Assembly (NCBI RefSeq): GCF_000424065.1
Contig: NZ_AUJE01000029.1
Location: 1 to 57,970, forward strand
Reading direction: 5' to 3'
DNA from: Selenomonas ruminantium subsp. ruminantium ATCC 12561
GTDB lineage: Bacteria > Bacillota > Negativicutes > Selenomonadales > Selenomonadaceae
Length of the DNA: 57,970 nucleotides
Position numbers and translations under genes: made by a program. Within the stretch, counting starts at the first letter, position 1. Every line of letters begins with the position of its first letter. Positions 1 to 57,970 of the stretch are shown here, one piece after another. The notes under the pieces are model-generated. The model was not told where the DNA came from, made no database searches, and was given only the letters and a program-made list of their open reading frames with translations.

Positions 1-110
1 GCCTAAGCGTCCTACACGATTTCCCCAAGCGTTAATTCCCGTGTGTCCCACGGTATCTGTATACTGAAAGCTTTTTATCTTTGCAGCCGCAAGGTCTTTA
101 AATTACGGCA
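1..110 (-). pseudogene. possible TnpB-like C-terminal tail, remnant
   Basis: The minus strand has a short open frame running out of the window start. Its end reads TVGHTGINAWGNRVGRLG, which resembles the variable tail that follows the last RuvC motif in IS200/IS605-type TnpB proteins. In-frame stops lie just upstream and no catalytic motif is present, so at most this is a broken remnant. It is not in frame with the TnpB piece at the other end of the window. The assignment rests on a short stretch only and is weak. Confidence 0.22.
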
Positions 111-612
111 GGCCAGCATACATGGCCTCAACCCGCTAAGAACTGGTTGCCCGTAGGCCTTGGTTTTCGATTCGTCCAGTTTCTATCTTTGCAGGGCTTC
201 TCCTTTCTTCCGTATTCTTTAGCTAAGTCTACTATTCGAGAAAGGTTAGCAGTTGTCCTGCTTCAATTACTTACGTAAATTCGCAGGACGCGGCTTATAT
301 CCCCAGAGCTAAAGCTCGGGGTTTTACGCCGCATTGGATAAGCGGAACGAAGGAATTTAGGACTCTGCATAGTCAGATGATCCTGTTAGACATGGGAGGT
401 TCGTTACCATAAGGCGAAGGGATTATATTGGTATTCAAAAAAGCAAGGCAATGACGTTAGCCTCGCTATACCCAAAATCCCGCTTACGCCGTGCATAATG
501 CACCACTTATTCATGTTATGCTGTTCTTTATAAATTAAACTGCCATGAAAAACTAAGGAAAACGGAGATATTCAAAGATAATTAAAGATTATATAGGGAG
601 GGAGGTGAGAAT
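111..612. other. gene-less, hairpin-rich stretch
   Basis: No convincing protein-coding frame is visible on either strand. The stretch holds a GC hairpin at 301-321 (CCCCAGAGCT / AGCTCGGGG, one bulge), a weaker one near 444-468, and short near-repeats of CTATCTTTGCAG at 184-195 and 78-89. Hairpins of the 301-321 kind are common at the ends or in the omega RNAs of IS200/IS605 and IscB elements, so a decayed element end or a structured RNA is possible. I cannot tell which strand would be transcribed. Confidence 0.3.
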
Positions 613-753
613 ATGAAAAAAGGAAAAGTGATGTACTGCCTTGGTGTGGTGGGGGCTTGCTTTGTAGTTGGCATTGGCTCATACGGCATAGGACATGCCC
701 GGGTAATCCCCGGCAAACTATTACAGCATGACCAGCATATCCTATGCAGATAG
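613..753 (+). CDS. signal-peptide ORF, likely 5' part of a frameshifted VirB5-like gene
   Basis: This 46-codon frame starts at an ATG preceded by a strong Shine-Dalgarno (GGAGGTGAG, 601-609). It encodes a positively charged start, a hydrophobic core (about residues 8-27) and a plausible cleavage site after GIGHA. It then overlaps the 728-1453 gene in another frame. That downstream gene has no ribosome binding site and lacks the signal sequence its family needs. The simplest reading is one secreted protein split by a one-base frameshift around 690-730. A sequencing error cannot be excluded. Confidence 0.5.
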   Translation: MKKGKVMYCLGVVGACFVVGIGSYGIGHARVIPGKLLQHDQHILCR

Positions 754-1453
754 TGCCCCGTCCCCTTTTGCCCTGAAGGATTTAGCAAGACAGGGAGGCA
801 ATGTCTATGACTATGCCAGACACATGAAGGCCATTATGGCCACCCAGAATATAGAAAGCTGGCTATCTATGGCCATGGAAAGATTTGGTATTACGGTCAA
901 GAATATGAATCCTTTGGATAACAGTATCTTGACCACCGTTCAAAGAAATCTTGCCAGTCTAAATCAGGACACCAATAGTAGCAGTCTTAGGGAGAGAACA
1001 ATGGATTTTTGGAAAAGCAGAATTTTCCGCAATGATGAAGGCTATGAGGACGAGAATACCTTTAAGGCGCAAGAACAATATCAAGCCACTGCCGAAATCT
1101 ACAAGATTTATGGAGACAATGCCAAGGGCTTCATTGATACGGCCAGCAGTGAACAGGCAAACATAGCTGCTATTGTGGAGGCCGGCAATAACGCCGAAGG
1201 GGAAATGCAAGCAGACCAAGCCAAAGCAGATGCTATGGCCATGGTTGAGGCAGAGACAGCCCGGCGAAACAAATTGCTTGGCAATCTCGCCAGCATCAAG
1301 GCTGTGGAAGGGAAAATCAGACAAAACGAGGATTTGGCTTTCAGGCGGCAAGTGCAGGCCGCACAAATAAGCATCGAAGACCCGTATCACCGTACCTCAA
1401 GGTCAAAAAAGCTCTATGAGAAGTCGGAGCCTAAGGGCTTTGTGAGGTTCTAA
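728..1453 (+). CDS. VirB5/TrbJ-like conjugation protein (body)
   Basis: The 241-residue product is hydrophilic and helical. Its second half (about residues 110-215) is rich in Ala, Gln and Glu, as in VirB5/TrbJ minor pilus proteins of type IV secretion systems, which act in the periplasm or on the pilus. An in-frame stop at 704 blocks any upstream extension and the ATG at 728 has no visible ribosome binding site, so the secretion signal must come from the overlapping 613-753 frame. No other mating-pair genes are seen nearby. The family call rests on composition and helix pattern rather than a diagnostic motif. A hairpin terminator follows at 1471. Confidence 0.4.
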   Translation: MTSISYADSAPSPFALKDLARQGGNVYDYARHMKAIMATQNIESWLSMAMERFGITVKNMNPLDNSILTTVQRNLASLNQDTNSSSLRERTMDFWKSRIFRNDEGYEDENTFKAQEQYQATAEIYKIYGDNAKGFIDTASSEQANIAAIVEAGNNAEGEMQADQAKADAMAMVEAETARRNKLLGNLASIKAVEGKIRQNEDLAFRRQVQAAQISIEDPYHRTSRSKKLYEKSEPKGFVRF

Positions 1454-1470
1454 TGGTATTAACGAAAAAA

Positions 1471-1511
1471 ACAGGTCTGAATCAACAACAAGATTCAGAC
1501 CTGTTTTTTAA
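1471..1511. terminator. bidirectional rho-independent terminator
   Basis: A perfect 13-bp stem (ACAGGTCTGAATC, 1471-1483, with its complement at 1492-1504) encloses an 8-nt loop. It is flanked by A6 on the left and T-rich sequence on the right. It sits between the convergent VirB5-like and antitoxin genes and can serve both. Confidence 0.85.
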
Positions 1512-1819
1512 GCTGTAACTATGGACACTGCTTGCCGGTCTAAAAGTTCCAACAGACGGCTGGATGGCCCATTGGGGGTGTTCCTGCCAGATTCCCATGC
1601 TTCGATGGTCTTTTTGCTTACGCAGAGATATTTGGCAAGGATGGATTGAGTTAAGTGATTTTTTTTGCGTATAGAGCGAATATCATCGCTGGTGAACTTG
1701 CGGGCTGGAGCAATATCAACGGTTAATACAGTATGAGAGAGATTTTTTCCATCATTTTCCTCGAAGTCTGTAATCAGTTCATTCAGCGAATCCGCTAACA
1801 TATCATAAGTCCTGCTCAT
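1508..1819 (-). CDS. higA: XRE-family antitoxin, HigA type
   Basis: This 103-residue protein has an N-terminal segment of about 45 residues that probably wraps the toxin. A C-terminal HTH_3/XRE domain follows (about residues 48-98) with LTQSILAKYLCVSKKTIEAW as the turn and recognition helix. HigA-type antitoxins bind their toxin and, as a complex, repress the operon promoter. The start overlaps the toxin stop by 4 nt (ATGA), so translation is coupled. Toxin-first order is typical of HigBA. A palindrome inside the promoter spacer at 2198-2214 is the likely operator. Confidence 0.8.
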   Translation of the reverse strand: MSRTYDMLADSLNELITDFEENDGKNLSHTVLTVDIAPARKFTSDDIRSIRKKNHLTQSILAKYLCVSKKTIEAWESGRNTPNGPSSRLLELLDRQAVSIVTA

Positions 1820-2172
1820 TTCGATGCTCCTTTCTGCATACTTTTTTCCAGACGCTCAATCAAAATCTTTAAGCTATTACGTTCGGCCTTGGAGAGATTT
1901 TCCATTTCGTTCTTGGCAAATACCATGATAAGAACAATTCGACCATGTATTTCAAAATCAACATAACACACACGGGCACAATGTGATTTTCCTCTGTTAC
2001 CATAGGAAAATCGCATTTTTCGCAGTCTTCTTGTTCCCTGTATGACTGCACCTACCTTCGGATTGTCGAGCAGAGTTGATTGTAACTCTTTAAGATGTTC
2101 ATCGTTAAGACCGAGAGCTTTCCATTGCTCGTCAAACTTCTTGCCATGTATAAATTCTCGTGATATCTGCAT
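1816..2172 (-). CDS. higB: RelE/HigB-family toxin
   Basis: The 118-residue basic protein has the small alpha/beta make-up of RelE-superfamily mRNA interferases. The first 55 residues are helical (KELQSTLLDNPKVGAVIQGT), followed by a basic strand LRKMRFSYGNRGKSHCARV and the hydrophobic strand IVLIMVFAKNE. The pattern RKMRF then ARVCYVD then VFAKNE is that of the HigB2/RelE-like toxins, which cut mRNA on or off the ribosome. It is first in the operon with the antitoxin directly behind. Which residues catalyse is not certain from sequence alone. Confidence 0.75.
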   Translation of the reverse strand: MQISREFIHGKKFDEQWKALGLNDEHLKELQSTLLDNPKVGAVIQGTRRLRKMRFSYGNRGKSHCARVCYVDFEIHGRIVLIMVFAKNEMENLSKAERNSLKILIERLEKSMQKGASK

Positions 2173-2192
2173 TTCAGTTCTCCTTTTCTGAT

Positions 2193-2221
2193 ATCATACC
2201 CTATTTAATAGGGTTAGTCAA
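2193..2221 (-). promoter_or_regulatory. higBA promoter with operator in the spacer
   Basis: On the minus strand TTGACT (2216-2221) and TATGAT (2193-2198) are 17 bp apart, an almost consensus sigma-70 promoter 20 bp from the toxin start. The spacer is nearly all palindrome (ACCCTATT-AATAGGGT, 2198-2214). A repressor bound there would block RNA polymerase, which fits autoregulation by the HigBA complex. Confidence 0.7.
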
Positions 2222-2303
2222 GAAATTCTTCTTTTGGAATAATGACAGAAAATTCTTGCAATTTATTTTACTATATGCTATTATCGTAGTGGAAAATCCA
2301 TAA

Positions 2304-2344
2304 AGTAAAATATTGTATAGTTTTTCAACCCCTAATCAGATTTA
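2304..2344 (+). promoter_or_regulatory. shared promoter box, copy 1
   Basis: The 41-bp segment begins AGTAAAATATTGTATAG and continues TTTTTCAACCCCTAATCAGA. It is almost identical to 12248-12288 and to the minus strand of 21904-21864, and lies 36 bp before the methylase-helicase start. A plausible core promoter inside is TTGTAT, 17 bp, TCAGAT. Conservation covers the spacer too, so it may also be a regulator site. Confidence 0.65.
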
Positions 2345-2379
2345 ACATGGATATGAAATCAATTTAAGGAGGCATATTC

Positions 2380-5300
2380 ATGTTAAGCAAAAATGCGCTA
2401 ATGACTGAAGCTGACCGCTTCATCTTAGACATGCAGTCGAATCAGCAACGCTATATCGACTTCCTGTCTACCATGGGCAAGTACCACAAGTACGGCCTTA
2501 CGCAGCAAATCAATCTCTTTTTTCATGCCCCGGCAGATGCCAGCGGTGCGGTGGCCACCAAGGCCATTTGGGAAAAGTTGGGGAGGAAGGTGGCAGATAA
2601 TGCCAGACCTATCCCTATCATCACAGGCAGCGAGTATCAGGAACACGTTGAAGAAGTCTTTGATGTCTCGGCTACTGAAGGGTATCAAGGAGAAAAGCTC
2701 ACATGGGAATATGACGAGGAAAAATGCAAAGCCTATATGGATGAGCACTTTCCCGGCCCCAGTAACCTTTCCATGCCCCAGCGAATCCTCAATTTTGCCA
2801 AGAACTACACCGGGGCGCTGCCGTGGGTAGAGGATAAGGAACTTGCAGCCCTTAGTACGGCCTATGTAATTATGGAGCGACTGGGCTATGATGCTGAAGA
2901 TGAAATTGGCCTTGAACTGATGCTTCACGATTGGGAGAATGTGGATGCTCGAAAGACCCTTGCTACGGTAAATGAGGCCAGCAAGATGGTTTTAAGTCAG
3001 ATAGGAGATTATATCAGAAAGGAAGAGAGACAAAATGACAATGGACGAACTGATGGCAAGCGAACAGGAATATCAGGAAATGCTCACCCGTTGGGACATG
3101 GAGGACAAAGCGAGGGAAGAGCGGATGAAGGAGCTGGACGAGTTAGACCGGCTGACGGCCAAGGCGAAGGAAATTCGGCAGCAGATGAACCTGATACCCG
3201 GACGATGGTCGGGGATATGGGCGAAGTACATGGAGGAAGAGAAACCAGCCCAGTGGATAGAAATTCTCCAGAGTGGGAAAGTGGAGCTGATGATGGGCAT
3301 GATGGACAGGGAGTACAACCAGAAGTACGACCAGATGAAGCAGGAAATGAAGAAACAAAGAGGCCTGAACCACATCTTCCAGCAGAGGGACTTCATGGGG
3401 TACACAAGAGCAATAATGGCGATGGAGGACGAGATAGTGTACCTTCTGACCCAGCAGCTGACCAGTCAGGCGTAACCGAAAAACCTGCTACGCATATCAC
3501 CGTTACCAAAGCTTCCTTGCACCCGGTCAGAACACCTGATGGCGGTATTGCTTGGGTGCCGGAGGATGTAACTGAGAAAGAAGTAACCGTAGATGCGGCA
3601 GGGAAGGTCACTGAGGAAAGTGAACCTGTAGCCGTAACCACGGATGAAACGGATAAGGAAGACACAGCTGCGACAACGGAGGACGTTGCAGCTGTACCTT
3701 CTATGCCTGAACATGAGGAAACTCCTGTTACAGCCGAAGGAAAAGAAGATTTCCCGGAAAATATTGATACTGTCGATACCGTAGATGCTAATGAAACGAC
3801 AGAGAAGCCTTCTAGGCCTATCACTACTGAGGATTTCAGCCATCTGGACTTTGCGGCGGATATGTCTACTACTTCTGGCAAGCGCAAGGTTTTTGAGCGC
3901 AACATGGCCGCCATTCGCACCGTGAAACGCTTGGAGGACGAAGAACGGGAGGCCACGCCGGAAGAACTCAAGGTCTTAAAGAGCTATTCCGGCTTCGGTG
4001 GTCTGCCAGAGGCTTTTGACCAGTATAATACCGCTTGGCAGAAGGAATATAACGAGCTTAGAAATAATCTTACGGATTCCGAATATAGTTCTGCCCGGTC
4101 TTCAACATTAAATGCCCACTTCACGCCGCCGGAGCTTATTCGGGGGATTTATGCAGGGCTGGAAAAGCAAGGCTTTACCGGTGGCAATGTCTTGGAGCCG
4201 TCTTGTGGCAACGGCAGATTCTTAGAGAATATGCCGGAAGGCATCCGGGAGGCCAGCAATATCCATGGCGTGGAGCTTGACCCCATCACTGCCCGGATTG
4301 CCGCTCATATCTACACGGATGCCACCATTTCCAATCAGCCCTTTGAGCGCACCAACTATGCGGATAACTCCTTTGACCTTGCCATCAGCAATGTGCCCTT
4401 CGGAGAGTATCGTATTACCAGTGACGTGCGCTACAAGAAACAGCGCCCGTATATTCATGACTATTTCATCAGCAAAATGGTGGATGAAGTGCGCCCAGGC
4501 GGTTATGTGGTAGCTATGACCAGTTCCGGCACCATGGATAAGAAATCATCTAAGGCGAGAGAGGACATTGCTGCCAAGGCCGAATTGGTAGGCGCTATCC
4601 GCTTGCCGAATACCGCTTTCAATGCCTCCGGCACCAGTGTCACTTCGGATATCCTTATCCTAAGGAAGCGAGAAACACCGCTGAACATTACGCATGATAA
4701 GAATGGGGAAGTTCAGGGAGAAGATGCCAACTTCATGAGTTGGGTATATTCCATGCCGGAAAGCGAATATGACTATCAGAATCTGAACCATTATTTCAAT
4801 CAGCACCCGGAAAATGTACTGGGGAAGCTTGCTGTGGTTTCCGGCCCTCATGGAAATATGCTGACCTGTGAGCCGGAAGAGGGCATGGACTTAGGCAAGA
4901 AGATAGCCGAAACCATAGCAAACTTTGAGGGCAGCTACGAAAAAGCTCCTTATGATATGGAAATACCAGTACAGGAAACTGTGCAGGCAAGCAATAGTTT
5001 TGGCTATGTCTATGAAAATGGCAAAGTGGTCTATCATGGTGTTTATGGCGAAAAGCTTGAATTCCAGACCTTTATCCATCAGCAGATGGTAAGGGAGGCC
5101 GTTATCAGCCAGCAGGGCGATAAAAAAGCAAAAGGAGAAGTGCATGGGGAAGAAGACCTGACCGCCGGACGGCGCAAGAAAATTGATGCCGTTATGGCCA
5201 AAGCCCCGGAGCTGGAAAAGAAGGTGCTTTCCCTTATCCATATTCGGGATGCCGTCCGTGATGTATTCGATGCCCAGACCAATGCCTGCTCCAATGACGA

Positions 5301-8300
5301 GCTGTCTGCCTTGCAGGATAACCTGAACGCCCTTTATGACCAGCATGTGAAGAACTATGGCCATATCTACCGGGATACGGAGCTTTTATCCGTATTTAGG
5401 CATGACCCTACTTGCCCACTGATGGAAGTGCTGGAAAATGTAGATGCCGAAACAGGCGTGTTCCTTGGCAAAGCCGACATTTTCACCACCCGAACTGTCA
5501 TGCCTACCTTCACGCCGGAAAAAGCTGATACAGCCATGGATGCCTTGGCTTTCTCCATGCAGGAAAAAGGCAAGGTCGATGTGGGGTATATGGCAAGTCT
5601 TATGCCGGAGGTCAATGTAACCGACATCTTAAAAGAGCTGACAGACAAAAAGCTCATCTTCCAAGATTACGAGGATGGGGAGTACAAAATAGCCGATGAA
5701 TACCTTTCCGGCAATGTCCGCGCCAAAATCCGCCATCTACAGGAAGCGCGGAAAGAGCTGCTACTGGACAAAGAACTGGCTGTAGCAAATATCATGATGC
5801 CAGATTGGCAGCCGGATTTTACCCCGGAGAATGATTTGGAGAAAAGAATCCATGACATTATCAAGGACACCCAACAGTTTGTACGCTCCGGCAATGGGCG
5901 CATCCGGGAAGGCAGTCTGTATCAAGATTCAATTTATGGCCTCTACCAGCTGAACGGCGATGAACGGAAATTTTACAATGACCATAAGGGGGACCGGGAC
6001 TTCATGCTGCACATGACAGGTGCCATGCGTGATATGAACAGCTATTGCCCCACGGAATACAGCAAAGACCCGGTCTTTGTACTGGAAGCATTCAGACATG
6101 GCATCAAGAGTATTTCCATGCATGAGGAAGCCGGTGCAGATATTCGGGATATGCTGGAGCATATGGAGCCAAAGGCGAATGTGAAGTGCTACTTCCAGCC
6201 GGATTTTGTGCCATATTACAAATTTCTCCATGAAAAACTCTCGGCTGCGGATTATGTTCACTTGGACAAGCAGGAAAAAGCGGCCTGCCGAAAAGAGATT
6301 GTTGCTGCATGGCCAGCCTATAAAACGGCCTATGATAAAGAGGTGGAAGACCTTATCAGCAGCCGCAAGGACGAACAGCTTAGTATCTGCGATGATAAAC
6401 TCCGGGATATCGAGGCAAATATCAAGGCTCTGGAGGAAGTGAAGCCCACGGATATTCCTTCTGAGGATATTCGGGTAACAATGGGAGCGACATGGCTGCC
6501 CATCAAGTATGTGAAGGATTTCCTTGTGCAAGAGCTTGACCTGTCTTATAGTGAGGCCAGAAAGCTCAAAATCGAGTATTCGCAAGCCTCCGGCAAGTGG
6601 CATATCGACAATAAGGGAGGCTTCTTCAACACCAAGATTGACCAGATTTACGGCACCAGCGACATCAATGCCCTGAATCTTGCGGAGCTTGCCTTGAACC
6701 TCAAACAGCCCCATGTCTATAAAAATACCGATGATGGCAAAAGGGTAATCAATCCTGAAGCCACTTCGGCAGCGCAGATGAAGCAGGAAGACTTAAAACG
6801 AGCCTTTTCCGAGTGGATAATGAAGGATGAAAAAAGAGCCGCCAAGGTGACAGCTCTCTATAATGAGAAATTCAATGCAGTTGTCACACGTGAATATAAC
6901 GGCGAATACCTCCGATTCCCCGGCATGAATCCGGCCATTGAACTGAAAGACCATCAGAAAGCAGCTATTGCCCATACGTTATATGGCGGCAATACGCTCT
7001 TTGCTCACGCAGTGGGCGCAGGGAAGACCTATGAAATGATAGCTTCAGCCATGGAAGCCAAACGGCTGGGGCTTTCCCAGAAAGCCTTGATGGTCGTGCC
7101 CAAGCACCTCACCGAGCAGACTGGGGCAGCGTTTATGAAACTTTACCCCAAGGCAAAAATCCTTGTAGCCCAACCCAGTGACTTTGAAAAGAAGAACCGC
7201 AAGGCCTTTGTGGCCAAGGTCGCTACCCAGAACTGGGATGCGGTTATCATGGGGTATACGCAGTTTGAGCGCATCCCCATTACCCCGGAACGCCGGATAG
7301 CCTTGCAGGAACAGCGCATTGGTGAATACGAGGATATGCTGGATGAACTTAGGGATACCGAGGATTCCAAGTATTCCATCAAACAGGTGGAATTGATGCT
7401 GAAGAAAGCCAAGGAACGGCTGGAAAAGGCACAGGATGAAGTAGATAATAACAAAGATGATATGCCCATCTACTTTGAGGATTTGGGCATTGACAGGCTT
7501 TATGTGGATGAAGCTCATAACTTCAAGAACATCTATGTGGCCACCAAGATGAATAATGTGGCCGGTATCGGCACTTCCGATTCCGTCCGTGCCAATGACC
7601 TGATGGATAAGTGCGAGTATATCAACGAGAAGACCAATTACAAAGGCCTCGTCTTTGCTACCGGCACCCCGGTTTCCAATTCCATGACGGAGCTTTATAT
7701 CATGCAAAAGTACCTCCAGCCCCAAGTGTTGAAGGAAGCTGGCATCAACAGCTTTGATGATTGGGCAGCCACCTTCGGAGAGGCGGTTACAGGCTTCGAA
7801 TTAAAGCCGGAAGGCAAGGGCTTTATGGAAAAGACCCGTTTCTCCCGTTTCTTCAACCTGCCGGAGCTGATGGCCATAGTCAAAATGAGTGCCGACATCA
7901 AGACTGCCGACATGCTTGACCTCGATGTACCCGAATGTGAAATGACCGTTGACCAGATAGAGCCGACAGAAAGCCAGTCAGACCTTGTCAATCACTTGGC
8001 CGTCCGGGCAGAAACAATTCGACAAGGTGGCGTTGACCCTAGCGAAGATAATATGCTGAAAATCACCAACGAAGGTCGTATGCTGGCCTTGGATGAACGC
8101 ATTATTGACCCGACACTGCCGGATAATCCCAACAGCAAGGTCAACAAGTGTATCAAAAATGTCCTTGAAATCTATAAAGCCACCGAGGACAAGAAATCTA
8201 CGCAGCTGATTTTCTGCGACAAGTCGGTGTCCAACAAGAAGGAGCCGAACAAGTTTAATGTCTATGATGATATCCGGAACAAGCTGGTAGAGGCTGGTGT

Positions 8301-9717
8301 GCCAAGAGAGGAAATCGCCTTTGTGCAGGAGGCCAAGGACGATGAAGCCAAGGAACAGCTCTTTGCCAAGGTCAGAGCCGGGAAGGTGCGTGTGCTCTTA
8401 GGGGGTACGGATAATCTCGGTGTGGGCACCAACGTACAGGACAAACTTATTGCCACACATGACCTTGATGTGCCGTGGCGGCCAGCAGACCTTGAGCAGC
8501 GTATGGGCAGAATCGTCCGCCGTGGCAATGAAAATAAGCAGGTAAAGGTATTTAGATATGTGACAAAAGGTACGTTTGATGCGTACATGTGGCAACTTAT
8601 AGAGAACAAACAGCGCTTTATTTCACAGATAATGTCCTCTAAAATTCCCACGAGGGAGGCAGAGGACTGTGATGAGGTAGTGTTAAGTGCTGCAGAAATC
8701 AAGGCACTGGCCGCTGGTGACCCTATGATAAAGGAAAAAATAGACGTAGACAACGCCTATAACCGCCTAAAGTTGGATAAGGGAAACTACCTGAAAAACC
8801 GGGAAATTACAGCCAAACAGGTAAAAGTAGACCTGCCGAACCGTATTGCCCAAAGCGAGAGCCACTTGGAAGCCCAGCTCAAAAATAAGGAAACGTGGCA
8901 GAACAACACGCACAAAACTTCTGGGCTGGATGGGGAGGTACAGGAAGCCTTTGCCATGACCATAAACGGTGTGAAGTATCTGGAGGAAAAAAAGGCCGTG
9001 GAAGCCCTGGAAAAAGCTCTTGCTCCAGAGGCTACAAAAAAATTCACTGGTGAGTACAAGGGATTCAAACTCTCTACTGCCTTTGACTGGATGAATAACT
9101 GCCCCTATATTCAGGCCGTAAACGCCACTGACTTCCGCATTGATATCTATGGCAGCAAGAAGCGCATCCTGACGGCCATCAAGGATATTGGCAAGCAGAT
9201 TGATAAGAAGGTCACAGAGGAAAAAGAAAATCTGGAAACCTTGAAGCATAACCTCGAAGTGGCCCAGAAGTCTATGGAAGCCCCATACCCAAGGGAAGAC
9301 GAATTCCAACGGCTCAAGGCGCGGGCAGAAGAAATCGACATGATTCTGGCAGCCAAGGAAAAAGGCCTCACCGATGCCAAGGAAATCGAAGGTGATGTTC
9401 GCCGGAGCCGCATCCTGAAGCTGGTGGATAAGGATGGCCACATGGACTTTACCAAGCTGGAAGGAAACTCCGACATAGAGCGGACATATTTCTTCCGGGC
9501 AGCTGAAGCCCTTACACGAAATGGTAACGCTTATTCTCCGGACAATGCCATGAGCACAGACAAAGGGATAGCTGATGCCATGATAGCCAAGGGCTACGAC
9601 CTCGAAAACATATATAAGACCATTGAGAAGCTGTCTCCCAGTATGATAAAGGCCGTTGATGTGAAGCGGCTGGTAGGTGAGAAAACAGAAGTGGCCTCTA
9701 TGGCAATGGCTAGGTAG
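2380..9717 (+). CDS. N6-adenine methylase / SF2 (SNF2-like) helicase fusion, DarB-like
   Basis: This 2445-residue protein is of the giant kind carried by phages and conjugative elements and thought to protect incoming DNA from restriction. The N-terminal region (1-215) resembles the element-specific domains of such proteins. A low-complexity linker spans about 218-490. A methylase-like domain follows, with VLEPSCGNGRF near 604 (SAM binding) and NVPFGEY near 670 in place of NPPF. An SF2 motor then has GAGKT near 1545, VDEAHN near 1710 and EQRMGRIVRRGN near 2037. The C-terminus is coiled coil. The start has AAGGAGG 8 nt upstream. The linker also encodes a second protein in another frame (3035-3475). 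The antirestriction role is inferred from the family. Confidence 0.85.
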   Translation: MLSKNALMTEADRFILDMQSNQQRYIDFLSTMGKYHKYGLTQQINLFFHAPADASGAVATKAIWEKLGRKVADNARPIPIITGSEYQEHVEEVFDVSATEGYQGEKLTWEYDEEKCKAYMDEHFPGPSNLSMPQRILNFAKNYTGALPWVEDKELAALSTAYVIMERLGYDAEDEIGLELMLHDWENVDARKTLATVNEASKMVLSQIGDYIRKEERQNDNGRTDGKRTGISGNAHPLGHGGQSEGRADEGAGRVRPADGQGEGNSAADEPDTRTMVGDMGEVHGGRETSPVDRNSPEWESGADDGHDGQGVQPEVRPDEAGNEETKRPEPHLPAEGLHGVHKSNNGDGGRDSVPSDPAADQSGVTEKPATHITVTKASLHPVRTPDGGIAWVPEDVTEKEVTVDAAGKVTEESEPVAVTTDETDKEDTAATTEDVAAVPSMPEHEETPVTAEGKEDFPENIDTVDTVDANETTEKPSRPITTEDFSHLDFAADMSTTSGKRKVFERNMAAIRTVKRLEDEEREATPEELKVLKSYSGFGGLPEAFDQYNTAWQKEYNELRNNLTDSEYSSARSSTLNAHFTPPELIRGIYAGLEKQGFTGGNVLEPSCGNGRFLENMPEGIREASNIHGVELDPITARIAAHIYTDATISNQPFERTNYADNSFDLAISNVPFGEYRITSDVRYKKQRPYIHDYFISKMVDEVRPGGYVVAMTSSGTMDKKSSKAREDIAAKAELVGAIRLPNTAFNASGTSVTSDILILRKRETPLNITHDKNGEVQGEDANFMSWVYSMPESEYDYQNLNHYFNQHPENVLGKLAVVSGPHGNMLTCEPEEGMDLGKKIAETIANFEGSYEKAPYDMEIPVQETVQASNSFGYVYENGKVVYHGVYGEKLEFQTFIHQQMVREAVISQQGDKKAKGEVHGEEDLTAGRRKKIDAVMAKAPELEKKVLSLIHIRDAVRDVFDAQTNACSNDELSALQDNLNALYDQHVKNYGHIYRDTELLSVFRHDPTCPLMEVLENVDAETGVFLGKADIFTTRTVMPTFTPEKADTAMDALAFSMQEKGKVDVGYMASLMPEVNVTDILKELTDKKLIFQDYEDGEYKIADEYLSGNVRAKIRHLQEARKELLLDKELAVANIMMPDWQPDFTPENDLEKRIHDIIKDTQQFVRSGNGRIREGSLYQDSIYGLYQLNGDERKFYNDHKGDRDFMLHMTGAMRDMNSYCPTEYSKDPVFVLEAFRHGIKSISMHEEAGADIRDMLEHMEPKANVKCYFQPDFVPYYKFLHEKLSAADYVHLDKQEKAACRKEIVAAWPAYKTAYDKEVEDLISSRKDEQLSICDDKLRDIEANIKALEEVKPTDIPSEDIRVTMGATWLPIKYVKDFLVQELDLSYSEARKLKIEYSQASGKWHIDNKGGFFNTKIDQIYGTSDINALNLAELALNLKQPHVYKNTDDGKRVINPEATSAAQMKQEDLKRAFSEWIMKDEKRAAKVTALYNEKFNAVVTREYNGEYLRFPGMNPAIELKDHQKAAIAHTLYGGNTLFAHAVGAGKTYEMIASAMEAKRLGLSQKALMVVPKHLTEQTGAAFMKLYPKAKILVAQPSDFEKKNRKAFVAKVATQNWDAVIMGYTQFERIPITPERRIALQEQRIGEYEDMLDELRDTEDSKYSIKQVELMLKKAKERLEKAQDEVDNNKDDMPIYFEDLGIDRLYVDEAHNFKNIYVATKMNNVAGIGTSDSVRANDLMDKCEYINEKTNYKGLVFATGTPVSNSMTELYIMQKYLQPQVLKEAGINSFDDWAATFGEAVTGFELKPEGKGFMEKTRFSRFFNLPELMAIVKMSADIKTADMLDLDVPECEMTVDQIEPTESQSDLVNHLAVRAETIRQGGVDPSEDNMLKITNEGRMLALDERIIDPTLPDNPNSKVNKCIKNVLEIYKATEDKKSTQLIFCDKSVSNKKEPNKFNVYDDIRNKLVEAGVPREEIAFVQEAKDDEAKEQLFAKVRAGKVRVLLGGTDNLGVGTNVQDKLIATHDLDVPWRPADLEQRMGRIVRRGNENKQVKVFRYVTKGTFDAYMWQLIENKQRFISQIMSSKIPTREAEDCDEVVLSAAEIKALAAGDPMIKEKIDVDNAYNRLKLDKGNYLKNREITAKQVKVDLPNRIAQSESHLEAQLKNKETWQNNTHKTSGLDGEVQEAFAMTINGVKYLEEKKAVEALEKALAPEATKKFTGEYKGFKLSTAFDWMNNCPYIQAVNATDFRIDIYGSKKRILTAIKDIGKQIDKKVTEEKENLETLKHNLEVAQKSMEAPYPREDEFQRLKARAEEIDMILAAKEKGLTDAKEIEGDVRRSRILKLVDKDGHMDFTKLEGNSDIERTYFFRAAEALTRNGNAYSPDNAMSTDKGIADAMIAKGYDLENIYKTIEKLSPSMIKAVDVKRLVGEKTEVASMAMAR
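3035..3475 (+). CDS. TnpV-like protein nested out of frame inside the methylase-helicase gene
   Basis: This 146-residue frame lies wholly within the 2380-9717 gene. Residues about 58-142 align without gaps to the TnpV-like protein at 36906-37229. Shared positions include an initial W, AQW/AEW, SGK/AGR at equal spacing, an E-rich helix, and QRDFM/SRDVM. TnpV-type proteins are small helical proteins of Firmicutes mobile elements with unknown function. An AAAGGAAGAG sequence stands about 9 nt before the ATG. The host frame here is low-complexity (rich in G, D, E, R), as expected if this frame carries the constraint. Expression is not shown by sequence. Confidence 0.6.
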   Translation: MTMDELMASEQEYQEMLTRWDMEDKAREERMKELDELDRLTAKAKEIRQQMNLIPGRWSGIWAKYMEEEKPAQWIEILQSGKVELMMGMMDREYNQKYDQMKQEMKKQRGLNHIFQQRDFMGYTRAIMAMEDEIVYLLTQQLTSQA

Positions 9718-9771
9718 CCAAGTCACTTTACATGATTAGATATAAAAATTACGTGATACAGAATGAGTTAT

Positions 9772-9861
9772 TTGAGTTAATCCCCCAATAAAAGTGATTA
9801 ACTCAAAAACACCCACTAAACACAAGAAAATTTTTCTGTGTATTTTAGTGGGTGTTTTTTT
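9772..9861. terminator. tandem hairpins and strong terminator
   Basis: A perfect 11-bp inverted repeat (TTGAGTTAATC, 9772-9782, complement at 9796-9806) is followed by a second long hairpin, AACACCCACTAAA at 9808 and TTTAGTGGGTGTT, ending in a run of T. The second is a classic rho-independent terminator that isolates the methylase-helicase from the AbiE-like operon. Confidence 0.85.
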
Positions 9862-9894
9862 GCCAGATAACTTTTTGTAAATAAAATATTTGAT

Positions 9895-9936
9895 TTGTAA
9901 ACTAAAATGGTTTACAATGTAAAAAAATACTTTACA
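9895..9936 (+). promoter_or_regulatory. paired inverted repeats, AbiEi-type operator
   Basis: Two adjacent inverted repeats built from TGTAAA half-sites lie just before the AbiEi-like gene: TTGTAAAC-N7-GTTTACAA (9895-9917) and TGTAAA-N7-TTTACA (9918-9936). Another TTGTAAA occurs at 9885. AbiEi antitoxins are known to repress their own operon by binding inverted repeats in the promoter, and this arrangement fits that. The binding itself is inferred. Confidence 0.6.
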
Positions 9937-9950
9937 AAGGGGCTGGTGAT

Positions 9951-10901
9951 ATGAAAAATTACCTTGAAGCAGTCCTGCATCAGGACGTTGACATCCACCC
10001 TTTTACGGATACTCGAAAGCTGCCACTGGCATATAGGAACAGGTTTTTGCTTTCTAATGTGGTCATATCTGGTCAGATAGCTTTGCTTGTTAAACCGATA
10101 GAACACGAAACATTGTCGGTTCTAAAGAAGCAACATGGGCAGTTAGAGCTTTATACCGGCTTGCGTTGTATTTTGGCTCTGAAAGACATAAGCAACTACG
10201 CACGAGAAATCATGGTGAAGGAAGGAATCCCCTTTGTCTGGGAGGGGCATCAGGTATACTTGCCGTTTTTAGGTATGCTTTTGGACACAGATAAAAGTAG
10301 GAAAGTACACCAATGCGAAAAAATATCTTTTCTGACACAAAGACTTCTGCTTACTGCCTTATATCAGAGCTGGGAAGAAGTAACAGTGACCAAGGCCGCT
10401 GGTATGCTTGGGGTTACTAAAACAGCAGTGTCGAATAGTTTTAATGAACTGGAAGCCATAAATTTTCCCTATCTATCTGCAAAAAATAGGGCAAGAAAGC
10501 TGACAATGGAAAAAGATAAGCAGATGGCTTGGGAAAAAATGAAAGATAGCTTACGAAATCCTATTATTGCTACTTATGCGTTAAAAGAGCGCCCGGCGTC
10601 CAACATGCTAACGGCAGGTTTGACGGCACTGGCGGAGTATTCCTTGCTGAGTGAACCGTCCTGTCCCACATTCGCTGTAAGTAAAAAAGCAATATCAAGC
10701 TTAAAGATTACCAAGAGCATGTTGGCAGCGGCTGAAGATATTCCAGCTTGTATCTTGCAGGAAATAGGCTATCAAATTGATTTCGGGGTAGGAATGGCAA
10801 TAGACCCGTTGAGTTTAGTGCTTAGTCTAAGCGATGAGGAAAAGGAAGAACCGCGCATCAGCATGGCGGTGGATGAAATGCTGGAGAGGTACGTATGGTA
10901 A
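9951..10901 (+). CDS. AbiEi-like antitoxin / transcriptional regulator
   Basis: The 316-residue protein has a winged-helix-like segment near residues 135-180 (SWEEVTVTKAAGMLGVTKTA). A C-terminal domain follows, and the next gene is a nucleotidyltransferase overlapping by 7 nt. That pairing is the layout of AbiE type IV toxin-antitoxin systems, where AbiEi blocks the effect of the toxin and represses the operon. The start has AAAGGGGCTGGTG ahead of the ATG. The protein is somewhat longer than typical AbiEi and its wing lies in the middle, so it may be a divergent branch or a plain regulator of the nucleotidyltransferase. Confidence 0.55.
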   Translation: MKNYLEAVLHQDVDIHPFTDTRKLPLAYRNRFLLSNVVISGQIALLVKPIEHETLSVLKKQHGQLELYTGLRCILALKDISNYAREIMVKEGIPFVWEGHQVYLPFLGMLLDTDKSRKVHQCEKISFLTQRLLLTALYQSWEEVTVTKAAGMLGVTKTAVSNSFNELEAINFPYLSAKNRARKLTMEKDKQMAWEKMKDSLRNPIIATYALKERPASNMLTAGLTALAEYSLLSEPSCPTFAVSKKAISSLKITKSMLAAAEDIPACILQEIGYQIDFGVGMAIDPLSLVLSLSDEEKEEPRISMAVDEMLERYVW

Positions 10902-11638
10902 GAGGAATAGAGAAATTCAAAGAGTATTTTCAGGAATATGCAAATCAGTATGTTCTGATTGGTGGTACTGCTTGTGATATATCATTTAGCCAGCATAGCG
11001 GAGACTTTAGAGCAACAAGAGATTTGGATGTTGTTCTCATCGTTGAGGCGCTGACCCCGGCTTTCGGTGAGCGCTTTTGGCAGTTTATTCATGATGGCGG
11101 TTATCAGAATAGGGCTAAATCTTCAGGACAGCCTCAGTTCTATCGTTTTGATAAGCCAAGTGAGACGGAATTCCCTTCTATGATAGAGCTTTTTGCTCGT
11201 ACAGATTTTTTGCTGGAAGGCGCAGCAGAAATAACGCCACTTCATATTGATGATAATGTCTACAGCCTATCGGCTATCTTGTTGAACGAGGCCTATTATC
11301 AGGCGTTGCTGTCTGGCAGGGAAATAATTGATGGATTATCAATCCTAAAGCCGAGTTGGATAATCCCATTTAAGGCAAAAGCATGGCTTGACCTAAGCCA
11401 GCGTGCTGCCAGTGGGATGCATGTAGATTCACGAGATTTGAAGAAGCACCGCAACGATATCATTCGCTTGGTTGCTGAATTTGTTCTTGAACGCTGTGAG
11501 CTTCCTGATGAGGTAAAGACGGATATGGAGAAATTTGTGGGAAGTATGGGCGTAACGGATGCCGAGCTTAAAAATCTGCGAATTCGTGGAGTAAAGGCTG
11601 AAGAAATACGCCAGTTGCTCGTAGATACATACCTATAA
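10895..11638 (+). CDS. AbiEii-like nucleotidyltransferase
   Basis: The 247-residue protein shows the minimal nucleotidyltransferase signature: VLIGGTACDI (about 23-32), then RATRDLDVVLIV (about 44-55) with two acidic residues of the T-x-D-x-D kind. A further acidic strand follows (FPSMIELFAR, about 92-101). The protein is predicted cytoplasmic. AbiEii enzymes of this fold transfer nucleotides to tRNA or other acceptors and stop growth. It overlaps the AbiEi-like gene by 7 nt, so the pair is co-translated. The acceptor and nucleotide are unknown here. It could also be a housekeeping-type MNT protein, but the neighbour argues for a toxin. Confidence 0.6.
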   Translation: MVRGIEKFKEYFQEYANQYVLIGGTACDISFSQHSGDFRATRDLDVVLIVEALTPAFGERFWQFIHDGGYQNRAKSSGQPQFYRFDKPSETEFPSMIELFARTDFLLEGAAEITPLHIDDNVYSLSAILLNEAYYQALLSGREIIDGLSILKPSWIIPFKAKAWLDLSQRAASGMHVDSRDLKKHRNDIIRLVAEFVLERCELPDEVKTDMEKFVGSMGVTDAELKNLRIRGVKAEEIRQLLVDTYL

Positions 11639-11743
11639 TTTCAGGTTTACAATGATACAGGTAAATTTGCCCTAAAATAGGTTTTGTGATAAAATTTTTC
11701 AGGGAATACAAGCAATAGAGAATTTTTAGGGGAGGAATTCTAT

Positions 11744-12160
11744 TTGGCTACAACTAAGAAAACGACAACGGTAAAGAAAACTGCAACTGCTGCTGCAAAA
11801 AAGGCAGTAAAGACGGTTGCTGCCAAGGTGGCCGATGCGGCAGTGACTACTGCTGTTACAAAGGCTAAGGCCACTACTAAGAAAGTTGCTGGGAAGAAAC
11901 AGCATGTATTTATCTTCTTCAACTGCAATGACAATAAGGATGCGCATTCCATGAATGCCCGTTACAACAATGAGGTTTTCGCAGATACGACTTCCGGCAG
12001 AAAAGCATTGTTGGCAAAGGTTGAAGCAGAAGTAGTTGCTGGTCGCGTAAATATTGCGGACAAAGATGCAGTGGAGCATGATATTCTCAAGGGTGACCCC
12101 ACTGAAGCCAGCAGCAAGATTCAGTATGGCGATATTGAACGCATGATATTCATGGCATAA
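11744..12160 (+). CDS. histone H1-like Lys/Ala-rich tail joined to a small domain
   Basis: This 138-residue protein starts at TTG, with AGGGGAGGAA about 8 nt upstream. Residues 1-50 are almost only K, A, T and V (many KK, KT and AAK steps), as in bacterial histone H1-like proteins that coat DNA. Residues 51-138 form a compact domain (HVFIFFNCNDNKDAHSMN) with an IEHD-like acidic stretch that I do not recognise. It is a single-gene unit with terminators behind it. A role in condensing or shielding element DNA is inference from the tail. Confidence 0.6.
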   Translation: MATTKKTTTVKKTATAAAKKAVKTVAAKVADAAVTTAVTKAKATTKKVAGKKQHVFIFFNCNDNKDAHSMNARYNNEVFADTTSGRKALLAKVEAEVVAGRVNIADKDAVEHDILKGDPTEASSKIQYGDIERMIFMA

Positions 12161-12165
12161 ATCAT

Positions 12166-12196
12166 AGTGGCTCTCTGCAAAAGAGGGCCACTTTTA
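12166..12196 (+). terminator. rho-independent terminator of the histone-like gene
   Basis: AGTGGCTCTCT (12166-12176) pairs with AGAGGGCCACT (12182-12192) with one G-T pair, followed by TTTT. It begins 6 nt after the stop codon. Confidence 0.8.
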
Positions 12197-12211
12197 TAAT
12201 ACGAACCTTCC

Positions 12212-12240
12212 AAGAAGCTGTCTTTGACGGCTTCTTTTTT
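12212..12240 (+). terminator. second terminator hairpin
   Basis: AGAAGCTGTC and GACGGCTTCT form a 10-bp stem with a 3-nt loop, followed by T7. It backs up the hairpin at 12166 and separates the histone-like gene from the promoter box at 12248. Confidence 0.7.
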
Positions 12241-12247
12241 TGCGTTG

Positions 12248-12288
12248 AGTAAAATATTGTAGAGTTTTTCAACCCCTAATCAGATTTA
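12248..12288 (+). promoter_or_regulatory. shared promoter box, copy 2
   Basis: This is the same 41-bp box as at 2304, differing by one base in the core (TTGTAG instead of TTGTAT). The upstream TTGCGTTGAGT is shared with copy 3. It lies 28 bp before the 12317 start and should drive the operon that runs to 16332. Confidence 0.65.
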
Positions 12289-12316
12289 CAATACCCCTCA
12301 TAGGAGGCGATAAATA

Positions 12317-13843
12317 ATGCTATATGTTGCAAGGGACGGTGCCGGGGACATTACGGCTATCTGTAATAACCCGACCACCGCCGAAAATCTACGGGCACTC
12401 ATTGACGATAGTATCGAGGAAGTGCCAGCTGCCGGAGCGGCAGAGGATTATGTTTTTACTATTGACGGCAAGGCTGGCTCCCAGCACATTGCCACCAGCG
12501 AAGCGGAGGTAGTGGATTTCATCACTTCCACACCGGGCATCCAGTTCAAGAAGAATAGTCCATTCTATGGTCTGCCGCAGGATGAAACCAAGGCAGCCAT
12601 ACAGAATTGGCTGGACGATGGCCACATGGCCAACGAACTTACCGAAGACCTAGAGGGCACATTAGTCAGTGAGTATAGAGTAAACACCATATACTCCAAG
12701 GCTGCCCCCATGCTGGAAGGGCGAGACATTGACGCGGCTTTTAAGGAAATTTATGGCCGAGATTACCATGAGACAACACAGAAGGAGGATTTCACAATGA
12801 ATCAGATGGATGTAGAGCCGGAGCTAGATGAGGCAAACATCGCCAGCATGATTGCTACCATGGAAGGATATATGGAAGATGTCAAGGAAGCTGCTCCGAC
12901 AGCGGCCTATGAACAAGTTGCCGCACCTGCAGAGGAGCTTAAACAGCACATCAAGGACTGCCGGACTGCCGAAGAGTGCTTTGGCCCGGAACCTGCTATC
13001 TGGGAAGGCTACCAGCCAAAGCATGAGGAAGTATGCAACAGCTTAGACAATCTATCTCGCGCCTATCAGTCCGAAGATGCTACCACGGAAACAAAGGCTG
13101 TGGCCTTAGACCATAGTACAGCAGCCCTGAAAAATGCCAATAATTTCCTCGTTGAGCAGCTGAACGCTGTGGAGCGGCGCAATCAGGACATGCTGCGTGA
13201 AATGCAGGAACTCCGGCAGGAGTTGGCAGATATGCGTTCTTCCGTACAAGGGTACTCCCCGGAGAAATTTGCTCAGAGCATGGCGGTGGCCATCAAATTC
13301 TTGGAGGAAGCCAATGGTATCTATAAACATGCCCAGCAGCCCGGACGGAACTATGGAAAACTCTACAAGCACACCCGGCGCACCGTTCACAAAGTATACC
13401 GAGATGTGATTGATACCCCAAAGCGCATCAGAAATGCGGTCAAAGACAAGGCGTATAGCGTAGTAGACAGCGGCATCCGCAAGATTGCCCGGGTCTTTGA
13501 CAAAGGCCTTCAGAGCTTGCAGGAGAAAAAAGATAAGCTCATGGAGAAATCAGCAGCCATCAATGAAAAGAGGGATGCCATTTATGGCAGAACGACCTCC
13601 ACAAGCCAGCCGGAAAGCCCGGCAGAGGATAAGACAGACAATCACCTGCTTGACCTGAACAGCCTCCTGAAAAATGAAAATCGGGACAAGGCTGTGAGCC
13701 AGCTGGTAGATTTTCTGGTGAAGGCCGGGAAAAAGGAAGAAGGTATTACCAAGATACTGGCAGATGTAAAGGTCAAAGCCACGGCAGAAATGAAGAAGCC
13801 AGAGTACAAGGCGATTCAGGCTGAGGCCGCTGCCGCCAGATAA
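12317..13843 (+). CDS. element backbone protein of unknown function, coiled coil
   Basis: I do not recognise this 508-residue protein. Residues 1-150 are a mixed alpha/beta region, 160-330 are acidic and helical, and about 270-315 are a clear coiled coil (Q/E/M-rich, RRNQDMLREMQELRQELADM). Residues 345-410 are basic and include a TRRTVHKVYRDV stretch. A Lys/Glu helical tail closes the protein. No signal peptide or membrane segment is seen. GGAGG lies 8 nt before the ATG. It is the first gene of a co-directional operon that ends with an ArdC-like gene, so a role in transfer or element maintenance is likely but unproven. Confidence 0.7.
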   Translation: MLYVARDGAGDITAICNNPTTAENLRALIDDSIEEVPAAGAAEDYVFTIDGKAGSQHIATSEAEVVDFITSTPGIQFKKNSPFYGLPQDETKAAIQNWLDDGHMANELTEDLEGTLVSEYRVNTIYSKAAPMLEGRDIDAAFKEIYGRDYHETTQKEDFTMNQMDVEPELDEANIASMIATMEGYMEDVKEAAPTAAYEQVAAPAEELKQHIKDCRTAEECFGPEPAIWEGYQPKHEEVCNSLDNLSRAYQSEDATTETKAVALDHSTAALKNANNFLVEQLNAVERRNQDMLREMQELRQELADMRSSVQGYSPEKFAQSMAVAIKFLEEANGIYKHAQQPGRNYGKLYKHTRRTVHKVYRDVIDTPKRIRNAVKDKAYSVVDSGIRKIARVFDKGLQSLQEKKDKLMEKSAAINEKRDAIYGRTTSTSQPESPAEDKTDNHLLDLNSLLKNENRDKAVSQLVDFLVKAGKKEEGITKILADVKVKATAEMKKPEYKAIQAEAAAAR

Positions 13844-13861
13844 ATGAAGGGAGAATACACT

Positions 13862-14068
13862 ATGAGCGAAGCAAACTACACTATGACCGAGGAAGAAATC
13901 AAGGCACAGGGCGTGATGGAGGCAGAGGATGCCGATGAAACCATCACGGACGAAAACTTTGCCGAAGCCGCTGAAAAAAATGTCTGGGACGGCGAAAAAT
14001 GGGTGACAGAAGAACAGTATAACCGGGACATTATGGCGGCTTTTGCAGCACAGCAGGGAGGCGAGTAA
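13862..14068 (+). CDS. small acidic operon protein
   Basis: The 68-residue product is very acidic (MTEEEIKAQGVMEAEDADET) and ends in a short domain, KNVWDGEKWVTEEQYNRDIM. I take the ATG at 13862, which has GAAGGGAGAA upstream; an in-frame ATG directly after the previous stop (13844) is less well placed. It sits 18 nt behind the coiled-coil gene and 3 nt before the ArdC-like 5' frame. Its charge would suit a DNA mimic or chaperone, but this is a guess. Confidence 0.6.
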   Translation: MSEANYTMTEEEIKAQGVMEAEDADETITDENFAEAAEKNVWDGEKWVTEEQYNRDIMAAFAAQQGGE

Positions 14069-14071
14069 GTC

Positions 14072-14260
14072 ATGACAGATATAAAGAAGGACTACTATCA
14101 GGAAGTCACCAATGAAATCATCAAGGCTATTGAGAGGGAACTACACCTTGGCAGCAGGGCTGGGACAGCAAAGTGGGAGCGGCCATTGCCGCCGTTCCCA
14201 TCAACGGCAAGACCGGCAGACCCTACTACAAGGATAATCTCATTCGCCTTTCCATCGTAA
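14072..14260 (+). pseudogene. 5' frame of the ArdC-like gene, before a frameshift
   Basis: The frame begins MTDIKKDYYQEVTNEIIKAI, the usual opening of ArdC proteins, and has GGGAGGCGAG before its ATG. After the codon for Glu at about 14132 the expected continuation EGTTPWQQGWDSK is found in the next frame, from 14134 on. One missing base in GAGAGGG (GAGGAGGG expected) explains this. The rest of this frame after 14137 is not protein-like. Confidence 0.65.
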
Positions 14261-15963
14261 TGCGCCGTCACGGCAATAGCAAAGACCCACGTTTCTTCAC
14301 CTTCAAACAGGCCAAAGATATGGGCTATTCCATCAAGAAGGGCGCTAAGTCCACCCTTATCCGCATGGGCTTTTATGCCGAGAAAGACCTTGAAGGAAAT
14401 GAACTGCCGGAGGATGAAAAGCACTGGACAAATAGATACTACCGTGTTTTCCACGCCACAGACTGCTGCCAAGGCATGACCTACGTCAAGGACGAGAATG
14501 GCAAACAAGTCTATGCTCCAGCTTATGACAGTGAAGGTAAGCCGGTCTTAGTAGAGGCCAAGGACAAAGATGGAAAGACTGTGATGGTTCCTAAGATGGA
14601 GCCGGTGATTAAATACGAACCTATCCCGGAGTATGTGTCCAAGGCAGAAGGGTACACCCATGATGACCAGATTGAGCTTGCCGAAGCCATGCTGAAAAGG
14701 TCAGGAGCCAAAATCTTCAATGACCAGGCCAACAGGGCATACTACCGTCCCAGTGCAGATGAAATCCATCTGCCAGCCCAAGAAGCTTTCCCGGAAATTG
14801 CAGATTACTATGCCACGGCCTTGCATGAGCTTGGTCATTGGACAGGACATAGCAGCCGCTTAAATCGCTTTGGCATGGGCAGCGTGGACTTTGGCTCTCC
14901 CACCTATGCAAAAGAAGAACTCCGGGCAGAACTGGCCTCCACCTTCTTGTCCGCCGATCTTGGCATTCCCATGAACACCCAGAACCACGCCGCCTACATT
15001 GGCAGCTGGCTGAAAGCACTGAAGGAAGATAAGACCGAAATCTTCAAAGCTGCCAACGATGCCTCCAAGATAGCCAAATACCTTGAGAACTATGTACGGG
15101 ATTTGATGAAGGAAAAGCTTCAGGCAAAAAGCGCAGAGGAAGTCAGCAAACCTGCCACTAAGCTCTATGTGGCTATCCATCAGCTAGGAGAAGGCCATGA
15201 TTGGCACTTTGACAGCTGGAAAGAAGCCAGCAAGACCCATAATGCCAAAAATCCCTTGGATTTCAAGGCCTACGAGCAGAAATGGCAGGAAGCCTATGAA
15301 GCCAAGGGAGAGAATATATCGTCCATTCTCGAACACATCTACACCGAGCACAACGCAGATAACAGACCTTCCGGGCAGGTGATGTCTTCCCTGTCTATGA
15401 GTGATGTAGTACAGGTCAATGAACGTTACTTTTATGTAGACAGCGTAGGTTTTCAGGAACTTAACGTCAAGCCTTTCAAGGATATGGAGCTTATGACCCC
15501 GGTTTCCAATGAAAAAATCGAAAAGACCATTGCTGCAGACCGAGAGGCCATAGGCGCAGATAAGCACGATGCTTACCAAAAGAGCTTCAACGAGGCTTAT
15601 TTTGCCGGTTCCCCGGTAAATTTCTCGAATTCCGGTACGGTGGAGGACGATTATAACAAGTTTATCTTCAATAATGCCCAGAAATACAGTCTTTCCAGCC
15701 TCCGCTCTGCGGATCAGGCTGGATGGGAAAAAGCAGACGAGGCTTTTTTAGAAGAAATTGCCCATAAGAGCTGCGAGAAAAACGGATATGTAGATAAGAC
15801 CGACATTGACCGGGCCACCATAACCCTCTTCAAGTTAAGCCCCAGAATGGCTGTGTTGGAAGGGGACAAGCAGGAATATACCAAAAAGCTCAAAGATAAC
15901 GTTCTGGCATCCGAATTCTGTAAGGAACATACGACCACCAAGACAGCGGCAGCGGTCAGATAA
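14173..15963 (+). CDS. ardC: ArdC-like antirestriction protein with zinc metallopeptidase domain
   Basis: The readable frame (596 residues from GTG 14173) continues the 14072 frame after a one-base shift; the full protein would have about 630 residues. It contains the N-terminal ssDNA-binding ArdC region (INGKTGRPYYKDN, then RFFTFKQAKDMGYSIKKGAK) and the zincin motif ALHELGHWTGH (HELGH, near residue 250 of the full protein). ArdC proteins protect incoming single-stranded plasmid DNA in the recipient. The C-terminal 200 residues are element-specific, and part of them is duplicated at 55955-56237. It is the fourth reading frame of the 12317 operon. If the frameshift is real, the N-terminal domain is damaged. 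Confidence 0.8.
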   Translation: MGAAIAAVPINGKTGRPYYKDNLIRLSIVMRRHGNSKDPRFFTFKQAKDMGYSIKKGAKSTLIRMGFYAEKDLEGNELPEDEKHWTNRYYRVFHATDCCQGMTYVKDENGKQVYAPAYDSEGKPVLVEAKDKDGKTVMVPKMEPVIKYEPIPEYVSKAEGYTHDDQIELAEAMLKRSGAKIFNDQANRAYYRPSADEIHLPAQEAFPEIADYYATALHELGHWTGHSSRLNRFGMGSVDFGSPTYAKEELRAELASTFLSADLGIPMNTQNHAAYIGSWLKALKEDKTEIFKAANDASKIAKYLENYVRDLMKEKLQAKSAEEVSKPATKLYVAIHQLGEGHDWHFDSWKEASKTHNAKNPLDFKAYEQKWQEAYEAKGENISSILEHIYTEHNADNRPSGQVMSSLSMSDVVQVNERYFYVDSVGFQELNVKPFKDMELMTPVSNEKIEKTIAADREAIGADKHDAYQKSFNEAYFAGSPVNFSNSGTVEDDYNKFIFNNAQKYSLSSLRSADQAGWEKADEAFLEEIAHKSCEKNGYVDKTDIDRATITLFKLSPRMAVLEGDKQEYTKKLKDNVLASEFCKEHTTTKTAAAVR

Positions 15964-15975
15964 GAGGTATCGCCA

Positions 15976-16332
15976 ATGAAAACCGTAGTTACAGATGTAG
16001 ACGTAGAACGCTCCTGCGGTGGTCAGTATTTCACCATTTACATCAAACAGGGGAAACTGGCCGGGAATATGCTCCTGCCGCAGGAAATCATAGTAGACAA
16101 AGAAAAAGGTATTATCGAAGCCGCACAGGATTATATAGACAAACATGAAGAAGATGTGCCCATACTAGCGGAACTTCTGGATATCACAGCAGTTGGAACT
16201 GTGACACGATATCTGGTCGATAGGTCGCTGGCAAGTAAGTCAGGCATGGTATTCGTAGAAAATGACAGCGAGGAAATAAAAAGCCTTGTGGCTGACCTAC
16301 ACGAAGCATTCGCACCTTTGATGATGTATTGA
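15976..16332 (+). CDS. small protein at the end of the ArdC operon
   Basis: This 118-residue protein is of unknown function. It is mostly beta at the start (GGQYFTIYIKQGKLAGNMLL) and helical later, with no membrane segment. It follows the ArdC-like stop by 12 nt with AGAGGT before the ATG and closes the operon. An open frame without a start codon continues in another phase to 16476 (it includes EYHRPDEYSNVGEPLIHCY). The gene may therefore once have been longer and lost its end by a frameshift. Confidence 0.6.
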   Translation: MKTVVTDVDVERSCGGQYFTIYIKQGKLAGNMLLPQEIIVDKEKGIIEAAQDYIDKHEEDVPILAELLDITAVGTVTRYLVDRSLASKSGMVFVENDSEEIKSLVADLHEAFAPLMMY

Positions 16333-16522
16333 CCTGCCTAGAAGCGGATTGCCAGAAGTTCCCTGTCTTACGTGATAGTGTAGAATACCACAGACCTGAT
16401 GAATACAGCAACGTTGGAGAACCACTAATTCATTGCTATACAAGCATTGCATGGGTATTTTTTTACACTCCAGCTTAACATTAGAATTTTTAAAGAAAAA
16501 GGGGCTGTGAAATAACACATCC
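16333..16522 (+). other. possible frameshifted 3' extension and degenerate terminator
   Basis: A protein-like open frame without a start runs from about 16297 to 16476. Behind it, 16497-16523 holds an imperfect hairpin (AGGGGCTGTG / CACATCCCT). An almost identical sequence lies inverted at 18296-18328, where it serves as the terminator of the opposing operon. Confidence 0.35.
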
Positions 16523-16606
16523 CTAATAACAAAGGCGGTTATCCCACCAGCTGCCACCAGACACATTGTCCAGTTCCATAAACTCCAGTTCTTTCTTGTC
16601 CATCAT
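16523..16606 (-). CDS. micro-ORF with double-glycine leader
   Basis: The 27-codon frame encodes a leader-like segment KKELEFMELDNVSGG followed by the short core SWWDNRLCY. Leu, Val and Gly-Gly fall at the positions expected for leaders cut by C39 peptidase transporters (class II bacteriocins and signalling peptides). AAAGGGGTTGT precedes the ATG, and TTGACA with TATAGA further upstream (16660-16680 region) could be a promoter. No C39 transporter is in the window, and the core is very short, so it could also be a truncated precursor. Confidence 0.4.
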   Translation of the reverse strand: MMDKKELEFMELDNVSGGSWWDNRLCY

Positions 16607-16692
16607 TTTTGACAACCCCTTTCTTTTGTATTTAGTTGACTTTGTTTACCTTTGTCTATACTTACGATTGATAATGTCAAGCATTACAAAAA

Positions 16693-16887
16693 TTATTTCA
16701 AAATCAATACACACTTTTTGAACTGGGGGATATAAAGAACAGAGGAAAAGATAAAAATGAGGGGCCTATCTACATCAGGAACAGAATACGCTTCAGATAC
16801 TGTTCCGAAGCCTAAAAACATAACCAGAACACCAACTGCCACAAAGTGAACTATCTTCATAACTGGAACCCATAGCCCGCAAACCAT
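16693..16887 (-). CDS. small exported or membrane peptide, uncertain
   Basis: The 64-codon frame has a hydrophobic segment (HFVAVGVLVMFLGFGTVSEA) that looks like a signal peptide with an AxA-like site, and a second hydrophobic stretch near residues 42-62. GCAGGA lies 5 nt before the ATG. The neighbouring GG-leader micro-ORF is in the same direction, downstream. There is no recognisable family. It may be a real small secreted peptide or a decayed gene. Confidence 0.28.
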   Translation of the reverse strand: MVCGLWVPVMKIVHFVAVGVLVMFLGFGTVSEAYSVPDVDRPLIFIFSSVLYIPQFKKCVLILK

Positions 16888-16979
16888 TATTCCTGCTTTA
16901 TAAAATAATTTTCAAAAAACGAAAAATGTGCTGTGATGAAATGCGAAAGCAATTTATCTACAGCACATTTTTTATTTTA

Positions 16980-18176
16980 TCAATCGGCGTCTTGGATTTC
17001 ATCCAACACAACTGTTGCATCATCCTTGCTGCGATACTGAATAACTGCCAGCAACAAAAACAAGCCCATTATAGCGGCAATCCAGCCAAACATTCCGGTA
17101 AAACCAATTTCCCCAGCTACAGTTCCCAGCACCAAAATACCGGTACTCGTGCCAATATCCAGCATATTGTAGAACGTGGCACTGGCTGCACTGTGTCGGT
17201 CCGGCCGCACCTGATTGAGCATCCATGTCAAAAGTGCCGGTAAAAGGGCACCAGCGCCTAAGCCATAAAAAGCCGATGCTGTCAGCATCCAGCCCAACGA
17301 CGGAGCCCAAAGCAAAAGCCCCAAGGCCGCCAAGTACGAAACTGCCCCAGGGAGAACCACTGCAAAGGCCCCATAACGATCCAGTAACCTGCCGCCGAAG
17401 GGACGGGAAATAAAGATGAATAATGTACCGATTACAAAGAAAAGGCCAGCTCCCTCAATCCCCTTTTCCGCTGCCAGCATGGCAATGAAGGTATTGACGC
17501 TGCCGTAGCCAGCACCAAACAAAATGGTCAGTAGTGCCGGTCCCCCGGTATTGCGTTCACACAAGCGGTTGCGGATGGAAGACTTGATAGGCGAAAATTC
17601 AGGAAGTTCTGATACATGCTTTTTCCCCCGGCAGATATAGGCAAAGAACAGGGCCAGCAGGGCAGCAGTTATCGACGATAAGAAAAGATTTACTGCCCCC
17701 TCAGACAAAAGCCACAATCCTAAAGCTGGAGCCATAGCCATAGCGACAGTACTTCCCAAACCGAAATAACCGATCCCCTCGCCCCGGCGGGAAGCAGGAA
17801 TCACATCGGCCGCCAGCGCCGCCGCAAAAGTCGTAGCCAGGCCAAAGCCAAAACCATGGATTACCCGGGCAAACACCAAGGCATGGATGTTGGCAAACAG
17901 CATATAGCCAAGCGTTGCAAAAACACAAAGGACGAGACCAGCATACAAGCAAATTTTTTTACCAAAAGCCCGCACTCCCGTGTCCGTAAACAAGCGGATA
18001 AAAATCGCTGAATAACCAAAAATACCGCCAATTAACCCCATTTGCATTCCTGTAGCCCCGAGACTTGCCGCATACAGGGTAATCGTCGGCAGCAAAAAAT
18101 GAAAACTGGCAAACAACAGGCCATTAGCCGCAATTAACGCACCGAAATTCCGTGTCCATAATTTTTCTTTTGTCAA
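16980..18176 (-). CDS. MFS efflux-type transporter
   Basis: The 398-residue protein has about 12 hydrophobic segments and the MFS layout: a first half of six helices, a loop near residue 190-205 (CRGKKHVSELPEFSPIKSSI), then six more. RVIHGFGFGLATTF in helix 4 and DRYGAF after helix 8 match drug-efflux MFS signatures. It sits in the inner membrane and probably exports a small toxic compound by proton antiport. The start is TTG with GAGAGGAG upstream. It stands between two convergent element operons and has its own promoter with an operator, so it looks like inserted cargo. The substrate cannot be told. Confidence 0.8.
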   Translation of the reverse strand: MTKEKLWTRNFGALIAANGLLFASFHFLLPTITLYAASLGATGMQMGLIGGIFGYSAIFIRLFTDTGVRAFGKKICLYAGLVLCVFATLGYMLFANIHALVFARVIHGFGFGLATTFAAALAADVIPASRRGEGIGYFGLGSTVAMAMAPALGLWLLSEGAVNLFLSSITAALLALFFAYICRGKKHVSELPEFSPIKSSIRNRLCERNTGGPALLTILFGAGYGSVNTFIAMLAAEKGIEGAGLFFVIGTLFIFISRPFGGRLLDRYGAFAVVLPGAVSYLAALGLLLWAPSLGWMLTASAFYGLGAGALLPALLTWMLNQVRPDRHSAASATFYNMLDIGTSTGILVLGTVAGEIGFTGMFGWIAAIMGLFLLLAVIQYRSKDDATVVLDEIQDAD

Positions 18177-18195
18177 AATGATGTCGCTCCTCTCT

Positions 18196-18252
18196 GTAAT
18201 TGACCCGTCAATTACAATCTCTTATTATAATATGTAATAATCAACATGTCAA
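18196..18252 (-). promoter_or_regulatory. MFS promoter with palindromic operator
   Basis: On the minus strand TTGACA (18247-18252) and TATAAT (18224-18229) are exactly 17 bp apart, a full consensus promoter. Just downstream, over the expected transcription start, lies GTAATTGAC-N2-GTCAATTAC (18196-18215), a 20-bp palindrome. This is the usual place for a TetR- or MarR-type repressor. No such regulator gene is adjacent. Confidence 0.75.
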
Positions 18253-18295
18253 TTTACTGTTATTGAAGAACGCTGCTGTCCCTCCCCTTGCATAC

Positions 18296-18328
18296 AAAAA
18301 GGGATGTGTTATTTCACACCCCCTTTTC
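18296..18328 (-). terminator. terminator of the ssb-topB operon
   Basis: On the minus strand AAAAGGG and CCCTTTTT flank GGTGTGAAATAACACA, giving a long hairpin ending in T. It starts 20 nt after the last gene. A close inverted copy lies at 16497-16523. Confidence 0.6.
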
Positions 18329-18347
18329 TTTTCATGGCAGGTGAGTA

Positions 18348-18563
18348 TTACTCGCCATAAACTTCCTTGAGTTTGCCAAGAGCCTCTTCAGGAGCAATGC
18401 CTTTATTTACAAGATACTCATTGAGCACCTTAAAATCCGTTCTGGTTTTCTTGGCTTCAAGGTCTGCTAATTGAGCTTTCAGAGCCTTGATTTCTTCGGA
18501 TTTTTTTTCAATTTTGGCTGTGATGTTTTCAATTTTCTGTTCATAATTTGCTGTTCTTGCCAT
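18348..18563 (-). CDS. small coiled-coil protein
   Basis: The 71-residue product from ATG 18563 is a coiled coil for its first half (KIENITAKIEKKSEEIKALK) with a short C-terminal helical domain ending in LKEVYGE. I choose 18563 because AGGAGG lies 9 nt before it; an upstream in-frame ATG at 18605 has no such site. It is last in the topB operon, 95 nt behind ssb. Such small proteins are common in Firmicutes mobile elements and have no assigned function. Confidence 0.65.
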   Translation of the reverse strand: MARTANYEQKIENITAKIEKKSEEIKALKAQLADLEAKKTRTDFKVLNEYLVNKGIAPEEALGKLKEVYGE

Positions 18564-18657
18564 GATGATTCCTCCTAAAATTGGATTATTTATTTTTGAT
18601 TCCATCTAAAATATGTAATTTCCACCTAAAAGCGGATTTTCCTGCTTTTCCAAACAA

Positions 18658-19122
18658 TCAAAATGGAATTTCTGGGCCAAAATCACTGGCAGGAATACTC
18701 ATGTCCTGTAAAGTGGGCACACCTACGGAGGCATTGCTTTCATCCAAGGGAATGGCAGTATCTTTTATATTGGTAGTCGGGATATTGCTATTTTTTGAAG
18801 ACCTGGGCATGTCAACAAATTCTACTTTGTCAGCAGTTACTTCACTGAATTTTAGATGTTTGCCATCCGATGTAGTGTAGGTATTATTGGAAAGGTGGCC
18901 TCGGATATTTAATTGACGGCCTTTTACAAGATAGTCCCGGCAGTTCTCGGCAATTTTTCCCCATGCGTTGATACGGTGAAATTCTGCCGGAATCTTACCG
19001 TCCTTATTTCGCTTGAATCCTGTCGGGGTGGCGAGATTAAAGTGAGAAAACAGTCTGCCATCTTTGGTAACACGGCTGTCAATGTCCGTGGCTACACGGC
19101 CACTAAGAATTACAATGTTCAT
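18658..19122 (-). CDS. ssb: single-stranded DNA-binding protein
   Basis: This 154-residue SSB has an OB fold in its first 105 residues: MNIVILSGRVATD, FHRINAWGKIAENC (the conserved W), and LNIRGHLSNNTYT. A flexible linker and the tail DFGPEIPF follow. The tail is the interaction peptide that recruits other DNA enzymes and ends in the canonical Pro-Phe, though it is less acidic than in chromosomal SSB. It follows topB by 3 nt, so the two are likely translated together and both serve single-stranded element DNA during transfer or replication. Confidence 0.92.
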   Translation of the reverse strand: MNIVILSGRVATDIDSRVTKDGRLFSHFNLATPTGFKRNKDGKIPAEFHRINAWGKIAENCRDYLVKGRQLNIRGHLSNNTYTTSDGKHLKFSEVTADKVEFVDMPRSSKNSNIPTTNIKDTAIPLDESNASVGVPTLQDMSIPASDFGPEIPF

Positions 19123-19125
19123 AAA

Positions 19126-21174
19126 TTATCCTGCCTTTCGATGGAAGTTTTTCTTACCGTAACTGCCGGTCTTTTTCTTGGCGGGAGCCGGATTGAAGTT
19201 AGGCTTGCCTCGTTTATCGCTGAAGATGGATTTGCATTCCCTTTCCGGGTCGGTGCAAATCCAATATTTTTTTCCGTTCTTTTTGGAGGTGATGAGTTTC
19301 AGCGGTCTGCCGCACTGGGGACATTTGGGAATATCCTTCGGTGGTTCGATTTCCTTATGAATGGCATCATCAAGAAGCCGCTTGATGTAGGTTTTCTGCT
19401 GGGAGAAGAAATCCTGCACGGACATTTCCCGGTTGCTGATGGTCTCTAAGTTTTTCTCCCAAAGGGCTGTAATATCCGGGTAGGTAATGCTGTCCGGCAG
19501 CAGCTCGATTATCATCATAGCCTTTTCCGTGGGCACAAGGTTTTTCTTATCCAGCTTCAGATAGTTGCGTTCCTGCAGAAGTTTAATTTCTCCTGCTCGA
19601 GTGGCTTCGGTGCCGATGCCGGAGCAGTCCTTCAAGATGGGCTTTAGGGATTTATCCTTGACGTAGCTGTCGATATTCTTCATAGCCGCCAGCAGGGTGG
19701 ATGTGGTAAAACGCTTAGGAGGCTTGGTGACCTTTGTGATTAACTCTGCTTGCAGATTGGTCACGCCATCCCCGTTCTGCACTGCCGGAAGCTGGGCTTG
19801 TTCCTCATTTTCGCCGTCCTTGTCTGTTGGCTCGCCTTGATAGAGCACTTTCCAGCCTTGGGAGAGAATGACCTTGCCATTGGCAACAAAGGTTTCCCCT
19901 GCAGCTTCAATCTCGATATGAGTAGTAAGGAATTTTTGGGCTGGGTAGAACTGGGCGAGGTAGGCTTTGGCCACCATGCTGTAAAGGTTCCGCTGCATAT
20001 CCGTCAGTTCAGCCATATTGGCTTTTACTGTTGTCGGCACAATGGCGTGATGGGCAGAAATCTTCTTGTCGTTCCATGCCTTGCTGCGGAGTGCGGTATC
20101 GGCACTTTGGGTCAAAGTCGCAAATTCTTCAGATAAAGAGGAAAGGTTTTCGATAATTTGCGGCACATCGGCCAGCTGGTTGGTGGGCAGGTAATCGCAG
20201 TCGGAACGAGGATATGTTGTTAGTTTCTTTTCATATAATTCCTGCTGGGTGTCCAAGACTTGTTGGGGAGAATAGCCGTATTTTTTTCCTGCCGCAATTT
20301 GCAGAGCAGACAAAGAATAAGGTAGTGGCGATTGAGCCTGACCTTCCTTTTGCTCAACTTTACGTATAACCCCTGTTTGTCCCTGAATCTTGGCTGCTAT
20401 GGCTTCTGCCCGTGCTTTTTCCAAAAGTCTGCCTTCGGCATCCAGCCCTTCCATATCCTCCGGCATCTGCCAGTGGGAACGGATTTCCCCTTGCTCATGC
20501 TGCCAAGTAGCGCTGACCTGAAAATAGTTCACTGGGTGAAAATCCTGAATTTCTTTTTCCCGGCGCACCACCAGACCTAAAGTTGGTGTCTGTACCCGGC
20601 CAACGCTGACCACGCTGCTATAACCAGCCTTTTCGGCATGTTTGGTGCAGGCACGAGTCATGTTCATGCCAATAATCCAGTCAGCCCGGGAACGGGCAAG
20701 GGCTGAATTGCGGAGGCCGATAAATTCCCGGTTATCCCGTAAATCGGCCAAGGCATCATGGACAGATTTTTCATCCAGAGCATTGACAAGGATGCGCTGA
20801 ATAGGCTTTTTGCCGAGAACACCGATATAGTTCAGCACCTCATCCACGAGTAACTGTCCTTCTCTGTCCGGGTCACCGGCGTTGACAATGGTATCGGCCT
20901 TCAGGTCTAAATCCTTCACGGCCTTGAATTGCTCTTTGGCAGTTGCCTTAACCTTCATCTGCCATTTTTTCGGGATAATGGGCAGCAGCGCAATATCCCA
21001 AGATTTGTATTTCTCGTCATACTCCTGTGGCGCAAATTGCTCTAAGATATGCCCGAAGCACCATGTAACAACATCATTTCCACAGACAAAGCAAAACCTT
21101 TGTTTGTCCGCGCTGCCCAGCCCCTTGGCAATGGCCTCGGCAAGGCTGGGCTTTTCGGCTATGAATAAACGCAT
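19126..21174 (-). CDS. topB: DNA topoisomerase III (type IA)
   Basis: This 682-residue protein has the type IA architecture. The Toprim domain lies at the N-terminus (MRLFIAEKPSLAEAIAKGLG; later GDPDREGQLLVDE, with the metal-binding acids). The catalytic tyrosine near residue 319 is in KLTTYPRSDCDYLPTN. A four-cysteine zinc finger sits at the end (PKCPQCGRPLKL, then CTDPERECKS) before a basic tail. It relaxes and decatenates DNA through single-strand passage, and plasmid-borne TopB enzymes help separate replication and transfer intermediates. It is part of a minus-strand operon starting near 21864, upstream of ssb. Confidence 0.95.
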   Translation of the reverse strand: MRLFIAEKPSLAEAIAKGLGSADKQRFCFVCGNDVVTWCFGHILEQFAPQEYDEKYKSWDIALLPIIPKKWQMKVKATAKEQFKAVKDLDLKADTIVNAGDPDREGQLLVDEVLNYIGVLGKKPIQRILVNALDEKSVHDALADLRDNREFIGLRNSALARSRADWIIGMNMTRACTKHAEKAGYSSVVSVGRVQTPTLGLVVRREKEIQDFHPVNYFQVSATWQHEQGEIRSHWQMPEDMEGLDAEGRLLEKARAEAIAAKIQGQTGVIRKVEQKEGQAQSPLPYSLSALQIAAGKKYGYSPQQVLDTQQELYEKKLTTYPRSDCDYLPTNQLADVPQIIENLSSLSEEFATLTQSADTALRSKAWNDKKISAHHAIVPTTVKANMAELTDMQRNLYSMVAKAYLAQFYPAQKFLTTHIEIEAAGETFVANGKVILSQGWKVLYQGEPTDKDGENEEQAQLPAVQNGDGVTNLQAELITKVTKPPKRFTTSTLLAAMKNIDSYVKDKSLKPILKDCSGIGTEATRAGEIKLLQERNYLKLDKKNLVPTEKAMMIIELLPDSITYPDITALWEKNLETISNREMSVQDFFSQQKTYIKRLLDDAIHKEIEPPKDIPKCPQCGRPLKLITSKKNGKKYWICTDPERECKSIFSDKRGKPNFNPAPAKKKTGSYGKKNFHRKAG

Positions 21175-21186
21175 AATTTCCTCTCC

Positions 21187-21582
21187 TTAAAAACTGACTT
21201 TGCTGGCAGATGCAGCAATTTTTGCTTCGGCTCCATCACTGGATGAAGGAACAGTGGATTTTTCCATTTCTGGCTTTTTCTCCTTGCCCATGTTCTCGAT
21301 AATGAGCCGGAGGGCTGCTTGCATGGTTTCCTTATCCTCAAGGTCAATACCGTAGCTCTTTAATTCACCAACCATATTGGAGTGTTTGCTGGCGTTCAGG
21401 CTATATTCTAAAGTCTTGATTTCCGCTTTTAGCTTATTGCGGCGGTCACGGAGTTTGTCCAAATCCTTTTCCACTGCTTCCAGCTGCTCTTTCTTCTTGG
21501 CCAACTGCTCGACTTTCTTTTCCCCGTTACCACTGACAATCTAGTAAATGCTTTCTACTTCCTGATGGCTAATGTTCATCAT
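21187..21582 (-). CDS. coiled-coil protein interrupted by an amber codon
   Basis: From ATG 21582 the frame reads MMNISHQEVESIY, then TAG at 21541-21543, then continues in the same frame as IVSGNGEKKVEQLAKKKEQL and on to 21187. The downstream part alone could start at TTG 21504 (105 residues). Its first 50 residues are a coiled coil rich in K, E and L, and the rest is acidic. The upstream ATG overlaps the previous stop (ATGA), the normal coupling. The amber codon therefore looks like a nonsense mutation, a sequencing error or readthrough. Function is unknown; it belongs to the topB operon. Confidence 0.6.
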
Positions 21583-21836
21583 AAATCTGCCTCCCTTTTG
21601 TAATCCTGCAAGATTTGCAGAACCCTGTCATGGTCATAACAATCCAAGATACCTGCTTTCTCGAAAATCATGCCAGCCTTGTAAATCTTCAGTACATGCT
21701 GGTACTTTTTCACTGTCTGGCTATCTTGGTAGATTTCTCTTTCTAAGGCTTTCTGCTTTGCCTCCATTACTTCAATCTGCCGATTGACAGCGGCAAGGCC
21801 TTTAGTGCGTTGCTCCAACCTTGTTATGGGTAACAC
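21579..21836 (-). CDS. small coiled-coil protein, DUF3847-like
   Basis: The 85-residue product has a heptad-rich helix (RQIEVMEAKQKALEREIYQD) followed by MIFEKAGILDCYDHDRVLQI. This resembles DUF3847-type proteins found beside relaxases in Firmicutes elements. It is the first gene of the topB operon, 28 bp downstream of promoter box copy 3. The stop overlaps the next ATG. The family match is from the helix pattern and context only. Confidence 0.6.
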   Translation of the reverse strand: MLPITRLEQRTKGLAAVNRQIEVMEAKQKALEREIYQDSQTVKKYQHVLKIYKAGMIFEKAGILDCYDHDRVLQILQDYKREADL

Positions 21837-21863
21837 CTTCCTTCCGAAGAGATACCCACATTA

Positions 21864-21904
21864 TAAATATGATTGGGGGTCCAAAAACTATACAATATTT
21901 TACT
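21864..21904 (-). promoter_or_regulatory. shared promoter box, copy 3
   Basis: Read on the minus strand this is the box AGTAAAATATTGTATAG followed by TTTTTGGACCCCCAATCATA. It has a better -10 (TCATAT) than copies 1 and 2 and the same 17-bp spacing from TTGTAT. It ends 28 bp before the first gene of the topB operon. Confidence 0.65.
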
Positions 21905-22022
21905 CAACGCAAAAATCTTCATAGGGTGAAAAAATATAGGGGGTTCTGAATCCTCGCCAATATTCGAACCTAAGCACATTTTGGTAAGGAAAGGTGCTAT
22001 AATGCCAACATACGTCAGCAGC

Positions 22023-22140
22023 ACCCCGTTAAGATGGGGTTACATGTGCATCTAGGAGTTTCTCATTTGGAGAAACTCAAATTACTGGTATCGAGGAAAG
22101 GGACTTCCCTCAATACTGGGACGGGACAGCTCCTTAAAGC
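22023..22140 (+). other. oriT: candidate origin of transfer (oriT)
   Basis: Between the divergent topB operon and the relaxase lies a cluster of hairpins. ACCCC-N8-GGGGT is at 22023-22040, a perfect 9-bp repeat GAGTTTCTC-N5-GAGAAACTC at 22056-22078, and shorter AGGGA/TCCCT and AGCTCCTTAAAGCT repeats follow to 22140. A relaxase nick site is usually next to such hairpins and next to its gene. The nick position cannot be read from sequence alone. Confidence 0.5.
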
Positions 22141-22197
22141 TGCCCTTTTGCCATTCGCTGCCGCTCATTGAACTGCCGTTGGCTGAAGGAGAAGACC

Positions 22198-25086
22198 ATG
22201 CCAAATTACTATTTTGACCTAAAGACGGATAAACGCCCCAATGGCAAACAGACAAGTGCGCATACGCACTGTGAGTACATCCAGCGCGAGGGGAGATTTG
22301 CCGACTTGGGGCAGGAAGAACTGGAAAGCCTGTCCTATAATAATTTGATTACCGGCAAGTACCCCATAGAGAATTTGCCGGAAAGCGAGTTGCTGCTATA
22401 TAGCAGCCCTTACGGGAAAATCCTTGTAGATAAAACTGGTGTTCGCTTTATGCGCCAATCTACCCTCAGCGAAGAAACCATAGCTATGGGCATAGAGATA
22501 GCCCGGAAAATCTACGGGGACGAACTGGAACTGAAAGGAAGAAGCCGCTTTGTAAGTAAAGCCATGGCCACGGCGGTCAAGCTGGAAGTGCCGGTGACTT
22601 GGAGCGATGAATATCAGAATAAGGTCATGGCCATCATGAAGGAGGATTACGAAAATGGAGAACGAGATTTTAGAGCAGCAGGGGGAAAATACATCCGGAG
22701 AAGAATTGCTGACCCCAGAAAACAGACAGGACGAGGCAGAGGTAAAAGGGATTTCCCAGAGCCTCACGCTAAACTCGATACCCTCGAAGCTTTGGCCCAA
22801 AGAGGATTCAGCTTGCCTAAATTGCCCCAATGCCATATGGTACGCCCAGAAGGAAGAAGCCAGCTGTTACTGTCTCGTGATGAGAATCATCACCTGCTCA
22901 ACAAATGCCGAGAATCCACTGCGCATCTGCGATGGTATAGCCTACGGGCAAGACGAAGAGCAATAGACAAAACCGTAAATGACATCATGGTGAACTTCCA
23001 GAAATGCAATGATGCCGTTTACGCATCCAGCCATGTGCAGTACATCACCCGTGAATCCATTTTCAAGAAAAGAGGCGGCTGCCTCTATACGGCAAATCAC
23101 TTGCCTCGCTGGGCAGAAGGAAACGCCAAGAAGTTCTTTCAGGCGGCAGACCGATATGAGCGAGGTAACGGAGAACGGTATAAGGAAATTGTCTTTTCCT
23201 TGCCCAATGAGTTGGGGCTGGAGGAAAACAAAAAGATTGTGGAGGCATTCGTGCAGAAGCATTTGCAGGATTTCTACTATGCCTACGCCATCCATGATAA
23301 GGTCGGAGCCATGAGCAACGGCGAACGGCAGCCTCATGTTCACATTATGTTTTCGACACGGGAAATAGATGAAGTGGAACGACACCATGAACGTCCACCG
23401 AAACTTTTCTTTAGTCGGGCAAATTCCAAGGCACCAGAAAAAGGCGGCTGCAGAAAATCGTGGAAGTGGATTTCTGCTGACCGCCAGAAGTATCTGTTGA
23501 AGCTTAGGAAGGACTGTGCTCTGATGCAGAATGAGGCATTAGAGCGAAACGGCGTAAATTTGAAGGTTGACCATAGGACACTAAAGGCGCAGCGCGAAGA
23601 GGCATTGGCGAATGGCAACTACTTTTTGGCAGACCTGCTTAATAAAATGCCGGAAAAGTATGTCGGCCCCGTGGAGTTGATGAAAGCCGATAGCCAAGTG
23701 GTGAAGAATCAAAAGTGCCTAAGAGCAGTCAATCACCAGCGGGAAAAAGACCTCATAGCCCGGCTGATGATTCAAGATGGCATTGATAAAGACACCATGG
23801 AGGAAAAATCCCAAGACCTGAAGCAGCGGCAGGATTCAATCTTTGCCTATGAACCAGACATTGAAGATGCGGATGAACGGGCATACTTCACGGAGGAAAA
23901 GCAGAAAATCCAAGAAATGGAGAAGGACATGGTGGCCGTTTACGGCATCACTCTCTGGGCACCTAAGGCGGTGGAAATGGCCTCACTTGATGCCATGACT
24001 ACCGAGGAAAAGGAACTATGGCAGGATTTGAAAAGCTACGGCAGAGAGAAAAAGGAATGGGAAATCCTCAAAAATCGCATGGGTGAGCCGCCGGGGGACG
24101 ATGTGGAAGCCTTGGAAGCATACCTTAAGATTTGCCCGGAAATCGACAAGGAGCTGGACAAGATTAACCTCAAAATCCATCAGGCAGCTGCCGAAATACG
24201 TCCGGTATTCGAGAGGTTGAATCTGCCCCACAACAAGGCCAGTATTTTGAAGCGAGCTGCCTTTTATGTGAATGACAACCGCTTGGCCAAGACTGAAATC
24301 AGGAAATTGCAGCGGAATATGGACAGTAAACTCAAGTCTTTGGACAAGCATATCAAGGACTATTTTGCCGTCCATCAAAAGAACCGGGAGTATTCAGCTG
24401 AGGAAGTGGCCAGCATCCTCAATGCGAATATTGCAAGGCAGGAAACAGCTGAAAAACGGCTGGCCAAAGAGCTTTACCACATGCGAAAACGGGTAATCAG
24501 CTATCCTAGAGCCATCGAAATGGCCAAAAATAACTATGTGAAGGGGGCGTTCAAACAGCTTCGCGCTGATAAACGTGAACTAAAAAAACGGGAAGATAAA
24601 CTCTCCCCGGAAGACCGAAATAGCGCATGGCAGGAAATTGACCGCCGTGAGCAGGAATTAGAAGCACGGTGCAGCACAGCGGTAGGCCGGTCAAAAATAG
24701 AAGCCATAGCAGCAGGCATACTTCGCAAAAATGCGCCAATAGCCAAAGAGTACAATATGTTAAGTGCCAAGCACAGAGCACTCAAAGATTCCATCGTACA
24801 GACAAAATACCAATCTCAGCGAGTTGAGGCAAGGGCACCACTAGAACAGGGCAATAAATTCCGTGTTGCGCCATCTGCCCAATCCTCTAGCAGCGGAGGA
24901 GGTGGTGGCAACTTACCTACGCCATCCCGTGATGCAGACCTCATCAGCAAAGCACTTTCCGGCGGAGCTAAAGAAGCCCAGCTTGTGGCAAGGTCAAAAC
25001 CAGACGAGCCAGACGATTGGATGTGGCTCAGTGAAGCTGAAAAAGATGATTTGCGTAATGATATGGCTACTATTGACAGGTATTAA
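22198..25086 (+). CDS. MobA/MobL-type relaxase
   Basis: I start this 962-residue protein at ATG 22198, preceded by AAGGAGAAG. Two related motifs occur: HTHCEYIQREGRF near residue 22, and SSHVQYITRES near 277 followed by PRWAEGNAKKFFQAADRYER, typical of MobA/MobL relaxases. The metal-binding histidines are in RQPHVHIMFS near 378. Residues 600-960 are long basic coiled coils and a Gly-Ser linker before the tail DLISKALSGGAKEAQ. Relaxases nick oriT, stay on the 5' end by a tyrosine and pilot the strand to the coupling protein. The segment 163-266 is Arg-rich and odd, because another gene overlaps it. A broken copy of the C-terminal third lies at 54839-55904. Confidence 0.82.
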   Translation: MPNYYFDLKTDKRPNGKQTSAHTHCEYIQREGRFADLGQEELESLSYNNLITGKYPIENLPESELLLYSSPYGKILVDKTGVRFMRQSTLSEETIAMGIEIARKIYGDELELKGRSRFVSKAMATAVKLEVPVTWSDEYQNKVMAIMKEDYENGERDFRAAGGKYIRRRIADPRKQTGRGRGKRDFPEPHAKLDTLEALAQRGFSLPKLPQCHMVRPEGRSQLLLSRDENHHLLNKCRESTAHLRWYSLRARRRAIDKTVNDIMVNFQKCNDAVYASSHVQYITRESIFKKRGGCLYTANHLPRWAEGNAKKFFQAADRYERGNGERYKEIVFSLPNELGLEENKKIVEAFVQKHLQDFYYAYAIHDKVGAMSNGERQPHVHIMFSTREIDEVERHHERPPKLFFSRANSKAPEKGGCRKSWKWISADRQKYLLKLRKDCALMQNEALERNGVNLKVDHRTLKAQREEALANGNYFLADLLNKMPEKYVGPVELMKADSQVVKNQKCLRAVNHQREKDLIARLMIQDGIDKDTMEEKSQDLKQRQDSIFAYEPDIEDADERAYFTEEKQKIQEMEKDMVAVYGITLWAPKAVEMASLDAMTTEEKELWQDLKSYGREKKEWEILKNRMGEPPGDDVEALEAYLKICPEIDKELDKINLKIHQAAAEIRPVFERLNLPHNKASILKRAAFYVNDNRLAKTEIRKLQRNMDSKLKSLDKHIKDYFAVHQKNREYSAEEVASILNANIARQETAEKRLAKELYHMRKRVISYPRAIEMAKNNYVKGAFKQLRADKRELKKREDKLSPEDRNSAWQEIDRREQELEARCSTAVGRSKIEAIAAGILRKNAPIAKEYNMLSAKHRALKDSIVQTKYQSQRVEARAPLEQGNKFRVAPSAQSSSSGGGGGNLPTPSRDADLISKALSGGAKEAQLVARSKPDEPDDWMWLSEAEKDDLRNDMATIDRY
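22655..22966 (+). CDS. cysteine-rich small protein nested out of frame in the relaxase gene
   Basis: This 103-residue frame lies wholly inside the relaxase gene. An AAGGAGG ribosome binding site stands 9 nt before its ATG, as good as any in the window. The product has an acidic first half and then ACLNCPNAIWYAQKEEASCY, CYCLVMRIITC and ICDG. This Cys-x2-Cys plus Cys-x-Cys set suggests a bound metal. I have the impression of similar CPNA-W and CYC patterns in small plasmid proteins, but cannot verify it. The relaxase frame over this stretch is Arg-rich and unstructured, which suggests that selection acts on the small protein. Confidence 0.55.
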   Translation: MENEILEQQGENTSGEELLTPENRQDEAEVKGISQSLTLNSIPSKLWPKEDSACLNCPNAIWYAQKEEASCYCLVMRIITCSTNAENPLRICDGIAYGQDEEQ

Positions 25087-25121
25087 TGAAAAGTTTATAT
25101 TTTACCCAAGGTGATGTATAT

Positions 25122-25376
25122 ATGAATTATGATGTAACAGAATACAAAGAAATCTTTAGAGAGGTATTTGCTGGTCTGTTGGCAGATATTGACCGGGAAT
25201 TAGAAAAGCGTGGCATTAGTGATCACGAACATCCGCTGTATGTGTTTCAGTCGAAAATCAATATGATATGGGGAGAACTCCTGAGCGAGAAGTATTCGAC
25301 AATGGAAGATATGCTGAAACTCAAAGGGATTTTTGAGTTTTCACAGGAATATGTGAGAGGGCTGGCAACGTTTTAG
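25122..25376 (+). CDS. small helical protein after the relaxase
   Basis: The 84-residue product (MNYDVTEYKEIFREVFAGLL) is acidic and helical and contains no known motif. The ATG at 25122 follows AAGGTGATG. It lies 35 nt behind the relaxase stop in the same direction and probably belongs to the same transcript. No function can be proposed. Confidence 0.6.
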   Translation: MNYDVTEYKEIFREVFAGLLADIDRELEKRGISDHEHPLYVFQSKINMIWGELLSEKYSTMEDMLKLKGIFEFSQEYVRGLATF

Positions 25377-25460
25377 CATAATCAGCAAGAAGCTTTCACC
25401 CTATTAGGGGGCTTTTCTTATGTAAGAAATGGGAGGCCTTAAAAGAGGTAAAATAATAGA

Positions 25461-25482
25461 GCCGCCTGAAATCTCAAGCGGC
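25461..25482 (-). terminator. terminator of the LysM gene
   Basis: GCCGCCTGA and TCAAGCGGC form a 9-bp stem with one G-T pair and a 4-nt loop. On the minus strand TCTATTATTTT follows. Confidence 0.6.
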
Positions 25483-25490
25483 CCCGCTTC

Positions 25491-25787
25491 TTACTTACTG
25501 ACCTTTTCCCAGTAGTTGATGCGAAGAACGTCGCCCTTCTGCATATCCCTGGTCAAGAGCCAGTCATTGAGCTCCCTGATACCCTCACGGAATTCGTTAA
25601 TATCACGTTTTCCGTAGGTATTCTTCTGTAAGTAGGTTTCGGCAACACTCTGAAGAGTGTCACCTTCTTGAACTTCGTAGGAAACATGGACTACCGTCCA
25701 AGAGCGATGATCTACTTCGGCGGCCTCGCTAACGCTCCCTACACAGACAAACAAAGCCGCCATCAATACGATAACCACTTTCCTCAT
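25491..25787 (-). CDS. secreted LysM-like protein
   Basis: The 98-residue protein has a signal peptide (MRKVVIVLMAALFVCVGSVS, cleavage after SEA) and then a LysM-like fold. YEVQEGDTLQSVAETYL is near residues 37-53, a helical insert follows, and GDVLRINYW closes it. LysM domains bind peptidoglycan, so it probably sits in the envelope. The second half of the LysM is longer than usual, giving a divergent domain. It is a single gene with its own terminator, and a 44-bp palindrome lies just upstream. Confidence 0.75.
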   Translation of the reverse strand: MRKVVIVLMAALFVCVGSVSEAAEVDHRSWTVVHVSYEVQEGDTLQSVAETYLQKNTYGKRDINEFREGIRELNDWLLTRDMQKGDVLRINYWEKVSK

Positions 25788-25825
25788 CTTCTTACCCTCC
25801 TAGGATAACCCAATAATAAAATATG

Positions 25826-25869
25826 TATGATTACTATGAGATAGAATATTCTACCTCATAGTAATCATA
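25826..25869. repeat. 44-bp near-perfect palindrome upstream of the LysM gene
   Basis: TATGATTACTATGAG is followed by ATAGAATATTCTAC and CTCATAGTAATCATA. The whole segment reads the same on both strands except for one pair in the middle part. It lies 39 bp before the LysM start. There is no T run, so an operator or a recombination site is more likely than a terminator. Confidence 0.8.
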
Positions 25870-25968
25870 TCCTTGTTAGTTTGCAATGTCAATAGTTGTT
25901 TAAAAAATATTTTTCATGCAGCAATAGCCTTAACATAGACATTGAACTTAGCATAAAAAGGCAGGGGC

Positions 25969-26121
25969 GGATGTTAATTATTAACATCCTGGGCTGGCGG
26001 TGAAAACGTAGGGGGATGCTGTATAGTGTCAGCGATGGCGTGATGCGGATGTAGTGGAATATTCAGCTGCAAGTAAGAAGGAGATTGGTCGTTGACACGG
26101 AATTGTTAAAAGGGATAAGAA
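25969..26121 (+). promoter_or_regulatory. structured leader and promoter before cobO
   Basis: A perfect 9-bp hairpin (GGATGTTAA-TTA-TTAACATCC, 25969-25989) is followed by GC-rich sequence with further short stems. TTGACA at 26092 and TAAGAA at 26116 (18 bp apart) form a likely promoter 37 bp before the gene. The 25788-26157 stretch has no gene. I do not see the conserved cobalamin riboswitch boxes. Confidence 0.4.
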
Positions 26122-26157
26122 AATATAGGCAGCAGCGCTAATGAGGGGGGCAGCTTA

Positions 26158-26730
26158 ATGCTTCAGGTCTATACAGGAAATGGCAAAGGAAAGACTACAG
26201 CGGCTATTGGACTGGCCATTAGGGCATTAGGGGCTGGCAAGAAAGTCTATGTCATGCAGTTCATGAAAAGCCTTTGCTATAGTGAGCAGAAGGTACTGCA
26301 GGGATTTGCGCCTGAGCTTACATTAAGAACCAGTGGTAAGCCGTTTTTCATTGCAGAAGAAGGAACCTTAAGCAATGAGTTACAGGATAAATATGGGGAT
26401 ACTGTCGTGATATTTCCTAAGGGAAAGCCTCCACAGGACTACATTGAACTTATAAATACAGGTTTTGATGAAGTGAGAAGAGCAGTGTCTTCAGGAAAAT
26501 ATTGGTTGGTAATTCTGGATGAACTCAACGTAGTGCTGCATTTTGGACTGATAGAAAGAAACGTTGTTGAGGAACTGCTGGAAATGGTGCCAAAGCATAC
26601 GGAAATGGTGCTGACCGGAAGAGGAGCTCCTGATTGGCTGATTGAGCGTGCTGACCTTGTGACTGACATGAAGGAAGTTAAGCACTACTATGCAAAAGGT
26701 GTCGAGGCGCGTAAAGGGATTGAGTGCTGA
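26158..26730 (+). CDS. cobO: cob(I)alamin adenosyltransferase, CobO/BtuR family
   Basis: The 190-residue protein has the CobO layout: the P-loop GNGKGKTTAAIGLAIRALG at residues 7-25, VMQFMKS, the Walker B-like strand YWLVILDELNVVLHFG near 116-131, and VLTGRGAPDWLIERADLVTD near 146-165. The enzyme moves the 5'-deoxyadenosyl group of ATP to reduced corrinoids, making coenzyme B12 in the cytoplasm. GGGGGGCAGC precedes the ATG. It heads a run of same-strand genes to 28112. Confidence 0.93.
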   Translation: MLQVYTGNGKGKTTAAIGLAIRALGAGKKVYVMQFMKSLCYSEQKVLQGFAPELTLRTSGKPFFIAEEGTLSNELQDKYGDTVVIFPKGKPPQDYIELINTGFDEVRRAVSSGKYWLVILDELNVVLHFGLIERNVVEELLEMVPKHTEMVLTGRGAPDWLIERADLVTDMKEVKHYYAKGVEARKGIEC

Positions 26731-26777
26731 CAAACGGTCAAGAATAAGTACAGGAGCAGAAATCCTAGGGGGATAAA

Positions 26778-27254
26778 ATGAGCAGATTAAAAGACCTTAG
26801 AAAAGTAGTTGGCGACAAATTGCGTGAGAGCATAACGGATGCAGAAAAGCTGGAAAAGGCCTATGCGCATCTATATGGCGTTTCACTCGCTGCCACGGTG
26901 ATCGCGGAAATGCGTGGTGAGGATTCAGAACTTGCCAGCATGGCTGCTATGTTGCATGACATCGCGGCTTATGTAAGTGGAACTTATGATGACCATGCAC
27001 ATAGAGGCGCAGACCTGGCAAGAGAAATCCTGTTGAGAAATGCCTTGGCAACTCCAAAGGAAATTGATCAGATTTGCTCGGCTATATACCATCATGACGA
27101 CAAACTGCTGAAAGATGAGCCCTTTGATGAAGTACTGAAGGATGCAGATGTCATGCATCATACCTTCAACAATCTGGCAAAACCGGTTAAAGACAAGGAA
27201 CTAGCACGTTATCGGGCACTTAGACAGGAATTTGGGCTGCCAGTACAGGAGTAA
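26778..27254 (+). CDS. HD-domain phosphohydrolase
   Basis: The 158-residue protein has the HD signature: HLYGVSLAATVIAEM near residue 32, MLHDIAAYVSG near 58 with the HD pair, IYHHDDK near 103, and DADVMHH near 122 for the last metal ligand. HD enzymes cut phosphate esters such as nucleotides. The size and arrangement match small YedJ-like HD hydrolases. It has AGGGGG before the ATG and stops 2 nt before the next gene. The substrate is unknown. Confidence 0.8.
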   Translation: MSRLKDLRKVVGDKLRESITDAEKLEKAYAHLYGVSLAATVIAEMRGEDSELASMAAMLHDIAAYVSGTYDDHAHRGADLAREILLRNALATPKEIDQICSAIYHHDDKLLKDEPFDEVLKDADVMHHTFNNLAKPVKDKELARYRALRQEFGLPVQE

Positions 27255-27256
27255 TC

Positions 27257-27577
27257 ATGAACGTATCAAAGCTAAAGCTGGAGATTTTCATACCGGAAAC
27301 ACATCTTTCTAAGCTGCGGCTGGCCTTGCAATCAATCGGGGCAGGGAAGATTGGAAACTATGACAGCTGTCTGGCATACAGCCGCGTGACGGGAACCTGG
27401 CGCCCTTTGAAGGGAAGTCAGCCCTATATTGGAACATGCAATGAAATCAGCGAAGCTCCGGAAATTAAAGTGGAGGTCAACATCCGGAAGGAGGCGCTTC
27501 AGGAGACATTAAACGCAATCCGCGAGGTTCATCCTTATGAAGAGCCGGTAATCAATGTGATCCCGCTGTATACGTAG
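27257..27577 (+). CDS. NIF3/CutA-like PII-fold protein
   Basis: The 106-residue product matches the small insert domain of NIF3/YqfO proteins. It has KLKLEIFIPETHLSKLRLAL, then GKIGNYDSCLAYSRVTGTWR with GSQPYIG, and the end EVHPYEEPVINVIPL. The domain folds like PII/CutA and may bind metal or nucleotides; as a stand-alone protein its role is unknown. It starts 2 nt after the HD gene, so the two are coupled. Confidence 0.8.
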   Translation: MNVSKLKLEIFIPETHLSKLRLALQSIGAGKIGNYDSCLAYSRVTGTWRPLKGSQPYIGTCNEISEAPEIKVEVNIRKEALQETLNAIREVHPYEEPVINVIPLYT

Positions 27578-27608
27578 AGCCCATTACAGATAAGGTGGTG
27601 GAAAATCC

Positions 27609-28112
27609 ATGAGGCTTTTTATCAGCATTCAATTTACGGAACCAATGATAAATGCTTTGGAGGCTTTTCAGTCGCGACTAAAAGCTTCTGGTGTGGAAGG
27701 ATATTTTGCCGTCCGGGAAAATCTGCATTTAACGCTTGCTTTTATCGGAGATTACGGGGCACCAGATGAAGTCATGGATGTTATAGAGACCGTTCCGTTT
27801 GAGCCTATGACCATGAAACTCAACGGTATGGGGAGTTTCGGCGATGTATATTGGGCTGGAATAGAACAGAACACCAGCCTAGATAATTATGTCAGGAGGC
27901 TGCGCAGGGCTCTGGCTGAGCATAAAATTCCCTATGATCGCAAGCGGTTCTTCCCGCATATTACGGTAGTTCGCAAGGCAATCTATCGTGGCAAGACTGT
28001 TTTGCCTCAGGTCGAACCGCCGCAGGGCAAGATGGTTATAGAACACATTTCCTTAATGAGATCAGAACGTGGCAAGCATGGCATGATTTATACGGAGATT
28101 GGAAGGTCATAG
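27609..28112 (+). CDS. thpR: RNA 2',3'-cyclic phosphodiesterase (2'-5' RNA ligase family)
   Basis: This 167-residue 2H phosphoesterase opens MRLFISIQFTEPMINALEAF and carries both H-x-T-x motifs: NLHLTLAFIGDYG near residue 42 and FFPHITVVRKA near 117. Each histidine pair acts on 2',3'-cyclic phosphate ends of RNA. Length and spacing are normal for ThpR. AAGGTGGTGG precedes the ATG, and it follows the NIF3-like gene by 31 nt. Confidence 0.92.
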   Translation: MRLFISIQFTEPMINALEAFQSRLKASGVEGYFAVRENLHLTLAFIGDYGAPDEVMDVIETVPFEPMTMKLNGMGSFGDVYWAGIEQNTSLDNYVRRLRRALAEHKIPYDRKRFFPHITVVRKAIYRGKTVLPQVEPPQGKMVIEHISLMRSERGKHGMIYTEIGRS

Positions 28113-28224
28113 TGGAGAAGTTTTTTAGAAATGACTATGGAAATCTAGGAGCGAAATATCCTCTTATAAATCCCCATATTCCAACGATATAGATAGTAGA
28201 GATAGTTATGTTGGAGGTGATTCC

Positions 28225-28611
28225 ATGGAAATCAAATCGCTGCAGGGAATAACTGCCTGGTTCGACAAAGGGAAGGTAGCTGGCAACAAAGACAATACCT
28301 TGCAAGCCAAAGAAAAGTTCAGTAGCATGCTACGGCAGTTGGAAAACGGGGGAGCCATTACCGACACTGGGGAAAAGCCGGGTGAGGATACCACCACAGT
28401 GACTCGCGTCATGTCCGATGGCTCTGTACTGATTACTGTGTACGAGAAAGATAAGATTGTTTCCCAAACCAAGACACATTCTCCGCAACCGGAGAAAATA
28501 CCTACCATTCTCAGCACAAGAACGGAGCAATCCCTGCCTGATAACTTGGAAGAACAACAGGTCTCTGGCATGGTTGACACTCAGATGTTAAACTTCTTGA
28601 TGCAGAAGTAA
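28225..28611 (+). CDS. hypothetical protein, possibly flagellar-type small protein
   Basis: The 128-residue hydrophilic protein has no clear motif. Residues 55-90 (TRVMSDGSVLITVYEKDKIV) look like a beta hairpin, and the rest is low in structure. GGAGGTGATTCC precedes the ATG. Similar short proteins with MSDGS...V are seen beside motility genes in Negativicutes, but I cannot confirm a relation. A long imperfect palindrome follows at 28633. Confidence 0.6.
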   Translation: MEIKSLQGITAWFDKGKVAGNKDNTLQAKEKFSSMLRQLENGGAITDTGEKPGEDTTTVTRVMSDGSVLITVYEKDKIVSQTKTHSPQPEKIPTILSTRTEQSLPDNLEEQQVSGMVDTQMLNFLMQK

Positions 28612-28632
28612 ATCAACCGAATATAACGCAGG

Positions 28633-28668
28633 GGCTATTGCATAAGTGATATCACTTGAGCAACAGCC
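28633..28668. terminator. long hairpin after 28611
   Basis: GGCTATTGCATAAGTGAT pairs with ATCACTTGAGCAACAGCC over 36 bp with two mismatched pairs. It lies 22 nt behind the stop of the 28225 gene. The T run is weak (CATTTGTGTG), so termination is likely but not certain. Confidence 0.55.
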
Positions 28669-28767
28669 TCATTTGTGTGTGATGGAAACGTTAGCTGAAA
28701 TCTTGACAAATATGAGTTCACCGTATATAAATAATATTGATAATAAAACTCATTGGGGGTATAAAAA

Positions 28768-29136
28768 ATGAATGGTGCTACGTTATTAGTAGGTTTGGCA
28801 TTATTGATCGCTTTAGGCTTTGCGCTGAAAGGCGTTATAAAACATTGGCAGGGTGAAGGTAGCTGCTGTGGTGGTGGTGATATTGCAGCTCTGCCACCCA
28901 AGAAATTGACCGGAACCATCATCGGGGAAAAAGTCATAAAAGTCAAAGGAATGACCTGTGGCCATTGTAAAATCAGGGTGGAAGAAATGCTAAACTCCAT
29001 CGAAGGAGCTGCAGCAGTGGTAAATCTACATCGTAACGAGGCACACTTGTCTATGATTCGAGAGGTTTCAGATGCAGAAATTCGTGAGGCAATGAAAAAT
29101 GGTGATTATGAAATCTTGTCGATTGAGAAAAAATGA
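28768..29136 (+). CDS. membrane-anchored HMA (CopZ-like) metal-binding protein
   Basis: The 122-residue protein starts with a membrane helix (TLLVGLALLIALGFALKGVI) and a Cys-Cys-Gly-Gly-Gly segment like that of FeoB-associated cysteine-rich proteins. An HMA domain (about 55-122) with KGMTCGHCKIRVEEML follows; the C-x2-C binds Cu(I) or a similar soft metal. The fold continues through VVNLHRNEAHLS to the end. It probably collects or hands over metal at the inner membrane face. TGGGGG precedes the ATG. Fusion of the FeoB-associated type to HMA is uncommon. Confidence 0.8.
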   Translation: MNGATLLVGLALLIALGFALKGVIKHWQGEGSCCGGGDIAALPPKKLTGTIIGEKVIKVKGMTCGHCKIRVEEMLNSIEGAAAVVNLHRNEAHLSMIREVSDAEIREAMKNGDYEILSIEKK

Positions 29137-29218
29137 CCATATGTGTGCTGTTGCGAACGTAATATGCGGTGCATCAAGTGATGGCCTTGCTTTCAAGCTA
29201 GCATGAAATACTGATGGC

Positions 29219-29275
29219 GAAAAAAGAGCCAGCCATAAATCAGGAATAAGTCTGATTTATGACTAGCTTTTTTGC
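29219..29275. terminator. bidirectional terminator
   Basis: AAAAAAGAGC, CATAAATCAG and the complementary CTGATTTATG, AGCTTTTTT form a long imperfect stem. It is flanked by A and T runs and lies between the convergent HMA gene and the 29287 gene. Confidence 0.75.
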
Positions 29276-29286
29276 ATATTGGAACA

Positions 29287-29490
29287 TTACTGGATGCCGC
29301 CTCTAAATCGCTCCAATGCCTCTTCTGCTGACATGGTGTGCAGCACATCCTCCAGAGCGGCCAATAACGGGATTACATCCTCATTAGGTGTCTTGGCCTG
29401 TCTGGCAGCCATGACAAAATAGGCATAGAGGATATCGTTGAATCTGCCCGTATTGAAAAGCTGGCAGTCCTGTTGCTCATAATCTTTCAT
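29287..29490 (-). CDS. small hypothetical protein
   Basis: The 67-residue helical protein (LFNTGRFNDILYAYFVMAAR) has no known motif. CAAGGAGC stands about 9 nt before the ATG. It follows a decayed AAA ATPase fragment on the same strand. The pattern of aromatic and acidic residues is that of a small folded protein, not a random frame. No function can be assigned. Confidence 0.55.
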   Translation of the reverse strand: MKDYEQQDCQLFNTGRFNDILYAYFVMAARQAKTPNEDVIPLLAALEDVLHTMSAEEALERFRGGIQ

Positions 29491-29515
29491 GTATCTGTAT
29501 GCTCCTTGTTGTCTG

Positions 29516-29854
29516 TCAAATGAAGGGGGACATATAAATGGGCAATAGGCAGATGTCGTTTTCGGTAAAGGCCTTGTTCTTGAACATTAGTGTGGTGAAA
29601 AGGCCGGTATCGGAGAGGAAAAGCTTGAATTTTGTCAGGTCTTTGTATGAGGCCATATCAGCCGAAGGCTGGCTGGTGTGATAAGCTGCCAAGGCTGTTC
29701 TGGAATCTAGTAGTTCGGCAATGAGATTCAGCGAACTGCCCGGTCTCAGAGCAGGGATGACGTTGGATACGGTATAGCGGGAAGCATTCCTGTTTAGCTG
29801 AGCAGGGATGGCATCGAAGAGGTGGGAAAGGCGGCCTGTTGCCTCTCTTTTATT
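29516..29854 (-). pseudogene. fragment of an AAA_14/DUF4143-type ATPase
   Basis: The minus strand is open from 29854 to a TGA at 29516 but has no start codon. It reads LFDAIPAQLNRNASRYTVSN, LNLIAELLDSRTALAAYH and KFKLFLSDTGLFTTLMF. These are the middle signatures of the DUF4143 part of the AAA_14 ATPases that are common in Negativicutes and Bacteroidetes. The P-loop half and the C-terminal end are missing, so this is a dead remnant. Confidence 0.7.
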
Positions 29855-30327
29855 TATGAGATTTTATCGACGCGGTCAATCCAATTGTAATTGAACCAGA
29901 CGGTGCTTTCGCAGTCCCAGCCGTGAAACGGATGAATATCATCAGCCGGCATATTCAGGATTCGGTCGGATACATGAAACGCATCATATCCTTCATGGAA
30001 ATACCAGGCAAAGTCAATGGAAGGGGGGAGGATGGGAAGTTCCGGTTCGATGGTGCGCAAATCGGAAAGATTGTCAGGTTCAAAGACTTTGAGATTTGTT
30101 TTGGGAATCAGAGTGAAATGATGGATTCCGCAGTGATAGTCATTGTTTGCGCACCATTCCTGCCACGCGGAAAGGAAAGGGGAGTCATTGAGGACGCTGG
30201 AGGTCCAAAGTCCCGCGCTGGGCTTGTTCGGCACAGCCCAGGTGGCAACCCCGTGGATTTTGCGGAACTCGAATTCTTCATTGTCAGTGCTAAAAACTTG
30301 TGGGGGCATTTTGGTGAGAATACTCAT
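29854..30327 (-). CDS. hypothetical protein of the 29.8-31.3 kb pair
   Basis: The 157-residue protein is rich in Trp, His and Asp. Its order, GLWTSSVLN then SAWQEWC, FTLIP, SIDFAWY and WDCESTVWFN, suggests a compact enzyme-like fold. I faintly recall such LWTS...W..WC...DCES proteins in actinobacterial and phage genomes, but know no function. It overlaps the upstream gene by 4 nt (ATGA), so the two are a unit. Confidence 0.65.
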   Translation of the reverse strand: MSILTKMPPQVFSTDNEEFEFRKIHGVATWAVPNKPSAGLWTSSVLNDSPFLSAWQEWCANNDYHCGIHHFTLIPKTNLKVFEPDNLSDLRTIEPELPILPPSIDFAWYFHEGYDAFHVSDRILNMPADDIHPFHGWDCESTVWFNYNWIDRVDKIS

Positions 30328-31268
30328 TCGTTATGCTCCATTTCGTACAGGGCTTCTAGTGACTGCTCATATTCTCGGTTAAAGGATGCTGACTCATCGT
30401 TTTCCTGTTGGCCGGCCGGCAGTTCCTTGGGAGGGTCTTTCTTTACGCTGGCCTGATAGGTTATTATCATGTGCCTGTTATCCAGGTCCTTTTCGTGGCT
30501 GAGAATATGGTCAAGCTGGAATCCCTTGCGCAGGGTGCTTTCCAACAGTGATTGGCTGATTTCGGATGAGTCGGCTTTTATTGTTATCTCTATCTTGGCC
30601 AGGGTGCTGCTGGGGGCAGCCTGCACTGTGTGGCCTTCGTAAAAGGGTTTCCAGTCAGCAGGAACGAGGAAGAAATGTCTGTCATCGTATTTGGTCCTGG
30701 AAAGTTGGTTCAGTGGCGGGACGTCCACCTTATGTTCATTGGGGATGAAGAACATGGTTTTCTGCCTGCCGAGCTGAATTTTTATGGCACCTGCCTTGAA
30801 CATGTCACGGTAGCAGATTTCTGCGGTTTTGGTAGTGGCTTCGGGTGAGTCATCTCCCTGGGTATATTCCTTGGGGAATATCAGGGGGAAATCCCAGAAG
30901 TCTGTGGACTTCAATGGGATGCATGGCAGTTCACTGCGTTTTGCCTTGGTCCAGTCCGGGATTTTTCCGATGAACTGTTCCTCGAAGTCATGACTCTTTA
31001 TGCGGTAATCGTTGGGGTGTTCCTTTATGTAGTTCTGAAGTTCATGTTCAAGGTTTATCCTGCGGGTCTGGCGGGTGAATGTGCTTTTCTGCACCAGATA
31101 TTTCCGAAGCTGGTATCCGTTGTATATTACACGCGCTCCCTTGGACGGGGCTTCTTCTATATGTTCCACACAGTGGGTTATGTTACGGATGATGTAATTG
31201 CGGCTCAGTTTCAGGCGCTCCATCAGGTCGTTGATGGAAATTCCCTGAGCCTTGGGGGGATAATCCAA
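30324..31268 (-). CDS. HTH-containing element protein of unknown function
   Basis: The 314-residue protein starts with a probable helix-turn-helix (about residues 8-35, GISINDLMERLKLSRNYIIR). A basic region, a mixed domain with FFIPNEHKVDVPPL and a charged tail follow. It lies upstream of the 29854 gene and is divergent from the clpP-like operon; its start is 204 bp from ClpP. A DNA-binding regulator or replication accessory protein is possible. No catalytic motif is visible. Confidence 0.65.
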   Translation of the reverse strand: MDYPPKAQGISINDLMERLKLSRNYIIRNITHCVEHIEEAPSKGARVIYNGYQLRKYLVQKSTFTRQTRRINLEHELQNYIKEHPNDYRIKSHDFEEQFIGKIPDWTKAKRSELPCIPLKSTDFWDFPLIFPKEYTQGDDSPEATTKTAEICYRDMFKAGAIKIQLGRQKTMFFIPNEHKVDVPPLNQLSRTKYDDRHFFLVPADWKPFYEGHTVQAAPSSTLAKIEITIKADSSEISQSLLESTLRKGFQLDHILSHEKDLDNRHMIITYQASVKKDPPKELPAGQQENDESASFNREYEQSLEALYEMEHNE

Positions 31269-31384
31269 GTTGATACGCCTCCTATACTTTTATTTAAGTT
31301 TGATTATAACCTAACAGCGCAGCTTAAACAAACAAATTTTATCAAGTTAGGAAAAAAAATATAAAAAAAAAAATAAAAAACCCC

Positions 31385-31413
31385 TTGCAAAATTACGAAA
31401 GTTAAGCTAAGGT
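31385..31413 (+). promoter_or_regulatory. promoter of the clpP-like operon
   Basis: TTGCAA (31385-31390) and TAAGGT (31408-31413) are 17 bp apart, 60 bp before the ClpP start. They follow an extremely A-rich tract (31352-31380) that could act as an UP element. Confidence 0.5.
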
Positions 31414-31472
31414 GAAACAAACAGTAACGAAAAAGGAATTTCATAAGTTTTATTTTGCAGGGGGTAATGTCT

Positions 31473-32057
31473 ATGCAGACAATAATCAAAAGTGTAAATG
31501 GGTATCAGGTGGTTCCAGTGGATGCTTTGCTGAATGCCCACCGCGCTATCTACATCAGCGGGGAAATAAATGATGAGCTTGCCATGAATGTGGTGAAACA
31601 GGTAACGTATCTGGCGCATGAGGATTCCACGGAGCCAATCCGGATGTACATCAATTCCTGCGGCGGGGCAATCGACGCAGGGATGGTCATCTATGATATT
31701 CTGCAAGCGTGCCCAGCACCGATTCAGGTGTACTGCACGGGCAAGGCCTACAGCATGGCAGCGGTTCTGCTCTGTTGCGGTCAGCATGGCCGGTATATTC
31801 TGCCGCATAGCAAGGTAATGATTCACGAGCCGCTGATTTCCACAGGGGTGGGAGGGAAAACCAGTTCAATCCAGACCATTGCGGAAAGCATGATGAAGAC
31901 GAAGGAAGAAATGGTTGCCATCCTGGCAAAGCATACGGGGCAGCCTTTGGAAAAATTGTATGAAGTGACTAAGACGGATACTTTCTTTTCGGCGGATGAG
32001 GCGGTGGCCTTTGGCCTTGCCGATAAGGTGGTTGATTTTGCGGAAATGGTAAAGTGA
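31473..32057 (+). CDS. clpP: ClpP-like serine protease
   Basis: The 194-residue protein is a ClpP homologue with the full triad visible: Ser in GKAYSMAAVLL (near 93), His in SKVMIHEPL (near 118), and Asp in TDTFFSADEAVAFGLAD (near 168). The core INSCGGAIDAGMVIYDILQ is typical. ClpP forms a barrel that degrades unfolded proteins fed by a Clp ATPase; no ClpX or ClpA is nearby, so it would use a chromosomal one. ATG 31473 has CAGGGGGT 8 nt upstream. The coupling-protein gene follows after 9 nt, which suggests an element-borne role. Confidence 0.85.
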   Translation: MQTIIKSVNGYQVVPVDALLNAHRAIYISGEINDELAMNVVKQVTYLAHEDSTEPIRMYINSCGGAIDAGMVIYDILQACPAPIQVYCTGKAYSMAAVLLCCGQHGRYILPHSKVMIHEPLISTGVGGKTSSIQTIAESMMKTKEEMVAILAKHTGQPLEKLYEVTKTDTFFSADEAVAFGLADKVVDFAEMVK

Positions 32058-32066
32058 GGGAATGTC

Positions 32067-33386
32067 ATGAGAAGAAAAATTATCGAGAAACAGGAGTATA
32101 GGGAAGCGTTTGACTGTTATCCCATGGGGATGGACAGCCGAACCTGGTATTCAACGGATTCCCGTGCAACGGGCTGCAACAACAGTTATCTGATTGTTGG
32201 CGGGTCAGGCAGCGGTAAGACTGAGAGCATAGCAAAGCCCATGATTCACGGCACAAATAATGGCAATCTGGTGGTTGTCTGCACCAAAAAGGAAATCATC
32301 CATTATGCCGTAAATGACCTGAAGGAAAAGGGCTACCGCACGATGCTGCTTAATTTCGTTGAGCCGGAAAAATCACCCTTTGGCTATGACCCGCTGTTCT
32401 ATTGTCAAAAATCTTCAGATGTCCATGACCTGGCACATACGCTTATGCAGGCGACCAATCACAAGGAGGAGGAGAAAGACCCGTTTTGGTCAAATTCAGC
32501 AGAGAATCTGCTGGCGGCAATTATGGATGTTGTACGTACGGGGAGCTATGAAAAAGGTAAGTCAATGGATAAGGCCCTGTACCTGCTGGATTACCTGTTC
32601 TATACCGGCAAGGGGGAATGGAACTTTATCGAAGGACTGGATACTGATGAGGAAATAGCAGAAAAAAAGAAACGTTATCCTTTGCATATATTGATGGAGA
32701 AGACCGTCCCAAAGAAGAGGCGATGGAATATTGTGTGGGAGACCTTTATCAATCTTCCGGAGCAAACCGGCACATGTGTGGCAGCTTCGACCCAGGAACC
32801 GCTGAACAAGGTATTTACGGAGGAAATACGCACCTTGCTCAAAAATGAAAACAGGTTTAACTTTTCAGAACTGCTTCAGCCTAAGACAGCGGTTATTGTA
32901 TATGTGTCGCCGGTCAACAGGGCCAATCATGCCTTTGTCAGCATATTTTATCAGCAGCTGTTCAAGAACCTCTTTGAGCTTGCAGAGAAGCGGGAGAGCG
33001 GGAAGCTTCCGTATCCTGTGCAGGTTATCTGTGATGACTTTGCCACGGGCTGCAAGGTGCCTGAGTTTCAGGAGCTTATATCCATCTTCCGTGAAAAACG
33101 TATCGGGGTGACGCTGCTGATTCAGTCGGAAAGCCAGCTGGCGGCCATGTATGGGGCGAAAAATGCAATAACCATTATCAATAACTGTGATACCTATGTT
33201 TATCTGGGTGGTATGGACCTAAAGACCAGTGAAAACATAAGCAAAAGACTGAATATCCCCCTCCATGAAGTATTGAATATGCCCATTGGGAAGGAATATG
33301 TTTTCCGCCGCGGGCAGGAGCCGATAAAAACGGAGCGGTACAGCCTGCAGGAAAGTCTGCAGAAGAAAAATATCAGCCGGATGTAA
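32067..33386 (+). CDS. TraG/VirD4-like type IV coupling ATPase
   Basis: The 439-residue protein has the coupling-protein core: Walker A in LIVGGSGSGKTESIAKPMI near residues 42-60, VVVCTKKEII, KDPFWSNSAENLLAA near 138, Walker B-like VQVICDDFATGCKVPEF near 318, and LLIQSESQLAAMYG near 345. Such ATPases deliver the relaxase-bound strand to the secretion channel. The N-terminal membrane helices of VirD4 are absent, so it would act as a soluble or recruited form (TraG-like short type). It is 9 nt behind clpP in one operon. Confidence 0.85.
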   Translation: MRRKIIEKQEYREAFDCYPMGMDSRTWYSTDSRATGCNNSYLIVGGSGSGKTESIAKPMIHGTNNGNLVVVCTKKEIIHYAVNDLKEKGYRTMLLNFVEPEKSPFGYDPLFYCQKSSDVHDLAHTLMQATNHKEEEKDPFWSNSAENLLAAIMDVVRTGSYEKGKSMDKALYLLDYLFYTGKGEWNFIEGLDTDEEIAEKKKRYPLHILMEKTVPKKRRWNIVWETFINLPEQTGTCVAASTQEPLNKVFTEEIRTLLKNENRFNFSELLQPKTAVIVYVSPVNRANHAFVSIFYQQLFKNLFELAEKRESGKLPYPVQVICDDFATGCKVPEFQELISIFREKRIGVTLLIQSESQLAAMYGAKNAITIINNCDTYVYLGGMDLKTSENISKRLNIPLHEVLNMPIGKEYVFRRGQEPIKTERYSLQESLQKKNISRM

Positions 33387-33412
33387 TTGAGTGAAAGGAA
33401 CAGGTGAGAAAT

Positions 33413-33628
33413 ATGCTTACGGAAAAGGACAGGAAATGGGCACGTGCCTGGAAGAAAACTCCAGTCCAGATTGAGGAGATGCGCCGGGAATTGCACCGCG
33501 AGGAGGAAAGATACGGACGCTTGTTTTATGGGAAGAAGAATATTGATGATTTTGATGAAGATGAAGTGAAGTTCTATTATATGGGACTGCAAAATTTGCT
33601 TGTCGATTTGCGTATGTATGGAGGCTGA
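33413..33628 (+). CDS. small charged protein
   Basis: The 71-residue protein is full of charged residues (KKTPVQIEEMRRELHREEER) and ends LQNLLVDLRMYGG. I start it at ATG 33413, which has AGGTGAG upstream. It lies 26 nt behind the coupling-protein gene and is probably its co-transcribed helper. No family is recognised. Confidence 0.55.
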   Translation: MLTEKDRKWARAWKKTPVQIEEMRRELHREEERYGRLFYGKKNIDDFDEDEVKFYYMGLQNLLVDLRMYGG

Positions 33629-33670
33629 CGGTAGGCCGTTTCCTTATGAATGGGGAGGAGTGTAGAGAAA

Positions 33671-34891
33671 ATGAGTATGCTAAGGTTCTTTCAGGAAAAG
33701 AAAAACAAGCTGAATATGTTCTTTCTGAAATTCCTTAACAGCAGGTCGGATAAGTATATTTTAAAGGGCGCTATGGCTTTAAGTGCTTGCTATAACTCGG
33801 AGATAAATGCAAATGATATTGAATTGGAGTCAGAAGAGCGGGAAGCCATTGAAAAAATATGCAATGATTTTGCGAAAAAATATCGTTTCAGGGTGATGAA
33901 AATTGATGGGAGATGTTCCGGTGCAGAATGTTATTATGTATTTCATGAAGACTATGGCACGCTTAATATATTCGTGGAAAAGCCTGTGGCATCTTTACGG
34001 GGAAAATTCAAGCGAAAAGTAAATGGCATCATGACCTATGATGTAAATGTGATATTTAATGACCTGATGAAGGAGTTCAACAGTTATCGATTTATAAACA
34101 GGAGTACCTATCCCAAAATGAGGGAATCCCTGGCAGATATTTTGTTTATCTATAAAAAATACAAACAGGATTTATGGGGCAATAGTTTGAGGGGGATAGA
34201 AGAGTCTATGGCCTATAAGGGCGTATCGAAAATAGATTTTTTCCTAAAATGTGGAATGGATGAAAGAAATAGGACAGAGGTTAAATTCATCAATAGGCTG
34301 TGCGGCGAAGTGAGATGGCTGTTTCGGGATTTGGGAATGGGGTATGAGACGGAAACTGACGAGAATATGCTTTGCTTGATGAATATTAAGGAAAGTGGTA
34401 ATACGGTGTCCTTTGTGGGTTACCCCGAGGGCAAAAACAAGGGAAAGTTTCATATGATTATGGAAAGGGGAACAGGTGAAGTCCTGAAGCTGGATGTGCC
34501 TAAGTCAAATTATACGGCCATGGCCCGAAAGAAAATGGCGGACATAATTAAGCGGGGGAGAATATCCAATGAGGCCGAGATGTTCTGCTGGGAAAAGGAC
34601 TTGGATTGGTATACGGGAAAATCCGGCGACAACCAATATGAAATCCATTGGGTAAAGACCGTGGGTGGCCTTATGGGCAAGCCATATCTGGATAAGTATC
34701 ATGGTACGTTCAACAGCCTGAAGGAGGCGCAGCTGTCGGTGAGGGACTGGTGGCTGAAGAATAATTTTTCACCGCCCTATGTGCGGCAATGCGTTACGGA
34801 TGATGGTAATGTCTGGCTGGACTATGGGCAGCACACTGCCTTTTATGTGTTTAAGCAGATGTGGGCGCATGGTTACGAAGGGTTACAGTAA
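33671..34891 (+). CDS. large hypothetical protein with a nucleotidyltransferase-like start
   Basis: The 406-residue protein begins with a segment like the AbiEii nucleotidyltransferase fold: YILKGAMALSACYN (about 30-43) followed by NDIELES. A two-thirds-length helical domain follows, and the C-terminus contains KPYLDKYHGTFNSLKEAQLS and a Trp-rich end. The catalytic pair of true AbiEii (Gly-Gly/Ser and D-x-D) is changed to KGAMAL and D-I-E, so activity is doubtful. ATG 33671 has GGGGAGGAG 10 nt upstream. The call is tentative. Confidence 0.5.
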   Translation: MSMLRFFQEKKNKLNMFFLKFLNSRSDKYILKGAMALSACYNSEINANDIELESEEREAIEKICNDFAKKYRFRVMKIDGRCSGAECYYVFHEDYGTLNIFVEKPVASLRGKFKRKVNGIMTYDVNVIFNDLMKEFNSYRFINRSTYPKMRESLADILFIYKKYKQDLWGNSLRGIEESMAYKGVSKIDFFLKCGMDERNRTEVKFINRLCGEVRWLFRDLGMGYETETDENMLCLMNIKESGNTVSFVGYPEGKNKGKFHMIMERGTGEVLKLDVPKSNYTAMARKKMADIIKRGRISNEAEMFCWEKDLDWYTGKSGDNQYEIHWVKTVGGLMGKPYLDKYHGTFNSLKEAQLSVRDWWLKNNFSPPYVRQCVTDDGNVWLDYGQHTAFYVFKQMWAHGYEGLQ

Positions 34892-34917
34892 CATGGAAAA
34901 TAAGGAGATGATACTTC

Positions 34918-35037
34918 GTGGAAAATAAAAAAATTATTTATCCTGAATTTTGCCCGAATGCTGATAATAGTACCCACGCTGATGGGCGCGTGTCCTGCGC
35001 AGACCTGCTGAGTGGGGAAATATATCAGTCCGATTAA
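34918..35037 (+). CDS. 39-codon micro-ORF
   Basis: The GTG start has AAGGAG 10 nt upstream. The product (ENKKIIYPEFCPNADNSTHA) has two cysteines and no known motif. It fills the gap between two genes of the run 33.4-37.4 kb in the same direction, so it may be a real tiny protein. Confidence 0.4.
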   Translation: MENKKIIYPEFCPNADNSTHADGRVSCADLLSGEIYQSD

Positions 35038-35057
35038 GGAGTGGGGAGGTCAAATAT

Positions 35058-35495
35058 ATGAAAGGTGTTCCGGATATTATGATGGACAGTCATTGTGAAA
35101 ATATAGGGGTACTATTTGACTGTGGAATCAATGAGTTAGGGGTGAGTCCTGAGACAATGACATATTACTTTATAAGGAGCGGAGCAGCAAAATTAATGAG
35201 TACTTGGCATCCGCGTTTATCTGCCGGAATGGATTGCATGGAGTTTTTGGAGTGGTGTCTGGAACGTAATGGATTAAATCCTCCCAATATATTAGCGTCT
35301 GGGGGAATTTCGACAAGGCCGGAATATTGGGCCGGGTATATGATGGCGGAATATCAATGGTTTTACGAGCACAGTTTTATGGAAATCCTGGATAAAGTTC
35401 CTTTCGTGAAGATTGTAGAATCATATCATCCGCTTCATGAGGCACCGGAGGAAAAGTTTTATGAAGCCATGGAGCATTGGATGGGCAAAATTTAA
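35058..35495 (+). CDS. hypothetical protein, EYWAGYMMAEYQW family
   Basis: The 145-residue protein starts after a GGAGGT site. It contains CMEFLEWCLERNGL, then EYWAGYMMAEYQWFYEHSFM and LHEAPEEKFYEAM. The stretch with WAG and YQW recalls a family of unnamed proteins in gut Firmicutes accessory regions that occurs beside toxin-like genes. I cannot name a function. No membrane segment is present. Confidence 0.6.
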   Translation: MKGVPDIMMDSHCENIGVLFDCGINELGVSPETMTYYFIRSGAAKLMSTWHPRLSAGMDCMEFLEWCLERNGLNPPNILASGGISTRPEYWAGYMMAEYQWFYEHSFMEILDKVPFVKIVESYHPLHEAPEEKFYEAMEHWMGKI

Positions 35496-35518
35496 TAAGG
35501 GAAAAGAGGAGGAATGAT

Positions 35519-35665
35519 ATGGTGACTGTAACCTTGAAGTTCAATGAAGAGAAGTTAAAGAACCGAGGCAGGACAGTAGATGAAATGCTGGAACCGATAA
35601 GAAAAACGCTGGCACATTTTCATATTGAGGAAATTGAGCAGGGCGGAACTTATTTCCTACAATAA
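35519..35665 (+). CDS. small hypothetical protein
   Basis: The 48-residue protein (LKFNEEKLKNRGRTVDEMLE) starts at ATG 35519 behind GAGGAGG. It looks like a small beta-alpha-beta unit ending GGTYFLQ. It lies between two same-strand genes at spacings of 23 and 21 nt. Its size and layout would suit an antitoxin or adaptor for a neighbour, without direct evidence. Confidence 0.5.
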   Translation: MVTVTLKFNEEKLKNRGRTVDEMLEPIRKTLAHFHIEEIEQGGTYFLQ

Positions 35666-35686
35666 GGAGCATAGGAGAAACTACAG

Positions 35687-35974
35687 ATGATAAATCCTTT
35701 TTTGGAGTTTGGGGATGGAACAAAGGTTGTCTGTTCTGCCCCAATAGAAATTGATGGCAGAATGTGTGTGCGTGTCCTGTTTGAACGGTGGAGCGCCGAG
35801 CGCAACGATTATGACCGTATGGAGTGCCTGCTGCCGGACGGCGAGATGACGGGGGTTAAAGGTTTTACCCGGGAGGAAGTCCGCTATCATCATGGGAAGA
35901 TGATTCAGATGCAGGACAATATTCTGGAGTGGTCGAAGGAAGATGCAGAAGAGAGGCGTGATGAGGATGAGTGA
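35687..35974 (+). CDS. hypothetical protein upstream of kptA
   Basis: The 95-residue protein has a beta-rich first half (VVCSAPIEIDGRMCVRVLFE) and an acidic helical tail. It overlaps the kptA start (35961), so translation is coupled. No known motif is present. Confidence 0.6.
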   Translation: MINPFLEFGDGTKVVCSAPIEIDGRMCVRVLFERWSAERNDYDRMECLLPDGEMTGVKGFTREEVRYHHGKMIQMQDNILEWSKEDAEERRDEDE

Positions 35975-36533
35975 GAAAAAACTGTCAGCTGCAGAGGTAA
36001 AGATAAGCAGACGTATGGCCTATATTTTGCGCCACAGTCCGGAGTCGGCAGGCGTGGCTATGGATGAACATGGCTGGGTGGACACGGATGCACTGATGAA
36101 AACGCTGTGCAGTCAGGGTTATTCTGTGGATTCAGAATGCCTTGACCGCATGGTGTACTGTAATGGAAAAAAACGGTTTATTTATAATGACGATAAGACT
36201 AAAATCAGGGCCTGTCACGGGCATACGGTGAAGGTGGATGTGGAGCTGAAGGCTGCAAGACCGCCGAAGTTTTTGTACCATGGAACGGTGGGAGAGAATA
36301 CTGATGCTATTGCAGCGGAGGGGCTGCTGCCCATGAAAAGGTTATATGTCCATTTGTCTGCTGATGTGGAAACCGCACGGCAGGTTGCCGGGAGGAGGAA
36401 GTCATCCGTCGGATATGTCATATACCGTGTCAGGACGGAGGACATGATGAAGGATGGCCATACCTTCTGGCAGGTGGAAAACGGGATATGGCTTGCAAAG
36501 GCTGTACCGCCGGGCTATCTGGACATTTTGTAA
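35961..36533 (+). CDS. kptA: RNA 2'-phosphotransferase (KptA/Tpt1)
   Basis: The 190-residue protein has the KptA/Tpt1 signature in full: SRRMAYILRHSPESAG near residue 14, the winged-helix part HGWVDTDALM near 34, and RACHGHTVKVD near 82 (usually R-A-x-Q-G-H-S). YHGTVGENTDAIAAEGLLPM is near 106, and VHLSADVETARQVAGRRK near 128. The enzyme moves the 2'-phosphate of RNA to NAD, giving ADP-ribose 1'',2''-cyclic phosphate. Bacteria lack tRNA splicing that leaves such phosphates, so its real substrate is open. Gln in R-A-x-Q is replaced by Cys-His. Confidence 0.9.
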   Translation: MRMSEKKLSAAEVKISRRMAYILRHSPESAGVAMDEHGWVDTDALMKTLCSQGYSVDSECLDRMVYCNGKKRFIYNDDKTKIRACHGHTVKVDVELKAARPPKFLYHGTVGENTDAIAAEGLLPMKRLYVHLSADVETARQVAGRRKSSVGYVIYRVRTEDMMKDGHTFWQVENGIWLAKAVPPGYLDIL

Positions 36534-36654
36534 TATTTTTTGGACTGGAAACAGTCCCGATGAGGGAGCATCGTTAAAAGTTGTGCTGTGGGTGGAGCAG
36601 GGTAAATTCCATTTTACGATATGGCTTTCGTGTCGTGCCGTGCTGTGTGGCTAA

Positions 36655-36912
36655 ATGGCAGCAGTCCAGCCGGGGGACTATAAGGGCAAGCCAAGGGTAG
36701 TGGCAGGTCATACCCCTGTGCAGTATATGGATGGGGATTGCAGAACGCCGCTGCTGCTGCCGAACAATATCCTGCTGGTGGATACGGGGACGGCGCTTGG
36801 CTGCGAGCTGTCTGCTGTCAATGTCCTGGATTTGACCTATATACAGAGCGGGGCTGAGTCTGTGGAATGGAAGCCCGTGGAAAAGCTGAGGGAGGTGCGT
36901 ATGCAATGGTGA
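36655..36912 (+). pseudogene. C-terminal fragment of a calcineurin-like metallophosphatase
   Basis: The 85-codon frame reads VVAGHTPVQYMDGD, PNNILLVDTGTALGCELSAV and LDLTYIQS. This is the end of PP1/PrpE-like metallophosphatases, including the last metal-binding His of GHTP. The D-x-H and GNHD motifs are absent. No ribosome binding site precedes its ATG, and the 120 bp upstream hold no matching frame. It is a truncated remnant left between live genes. Confidence 0.65.
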
Positions 36913-37229
36913 TGAGCGATGAGGAAATTTTGGCAAAAAACTATGGCCCCTGGGGGAATATGCGGAAAAAATTTTTGCATGAATACCGTCAAGCGGAATG
37001 GGGATTGCTGCAGGATGCGGGGAGACTGGATTCCTATCTTAAAAAAGTAAATGATGATTATACGGCAAAGACAGAAGACCTGATGGCAGCTGAGCTGGAA
37101 AGGCTTGGGGTAAATGAGGACCTGAAAAGCCGTGATGTTATGGCATGGGTTCAACGGTATGGGCAGGCAAGGGGAAACGTGCGGGAGACTTTGCAGAAGG
37201 AGCTGGAGAAAGAGAATGGTAACATTTAA
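36906..37229 (+). CDS. TnpV-like protein
   Basis: The 107-residue protein starts at ATG 36906 inside the end of the phosphatase remnant. It matches the TnpV pattern: NYGPWGNMRKKFLHEYRQAE, LLQDAGRLDSYLKKVNDDY, an acidic helix, and LKSRDVMAWVQRYGQARG. TnpV proteins are carried by Firmicutes transposons and ICEs without known activity. It aligns gap-free with the nested gene at 3035-3475. It overlaps the next gene by 14 nt. Confidence 0.7.
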   Translation: MVMSDEEILAKNYGPWGNMRKKFLHEYRQAEWGLLQDAGRLDSYLKKVNDDYTAKTEDLMAAELERLGVNEDLKSRDVMAWVQRYGQARGNVRETLQKELEKENGNI

Positions 37230-37413
37230 ACTGATGGAGGTAAATGGCAATATTGCGGTTTACCATTATTGGGTGGAGAATAATGAGAAGGAAAATCCGG
37301 ACGATTATGGGACGCTGGCATTTGACATGGAGACAAAGAACAGTGAAACGCCGGAAGTGGCACCTGGGGACTGCTGGAATACGTTGACGGTCGAAGACCT
37401 GATGAAGTTTTGA
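37216..37413 (+). CDS. small hypothetical protein
   Basis: The 65-residue protein (FKLMEVNGNIAVYHYWVENN) starts at ATG 37216 with GAGAAAGAGA upstream and overlaps the TnpV-like gene. It appears to be beta-rich in the first half and ends VEDLMKF. It is the last of the tightly packed small genes before the PIN-like gene. No family is known to me. Confidence 0.5.
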   Translation: MVTFKLMEVNGNIAVYHYWVENNEKENPDDYGTLAFDMETKNSETPEVAPGDCWNTLTVEDLMKF

Positions 37414-37422
37414 GGTGATAGC

Positions 37423-37818
37423 ATGCACTTTTTAATCGACTTGGAGAATGTTCATAGCGAAGGCTTAAAGGGATGCAGATTTCTGAAGCAATATGACACC
37501 ATAGAATTTTTTTATTCGGAAAACGTGAGGAAAATTGATGCCTATCGGTTGGAGCAGGTTGAACAGTCTGGCTGTAATGTTAAATTCTATAAATTAAAAA
37601 GTCCGGGGAAAAATGCCTTGGATTTCTATATCGTCAGTCGATTGGGACAGTTGACAGCGGAAAATAAGGATGCGGAAATAGCAATAATATCCAAAGACAA
37701 CGGTTTCCAAAGTTGTATTGAATACTATGACGAATTCAGTGACAAAACCTATCCGGTTATTCTTGCTAGTGATATGAGAAGCGCCATTACGCGGACAAAG
37801 AATCCAGTCTGTAAGTAG
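37423..37818 (+). CDS. PIN/NYN-like RNase, N-terminal part
   Basis: The 131-residue product has the PIN-like core. HFLIDLENVHSEGL starts the first strand (D6 and E8/N9), QYDTIEFFYSENV follows, ALDFYIVSRLGQL provides an inner Asp, and AIISKDNGFQSCIEYY is the NYN-type last acid. Such domains cut single-stranded RNA with Mg2+. The frame ends at TAG 37816-37818 and goes on uninterrupted to 38103, so the full protein may have about 226 residues. It lies just upstream of the helicase-PIWI-like pair. Confidence 0.7.
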   Translation: MHFLIDLENVHSEGLKGCRFLKQYDTIEFFYSENVRKIDAYRLEQVEQSGCNVKFYKLKSPGKNALDFYIVSRLGQLTAENKDAEIAIISKDNGFQSCIEYYDEFSDKTYPVILASDMRSAITRTKNPVCK

Positions 37819-38103
37819 CGAAGACAGGAATTGGCCCAATCGCCCGAACTGGAAGATTTGGAAATGTTTAAGGAGAGAATTGGCCAAAGGCAGAACCTTC
37901 TGGAGAAAAAAATAGCCGATATGGTGTCCGGGACGAAATACGCTTCTCGCGCAGAGGAAATCTACGGGCTTATAGATTCGGCCAGCACATCAAGAAGGCA
38001 TATCTATTTAGGAATGTTGCGGTTGTTCGGGCGTGAGGATGGACTTGGTTTGTACCACATGCTCAAAAAGGGGAGTTTTGCTATACCGGCAATAAATGAG
38101 TAG
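37819..38103 (+). CDS. C-terminal part of the PIN-like protein, behind an in-frame amber
   Basis: The same reading frame as 37423-37818 continues after TAG with RRQELAQSPELEDLEMFKER and a helical domain to GSFAIPAINE. It could start alone at TTG 37831 (90 residues), but no ribosome binding site is seen. Readthrough, a nonsense mutation or a sequencing error are the options. The region DSASTSRRHIYLGMLRLFG looks folded, so decay, if any, is recent. Confidence 0.5.
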   Translation, partial: RRQELAQSPELEDLEMFKERIGQRQNLLEKKIADMVSGTKYASRAEEIYGLIDSASTSRRHIYLGMLRLFGREDGLGLYHMLKKGSFAIPAINE

Positions 38104-38165
38104 TGAAAAGGAAAGATATATATGAATACTTATCAGGCTATTGATTAGGTTTTGGAGGATTAATT

Positions 38166-41100
38166 ATGAGTTTAAAGCAGTGTCCAGATATAGCATTACT
38201 GTACAGAGAGTTTTATGAACAGTATCAAATGGATTACCGTAACAATATGATGCTAGTAGATGCAGCTACTGGTCAAGGGAAAACATATGCGTTTCTTTGG
38301 TTTTCAGAAGCATTATTAGAAGGAAAAATTAAACCAAAGATAAAACATAGAAGACGTGGTGATATTATAAAAGATTTTAAAATATTTTATATTTACCCGA
38401 AGAAATTGGATGCTCCTATTCAAGATATAAATAATGGTAATTTTCCAAAGTTGAAAGATAATTATGTTATTTTACATTCTCGATTAGACGCTTTGAAAGC
38501 ATGCTGGGGGGAGGATTTTTCAGAATCAAACCAAGAGGTAATGATTCAAAGAGTAGAACAAATGATTACACCATTCAAAAAATATTGTGAAAGATGTAGC
38601 AGCAAACTCACCCCTTATTTAAAAAAATTTTTAGGTAGTTATCGAGATTGTGCAAAAATGTATTATCACTATATATTAAGAAACAGGAATAATGATAATA
38701 CAAATGTCGAATGCTACGCATATAATAATCAAATGTTTTCAATGAAAAAAGATGAAGATTTTGAAATTAATAATTACGGCATAATGGTTAAATCATTAAA
38801 AAAATTATTGAAGAAAATAGCTGAAATCAATGAGTGGCAAGATTATGAAGGTATTTATAAAGATGAAGAAACATTCGGAGTATTTCGAAGGATGTTTCCT
38901 GCAATGGAATTATTTAATCCTAAACGGAAGGTATTCTTCATGACGGCGGCAAAAGCACTTCGGATTATCGATCCAATAATTGCGCCATCCTTTTATTTTA
39001 AATCGATTAGAAAGCAATTTTCATCTAAGCCAGTTATCCATTTGTTCATTGATGAGTTTGATGAATTTATAATTGAATATAATAAAATACGATATGATGA
39101 AGCAAGGAAAAATCCGTATGGAATTATCGGATTAGCACAACAACTTTTGGGAATTCGCTATAAGAGGTTATCGAAATTAGGTAAAGGTATTCATGGTGAT
39201 TTAGAAGGTGAAAATAAGATACTTCAAAACAAAGTAACAGAATATTGCGAACAAATGGATAATAAAATTGATGCTATTCTAGAAAAATATCCTTTTTTGC
39301 CTGATGATTTTAAATTTGAAAGTGATGAACCAGAGTTTATCTATTTAGCCATATTTGGGTATCCATTATTGAGATGCTCATTATCAAATCGTGAAAGCTT
39401 AAAAGGTAAATTTGAGTACATTATACCACATACAGATGGATATTTTAATGAATGGTCTCCTCATAATCAAATATGTTCTATCACTGTAAAAGAGGGAAAG
39501 GAAACTGATAATAATTATATAAAATTACGCGATTTTATACACGATGTTACCGTGTTTAATCGCAGTATGATTGCAAAAATATCTTTTATTGTACGTATTT
39601 ATCATGAATTGATAAATAAAAGGATAATAAGGAGTAAGTCTAATCTAATAAACAGTTATAATGAAGATTTAAGCGTCTTTCGTGAAATTAGTTTGGATGA
39701 ATGCGTAACGACGGTATTGGATGAGTTTGGATTATACGATTCCAATATGAGTAGGTATGCAAATCCATATGTAAATTTAGTGCTGCAAGAATTGAGTCGA
39801 GATACTTTTGGTTATCGTAGGAATAGTAGATATCTGTTTATTCCAGCCATTTATTCTTTTTTTAATCGCGGTTATCATATAGTGTGGCCGAAACAAGATT
39901 ATAGTCATTATCAAAAAGATGATATATCATCTTGTGATTGTGTATCATCTTGTGAGAATTTTTTTCTAAATTTGACATCATCGACTAAGAAAAATCTTTA
40001 TGATAATAATAAGTTGATTAACGATAATGACAGTCACGTACTGATTTATGGTCTTTCTGCTACGTCACATTATGATTCGATTCTTACAAATCTTAACTAT
40101 AATTACCTTTTAGATATCGGAGATAAAATACTATATTATCCTTCAGATAAACTTTGCCAAATGATAAGGAAAAACTTCGAATTAAAAAACCGTTTTAATA
40201 CTAAAGGGCAGGAAGTTAATGTATCTTGTGTTATTCCTGATGAGAAAATAATAAAAATAGCTACTAAAAATATAAAGGAAGAAATATATATACAATTACA
40301 TCGTAATCATGTAAAAGACCTTTGTGACGCCTTGGATGGCATAGGTATTGATGACCCTGTAGGTTATGCACAAGATTTTTATGATGAATTAGATATTTTA
40401 ATACAAAAAATGACAGCTGATGGAAAAATGGAGTATAGACTGCGATATATTTGTATTTTTTTTGAGTGTTTCCGTAGCTTCTTGGATAATAATATTCGTT
40501 CGTTTCTATTTTTTAATACAGCTTCATTATATGAGTATGAAAACTTTTTGAAAAATGCTGCTTTAGTTATTGCAATTTTAAATAATCATATTCATACAAG
40601 ACAAGAGCTTAATGAATGCAAGAAATGGTTATGTTTCTTTAAGGCAACACATTTTCGTGATGAAAAAATAGAATATGATGTTAATGAAAAAAATTTGCGT
40701 CCCGTTTTATTGCGATTGGCAAAAGGAGGTCGTGCATTCATTATTACCGCATACGCATCAGCTGGCCGTTCTTTTAATCCAATTTATCCAGCTCCATTTC
40801 AAGATTTGTATGATGAAAAGATTCATTGCATAGGCGGCGATGATGATATTACTGAATTTGAAAGCAGACGTTCCAAAATAATAAAAGCGGGAAGACAGTA
40901 TTACGAAGAACAAGTTGATCTTTGGTTTAATCATAAAATTTTATCAGATGAGTTTATTATGGTTGATTTTCAGGGTTGTTATACCGGTATGCCAACATAT
41001 ATTTTCCCGTTTATAAAATCACAAAATGGTACGAGTCTTATTTCAAATCTTCCTGAAGCATTTATACAGGGGTTGGATTATCTTTGCAGACTTAGAGATT

Positions 41101-42419
41101 ATAATGAAATATCAATTGACGAATTTAAGAAGGGGTTGAATAATTTTGCACTAAAAATCACTCAAGATGAAAATACTAAATCATTTAATGACTTTAGTCC
41201 TAAAAATTTGATTAGTACACAAATATCATCATTGCAAACCGTTGTACAAGCGATAGGACGTATAACGCGTGGGAAAAATAGATATAGCAAAATAATACTT
41301 TATGTGCAAAATGAATTACTAAAGTATCCATGGCAGCTTATTTATGGTGCATCAAAGCTTAATCATAATCATTATATTAAGATTATTCTGGAAGAAGCAA
41401 AAAAACGTGGAATCAGTACAGACTATACATATAAGAAACATATCGAACAACTAAATAAACAGTATCTTATAACTGCATCTAATAATTTTGGAAAATTGTT
41501 ATCGGAAATCGCCCAACACTTTGGGGAGGAGGGACCAAGTAAAGCAGATGAACTTTCTAAGTTAAAATTTGACGATTTGCATACTTATTGTTTACAAAAT
41601 CAAGTTAAGTGCAGGGATTCAGCTGATTTTCTATATCCTAGCATCGAGGGAGTAAAAGAGAGGAATGTTTTTATACGTTCCCTGACAGGAAAGCCGATTT
41701 GTAAAAGATATTATAAATTTGAGGAAAATAGACAAGATGGTCGATATGTACGCATTTCTGAAGTTAGTGATACGCCTCCAGGGGATGGATGGAATGAGAT
41801 GTCTGCAGATGCATTACAATTGCCACTATATAATCGATGCATAGAATTTCATGAAGCTTTTAAAAAATTACATATACCTGTAGAATGGGAGCCGCAAATG
41901 TATCTTCCTGTACCATCTTTTTTTGAACAAGTTTGTAAGGGACGTATTGGTGAGATTATACAGGATGTTTTTTTGTCAAAATATTTGGGGTACACTGCAG
42001 AATCTTTATCAGGAAATATTTATGAACTTTTTGATAGAGCAGTTAAAGAAGTTCCAGGTATATACTTTGATGCTAAATTCATGACAGAAAACAGCTTTCA
42101 TAATTATGTTGAATCTTATTACAGTTTAAGTCATTTATCTAGGAAAATAAAAACTGTTATCGATAAGGGGAGGGACATACAGGGCGTTGTTATTATAAAT
42201 ACACGAATTTTGACAGAACGAGTAAATAGCCCAATACTTAAACCTAAGAAATACTTTGTTGAATTAGAAGATAGGAAAATACATATTCTTCAGATTCCAC
42301 AACTGCTTAAGCCGATTGTAGGGAAATATTTGGTTAATAATATTTGTGATGAGGTCAAAGATGCTATAAAAGAATTTACTGCAAGTATGATAGGAGAGAA
42401 AAATAATGGAAAAAATTAA
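38166..42419 (+). CDS. SF2 (DinG-like) helicase with C-terminal PD-(D/E)xK-like nuclease
   Basis: The 1417-residue protein has Walker A MLVDAATGQGKTYAFLWF at 29-46, a Walker B variant LFIDEFDEF near 295 (DE-F-D instead of DEAH), and motif VI VVQAIGRITRGKN near 1025, like the DinG/Cas3 kind. The last 250 residues carry a restriction-endonuclease-like pattern: CKGRIGEIIQDVF near 1258, YELFDRAV near 1287 and IYFDAKFM near 1299 (E, D, D-x-K). The gene is strongly AT-rich against its surroundings. It overlaps the next gene by 14 nt. GGAGG lies 8 nt before the ATG. A defence helicase-nuclease is the likely role. Confidence 0.7.
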   Translation: MSLKQCPDIALLYREFYEQYQMDYRNNMMLVDAATGQGKTYAFLWFSEALLEGKIKPKIKHRRRGDIIKDFKIFYIYPKKLDAPIQDINNGNFPKLKDNYVILHSRLDALKACWGEDFSESNQEVMIQRVEQMITPFKKYCERCSSKLTPYLKKFLGSYRDCAKMYYHYILRNRNNDNTNVECYAYNNQMFSMKKDEDFEINNYGIMVKSLKKLLKKIAEINEWQDYEGIYKDEETFGVFRRMFPAMELFNPKRKVFFMTAAKALRIIDPIIAPSFYFKSIRKQFSSKPVIHLFIDEFDEFIIEYNKIRYDEARKNPYGIIGLAQQLLGIRYKRLSKLGKGIHGDLEGENKILQNKVTEYCEQMDNKIDAILEKYPFLPDDFKFESDEPEFIYLAIFGYPLLRCSLSNRESLKGKFEYIIPHTDGYFNEWSPHNQICSITVKEGKETDNNYIKLRDFIHDVTVFNRSMIAKISFIVRIYHELINKRIIRSKSNLINSYNEDLSVFREISLDECVTTVLDEFGLYDSNMSRYANPYVNLVLQELSRDTFGYRRNSRYLFIPAIYSFFNRGYHIVWPKQDYSHYQKDDISSCDCVSSCENFFLNLTSSTKKNLYDNNKLINDNDSHVLIYGLSATSHYDSILTNLNYNYLLDIGDKILYYPSDKLCQMIRKNFELKNRFNTKGQEVNVSCVIPDEKIIKIATKNIKEEIYIQLHRNHVKDLCDALDGIGIDDPVGYAQDFYDELDILIQKMTADGKMEYRLRYICIFFECFRSFLDNNIRSFLFFNTASLYEYENFLKNAALVIAILNNHIHTRQELNECKKWLCFFKATHFRDEKIEYDVNEKNLRPVLLRLAKGGRAFIITAYASAGRSFNPIYPAPFQDLYDEKIHCIGGDDDITEFESRRSKIIKAGRQYYEEQVDLWFNHKILSDEFIMVDFQGCYTGMPTYIFPFIKSQNGTSLISNLPEAFIQGLDYLCRLRDYNEISIDEFKKGLNNFALKITQDENTKSFNDFSPKNLISTQISSLQTVVQAIGRITRGKNRYSKIILYVQNELLKYPWQLIYGASKLNHNHYIKIILEEAKKRGISTDYTYKKHIEQLNKQYLITASNNFGKLLSEIAQHFGEEGPSKADELSKLKFDDLHTYCLQNQVKCRDSADFLYPSIEGVKERNVFIRSLTGKPICKRYYKFEENRQDGRYVRISEVSDTPPGDGWNEMSADALQLPLYNRCIEFHEAFKKLHIPVEWEPQMYLPVPSFFEQVCKGRIGEIIQDVFLSKYLGYTAESLSGNIYELFDRAVKEVPGIYFDAKFMTENSFHNYVESYYSLSHLSRKIKTVIDKGRDIQGVVIINTRILTERVNSPILKPKKYFVELEDRKIHILQIPQLLKPIVGKYLVNNICDEVKDAIKEFTASMIGEKNNGKN

Positions 42420-44724
42420 AATAAATCAATTTATTAATGATGTAGTAAATTGGGAAGCCCTGAATAAACGTTATTATCTATTTCGTTTGTCATCTAATAG
42501 GGATAAAGACTTAAAATTCCAGTATGATGTTTTCTTTGAATATATAAAAAATTCGAATCTTTCTTCTGTAGTGTCATGTCTATATACTGGTTTCGCAGAA
42601 AGGGCTGTGTATATTCTTTTCAAGAAGGATAATGACTATAAGGAGCAAGATTATCATATAGCTTTATACAATTATACTAAAGAAAAATGTGGTGATGTAG
42701 GTTTTTATATTCATGCAATAAAAAATGAAACGGATTTTATCTTTTCCAGAAAGTATTTGGATAGTACACCTATTATTAGGCAATTGTTTCTTAATGCTGT
42801 GACATGGCAGGACCCATTTAATAATTCGACTGGAAGATGTCTGGTAGTACAGAAAACGATGAAAGCTGGTAAGGGGACAGTGGCGCCTGCTTTAGAACTT
42901 CGAGTTGATGAACACAATGTTTTGTCGTTTAAGGTAGTCACATTTGCGTCAATTCAAGGGGATAATTGGTATTACTGGGGAAAAATGGGGAAAAGAAGGC
43001 GAGAACAATTCTTAATTGGTGATAATTACATGAGACGATGCAAGTATCGAGATATACCAAGTGATGAAATCCTTAAGGGTGTTTTTGTGCAAAAAAAACC
43101 TTGGTTTTTAAAAAATAAGAAAGAAGATATACCATTTCTGTTAAAGGGAAAGGATGAAAAATATGCAAAATTGTATCAAATGCATAATGTTCTGGAATCT
43201 GCGTCAAAAATTGCAGGTGATATTATATCTTTTGAATTTAAGGAAATAGAGGAAACTGAAATTCATCCATATAAGAGAAATAAAAAACAAAAATTAGATG
43301 AAAATATAGAGATTATTAGTCTGGAGTCGCAGAATAAACTATGGGAAGATATGTTATGCAAGTGGGGGGCAAATATCCATTTGGATATTTGCTTTGCTAG
43401 AGATTGTGATTCGGTATGTATCCCACAGCCACGTTTTTTTAAAGCATTACAGGAAGCTTTTGCTCCATACTTTAAATCCGTAGAATGCTGTGATATGAGT
43501 GATAAGCCTTACGAGAAATGGGATGGTTTTAATCGCGTGGGTATGATTATCCTGGGAAAAGATCGTAACGACTATCAAGGGAAACGTGAAAATGATCCAT
43601 ATTACGACAAAGAAAATGTACTAGGGGTTTCTGTTCGTTTGACTAGTAAAACTGTCCAACAAGTTATAGTTGATAAAAGTGATGGATATACAGGCCTGAT
43701 AAGAACAGAACTTTTGGAACTTCGTGAGATAGCCGATATTCGCCAGCAGAATAGCTCGTTTTATTTGACCGCCGGCAAGAATCTTTTGGAGTCAGATTTA
43801 CTACTCTGCACCAAAAATCCCAATTCCAAAAGTTATTTGCATAAAGATGAAGCGCTTTATTTTAGTATTCTCTCCCCAAATGGTAAGATGAAATTTATGA
43901 AGGAAGGAGTTGATACCCTGGGATATATTTCAAATGAACAGCTTGAGTGTATGTACCGCAGTATGGAAAGAAAGGATAAGCCTATTACTTTAGCGGGTAT
44001 GACCAAGTGGAAAGGTCAAATAGTGAGCTTTGGTATTTCATTGGGAAAAATCTATCCTTTGCCTAATTATAGAGAATTTTACGACTTTGTGAAATTGGGG
44101 AAAGATGTGGAAGCTAAAGGGCTACCTTTAAAAACATGGTATGATGCCGTAATTATGGGAGGGGATAAAACCTATCCATTGATAGATTGCTTAAAAAGTA
44201 TGAATACTAACGGTGAATGTGAATATATCACCTTCGCTGGCCTAAAAAAAGCATTTAAAGAATTTGATCGCAGAGAAAAAACTTTTCCTGAATCTGTGTG
44301 GAAGAAAGCACTTATTGATACAACAGATAGAGCAATGTTTCTAGCGTTGCAAAAAATTATAAAAAAAATGCTTAATATTGATATAAAACTAAACTATAGA
44401 AGTAGTGAAGTTATAAATAAGTATTATCGGATGATGTTAGGATTACATGCGGCATATATGGAAGAAGGTAAACATGTCTATTATTGGCGCGGACAGAATG
44501 GCGGAATTAGAACAAGTGTATTAGAGCGTGGCACCCCAGCACGTGAGATTTACCTAGAAGGTTTTGATAATTTAGATGATCGTAAGGACTTCCTTCATCG
44601 TTGTTTGTTGCCGTTTTTAACATTTGAACATATAAAATGGGGAGAAGATACAGCATGGCCTATGCCATATAAGTATTTACGGGAGTATATTAATTTACAT
44701 TTACGTGAAACAGATGTAAATTAA
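42406..44724 (+). CDS. PIWI-like (pPIWI_RE-type) protein, tentative
   Basis: The 772-residue protein is coupled to the helicase-nuclease by a 14-nt overlap. I read it as a distant pPIWI_RE-type protein for three reasons. Its partner is a DinG-like helicase plus nuclease, the known company of that family. A MID-like helix occurs (DPYYDKENVLG with TVQQVI, 397-420). The C-terminus WPMPYKYLREYINLHL resembles the closing helix of PIWI domains. The segment CLVVQKTMKAGKG with LELRVDEHNVLSFKVVTF is near 145-185. Members are thought to use nucleic acid guides against invading DNA or RNA. The catalytic RNase H-like acids are not obvious, so it may be inactive or not PIWI at all. Confidence 0.42.
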   Translation: MEKIKINQFINDVVNWEALNKRYYLFRLSSNRDKDLKFQYDVFFEYIKNSNLSSVVSCLYTGFAERAVYILFKKDNDYKEQDYHIALYNYTKEKCGDVGFYIHAIKNETDFIFSRKYLDSTPIIRQLFLNAVTWQDPFNNSTGRCLVVQKTMKAGKGTVAPALELRVDEHNVLSFKVVTFASIQGDNWYYWGKMGKRRREQFLIGDNYMRRCKYRDIPSDEILKGVFVQKKPWFLKNKKEDIPFLLKGKDEKYAKLYQMHNVLESASKIAGDIISFEFKEIEETEIHPYKRNKKQKLDENIEIISLESQNKLWEDMLCKWGANIHLDICFARDCDSVCIPQPRFFKALQEAFAPYFKSVECCDMSDKPYEKWDGFNRVGMIILGKDRNDYQGKRENDPYYDKENVLGVSVRLTSKTVQQVIVDKSDGYTGLIRTELLELREIADIRQQNSSFYLTAGKNLLESDLLLCTKNPNSKSYLHKDEALYFSILSPNGKMKFMKEGVDTLGYISNEQLECMYRSMERKDKPITLAGMTKWKGQIVSFGISLGKIYPLPNYREFYDFVKLGKDVEAKGLPLKTWYDAVIMGGDKTYPLIDCLKSMNTNGECEYITFAGLKKAFKEFDRREKTFPESVWKKALIDTTDRAMFLALQKIIKKMLNIDIKLNYRSSEVINKYYRMMLGLHAAYMEEGKHVYYWRGQNGGIRTSVLERGTPAREIYLEGFDNLDDRKDFLHRCLLPFLTFEHIKWGEDTAWPMPYKYLREYINLHLRETDVN

Positions 44725-44763
44725 TTTTGATTAATCAAACTTACGGACAAGGACGATATTGTT

Positions 44764-44895
44764 ATGCGTACCCAGTCTATGATTAACTCGAGGATAGCGC
44801 ATTCACAAAGAGTTTTTCAGTGTATTGTGGTTATCATCAAGGATACCGTGCTGGAGATAGCGATAAAGGCCGAGTTTATCCCGGATTTTGTGTAA
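44764..44895 (+). other. 43-codon ORF or fragment behind the defence island
   Basis: ATG 44764 has ACAAGGACG 11 nt upstream. The product is FQCIVVIIKDTVLEIAIKAE and a short end. It could be a fragment of an older insertion sequence, since IS256 and IS3 pieces follow. No family is recognised. Confidence 0.25.
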
Positions 44896-44937
44896 ACCTC
44901 CCAAGTGATGCAAAATAATAGCATCATTTGGGAGGTT
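44895..44937. repeat. 17-bp inverted repeat at the IS256 remnant
   Basis: AACCTCCCAAGTGATGC and GCATCATTTGGGAGGTT pair over 17 bp with one G-T, with a 9-nt loop. It ends 5 nt before the transposase ATG. It may be a terminator that shields the element from readthrough, or part of the element end. Confidence 0.7.
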
Positions 44938-44942
44938 TTATC

Positions 44943-45062
44943 ATGAGCAGAAAAATACGTACCCCGGACGAACAGGCCCGTAGGGCAAAGATTAGAGAAC
45001 TTCTGCAGGAAAGCAACATCAACAGTATGGAGGATATACAAAATGAAGTAGTACACTTTTAG
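44943..45062 (+). mobile_element. IS256-family transposase N-terminal remnant
   Basis: The frame reads MSRKIRTPDEQARRAKIREL then LQESNINSMEDIQN, the standard start of IS256-type transposases of Negativicutes and Clostridia. After Asn-34 the match stops and a foreign VVHF end with TAG appears, at the edge of the following IS3-type sequence. The DDE domain is absent, so the element is dead and was cut by the next insertion. Confidence 0.8.
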
Positions 45063-45126
45063 TTGACAGATATAAAACAATCACTCAGTATAGAAAATGC
45101 TGAATCGAAAAGGATGGTAAAAACAA

Positions 45127-45465
45127 ATGTCAACTGGAAAAAAATACGACAACGATTACAAAGTACAAGCCGTTAAACTTGCTATGGAAATTGGGCAGAC
45201 TAAAGCAGCAAAAGAGCTTGGACTCTCCAAAAGCGCGATAGGCACTTGGGTTAGGAACGCACGAACGGGCAAGTTGGATATGGGCGATGATGCCATAACC
45301 TTTACCAAGCCACTGTCTGCCAGCGAGAAGCTGGCTATCCTAGAACGGGAAATGAAGGCTCTTAAGAAAGAAAATAGAGAATTACGGGAAATGAACGAGT
45401 TCCTTGAAGAGGCCTCCGCTTTTTTCGCCGCCAGCCGTCAGAAGTACGCAAAAAGGAAAGAATGA
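45127..45465 (+). CDS. IS3-family transposase OrfA
   Basis: The 112-residue protein has the OrfA helix-turn-helix (YDNDYKVQAVKLAMEIGQTK, then LGLSKSAIGTWVRNARTGK) and a leucine-zipper tail LKKENRELREMNEFLEEA. OrfA directs the transposase to the element ends and is fused to OrfB by -1 frameshifting. The end AAAAAGGAAAGAATG overlaps the OrfB frame by 4 nt, a typical slippage and coupling zone. The OrfB behind it is truncated. Confidence 0.88.
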   Translation: MSTGKKYDNDYKVQAVKLAMEIGQTKAAKELGLSKSAIGTWVRNARTGKLDMGDDAITFTKPLSASEKLAILEREMKALKKENRELREMNEFLEEASAFFAASRQKYAKRKE

Positions 45466-45833
45466 AATTCTTGGCTCAAAAGGTTTCTGATGGCAATGGA
45501 AAGCAACATGTAACCCGTTATTGCCGGTGGCTTGGCATTAGCAGGCAGGGCTTCTACAAATTTATGAAGGCATCTAACAAGCCGTGGAAGCATGCTGCGA
45601 TAGCTCAGGAAATACGGGATATTATCGCCGAAGATGACTGGAACGATAATTACGGGAAGAAACGTATATGGGAAGCACTTCTTCTGAAGCATCCAGATGG
45701 CGATATTCCCAGTATAACCACGATATATCGAATATTGACAAAGATGGGGATTATCCGAAAGGCAAAGAAAAAGCCTAATGGGATAACTAAGGCTGACAAG
45801 AATTCCAGGAAATCAGATACTCATTCTGCTTAA
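45462..45833 (+). pseudogene. truncated IS3-family OrfB
   Basis: The 123-codon frame has the helical start of OrfB with RYCRWLGISRQGFYKFMKAS and the HTH_21-like segment DWNDNYGKKRIWEALLLKH. It ends at KKKPNGITKADKNS before the DDE integrase (rve) domain. The catalytic core is lost and the next gene on the minus strand begins its 3' end only 3 nt later. The copy cannot move by itself. Confidence 0.85.
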
Positions 45834-45836
45834 CGG

Positions 45837-46841
45837 CTATTCATGCGGAACGAGCTTAGATGTATGCCTTTTATCCAGTCGGTCAGCTACATGGGCATAA
45901 CGAGCCGTAACCTTTGGGTCGCGATGTCGGAGCGTATCCTGCACCAATCGTAAATCCTTGGTTTCTTTATACAAATTCGTGCCACAACTGTGCCGGAAGA
46001 CATGGCATGAGTAGCCGGGATGCTTCAAATCGCAGGCAGTTAGTGCCTTATTCATAATGGAGCGGATGCCATTCCGGGAAATACGGCCCATAAAGTTCCT
46101 ATTAGATGAAGAAAGTATCAACGGCGTGAGAACGCCGTCTTTTTTTACTGCATGGTCGGTGGGGATGGCCTTCAGGTATTCCTCGATAAGCTCAAAGGTT
46201 TCTTCACAGGGATAGATGGGCTCCATCCTGCCTTTTGTGCCTTTTCCCCGAATCATAATAGCATTTGCTTCCCAGTTGATGTCTTCTACGCAGGCGCGGT
46301 GAACCTCAATATTTCGCAGACCTTCAACGCCCATCAGATAAAGGATAAGCCTATTCCTGGTTCTGGTAAAGGTATCCTTATCTTTATCGAAAACATGGAC
46401 GATTTCGTTCATTTGCTGCGGTGTGTAAAAATGCAGAAGAGCATCAACATTGTGGCCGATAGATGGAGCCTCCACATCAGCAGCGGGATTGACCTGTATG
46501 AGTTCAATTTTCTTGGCTGCAGCATAAAATGCACGGACAGCTGCCAGCATAACTTGAATGCTGTCGGGCTTATACTGCCGGTTCAGTAAAAATTCCCGAT
46601 ACATCAGAATCTGGTATTCATTTAAGGCCAAAGGATGTCTTTCGTGAGTAATGCACCAGCGGACGAAGAAGTCAATCTGGTTGCAATAGTGCCGCATGGT
46701 ATCTGAGGATGGATTTCCCTTGGCAATGACCCGGGGAATGAATTCAGAATAATGGGTTAAAAAGTAGTCTGGAGTAATCTGCTGGACATCCAGAGTCGAG
46801 GACAGCTGATTAGTTGTTGTTATCAAGTTGTTAACAGGCAT
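45837..46841 (-). CDS. tyrosine recombinase / integrase
   Basis: The 334-residue protein has the SAM-like N-terminal core-binding domain (about 20-120) and the catalytic domain with all expected residues. These are Arg in GVEGLRNIEVHRA (near 175), Lys in IRGKGTKGRMEPI, H-x-x-R in CHVFRHSCGTNLY (near 282), His in LRHRDPKVTARYAHV and Tyr 7 residues on. It cuts and rejoins DNA at att, res or dif-like sites and may integrate the element or resolve its dimers. It reads from an independent promoter region at 46842-47150. The short size is XerC/D-like. Confidence 0.9.
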   Translation of the reverse strand: MPVNNLITTTNQLSSTLDVQQITPDYFLTHYSEFIPRVIAKGNPSSDTMRHYCNQIDFFVRWCITHERHPLALNEYQILMYREFLLNRQYKPDSIQVMLAAVRAFYAAAKKIELIQVNPAADVEAPSIGHNVDALLHFYTPQQMNEIVHVFDKDKDTFTRTRNRLILYLMGVEGLRNIEVHRACVEDINWEANAIMIRGKGTKGRMEPIYPCEETFELIEEYLKAIPTDHAVKKDGVLTPLILSSSNRNFMGRISRNGIRSIMNKALTACDLKHPGYSCHVFRHSCGTNLYKETKDLRLVQDTLRHRDPKVTARYAHVADRLDKRHTSKLVPHE

Positions 46842-47150
46842 GGCTGGCCTCCTTCTTAGTTGTCAGATAATTTATGATATTTGAGTAGAACTGAACCAAA
46901 AATTCTTTATTAACATTTTACTGTGGATAAGAGGAATTAGCAACACTAAATTGTGGAAAAATTTTCAGACTGACAGAACGAACATAAAATACTGATTTTA
47001 TGCTTATTTATCAGTCTGAAATAGTAAAATTCAAATCATAGCCCCTAAAATTGCCTGTAAGCGTTTTTAGATGTACACGCTATACTTTATATGCAAAATC
47101 ATTTAGACGTGGCTTATAAACGATTCTGTGAGGTCGTTTTTAGATGAGTC
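46842..47150. other. intergenic region with recombination-site-like repeats
   Basis: No gene is visible. TTCAGACTGA at 46964-46973 and TCAGTCTGAA at 47011-47020 form a 10-bp inverted repeat around an AT-rich centre. CGTTTTTAGATG occurs twice, at 47066 and 47134. Short inverted arms next to a tyrosine recombinase gene could be its core or arm sites. The upstream part should also hold the integrase promoter. Confidence 0.4.
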
Positions 47151-48848
47151 TTAGGATAATCTCCGTGATAGCGTCAGCCTCAGCATAAACATTCCAATCT
47201 CCTCTAAATATTTCACAGGAAATTCCGCTACTAAACTGTCTTCTGATTCGGACACTGGCAAATAATCCATCAATGGACCATGAGCAATAACCACCATTGA
47301 TGCATGGGTAGATGTATGCCGTGGTAAACCTTCAATCTCATGAGCAAGGTCAACCCATCTCTTGATTACTTCCGATGATTCATAATGCTGACGAAATTCC
47401 GCAGACGTATTCAATGCTTCATCCAAAGTCATACGTAATTCATTTGGTATAGTTCCGGCTATAGCATCTACCTGCTCATAATCCATTCCCAAAACTCTGC
47501 CCACATCTCTTAATGCAGCTTTAGCCAGCAGTGTACCAAAAGTGACAATCTGTGCTACGCTGTTATAACCATAGCGTTCCTTAAGATAAGCGATTACAAA
47601 ATCTTGATTATCTCGCTGTGGGTTATAGCCTAACTTAAATTCAGGTAAGGATATATGCTCCAGATTCAAAACAGCGTCAGCTTCTAAATTACACTTCGAA
47701 GGTTCTACTTTACTAAGTCCAAGAACATAAGCTATAACACTACCTTCCAAATAACTACATCGTGACCTTACACTAATTTCATGTTCTCGGCAAAATTCAA
47801 TAATATCCTGTGCAATCAGGATATATCTTGCAAGGTCGCTCCTTTTAATCATGTCTAGTTCATAACATAATTGTTTCTGTATTTCTTCTGTAATTACCGA
47901 ATAATATTCAGGGAGAGCTTTTTCACATAGCGCACACAAGTATTCATCATCTGTTTTATAATCTTTTGGTAATGAAAATGCAGGCATTTGCATTTGACCA
48001 AAGGTAAAGTCAACCTGACAGCGTTCAGCGATTTTTACGGTATTGGCAACAGCCTCTGGATATTCCGAAAACAATATTGCTATTTCCTGTGGAGATTTAA
48101 GGTAATACTCTCCATTATCATATCGGCCATTCTTATATTCGTCCAAGTCCATGCCATGTTCTATACAATGCAGAACAGCATATAACTCACTATCTTCCTG
48201 ACGTAAATATCGACAATCGTTGGCTGCCACCAAACCTAAGCCAAAATTCTCAGCTAATTCAACCAAGCCCTTATTGACATTTCTCTCTTGGCCTAAACCG
48301 TGATTCTGAACCTCAATGAAAAAATTTTCTTTACCGAAAATATCGATATATTCTTGAGCTACTTTTTTCGCTCTTAGCTTATTATTGCGGCTAATTGCAC
48401 GATAGACTTCGCCATCAGCACCAGATGACAAGCAGATAAGCCCCTCATGATACTTTTGTAGAAGTTCTTTATCCACTCGTGGCTTGTAGTACATCCCCTC
48501 TATATTGGCCAATGACACAAGTTTCACTAGATTTTTATAGCCCGTCTGATTTTCTGCCAACAGAATCAAATTGTAGTACGTTTCACCATCAACAGCACAG
48601 CGGTCATATCGTGAAGCAGGGGCCACATACACCTCACAGCCGATAATTGGCTTGATTCCCTGCTTTTTACATTCCTTGTAGAAAGGTATAACTCCGTACA
48701 GCGCTCCATAATCGGTAATCGCTAAATGTTTCATACCCAGTTCTTTAGCTCTTGCCACCAGTTCTTTGATGCAAGCTACACCGCTATAAATACTGAATTC
48801 TGTATGGACATGAAGGTGCACAAAATGTCCCTCATCAACTGTTATCAT
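47151..48848 (-). CDS. truncated, probably inactive DnaE-like protein (PHP + start of palm)
   Basis: The 565-residue protein matches the first half of DNA polymerase III alpha (DnaE): PHP domain (FVHLHVHTEFSIYSG, then GIKPIIGCEVYVAPASRYDR), linker and palm start. Key residues are changed throughout. TDH is TDYG, HLILLA is NLILLA, ND-V-HYL is ANDCRYL, the RGSAAGS loop is RSRCSYLEGS, and the catalytic P-D-x-D-x-D is LPEFKLGY. It ends just after PVKYLEEIGMF, before the third catalytic Asp. The frame has stayed open over 565 codons, so a non-catalytic role is possible. It could instead be a recent truncation. Confidence 0.8.
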   Translation of the reverse strand: MITVDEGHFVHLHVHTEFSIYSGVACIKELVARAKELGMKHLAITDYGALYGVIPFYKECKKQGIKPIIGCEVYVAPASRYDRCAVDGETYYNLILLAENQTGYKNLVKLVSLANIEGMYYKPRVDKELLQKYHEGLICLSSGADGEVYRAISRNNKLRAKKVAQEYIDIFGKENFFIEVQNHGLGQERNVNKGLVELAENFGLGLVAANDCRYLRQEDSELYAVLHCIEHGMDLDEYKNGRYDNGEYYLKSPQEIAILFSEYPEAVANTVKIAERCQVDFTFGQMQMPAFSLPKDYKTDDEYLCALCEKALPEYYSVITEEIQKQLCYELDMIKRSDLARYILIAQDIIEFCREHEISVRSRCSYLEGSVIAYVLGLSKVEPSKCNLEADAVLNLEHISLPEFKLGYNPQRDNQDFVIAYLKERYGYNSVAQIVTFGTLLAKAALRDVGRVLGMDYEQVDAIAGTIPNELRMTLDEALNTSAEFRQHYESSEVIKRWVDLAHEIEGLPRHTSTHASMVVIAHGPLMDYLPVSESEDSLVAEFPVKYLEEIGMFMLRLTLSRRLS

Positions 48849-48875
48849 TGCCTGCCCTCCTCTATGATGACGACT

Positions 48876-49451
48876 TCATTCTGCAGTTTCGACAATAAAG
48901 CCACTCCAATTATCCGCATACTGCAAAAGCAAGGTAAGTTTCCCTTCCCTTGCCGCCACGCTGCGATTATCTTCTACATACTGCCCATCATGGTAGACAA
49001 TGGCCTGCACTTCATCTTCTGTAAGCGGGAAACGACTTGCCACCAGATAAAGCCCGCGGATAGGTACACTTAGATAAAGCAGGTCTTTGTTAAAGCGGTA
49101 GGGCGTCGTAGCCGGATAGCCGTAAGCCTTCTGCTTGGGGCTCGGTTCATTTTTTAGATATTGCGGCTGCCCCGGCATCCCAGCTTTGCCTAAGTCATGA
49201 AGCAATGCCACAATGACACAGCTTTCATCACTGATTTCCGGGGCAAGTACCGCTTTGATTTTCAGCAGGTTCTCTGCCACGTTGACACTATGTTCCAATA
49301 AGCCACGCTCACGGCAAAGATGGAATTTGGTGGAGGCAGGCGTTGTAAGATAAGCCGTTTCTTCTTCTATGAACTTCATTAATTCTGCAAATTGTTCCTT
49401 GCGATTGATAACTTTAGCCTTTAACGCCTCATAACGCTCCTTAAGTTCCAT
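48876..49451 (-). CDS. HD-domain phosphohydrolase
   Basis: The 191-residue protein has the HD motif set: ERGLLEHSVNVAENLLKIK near 49-67 (first His), IVALLHDLGKAG near 81 (HD), the insert FNKDLLYLSVPIR near 117, IVYHDGQYVED near 150 and YADNWSG near 177. It looks like phage- or plasmid-type metal hydrolases acting on nucleotides or RNA ends. It starts at ATG 49451 with AGGAGGAA upstream and is 27 nt before the DnaE-like gene, in one operon. Confidence 0.82.
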   Translation of the reverse strand: MELKERYEALKAKVINRKEQFAELMKFIEEETAYLTTPASTKFHLCRERGLLEHSVNVAENLLKIKAVLAPEISDESCVIVALLHDLGKAGMPGQPQYLKNEPSPKQKAYGYPATTPYRFNKDLLYLSVPIRGLYLVASRFPLTEDEVQAIVYHDGQYVEDNRSVAAREGKLTLLLQYADNWSGFIVETAE

Positions 49452-49616
49452 GGCATCTATTCCTCCTAATAACGCTCTTTATAGTTAAATTCTTACAAGT
49501 TATAAATTTGTAACTCCTCTTCTATATAATTTGCCTTTTCTTAAAAGGCATTTCATGTTTTTTTAATTATCCATCTTCTTTTTGCAAAGTATTTGTCAAT
49601 TATTTTGCATTTATTC

Positions 49617-50615
49617 TTATATATATCTCTTTAAATATTTTATTTCTTTAGGTGATTTATCCAAGCAATTAACAATTTCTTTTACAGTCATTCTTCTTAT
49701 CTCAAAATCATAGTTACCAAACAATGTCTCTTTAATGTCATTGAAGTTCTCTATAAACCGATCTATTTCTTCTTCCATTCCAATCTTTATATTTCCGTAT
49801 TTCACTTTCTGCTTATTTTGTTTGGGATTTTTATCATCAAACAAATCATCAGGTATTGTCCAGTAGCCAATTACTAATCTTATTTTCTTCACTTTCGGAA
49901 ACTTCTCATTTTGGATAGCATTGTATATTCCTAAAACATGCTTTATTATTTGGAAAACATCAAAATACGTTGTTATTGCCTTGTAAAACACTTTATAATT
50001 TCCATTCTTTTGCTTTCGATAATACTTTTTATACTCACCATTTTCCTTCTCAATATATTCATCAAGCAATTCTGCTATTTCACGAGGCATTTTAGCTAAT
50101 TTGGGATTATAGGAATCAGATATCAGGCTAGGATAATCAAGAATCCATTCTGTCATTTTCATCTCAAACAGGATAATACTATCACTATTATCAGACTTAT
50201 CCGACTCAAGATAAACGTCCAAACATGCCGAATTTGTTAATGCACGTAATTTCTTCTCAAATTCAAGGTTATATCTTCCTTCTGGTAATTTACAATCTTT
50301 TATCCCCCTTATATCTACTTTTCTCTCAGAACAATCATCAACACTAAAAATATTATATGTCATTGCTGACGATGAATACAACGCTCGCATTTTCCAACGC
50401 AATTCTTGTCCAGAAGCACCGCCATACGCCTCCATATCTTTAGTTGCCATTTCTCGAATCAAATTATCTTTAAGATTTGCGAAATAATACTTTTTCTTAT
50501 CAGCTGATATTTCAGCTGTTTCAACATCGCAAATCATATTTTCAGAATGCCATCTTTTCCTTATTGATTCATATAATACACTCTTACTTATATTTATTCT
50601 TTTCCGTTCAGCCAT
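49617..50615 (-). CDS. hypothetical protein with PD-(D/E)xK-like nuclease motif
   Basis: The 332-residue protein starts at ATG 50615 with AGGAGGGAG upstream. Near 120-165 it shows LEFEKKLRALTNSACLDVYL, then SDSIILFEMKMTEWILDYPS. The D...E-x-K order and the strand pair suit PD-(D/E)xK enzymes of the PGN_0703 kind that recognise or repair DNA. The C-terminal 150 residues are mostly helical with a KIRLVIGYW strand. It is AT-rich and stands alone between operons. The nuclease reading is moderate. Confidence 0.5.
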   Translation of the reverse strand: MAERKRINISKSVLYESIRKRWHSENMICDVETAEISADKKKYYFANLKDNLIREMATKDMEAYGGASGQELRWKMRALYSSSAMTYNIFSVDDCSERKVDIRGIKDCKLPEGRYNLEFEKKLRALTNSACLDVYLESDKSDNSDSIILFEMKMTEWILDYPSLISDSYNPKLAKMPREIAELLDEYIEKENGEYKKYYRKQKNGNYKVFYKAITTYFDVFQIIKHVLGIYNAIQNEKFPKVKKIRLVIGYWTIPDDLFDDKNPKQNKQKVKYGNIKIGMEEEIDRFIENFNDIKETLFGNYDFEIRRMTVKEIVNCLDKSPKEIKYLKRYI

Positions 50616-50639
50616 GATTATACTCCCTCCTAACATCCG

Positions 50640-51031
50640 TCATATAAAAGATTTATTTATCAGCCACTTTAGCAGAAGCATCCATCAAAGCTCCTTCTAT
50701 TTCCGAACAACTATCCAAAAAGCATAGGCATCCGGCATTTAACGTAAGATTTCTATTCCTTACACAAGGAACGTACAACTAGCGAAACGTTATCTTGTCA
50801 TAATGATAAAACGATATGGAGATATCCCGTCTAGCGATTAACGAAATAGCGATAGTTGAATCGTCATAATGGATATTGGAGGTACACACCTCAGGCTCTT
50901 AGCCATAATTTCCATACGCAAATAGCTATCTGCTATCATTCGTAATTTGCATGCAGCTTCATAGTTCATCTGCACCTGAACCGAATTCCCTTTAATGAAT
51001 GCCCCTGCTAAAGCGGCTGATTATATCCTGA
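50640..51031. other. gene-less stretch with a decayed minus-strand frame
   Basis: No full gene is visible. On the minus strand an open piece codes MNYEAACKLRMIADSYLRME without a clear ribosome binding site, ending in TAA near 50837. Two similar stretches, GTCATAATGATAAAACGATA (50798) and GTCATAATGGATATTGG (50864), may be regulatory repeats or remnants. Confidence 0.3.
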
Positions 51032-51661
51032 TTATTTTTCCAGCAATTCCTCAACAATAAATTGGTTCTCACCTGCCAGGTCAAACCTGGGCGTGTAATC
51101 AACTTTGGTAGTGAGCAATGCTTCATCAATCTTGAGAGATGCTTCGTCAGCCTTGCGATTAAAGTCCTTAACCATTGCCCTTACCTTGTTTCTGTCATAA
51201 TCAATCGTCATAATACGGTCAATATCATAGTAGTAGGAAGTTTGATTGCCATCATTGTTAAACACATATCCTTGACCTTCTCCCTTTTGCAGTTCATGAG
51301 AACTCTTCAAGTTTGCTAAGCCTTGTAATACTTGAAGCATTGACCGCCTACTTTTATTAGCATCTACAGCTGCGTCAAGGTTAAAGCCCATCCCTGCCTT
51401 AGCCTTGCCAATTGCACACGACAGTTTTTCTTTTTCTTCCATAAGTTCCTGCCATACTTTCAACAGTGCCTCTACAGCAAAACCTTCTTCGCTCCGCTCA
51501 CTGACATCGACAGTCTCATCCTTCTGTCCTTTTAAGGCCTTGCTGCGCAAGTGTTTTTCCGAAATCGTCATAACGTTATCATTATTGGACAGATATCTGG
51601 TGATGTAACTCAGTAATTCATTGATTTTATTCTGCGTTTGAAAAGCTTCCTTCAAATTCAT
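51032..51661 (-). CDS. hypothetical protein of the WYL operon (DIP1984-like)
   Basis: The 209-residue protein starts at ATG 51661. Its first part (MNLKEAFQTQNKINELLSYI) and the helical core with AVEALLKVWQELMEEKEKL resemble the small DIP1984/septicolysin-like proteins. The later half is longer and contains SYYYDIDRIMTIDYDRNKVR and a C-terminal FDLAGENQFIVEELLEK. It is last of a three-gene operon controlled by a WYL regulator. The function is unknown. Confidence 0.55.
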   Translation of the reverse strand: MNLKEAFQTQNKINELLSYITRYLSNNDNVMTISEKHLRSKALKGQKDETVDVSERSEEGFAVEALLKVWQELMEEKEKLSCAIGKAKAGMGFNLDAAVDANKSRRSMLQVLQGLANLKSSHELQKGEGQGYVFNNDGNQTSYYYDIDRIMTIDYDRNKVRAMVKDFNRKADEASLKIDEALLTTKVDYTPRFDLAGENQFIVEELLEK

Positions 51662-51684
51662 GATAAATACCTCGTATAAATGAA

Positions 51685-51999
51685 TCATATAATATTATCC
51701 AAAATGTAAACATCTGAATGCTTTAATACTGCTGGAATATTTATTGGTTCTGTAAAAATCATAGCCAGACTATTATCGGGAGCATGAACCTGCAAATAGA
51801 AGTCAAAAATCAAAGCCTTCTCATCTTCACTTAATACATGGGGATTAATTACAATAGCTTTTGCAGGAACAGCAATCAAATCTCTTAGCTCATCTGTTTC
51901 AGATAATTCATATCTTTTTTTTGATGGATACAATTTCGCAATCTTTGTTTGTTGCTCTGCAGATACTCCATACATTAAAATCCGCTTAGCGGCACTCAT
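51685..51999 (-). CDS. small hypothetical protein of the WYL operon
   Basis: The 104-residue protein looks like a Rossmann-type alpha/beta unit: RILMYGVSAEQQTKIAKLYP, KAIVINPHVLSEDEKALIFD and SLAMIFTEPINIPAVL. It overlaps the WYL gene by 4 nt and lies 23 nt before the 51032 gene (ATG 51661). No catalytic motif can be named. It resembles small components of signal or defence operons but no function is known. Confidence 0.6.
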   Translation of the reverse strand: MSAAKRILMYGVSAEQQTKIAKLYPSKKRYELSETDELRDLIAVPAKAIVINPHVLSEDEKALIFDFYLQVHAPDNSLAMIFTEPINIPAVLKHSDVYILDNII

Positions 52000-52967
52000 A
52001 CGTTTTCCTCCCTGTACTTTGATGCCATACCTTCTATTGCCACTTTTATACGGTCTCTTAAAACCTGTGGTGCCTTAACCTCAATTCGCTGACCATATTG
52101 CAGCGCCCAATGAAACATCGCATTTTCGTTACATGTTACTGTCACCAATATCTTGTTGCTATCTTCTTCCTCAACTTTGAAATTCCTGCCGAACCAATCA
52201 ACTAATTCATTCATCAGACCAATATCTGCTACGAATTTAACAGCTACACTTTCACCACTATACATATAAATGTGTTCAGCCATGTGCTTAGGCAGGCTGA
52301 ATCCCTGTACAAATTCTTTGATTTTATTTTTGGGCTTTGCTGGTTCATCCAGCATGGTTATCGATGTAATGTGATCGACTCTGTAATGTGATATATTATC
52401 GTACTTGTCATAATTCCCCATCAGGTAATAGCGTCCATTGTTAGCCACCAGTTGATAAGGGCTTACAATATATGGTTCTGGTCTTTTAGGGTGGAGCTTG
52501 AAGTCTATACCATACTGGCTGTAGACAAAGCGCACCTTTCTTTTGGCCTCTATCGCATCATTTAACGTATCTAAGACAATCATTGCCTGCTTATTGTCAG
52601 CATGGTGGAGTTCAGGCAAATTGGATATATGATTAACCTTAGCACTAAAGTAACGATTCCCTAGACTTTTAATTTTCTCGATTAAACGTTGACTCTGTGC
52701 AACTGATATATTTTTAGAAAACAAGATACTATCAATAAGTAACCGCAATTCTGCATCATCAAAATCTCGCTCCATCAAGTAACACCCGCGCTCCGTATAT
52801 ATCTCATATCCCATATCTTTCAGAGACTGTATGTTGTTCCGGATGGAACGTCGGTCGCACTCGGCCCCGTAATTATGGTATAACAAGTCTATGATTTCCT
52901 GTTGTGTCAGTCGATGTTCAGCATCAGTATATTCTTTTAGAATCTCCAAGACCAACATATTCAACAT
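51996..52967 (-). CDS. WYL-domain transcriptional regulator
   Basis: The 323-residue protein has an N-terminal winged helix (RLTQQEIIDLLYHNYGAECD, then RRSIRNNIQSLKDMGYEIY). A WYL domain follows near 140-225 (VRFVYSQYGIDFKL, then PYIVSPYQLVANNGRYYLMG and HYRVDHI). The WCX C-terminal part is near 245-315. WYL regulators sense nucleic acids or nucleotide ligands and often govern phage-defence genes. Its two downstream genes overlap or follow closely, so it probably regulates itself and them. Its position as first gene fits this. Confidence 0.9.
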   Translation of the reverse strand: MLNMLVLEILKEYTDAEHRLTQQEIIDLLYHNYGAECDRRSIRNNIQSLKDMGYEIYTERGCYLMERDFDDAELRLLIDSILFSKNISVAQSQRLIEKIKSLGNRYFSAKVNHISNLPELHHADNKQAMIVLDTLNDAIEAKRKVRFVYSQYGIDFKLHPKRPEPYIVSPYQLVANNGRYYLMGNYDKYDNISHYRVDHITSITMLDEPAKPKNKIKEFVQGFSLPKHMAEHIYMYSGESVAVKFVADIGLMNELVDWFGRNFKVEEEDSNKILVTVTCNENAMFHWALQYGQRIEVKAPQVLRDRIKVAIEGMASKYREENV

Positions 52968-53110
52968 TTTTTGTTACTTCCAGCATATACACGCAATATC
53001 ATCACTCCAATAACATATACCTAATCAGGAAGCTGCACAGTTTTATGTAATATTCGATACCTTCGTTATCTATCCCTTTAATTCCAGCATTTTTATTTCT
53101 CTTTTCTTCT

Positions 53111-54352
53111 TTATATCTTTTCATCTCTAAAATTCAGGAATGCGTTACTATCATAATGTGAAATACAGATATTGGTGGATGGCAAAATTTGTGTAGGTAA
53201 AAGTTTATAGATGCGATATGGTACGTTAATAATTATATCACCATGAACATCCGTATACGCTTTGACACCTGTTATCCCGTCTAATATATCATTTATTTTT
53301 TCATCACTGAAGTTTACTTTTCTTTCTTCTATATAACGTCTTAAATAACTTTCTGCCGTAACCTTAGCTATTTTCTTTATGACGGACATTCTAAATACCC
53401 CATCGTCCCATGATTCCATTTTATCTACATCATTTAAATTCAACATTAATTTTGTATCATCGCCAGTTGGCATAGGTACAATTTTTTCAACCATATCTGC
53501 AAGTAATCGTGGATTTTTTACAACAATATCATAAGCCTTTTTATTACCAAGGAAACTGAATTCATCCAGCATTTCCTTGGTCGTCCGTAAAAAACAAGGA
53601 GGCTGTTTATCAGCATCATAAAATCCCATTGCGTGCTTAATAACCGCACGAATGTCAGCATCTTCTTCATCGAGAAAATGGACATCACTTGTAGCCACTA
53701 CTAACTTGTTCAACCTTTCCCCTAATTCAATTATCTTACAAATAACCTTCTGTACCTCATCTTCTGTTTTAAAACTTTGAATCCAATAATTATCATAAAG
53801 CATGTAATACCCCAAAGGCTGTACTTCTAAATAATCATAGAAATTTGCAATTTTGATAAGTTTTTCATCACTGTATCCTTTAATAATTGCTTGAAATAAT
53901 TCTCCAGCTATACAAGCCGAACCGATAAGCAATCCTTCCCTGTATTCATTTATTTTCTTTTTCGGAATGCGATTTTGCCTAAACATATGGCGAAAAGATA
54001 ATCTCACAAGCTCATTCAGGTTATATATCCCCTCTATATTTTTAGCCAGAATAGATACATGATTAGCTCTTCCTTGCTTGTAATCTTCACCTGTCATATA
54101 TCCTTCCATTCCATATATCACTTTAAGGTTTAAATTATTCTCAATCACAGTCTTCACAGCCTCTGGAAACGCCTGTGTTACGCCATGATCAGTGATGGCA
54201 ATTGCATCCCAGCCCCACCTAGCAGCAGTCATTATCAAATCTTTCGCTGATACTACACTATCATATCTGCTCATTTTTGTATGCGTATGAAGTTCAACTC
54301 TTTTTTCATTAGCATCATCGATACGATTTTTTGAATTGATTTTCATTTCCAT
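53111..54352 (-). CDS. stand-alone PolC-type PHP domain protein
   Basis: The 413-residue protein matches the PHP part of PolC: VELHTHTKMSRYDSVVSAKD, AIAITDHGVTQAFPEA, GMEGYM, ANHVSILAKN, then VVATSDVHFLDEEDADIRAV and CFLRTTKEMLDEFSFLGNK. All metal ligands (HTH, TDH, E, NH, SD-V-H) are kept, unlike in the neighbouring DnaE-like protein, so a phosphoesterase activity is plausible. The 3'-5' exonuclease and polymerase domains of PolC are absent. I prefer ATG 54352 or 54346, both behind GGAGGT. Its role outside a polymerase is unknown. Confidence 0.8.
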   Translation of the reverse strand: MEMKINSKNRIDDANEKRVELHTHTKMSRYDSVVSAKDLIMTAARWGWDAIAITDHGVTQAFPEAVKTVIENNLNLKVIYGMEGYMTGEDYKQGRANHVSILAKNIEGIYNLNELVRLSFRHMFRQNRIPKKKINEYREGLLIGSACIAGELFQAIIKGYSDEKLIKIANFYDYLEVQPLGYYMLYDNYWIQSFKTEDEVQKVICKIIELGERLNKLVVATSDVHFLDEEDADIRAVIKHAMGFYDADKQPPCFLRTTKEMLDEFSFLGNKKAYDIVVKNPRLLADMVEKIVPMPTGDDTKLMLNLNDVDKMESWDDGVFRMSVIKKIAKVTAESYLRRYIEERKVNFSDEKINDILDGITGVKAYTDVHGDIIINVPYRIYKLLPTQILPSTNICISHYDSNAFLNFRDEKI

Positions 54353-54397
54353 TTCTACCTCCAAGCTTCTCTGGGCTCAATCCTTCTGCTGTAATAC

Positions 54398-54449
54398 CAG
54401 TCTAACAAATCTTATGGGTAAAAAAAATCCCATAAGATTTGTTAGACTG
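54398..54449. terminator. perfect 21-bp inverted repeat
   Basis: CAGTCTAACAAATCTTATGG followed by G pairs perfectly with the complement at 54429-54449 around an A-rich 10-nt loop. It lies 46 nt upstream of the start of the PHP gene, so on that strand it is not a terminator for it. It could serve a plus-strand unit or mark the end of a mobile piece. Confidence 0.55.
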
Positions 54450-54482
54450 ACGATAAGCGGTACGTATATAGGAGGTTTGCAC

Positions 54483-54584
54483 ATGAAATTTGGCGAATTT
54501 ATGGCGAGTTTGCAGAAGGGTGATTTGCTCTGCTGGATACTATCAGTGAGTTGCAACGCCCAAAAAGCTTTGCAACTTCTGTGA
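54483..54584 (+). other. 33-codon micro-ORF
   Basis: ATG 54483 has TAGGAGGT 7 nt upstream, a very good site. The product is KFGEFMASLQKGDLLCWILS and a short tail. There is no family. It stands between the inverted repeat and intron remnants, so it may be the beginning of a gene that was cut off. Confidence 0.25.
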
Positions 54585-54659
54585 CGTCAGTTAAATGACG
54601 GCACAAAAGTTGCGAGCATTGCACCTTTGTTTTCATTCCTATTTGTGCCGCCAACGTCA

Positions 54660-54838
54660 GCGGCGGAATGAAGTTTATTATCGAGGAGGCTGACCATTAA
54701 TTGACCAGCCGACCTCTCACACCACCGTTCAGTGCACGGCGGCTCTAGTTTTCACATACTTGCTCGTAATAGCTCGTCAGGCTTATATAGCCTTGGCGGG
54801 CTATTTCTTTGTTTGTCAGGATTTGGTTTAGCATTAGT
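54660..54838 (-). mobile_element. 3' remnant of a group II intron with maturase tail
   Basis: On the minus strand 54838-54745 codes MLNQILTNKEIARQGYISL then TSYYEQVCEN and stop, the usual end of group II intron reverse transcriptase/maturases. The following bases include GAGCCGCCGTGC and ACGGTGGTGTGAGAGG, a segment found after such ORFs in many bacterial group II introns. The rest of the intron is absent. The junction to the relaxase copy is at about 54839. Confidence 0.65.
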
Positions 54839-55904
54839 ATTGGCAGGATTCGAAAAGCTACGGTAGAGAGAAAAAGGAATGGGAAATCCTGAAAAATCGC
54901 ATGGTAGAACCGCCTGGGGACGATGTGGAAGCCTTGGAAGCCTATCTTAAAATATGCCCGGAAATTGACAAGGAACTGGACAAGATAAACCTCAAAATCC
55001 TTCAGGCCGCTGCCGATATACGCCCAGTATTCGAGCAGCTGAACCTGCCCCATAACAAGGCCAGCATTTTGAAGCGAGTGCCTTTTATGTGAACGATAAC
55101 CGCTTGGCCAAGACTGAAATCAGGAAACTCCAGCGGAACATGGACAGCAAGCTCAAGGCCTTGGACAAGCATATCAAGGACTATTTTGCCGTCCACCAAA
55201 AAAACCGGGAGTATTCAGCCGAGGAAATGGCCAGCATACTCAAAGCCAATATTGCAAGGCAGGAGACGGCTGAAAAACGGCTGGCCAAAGAGCTGTATCA
55301 TATGCGAAAACAGGTTATAAGCTATCCTAGAGCTATTGAAATGGCCAAAAATAACTATGTGCAGGGAGCGTTCAAACAGCTCCGCGCCGATAAGCGTGAA
55401 CTAAAAAAACGGGAAGACAAACTCTCCCCGGAAGAACAGGAAAGCGCATGGCAGGGAATTGACCGCCGTGAGCAGGAACTGGAAGCACGGTGCAATACAG
55501 CGGTAGGCCGGTCAAAAATCGAAGCCATAGCGGCTGGTATACTTCGCAAAAATGCGCCCATAGCCCAAGAGTACAGCGAGTTGAGTGCCAAGCACAGAAT
55601 ACTCAAAGATTCTATCATACAGAAAAAGCAGCAATCCCAGAAAGTGACAGCAAAGGCACCTAAGGAACAGGGCAACAAGTTCCGTGTGGCTCCACCGGCA
55701 TCATCCTCTGGAGGAGGTGGTGGCGGCAGCCTACCTACACCCTCCCGTGATGCTGACCTCATCAGCAAAGCACTATCCGGCGGAGCCAAAGAAGCCCAGC
55801 TGGTGGCAAAGTCAAAACCAGACGAGCCGGACGATTGGAAGTGGCTTAGCGAAACAGAGAAAGACGATTTACGAAATGACATGGCTACCATTGACCACTA
55901 CTAA
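54839..55904 (+). pseudogene. broken second copy of the relaxase C-terminal region
   Basis: This stretch is a close copy of 24016-25086 (the last third of the relaxase), starting GGCAGGATTCGAAAAGC. A one-base loss near 55078 (AGCGAGTGCC, GCGAGCTGCC in the intact gene) shifts the frame. The part from 55089 (271 codons) has stayed open to the same tail DLISKALSGGAKEAQ. The relaxase catalytic part is missing, so it cannot nick DNA. The many silent differences show the copy is not very recent. Confidence 0.88.
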
Positions 55905-55954
55905 TGAAGCTTATTTGACAGTTTGCTATTATCTACAATATAATAGTCCTGCTT

Positions 55955-56237
55955 GTCCCCTTCCAACACAGCCATTCTGGGGCTTAACTTGAAGAGGGTT
56001 ATGGGTGGCCCGGTCAATATCCGTCTTATCGACATACCCTTTTTTCTCGCAGCTCTTATGGGCAACTTCTTCTAAAAAAGCCTCGTCTGCTTTTTCCCAC
56101 CCAGCCTGATCCGCAGAGCGGAGGCTAGAAAGACTGTATTTCTGGGCATTATTGAAGATAAACTTGTTATAATCGTCCTCCACCGTACCGGAATTTGAGA
56201 AATTTACCGGGGAACCGGCAAAATAAGCCTCGTTGAA
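55955..56237 (-). pseudogene. broken copy of the ArdC-like gene 3' region
   Basis: The minus strand copies about 15588-15872 of the ArdC-like gene: VEDDYNKFIFNNAQKYSLSS, then ADQAGWEKADEAFLEEVAHK. An added C near 56009 (GCCACCCATAACC against GCCACCATAACC) shifts the frame. Both ends break off abruptly, at TTCAACGAGG on one side and GGACAAGCAGGA on the other. It lies tail to tail with the relaxase copy. Confidence 0.85.
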
Positions 56238-56279
56238 TACACACCTCCATTCATTTCTACTATCTGATGACTATTACAT

Positions 56280-57428
56280 TCATGTTGTTTTTCCTAGATG
56301 GGTAAGTTTTACCCGAAGAATCCTGCGCAGGGATTCGTTGATACGTTCCTCGCGGATTTCTCCTTTTTCCACGGCTCTAAGCAACCTGAGATAGGCATCT
56401 GCCCCGTTTTGGTACACATGGCAGCTTAAAATGATGTCTGCCCCTGCGCGGACGGCTCTTAGCGCGATGTCAGGTGGTGCATAATACTTGGAAAGGGCTC
56501 CCATGGCGATGTCATCGGTGATGATAACCCCCTGGTACCCCAGGTCTCTCCGCAGAAAATCTGTCTGGATAACCTTGGAAATGCTGGCAGGAACATTTCT
56601 CTCCAGCTTGGAATATGTGGCATGATTTACCATGATGAAATAGTCAGAGGGATTCTTTTCCCTGATACAGCTCTGGAAGGGCATGACATCCCATTTCATC
56701 AGTTCCCGGCGGGAAGCATTCACCACAGTTGAATCCAGATGCGTATCGACTTTGCCCCGGCCAAGACCAGGGAAGTGCTTAAGGCAGTAAATGAAATCTT
56801 CCTGCTCATAGCCACTGGCAGCACTACGCACGAAATCCGTTACCACAACAGGAGTATTGCCAAAGGAACGACCACGCCCGGTTCCTATGTCGGCTACCGG
56901 AGCCAGGTTCACATTAAACCCGATATTCCTTAAGGCACGAGCAGTTTTTCTCGCCCAAAGCCTGGCATTATCCGGGGCCCCTGTTTCCCCAATTTCCTGG
57001 GCAGAAGGAGGTGGTGGCAGCTGCTCCTTCATGCGAGCTACCACTCCCCCCTCCTCATCTACAGCAATAAAGAGGGGCAACTTTTCCCCAGCTTGTGCCT
57101 GCAAGTGAGCATTGAGTTGCTTCACCTGCTCCTGGGTTTTCATGTTTCGGTCAAAGAGGATGATGCCTCCGATATGGTACTGATGCAGCATAAAGAGGCT
57201 TTCCTCATCCACATCAGTCCCCTGAATGCCAATCATGAACATTTGCCCAATCTTTTCCTCCAGCGTCATGGACCGGAGCATATTTTCCACACAGTCTTCT
57301 ACAGGTGCTGATATACATTTAATGGCAGGCTGGTCAGTATGGCCAGCTTCTACATTTACCACAGGCAACATGAGTATTGCCATCAGTAGCAAACATATCA
57401 GATTAATTGGTGAAGGTTTTCTTGACAT
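56280..57428 (-). CDS. nagZ: beta-N-acetylhexosaminidase, GH3 (NagZ)
   Basis: The 382-residue GH3 enzyme has a signal peptide (INLICLLLMAILMLPVVNVE, cleavage after EA) and the family motifs. These are IGQMFMIGIQGTDVD near 60, FIAVDEEGGVVARM near 117, CLKHFPGLGRGKVDTHLDS near 213 with the catalytic His, and GVIITDDIAMGALSKYY near 299 with the nucleophile Asp. It removes GlcNAc from peptidoglycan fragments, here outside the cytoplasm or as a lipid-free export. The neighbouring namZ fragment suggests a wall-recycling pair. Confidence 0.93.
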   Translation of the reverse strand: MSRKPSPINLICLLLMAILMLPVVNVEAGHTDQPAIKCISAPVEDCVENMLRSMTLEEKIGQMFMIGIQGTDVDEESLFMLHQYHIGGIILFDRNMKTQEQVKQLNAHLQAQAGEKLPLFIAVDEEGGVVARMKEQLPPPPSAQEIGETGAPDNARLWARKTARALRNIGFNVNLAPVADIGTGRGRSFGNTPVVVTDFVRSAASGYEQEDFIYCLKHFPGLGRGKVDTHLDSTVVNASRRELMKWDVMPFQSCIREKNPSDYFIMVNHATYSKLERNVPASISKVIQTDFLRRDLGYQGVIITDDIAMGALSKYYAPPDIALRAVRAGADIILSCHVYQNGADAYLRLLRAVEKGEIREERINESLRRILRVKLTHLGKTT

Positions 57429-57573
57429 AATATTACTCCTGTGCTAGTTCCAAATATTTTTACATTATTTGACAACCTCGTTATTTCTGCAGTTTGGCTA
57501 CAATCCAAGGCTGATTGCGCTGTTTTGGGGCAGCATGGAATGGTCGAACCACATAAAAAAAGTGGGGATGATT

Positions 57574-57757
57574 TTATTCGGCGTACAATAGATAGGGACG
57601 CCGCTGTTCCTTGAAACGCCTTACATCTTCCTGCCACATGGCACTGATTTCCTTGGCGCTCTTTCCGGCCAGAATAGCTTCCCGTACATAGGTTTGCCCC
57701 ATCAGCAAATCAAAATGTTCCATTTCTCTGCCAAACCGCTTAGAGTTATATCTCTTG
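57574..57757 (-). pseudogene. NamZ (DUF1343) C-terminal fragment, cut by an IS200/IS605 element
   Basis: The last 60 residues read EHFDLLMGQTYVREAILAGK, SAKEISAMWQEDVRRFKEQR and YLLYAE, the end of the exo-N-acetylmuramidase NamZ/DUF1343 family. Upstream of about 57757 the frame runs into the end hairpin of a TnpB-carrying element and is no longer NamZ. The remaining 5' part, if present, lies beyond the window. NamZ works with NagZ, whose gene is next, in peptidoglycan turnover. Confidence 0.75.
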
Positions 57758-57970
57758 AACCTCCCCCACTTATAGAAGTGGGGGATTCTTGAGAAGTTTG
57801 ATACACGGACTAACGCCCGACAGACATATCCCAAAGGAGTTGGCTGTCAGGATACCCTTATTCTCAATGGGCTGTCCAAAAGCCCTCTACACAGTTCTTC
57901 GAAATCGAAGTTCTGCTTACTTTTGCGAAGTATGTTTGCCGCCCCGTTGACATCGGCATTTGCAGTTCTG
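57757..57970 (-). mobile_element. IS200/IS605-family element end
   Basis: The end hairpin CCCCCACT-N6-AGTGGGGG (57763-57784) and flanking TTGAAC are the typical right end of TnpB-carrying elements. The element lies inside namZ and runs out of the window with its tnpB gene. The region between the hairpin and the tnpB stop may include the omega RNA 3' end. Confidence 0.8.
57847..57970 (-). CDS. tnpB: TnpB C-terminus (partial)
   Basis: The frame enters from beyond the window and reads NADVNGAANILRKSKQNFDF, then EELCRGLLDSPLRIRVS and stop at 57847. NADVNGAANIL carries the last RuvC Asp. TnpB is the RNA-guided nuclease of IS200/IS605-type elements and the ancestor of Cas12. Only 40 residues are visible, so activity cannot be judged. 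Confidence 0.85.
   Translation of the reverse strand, partial: RTANADVNGAANILRKSKQNFDFEELCRGLLDSPLRIRVS

What the first reader, a model, noticed from the sequence alone, without database searches (positions are those of the whole stretch)
38166..44724. AT-rich helicase-nuclease plus PIWI-like protein: candidate defence system
A DinG-like helicase fused to a PD-(D/E)xK-like nuclease (1417 residues) overlaps by 14 nt a 772-residue protein with a MID-like helix and a PIWI-type C-terminus. The known pPIWI_RE systems place helicase, nuclease and PIWI in separate genes; here helicase and nuclease would be one chain. The island differs sharply in base composition from both sides, so it was acquired as cargo.
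Basis: partly seen in the sequence, partly recalled or inferred. Interest (0 to 1): 0.88.

Follow-up and report, generated by a model that had tools for sequence, protein, structure and literature searches.

The report
Divergent DdmDE anti-plasmid gene pair
The two genes look like a far-diverged member of DdmDE, a known bacterial system in which a guide-binding Argonaute-like protein directs a helicase-nuclease against plasmids, and here the pair sits as a two-gene cargo on a mobile element of a Selenomonas bacterium.

Summary
Two overlapping genes (38166-42419, 1417 aa; 42406-44724, 772 aa) encode a helicase-nuclease and a partner, at 0.30-0.36 GC. The comparison with pPIWI_RE is wrong: no pPIWI_RE model matches. 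The pair is a divergent DdmDE. Profiles built from six other DdmD and six other DdmE proteins, ours left out, score 111.6 bits (E 1.6e-33) and 34.6 bits (E 4.9e-10); the best of 1000 shuffles scored 6.2 and 8.0. Helicase motifs and the nuclease site (E1263, D1290, D1302-A-K1304) align with those of other DdmDs. Selenomonas sp. AE3005 has the same two-gene block at 84% DNA identity on mostly different flanks, with dN/dS about 0.165 for both genes. PADLOC, Pfam and NCBIfam scans do not name it. The contig carries a relaxase and a coupling protein, so a presumed anti-plasmid system rides on a mobile element. Both AlphaFold models failed (pLDDT 29), so the Argonaute fold is inferred from sequence only. 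Plasmid elimination is inferred from characterised relatives; it was not tested here. New member of a known kind.

The parts
38150..44713 (+). two-gene cassette shared with Selenomonas sp. AE3005 (L016 9985-16551) at 84.3% DNA identity; the other matches nearby are shorter and lie at other distances
   Evidence: blastn; AE3005 locus
38154..38158 (+). GGAGG, likely ribosome-binding site of the first gene, 7 nt before its ATG
   Evidence: sequence 38104-38165 printed; reading by eye
38166..42419 (+). DdmD-like SF2 helicase with C-terminal PD-(D/E)xK nuclease, 1417 aa
   Evidence: ORF; phmmer to PDB DdmD 9ix4_A E 0.0049, three collinear pieces of 3.8, -0.1 and 11.2 bits; leave-ours-out DdmD profile 111.6 bits; A8 profile in own genome 1.1e-9 and 5.8e-7
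38271..38285 (+). Walker A GQGKT, residues 36-40
   Evidence: alignment
39051..39062 (+). helicase motif II DEFD, residues 296-299
   Evidence: alignment
40056..40064 (+). helicase motif III SAT, residues 631-633
   Evidence: alignment
41247..41270 (+). helicase motif VI QAIGRITR, residues 1028-1035
   Evidence: alignment
41937..42077 (+). nuclease site: K1258-G-x-x-G-E1263, D1290, D1302-A-K1304
   Evidence: alignment (E1263, D1290, D1302 and K1304 columns hold the same residue in 10 of 10 rows); strongest profile match covers window 41889-42308
42406..42419 (+). 14-nt overlap of the two genes
42406..44724 (+). DdmE-like (Argonaute-family by homology) protein, 772 aa
   Evidence: ORF; leave-ours-out DdmE profile 34.6 bits, two collinear pieces 3-303 and 656-762
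43594..43662 (+). D397-x-Y399 ... Q418-Q419 signature shared with other DdmE proteins
   Evidence: alignments (D and Y in 10 of 10 rows, the Q in 9 of 10)
44659..44685 (+). C-terminal P752-x-P-x-K756-x-x-x-E760 shared with other DdmE proteins
   Evidence: alignments (P752 in 10 of 10 rows, K756 and E760 in 8 of 10)
22168..25086 (+). context: MobA/MobL (MOBQ-type) relaxase, 82% identical over 71% of its length to that of plasmid pSRC6
   Evidence: NCBIfam MobQ match is below its cut-off
32067..33386 (+). context: VirD4-like coupling protein (Pfam T4SS-DNA_transf; NCBIfam CD1115 family below its cut-off)
45127..45833 (+). context: transposase pieces after the cassette
   Evidence: Pfam HTH_Tnp_1, and HTH_21 below its cut-off; the label IS3-type is my reading
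45837..46841 (-). context: tyrosine recombinase (XerC/XerD-like)

Best explanation
The pair is a deeply diverged DdmDE system carried as a two-gene cassette on a mobile element, most likely a plasmid, of a Selenomonas. By analogy with the characterised systems, the 772-aa Argonaute-type protein binds a short DNA guide and pairs with plasmid DNA. It then recruits the 1417-aa helicase-nuclease, which loads on the displaced strand, runs along it using ATP and cuts it through its C-terminal PD-(D/E)xK domain, so that the invading plasmid is lost. On a mobile element this would remove competing plasmids rather than simply defend the cell. Shown here: operon, homology to both DdmD and DdmE, conserved ATPase and nuclease residues, purifying selection, transfer genes on the contig. 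Inferred: guide use, recruitment, plasmid loss, benefit to the element.
For: Leave-ours-out profiles: DdmD 111.6 bits, DdmE 34.6 bits; best of 1000 shuffles 6.2 and 8.0. In the jackknife, left-out known DdmEs scored 177, 107, 104, 85, 13 and -3 bits, so ours (34.6) lies inside the family's spread; left-out DdmDs scored 144-535 (G311 and Nostoc, near relatives, were left out together). phmmer match to solved DdmD, E 0.0049. PADLOC's DdmD model finds only this ORF in the host genome at E<=1 (20.7 bits, E 8.3e-5; it also rang in 1 of 14 control genomes, E. coli). The references are real: G311's proteins match PDB DdmD at 4.5e-55 and PDB DdmE at 3.7e-14. E1263, D1290, D1302 and K1304 are shared by 10 of 10 aligned proteins and parallel the residues listed for ApsA (D1420, D1433-V-K1435). 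All six reference pairs have the order D then E with overlapping ends, as here. dN/dS 0.165 and 0.164. Transfer genes on the contig. Published mechanism: PMC12409362 passages.
Against: No fold evidence: both AlphaFold models have mean pLDDT about 29. The phmmer match to solved DdmD is weak piece by piece (3.8, -0.1 and 11.2 bits). The two-row profile of our 772-aa protein and its sister finds nothing in the PDB, and hmmscan against Pfam, PADLOC and NCBIfam names neither protein DdmD or DdmE. Reverse profiles (built from our two sequences) score the references weakly: DdmD G311 18.5 bits, the others -49 to 10.9, with a decoy ORF at 18.9; DdmE at most 13.2, top decoy 3.8. Our DdmE scores 8.3 to 49.2 bits over the jackknife training sets; without G311 and Nostoc it is 8.3, barely above the best decoy at 7.0. 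Identity to five other members is only 16-21% (D) and 15-19% (E). No experiment touches this lineage.
Confidence: 0.82

Rival explanations
1. The pair belongs to the ApsAB class or to the published 'intermediate' group of the same superfamily, with the same anti-plasmid outcome but guide handling through an ApsB-type MID motif.
For: [quoted passage not shown] Our helicase-nuclease (1417 aa) is longer than the six reference DdmDs of 1137-1366 aa.
Against: The ApsB motif Y-x3-K..QG..K, searched as a spaced pattern, is absent from our protein and from the six DdmE references. Our 772-aa protein matches DdmE profiles, whereas the paper reports no similarity between ApsB and DdmE. A profile from two enterobacterial pairs, of class unknown, does not find our 772-aa protein (-2.6 bits) and scores our helicase at 3.8 bits, best of 300 shuffles 2.8.
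Confidence: 0.12
2. One reading: a pPIWI_RE system in which helicase and nuclease have fused.
For: A weak PADLOC typeIV_DinG match (E 0.011) in the helicase; helicase, nuclease and PIWI-like activities in one operon.
Against: No pPIWI_RE model in Pfam at E<=1; PF13032 and PF13111 silent in the whole genome; two genes instead of the REase, DinG, pPIWI-RE triad described in PMC3702460 (passages); positive match to DdmD and DdmE.
Confidence: 0.02
3. It is a DdmDE relative whose main target is phage or any replicating foreign DNA, or that acts by killing the cell, rather than a plasmid-clearing system.
For: Nothing in the sequence tells plasmid from phage targets.
Against: The characterised relatives act on plasmids (PMC12409362 and PMC11096173 passages).
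Confidence: 0.1
4. A decaying island with no present function.
For: It sits beside transposase pieces.
Against: Both reading frames are intact, the catalytic residues are kept and dN/dS is about 0.165 against the sister locus.
Confidence: 0.04

Closest known systems
DdmDE of Vibrio cholerae and Lactobacillus casei (PDB entries such as 8u0u, 9ezy, 9ix4, 9iw3; that 9ix4 and 9iw3 are the L. casei proteins is recalled)
   Same: SF2 helicase plus C-terminal PD-(D/E)xK nuclease; Argonaute-family partner by profile; matching active-site residues through the bridging references.
   Different: Identity to the V. cholerae and L. casei proteins themselves was not measured; it is 16-21% (D) and 15-19% (E) to five bridging members in seven-row alignments (25% to G311 DdmD in a three-row one). 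D is 1417 aa against PDB chains of 1190-1220, E 772 aa against 677-715. Not named by the PADLOC, Pfam or NCBIfam scans. On a mobile-element backbone with transfer genes rather than the V. cholerae island VPI-2.
ApsAB of Escherichia coli ST38 (PMC11096173)
   Same: Helicase-nuclease plus Argonaute-like partner, anti-plasmid, same helicase and nuclease motifs (section 11).
   Different: The ApsB MID motif is not found in our protein, and our partner resembles DdmE, to which ApsB shows no reported similarity.
Unnamed pairs on a Citrobacter freundii plasmid (L033) and in a Proteus mirabilis record (L034)
   Same: Helicase-nuclease plus a partner of about 810 aa; the partners match the DdmE profile at 17.7 and 27.5 bits, best of 300 shuffles 4.9 and 4.6, and share the D-x-Y...Q signature.
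   Different: Their two-row profiles do not clearly find ours.
pPIWI_RE triad (PMC3702460)
   Same: A helicase, a nuclease and a PIWI-type protein encoded together.
   Different: Three separate genes (passages), and its sequence models do not match.

Membership tests
DdmDE | two adjacent genes, helicase-nuclease first, Argonaute-like second | tested here: met
   ORFs overlap by 14 nt; the same order with overlapping ends in 6 of 6 reference pairs: G311, Nostoc, Persicobacter, L. intestinalis, Cetobacterium, G069
DdmDE | DdmD with SF2 helicase motifs and a C-terminal PD-(D/E)xK nuclease | tested here: met
   leave-ours-out profile 111.6 bits; motif columns
DdmDE | partner homologous to DdmE | tested here: met
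   34.6 bits, E 4.9e-10, best of 1000 shuffles 8.0; with G311 and Nostoc left out of training only 8.3 bits, top decoy 7.0
DdmDE | match to the PADLOC DdmD model PDLC04130 | tested here: inconclusive
   not listed by hmmscan at E<=1; the only match in the host genome at 20.7 bits, E 8.3e-5 for one genome, with 1 of 14 control genomes also ringing. The model names 3 of 4 other DdmDs tried
DdmDE | Argonaute fold (MID and PIWI) of DdmE | tested here: inconclusive
   AlphaFold model pLDDT 28.8, not usable
DdmDE | catalytically inactive PIWI, DNA guides, recruitment of DdmD, plasmid elimination | not testable with these tools
   needs structure and biochemistry; known from PMC12409362 passages
ApsAB | ApsB MID motif Y-x3-K..QG..K | tested here: not met
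   spaced pattern absent; the spacing window was my choice around the published positions 409, 413, 431 and 489
ApsAB | sequence similarity of the partner to ApsB | not tested
   no ApsB sequence was at hand
pPIWI_RE | RNaseH_pPIWI_RE and pPIWI_RE_X domains | tested here: not met
   (0 of 14 control genomes over the cut-off, so no positive control)
pPIWI_RE | three-gene operon REase, DinG helicase, pPIWI-RE | tested here: not met
   two genes, nuclease fused to the helicase; triad described

The most novel reading that the evidence does not exclude
A third, separately evolved branch of the helicase-nuclease/Argonaute anti-plasmid superfamily, beside DdmDE and ApsAB, used by mobile elements of Selenomonas as a weapon against competing plasmids, with its own way of sparing the element that carries it.
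Probability: 0.22. Interest if true: 0.62.

Novelty: new member of a known kind. Interest (0 to 1): 0.42.

Why it matters
The scans of Pfam, PADLOC and NCBIfam give this pair no DdmDE name, and PADLOC named 3 of 4 other DdmDs and 0 of 2 other DdmEs tried, so plasmid-clearing Argonaute systems may be under-counted. A presumed plasmid-clearing system on an element with its own relaxase and coupling protein raises a testable question: how does such an element act on other plasmids and spare itself? Four plasmid records with complete D-E pairs turned up in passing, and a Citrobacter plasmid with a more distant pair, so a plasmid carrying such a pair is not a single case. The divergence also gives a well-separated sequence for finding which residues are essential in both proteins.

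Tried and rejected
pPIWI_RE: rejected. Structure prediction: both jobs used (772-aa protein; residues 218-1417 of the helicase; two-row alignments only); mean pLDDT 28.8 and 29.0, so no fold search was run. Relatives in viral contigs: three related-loci scans that ran confirmed none; one DNA-pattern scan gave two loci, one (L028) a partial DdmD (259 bits with the DdmD profile), the other (L029) not, by eye. The genome-contig scan used only two short N-terminal patterns and found just the sister locus, so it says little about absence. Single-sequence hhalign was uninformative. Plasmid tblastn with our own two proteins found nothing; in phages our 772-aa protein had two chance-level matches (E 0.7) and G311 DdmD none. 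One review (PMC12904381, passages) was not used because its text swaps the names DdmD and DdmE.

Rows dropped: (5 of 398 genomes), G157 and G341 were not counted as relatives. G157's contig shows, by eye, no helicase among its ORFs of 150 aa or more; G341's locus was not examined beyond the match. In one search (7 of 398), G230, G129 and G347 were not counted: their matches are short N-terminal stretches, in loci that I read by eye as type I restriction and CRISPR Cas3-type genes (no family search). In one search (3 of 189), G568 was not counted: a 77-residue match at 6.1e-4 with seven stops. In one search (222 decoy ORFs) the top 'decoy' of the DdmD tests, L028, is a true DdmD, so it is not a decoy score; the decoys at 18.9 and 13.0 bits in the reverse DdmD test come from L008 and L009, loci that had been fetched by a match to that same profile.

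The distinctness of the Selenomonas branch is not settled: in the trees (9 DdmD rows, 8 DdmE rows) our pair is a long branch, other long branches meet it, and several forks are weak. Plasmid or integrated element: not settled. The contig has no terminal overlap, no replication gene was recognised among the 36 ORFs scanned with Pfam of 101 listed at 90 aa or more, and a tyrosine recombinase is present.


Full report
What is there. The window holds two overlapping genes on the + strand, 38166-42419 (1417 aa) and 42406-44724 (772 aa), sharing 14 nt. They lie in a stretch of 0.30-0.36 GC beside 0.43-0.51 on the left; GC3 is 0.221 and 0.286. To the right the contrast is weaker, since 47-55 kb is also 0.33-0.42 GC. 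The host lies in the same genus as genome G248, which matches the record of Selenomonas sp. AE3005 in contig length and place of the locus.

First tests. Scans of both proteins against Pfam, PADLOC and NCBIfam at E<=1 gave no pPIWI_RE, DdmD or DdmE name. The first signal was a phmmer match of the large protein to the solved structure of DdmD (9ix4_A, E 0.0049). It has three collinear pieces around helicase motif III, motif VI and the nuclease, but only the last carries weight (3.8, -0.1 and 11.2 bits). The 772-aa protein alone matched nothing sensible.

Bridging relatives. A profile search of 398 genomes of the phylum with our helicase and its sister found G311, whose pair is a true DdmDE: 4.5e-55 to PDB DdmD and 3.7e-14 to PDB DdmE. 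tblastn with G311 DdmD found 5 plasmid records of 72,556. Four of these five were read and each has a complete D-E pair: Nostoc, Persicobacter, Lactobacillus intestinalis and Cetobacterium. A profile of these five DdmDs, without ours, was run over the same phylum draw of 398. It gave 7 genomes, of which I count four as holding such a pair: ours, the sister, G311 and G069. Within our own genome the profile matches only this ORF at E<=0.1 (1.1e-9 and 5.8e-7).

Leave-ours-out test. Profiles of six DdmD and six DdmE references score our proteins at 111.6 bits (E 1.6e-33) and 34.6 bits (E 4.9e-10). The best of 1000 shuffles of our proteins scored 6.2 and 8.0. The DdmE match has two collinear pieces, residues 3-303 and 656-762. 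In a jackknife known members were left out (G311 and Nostoc together). Left-out DdmEs scored 177, 107, 104, 85, 13 and -3 bits, so our DdmE lies within the spread; left-out DdmDs scored 144-535, so our DdmD is more distant than any of the six. Against this: over the jackknife training sets our DdmE scores 8.3, 16.6, 20.5, 21.0 and 49.2 bits, and the lowest, without G311 and Nostoc, is barely above the top decoy at 7.0. Profiles built from our two sequences reach the references only weakly. A seven-row DdmE profile that includes ours finds the solved DdmE at 2.8e-27, which the reference rows alone could explain; the two-row profile of ours finds none.

Active sites. A joint alignment of ten DdmD-type proteins puts our GQGKT (36-40), DEFD (296-299), SAT (631-633) and QAIGRITR (1028-1035) on the helicase motifs. 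E1263, D1290, D1302 and K1304 hold the same residue in 10 of 10 rows. In that alignment the Walker A columns are empty for L. intestinalis and Citrobacter. The layout parallels the residues listed for ApsA in section 11 of PMC11096173. In the second protein the columns D397, Y399, E438 and P752 are shared by 10 of 10 rows, Q418 and R713 by 9, K756 and E760 by 8.

Selection and transfer. Selenomonas sp. AE3005 (L016) carries the same block, from 38150 to 44713 in window terms, at 84.3% DNA identity; the other shared pieces nearby are short and lie at other distances. dN/dS between the two loci is 0.165 (D) and 0.164 (E), so both proteins are kept under selection. The pair is rare here: counting our own genome, our D protein finds 2 of 189 genomes of the order and our E protein 2 of 398 genomes of the phylum draw.

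The carrier. The contig also encodes a MOBQ-type relaxase, 82% identical over 71% of its length to that of the S. ruminantium plasmid pSRC6. It has a VirD4-like coupling protein, an ArdC-like protein and a topoisomerase. Three pieces, 7% of the 24.9 kb searched, are about 97% identical to the 285-kb plasmid pSRC1. It is therefore a mobile element, most likely a plasmid. But a tyrosine recombinase is present, no replication gene was recognised among the 36 of 101 listed ORFs that were scanned, and the ends do not overlap, so an integrated element is possible.

How it would work. In the reviewed model, DdmE binds DNA guides, finds plasmid DNA and recruits DdmD; DdmD loads on the non-target strand, moves 5' to 3' and cuts through its nuclease domain. 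The system acts primarily on small plasmids (PMC12409362, passages). Our pair keeps the parts that this needs as far as sequence can show. Guide binding, recruitment and plasmid loss are inferred. A preference for small multicopy plasmids would also explain how a larger element can carry the system safely; that is inference.

What it is not. pPIWI_RE: no model matches and the gene layout differs from the triad in PMC3702460 (passages). ApsAB: the ApsB MID motif pattern is absent from ours and from the six DdmE references, and the paper reports no similarity between ApsB and DdmE; no ApsB sequence was available for a direct test. Two further pairs from Citrobacter and Proteus records also match the DdmE profile (17.7 and 27.5 bits), though their own profiles do not clearly find ours, so the superfamily is wider than the models.

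Limits. No usable structure. Three papers on DdmDE mechanism were not held, so the mechanism rests on a review's passages. The tree is small, with long branches. Literature searches (all papers found were listed, 9, 5, 9 and 1; 10 listed of 924 and of 48) showed no title or abstract start that describes this Selenomonas pair; one paper found that way (PMC12406693, passages) mentions DdmDE only as a V. cholerae system. This is an open-access library only.

Verdict. A real, selected, divergent DdmDE pair on a mobile element: a new member of a known kind, with a good testable question about an element that carries a presumed anti-plasmid weapon.

Noticed in passing
L013 1893-11909 and L014 1019-10999: On plasmids of Persicobacter and Lactobacillus intestinalis the DdmDE pair lies close to replication and partition-type genes (directly after ParB in Persicobacter), as if built into the plasmid core.
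   Followed up: partly
L015 4027-9947: The Cetobacterium plasmid p6 also carries a DdmDE pair, and its record holds a MobA/MobL relaxase match at 22510-23352, about 4 kb before the pair, although PLSDB calls it non-mobilizable.
   Followed up: no
L033 4595-10949 and L034 5393-11697: Enterobacterial helicase-nuclease plus ~810-aa partner pairs, annotated only as hypothetical or not at all, match DdmD and DdmE profiles. In L033 the Walker A motif lies between an IS1 and the annotated start.
   Followed up: partly
window 2380-9717: A 2445-aa protein with weak methyltransferase and clear SNF2/ResIII helicase matches.
   Followed up: no
window 47151-48848: Only the N-terminal half (565 aa) of a DNA polymerase III alpha subunit, in a second low-GC stretch that also holds a PHP protein (53111-54364) and a WYL regulator (51996-52967).
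   Followed up: no
window 27609-28112 and 35943-36533: Two RNA-end enzymes on the element: a LigT/ThpR-type 2'-5' phosphodiesterase and a KptA/Tpt1-type RNA 2'-phosphotransferase.
   Followed up: no
window 35685-35953 and 37216-37382: Short stretches left of the cassette also occur left of it in Selenomonas sp. AE3005 (90% and 78% DNA identity) but side by side in one ORF and at other distances, as in a shuffled accessory region.
   Followed up: partly
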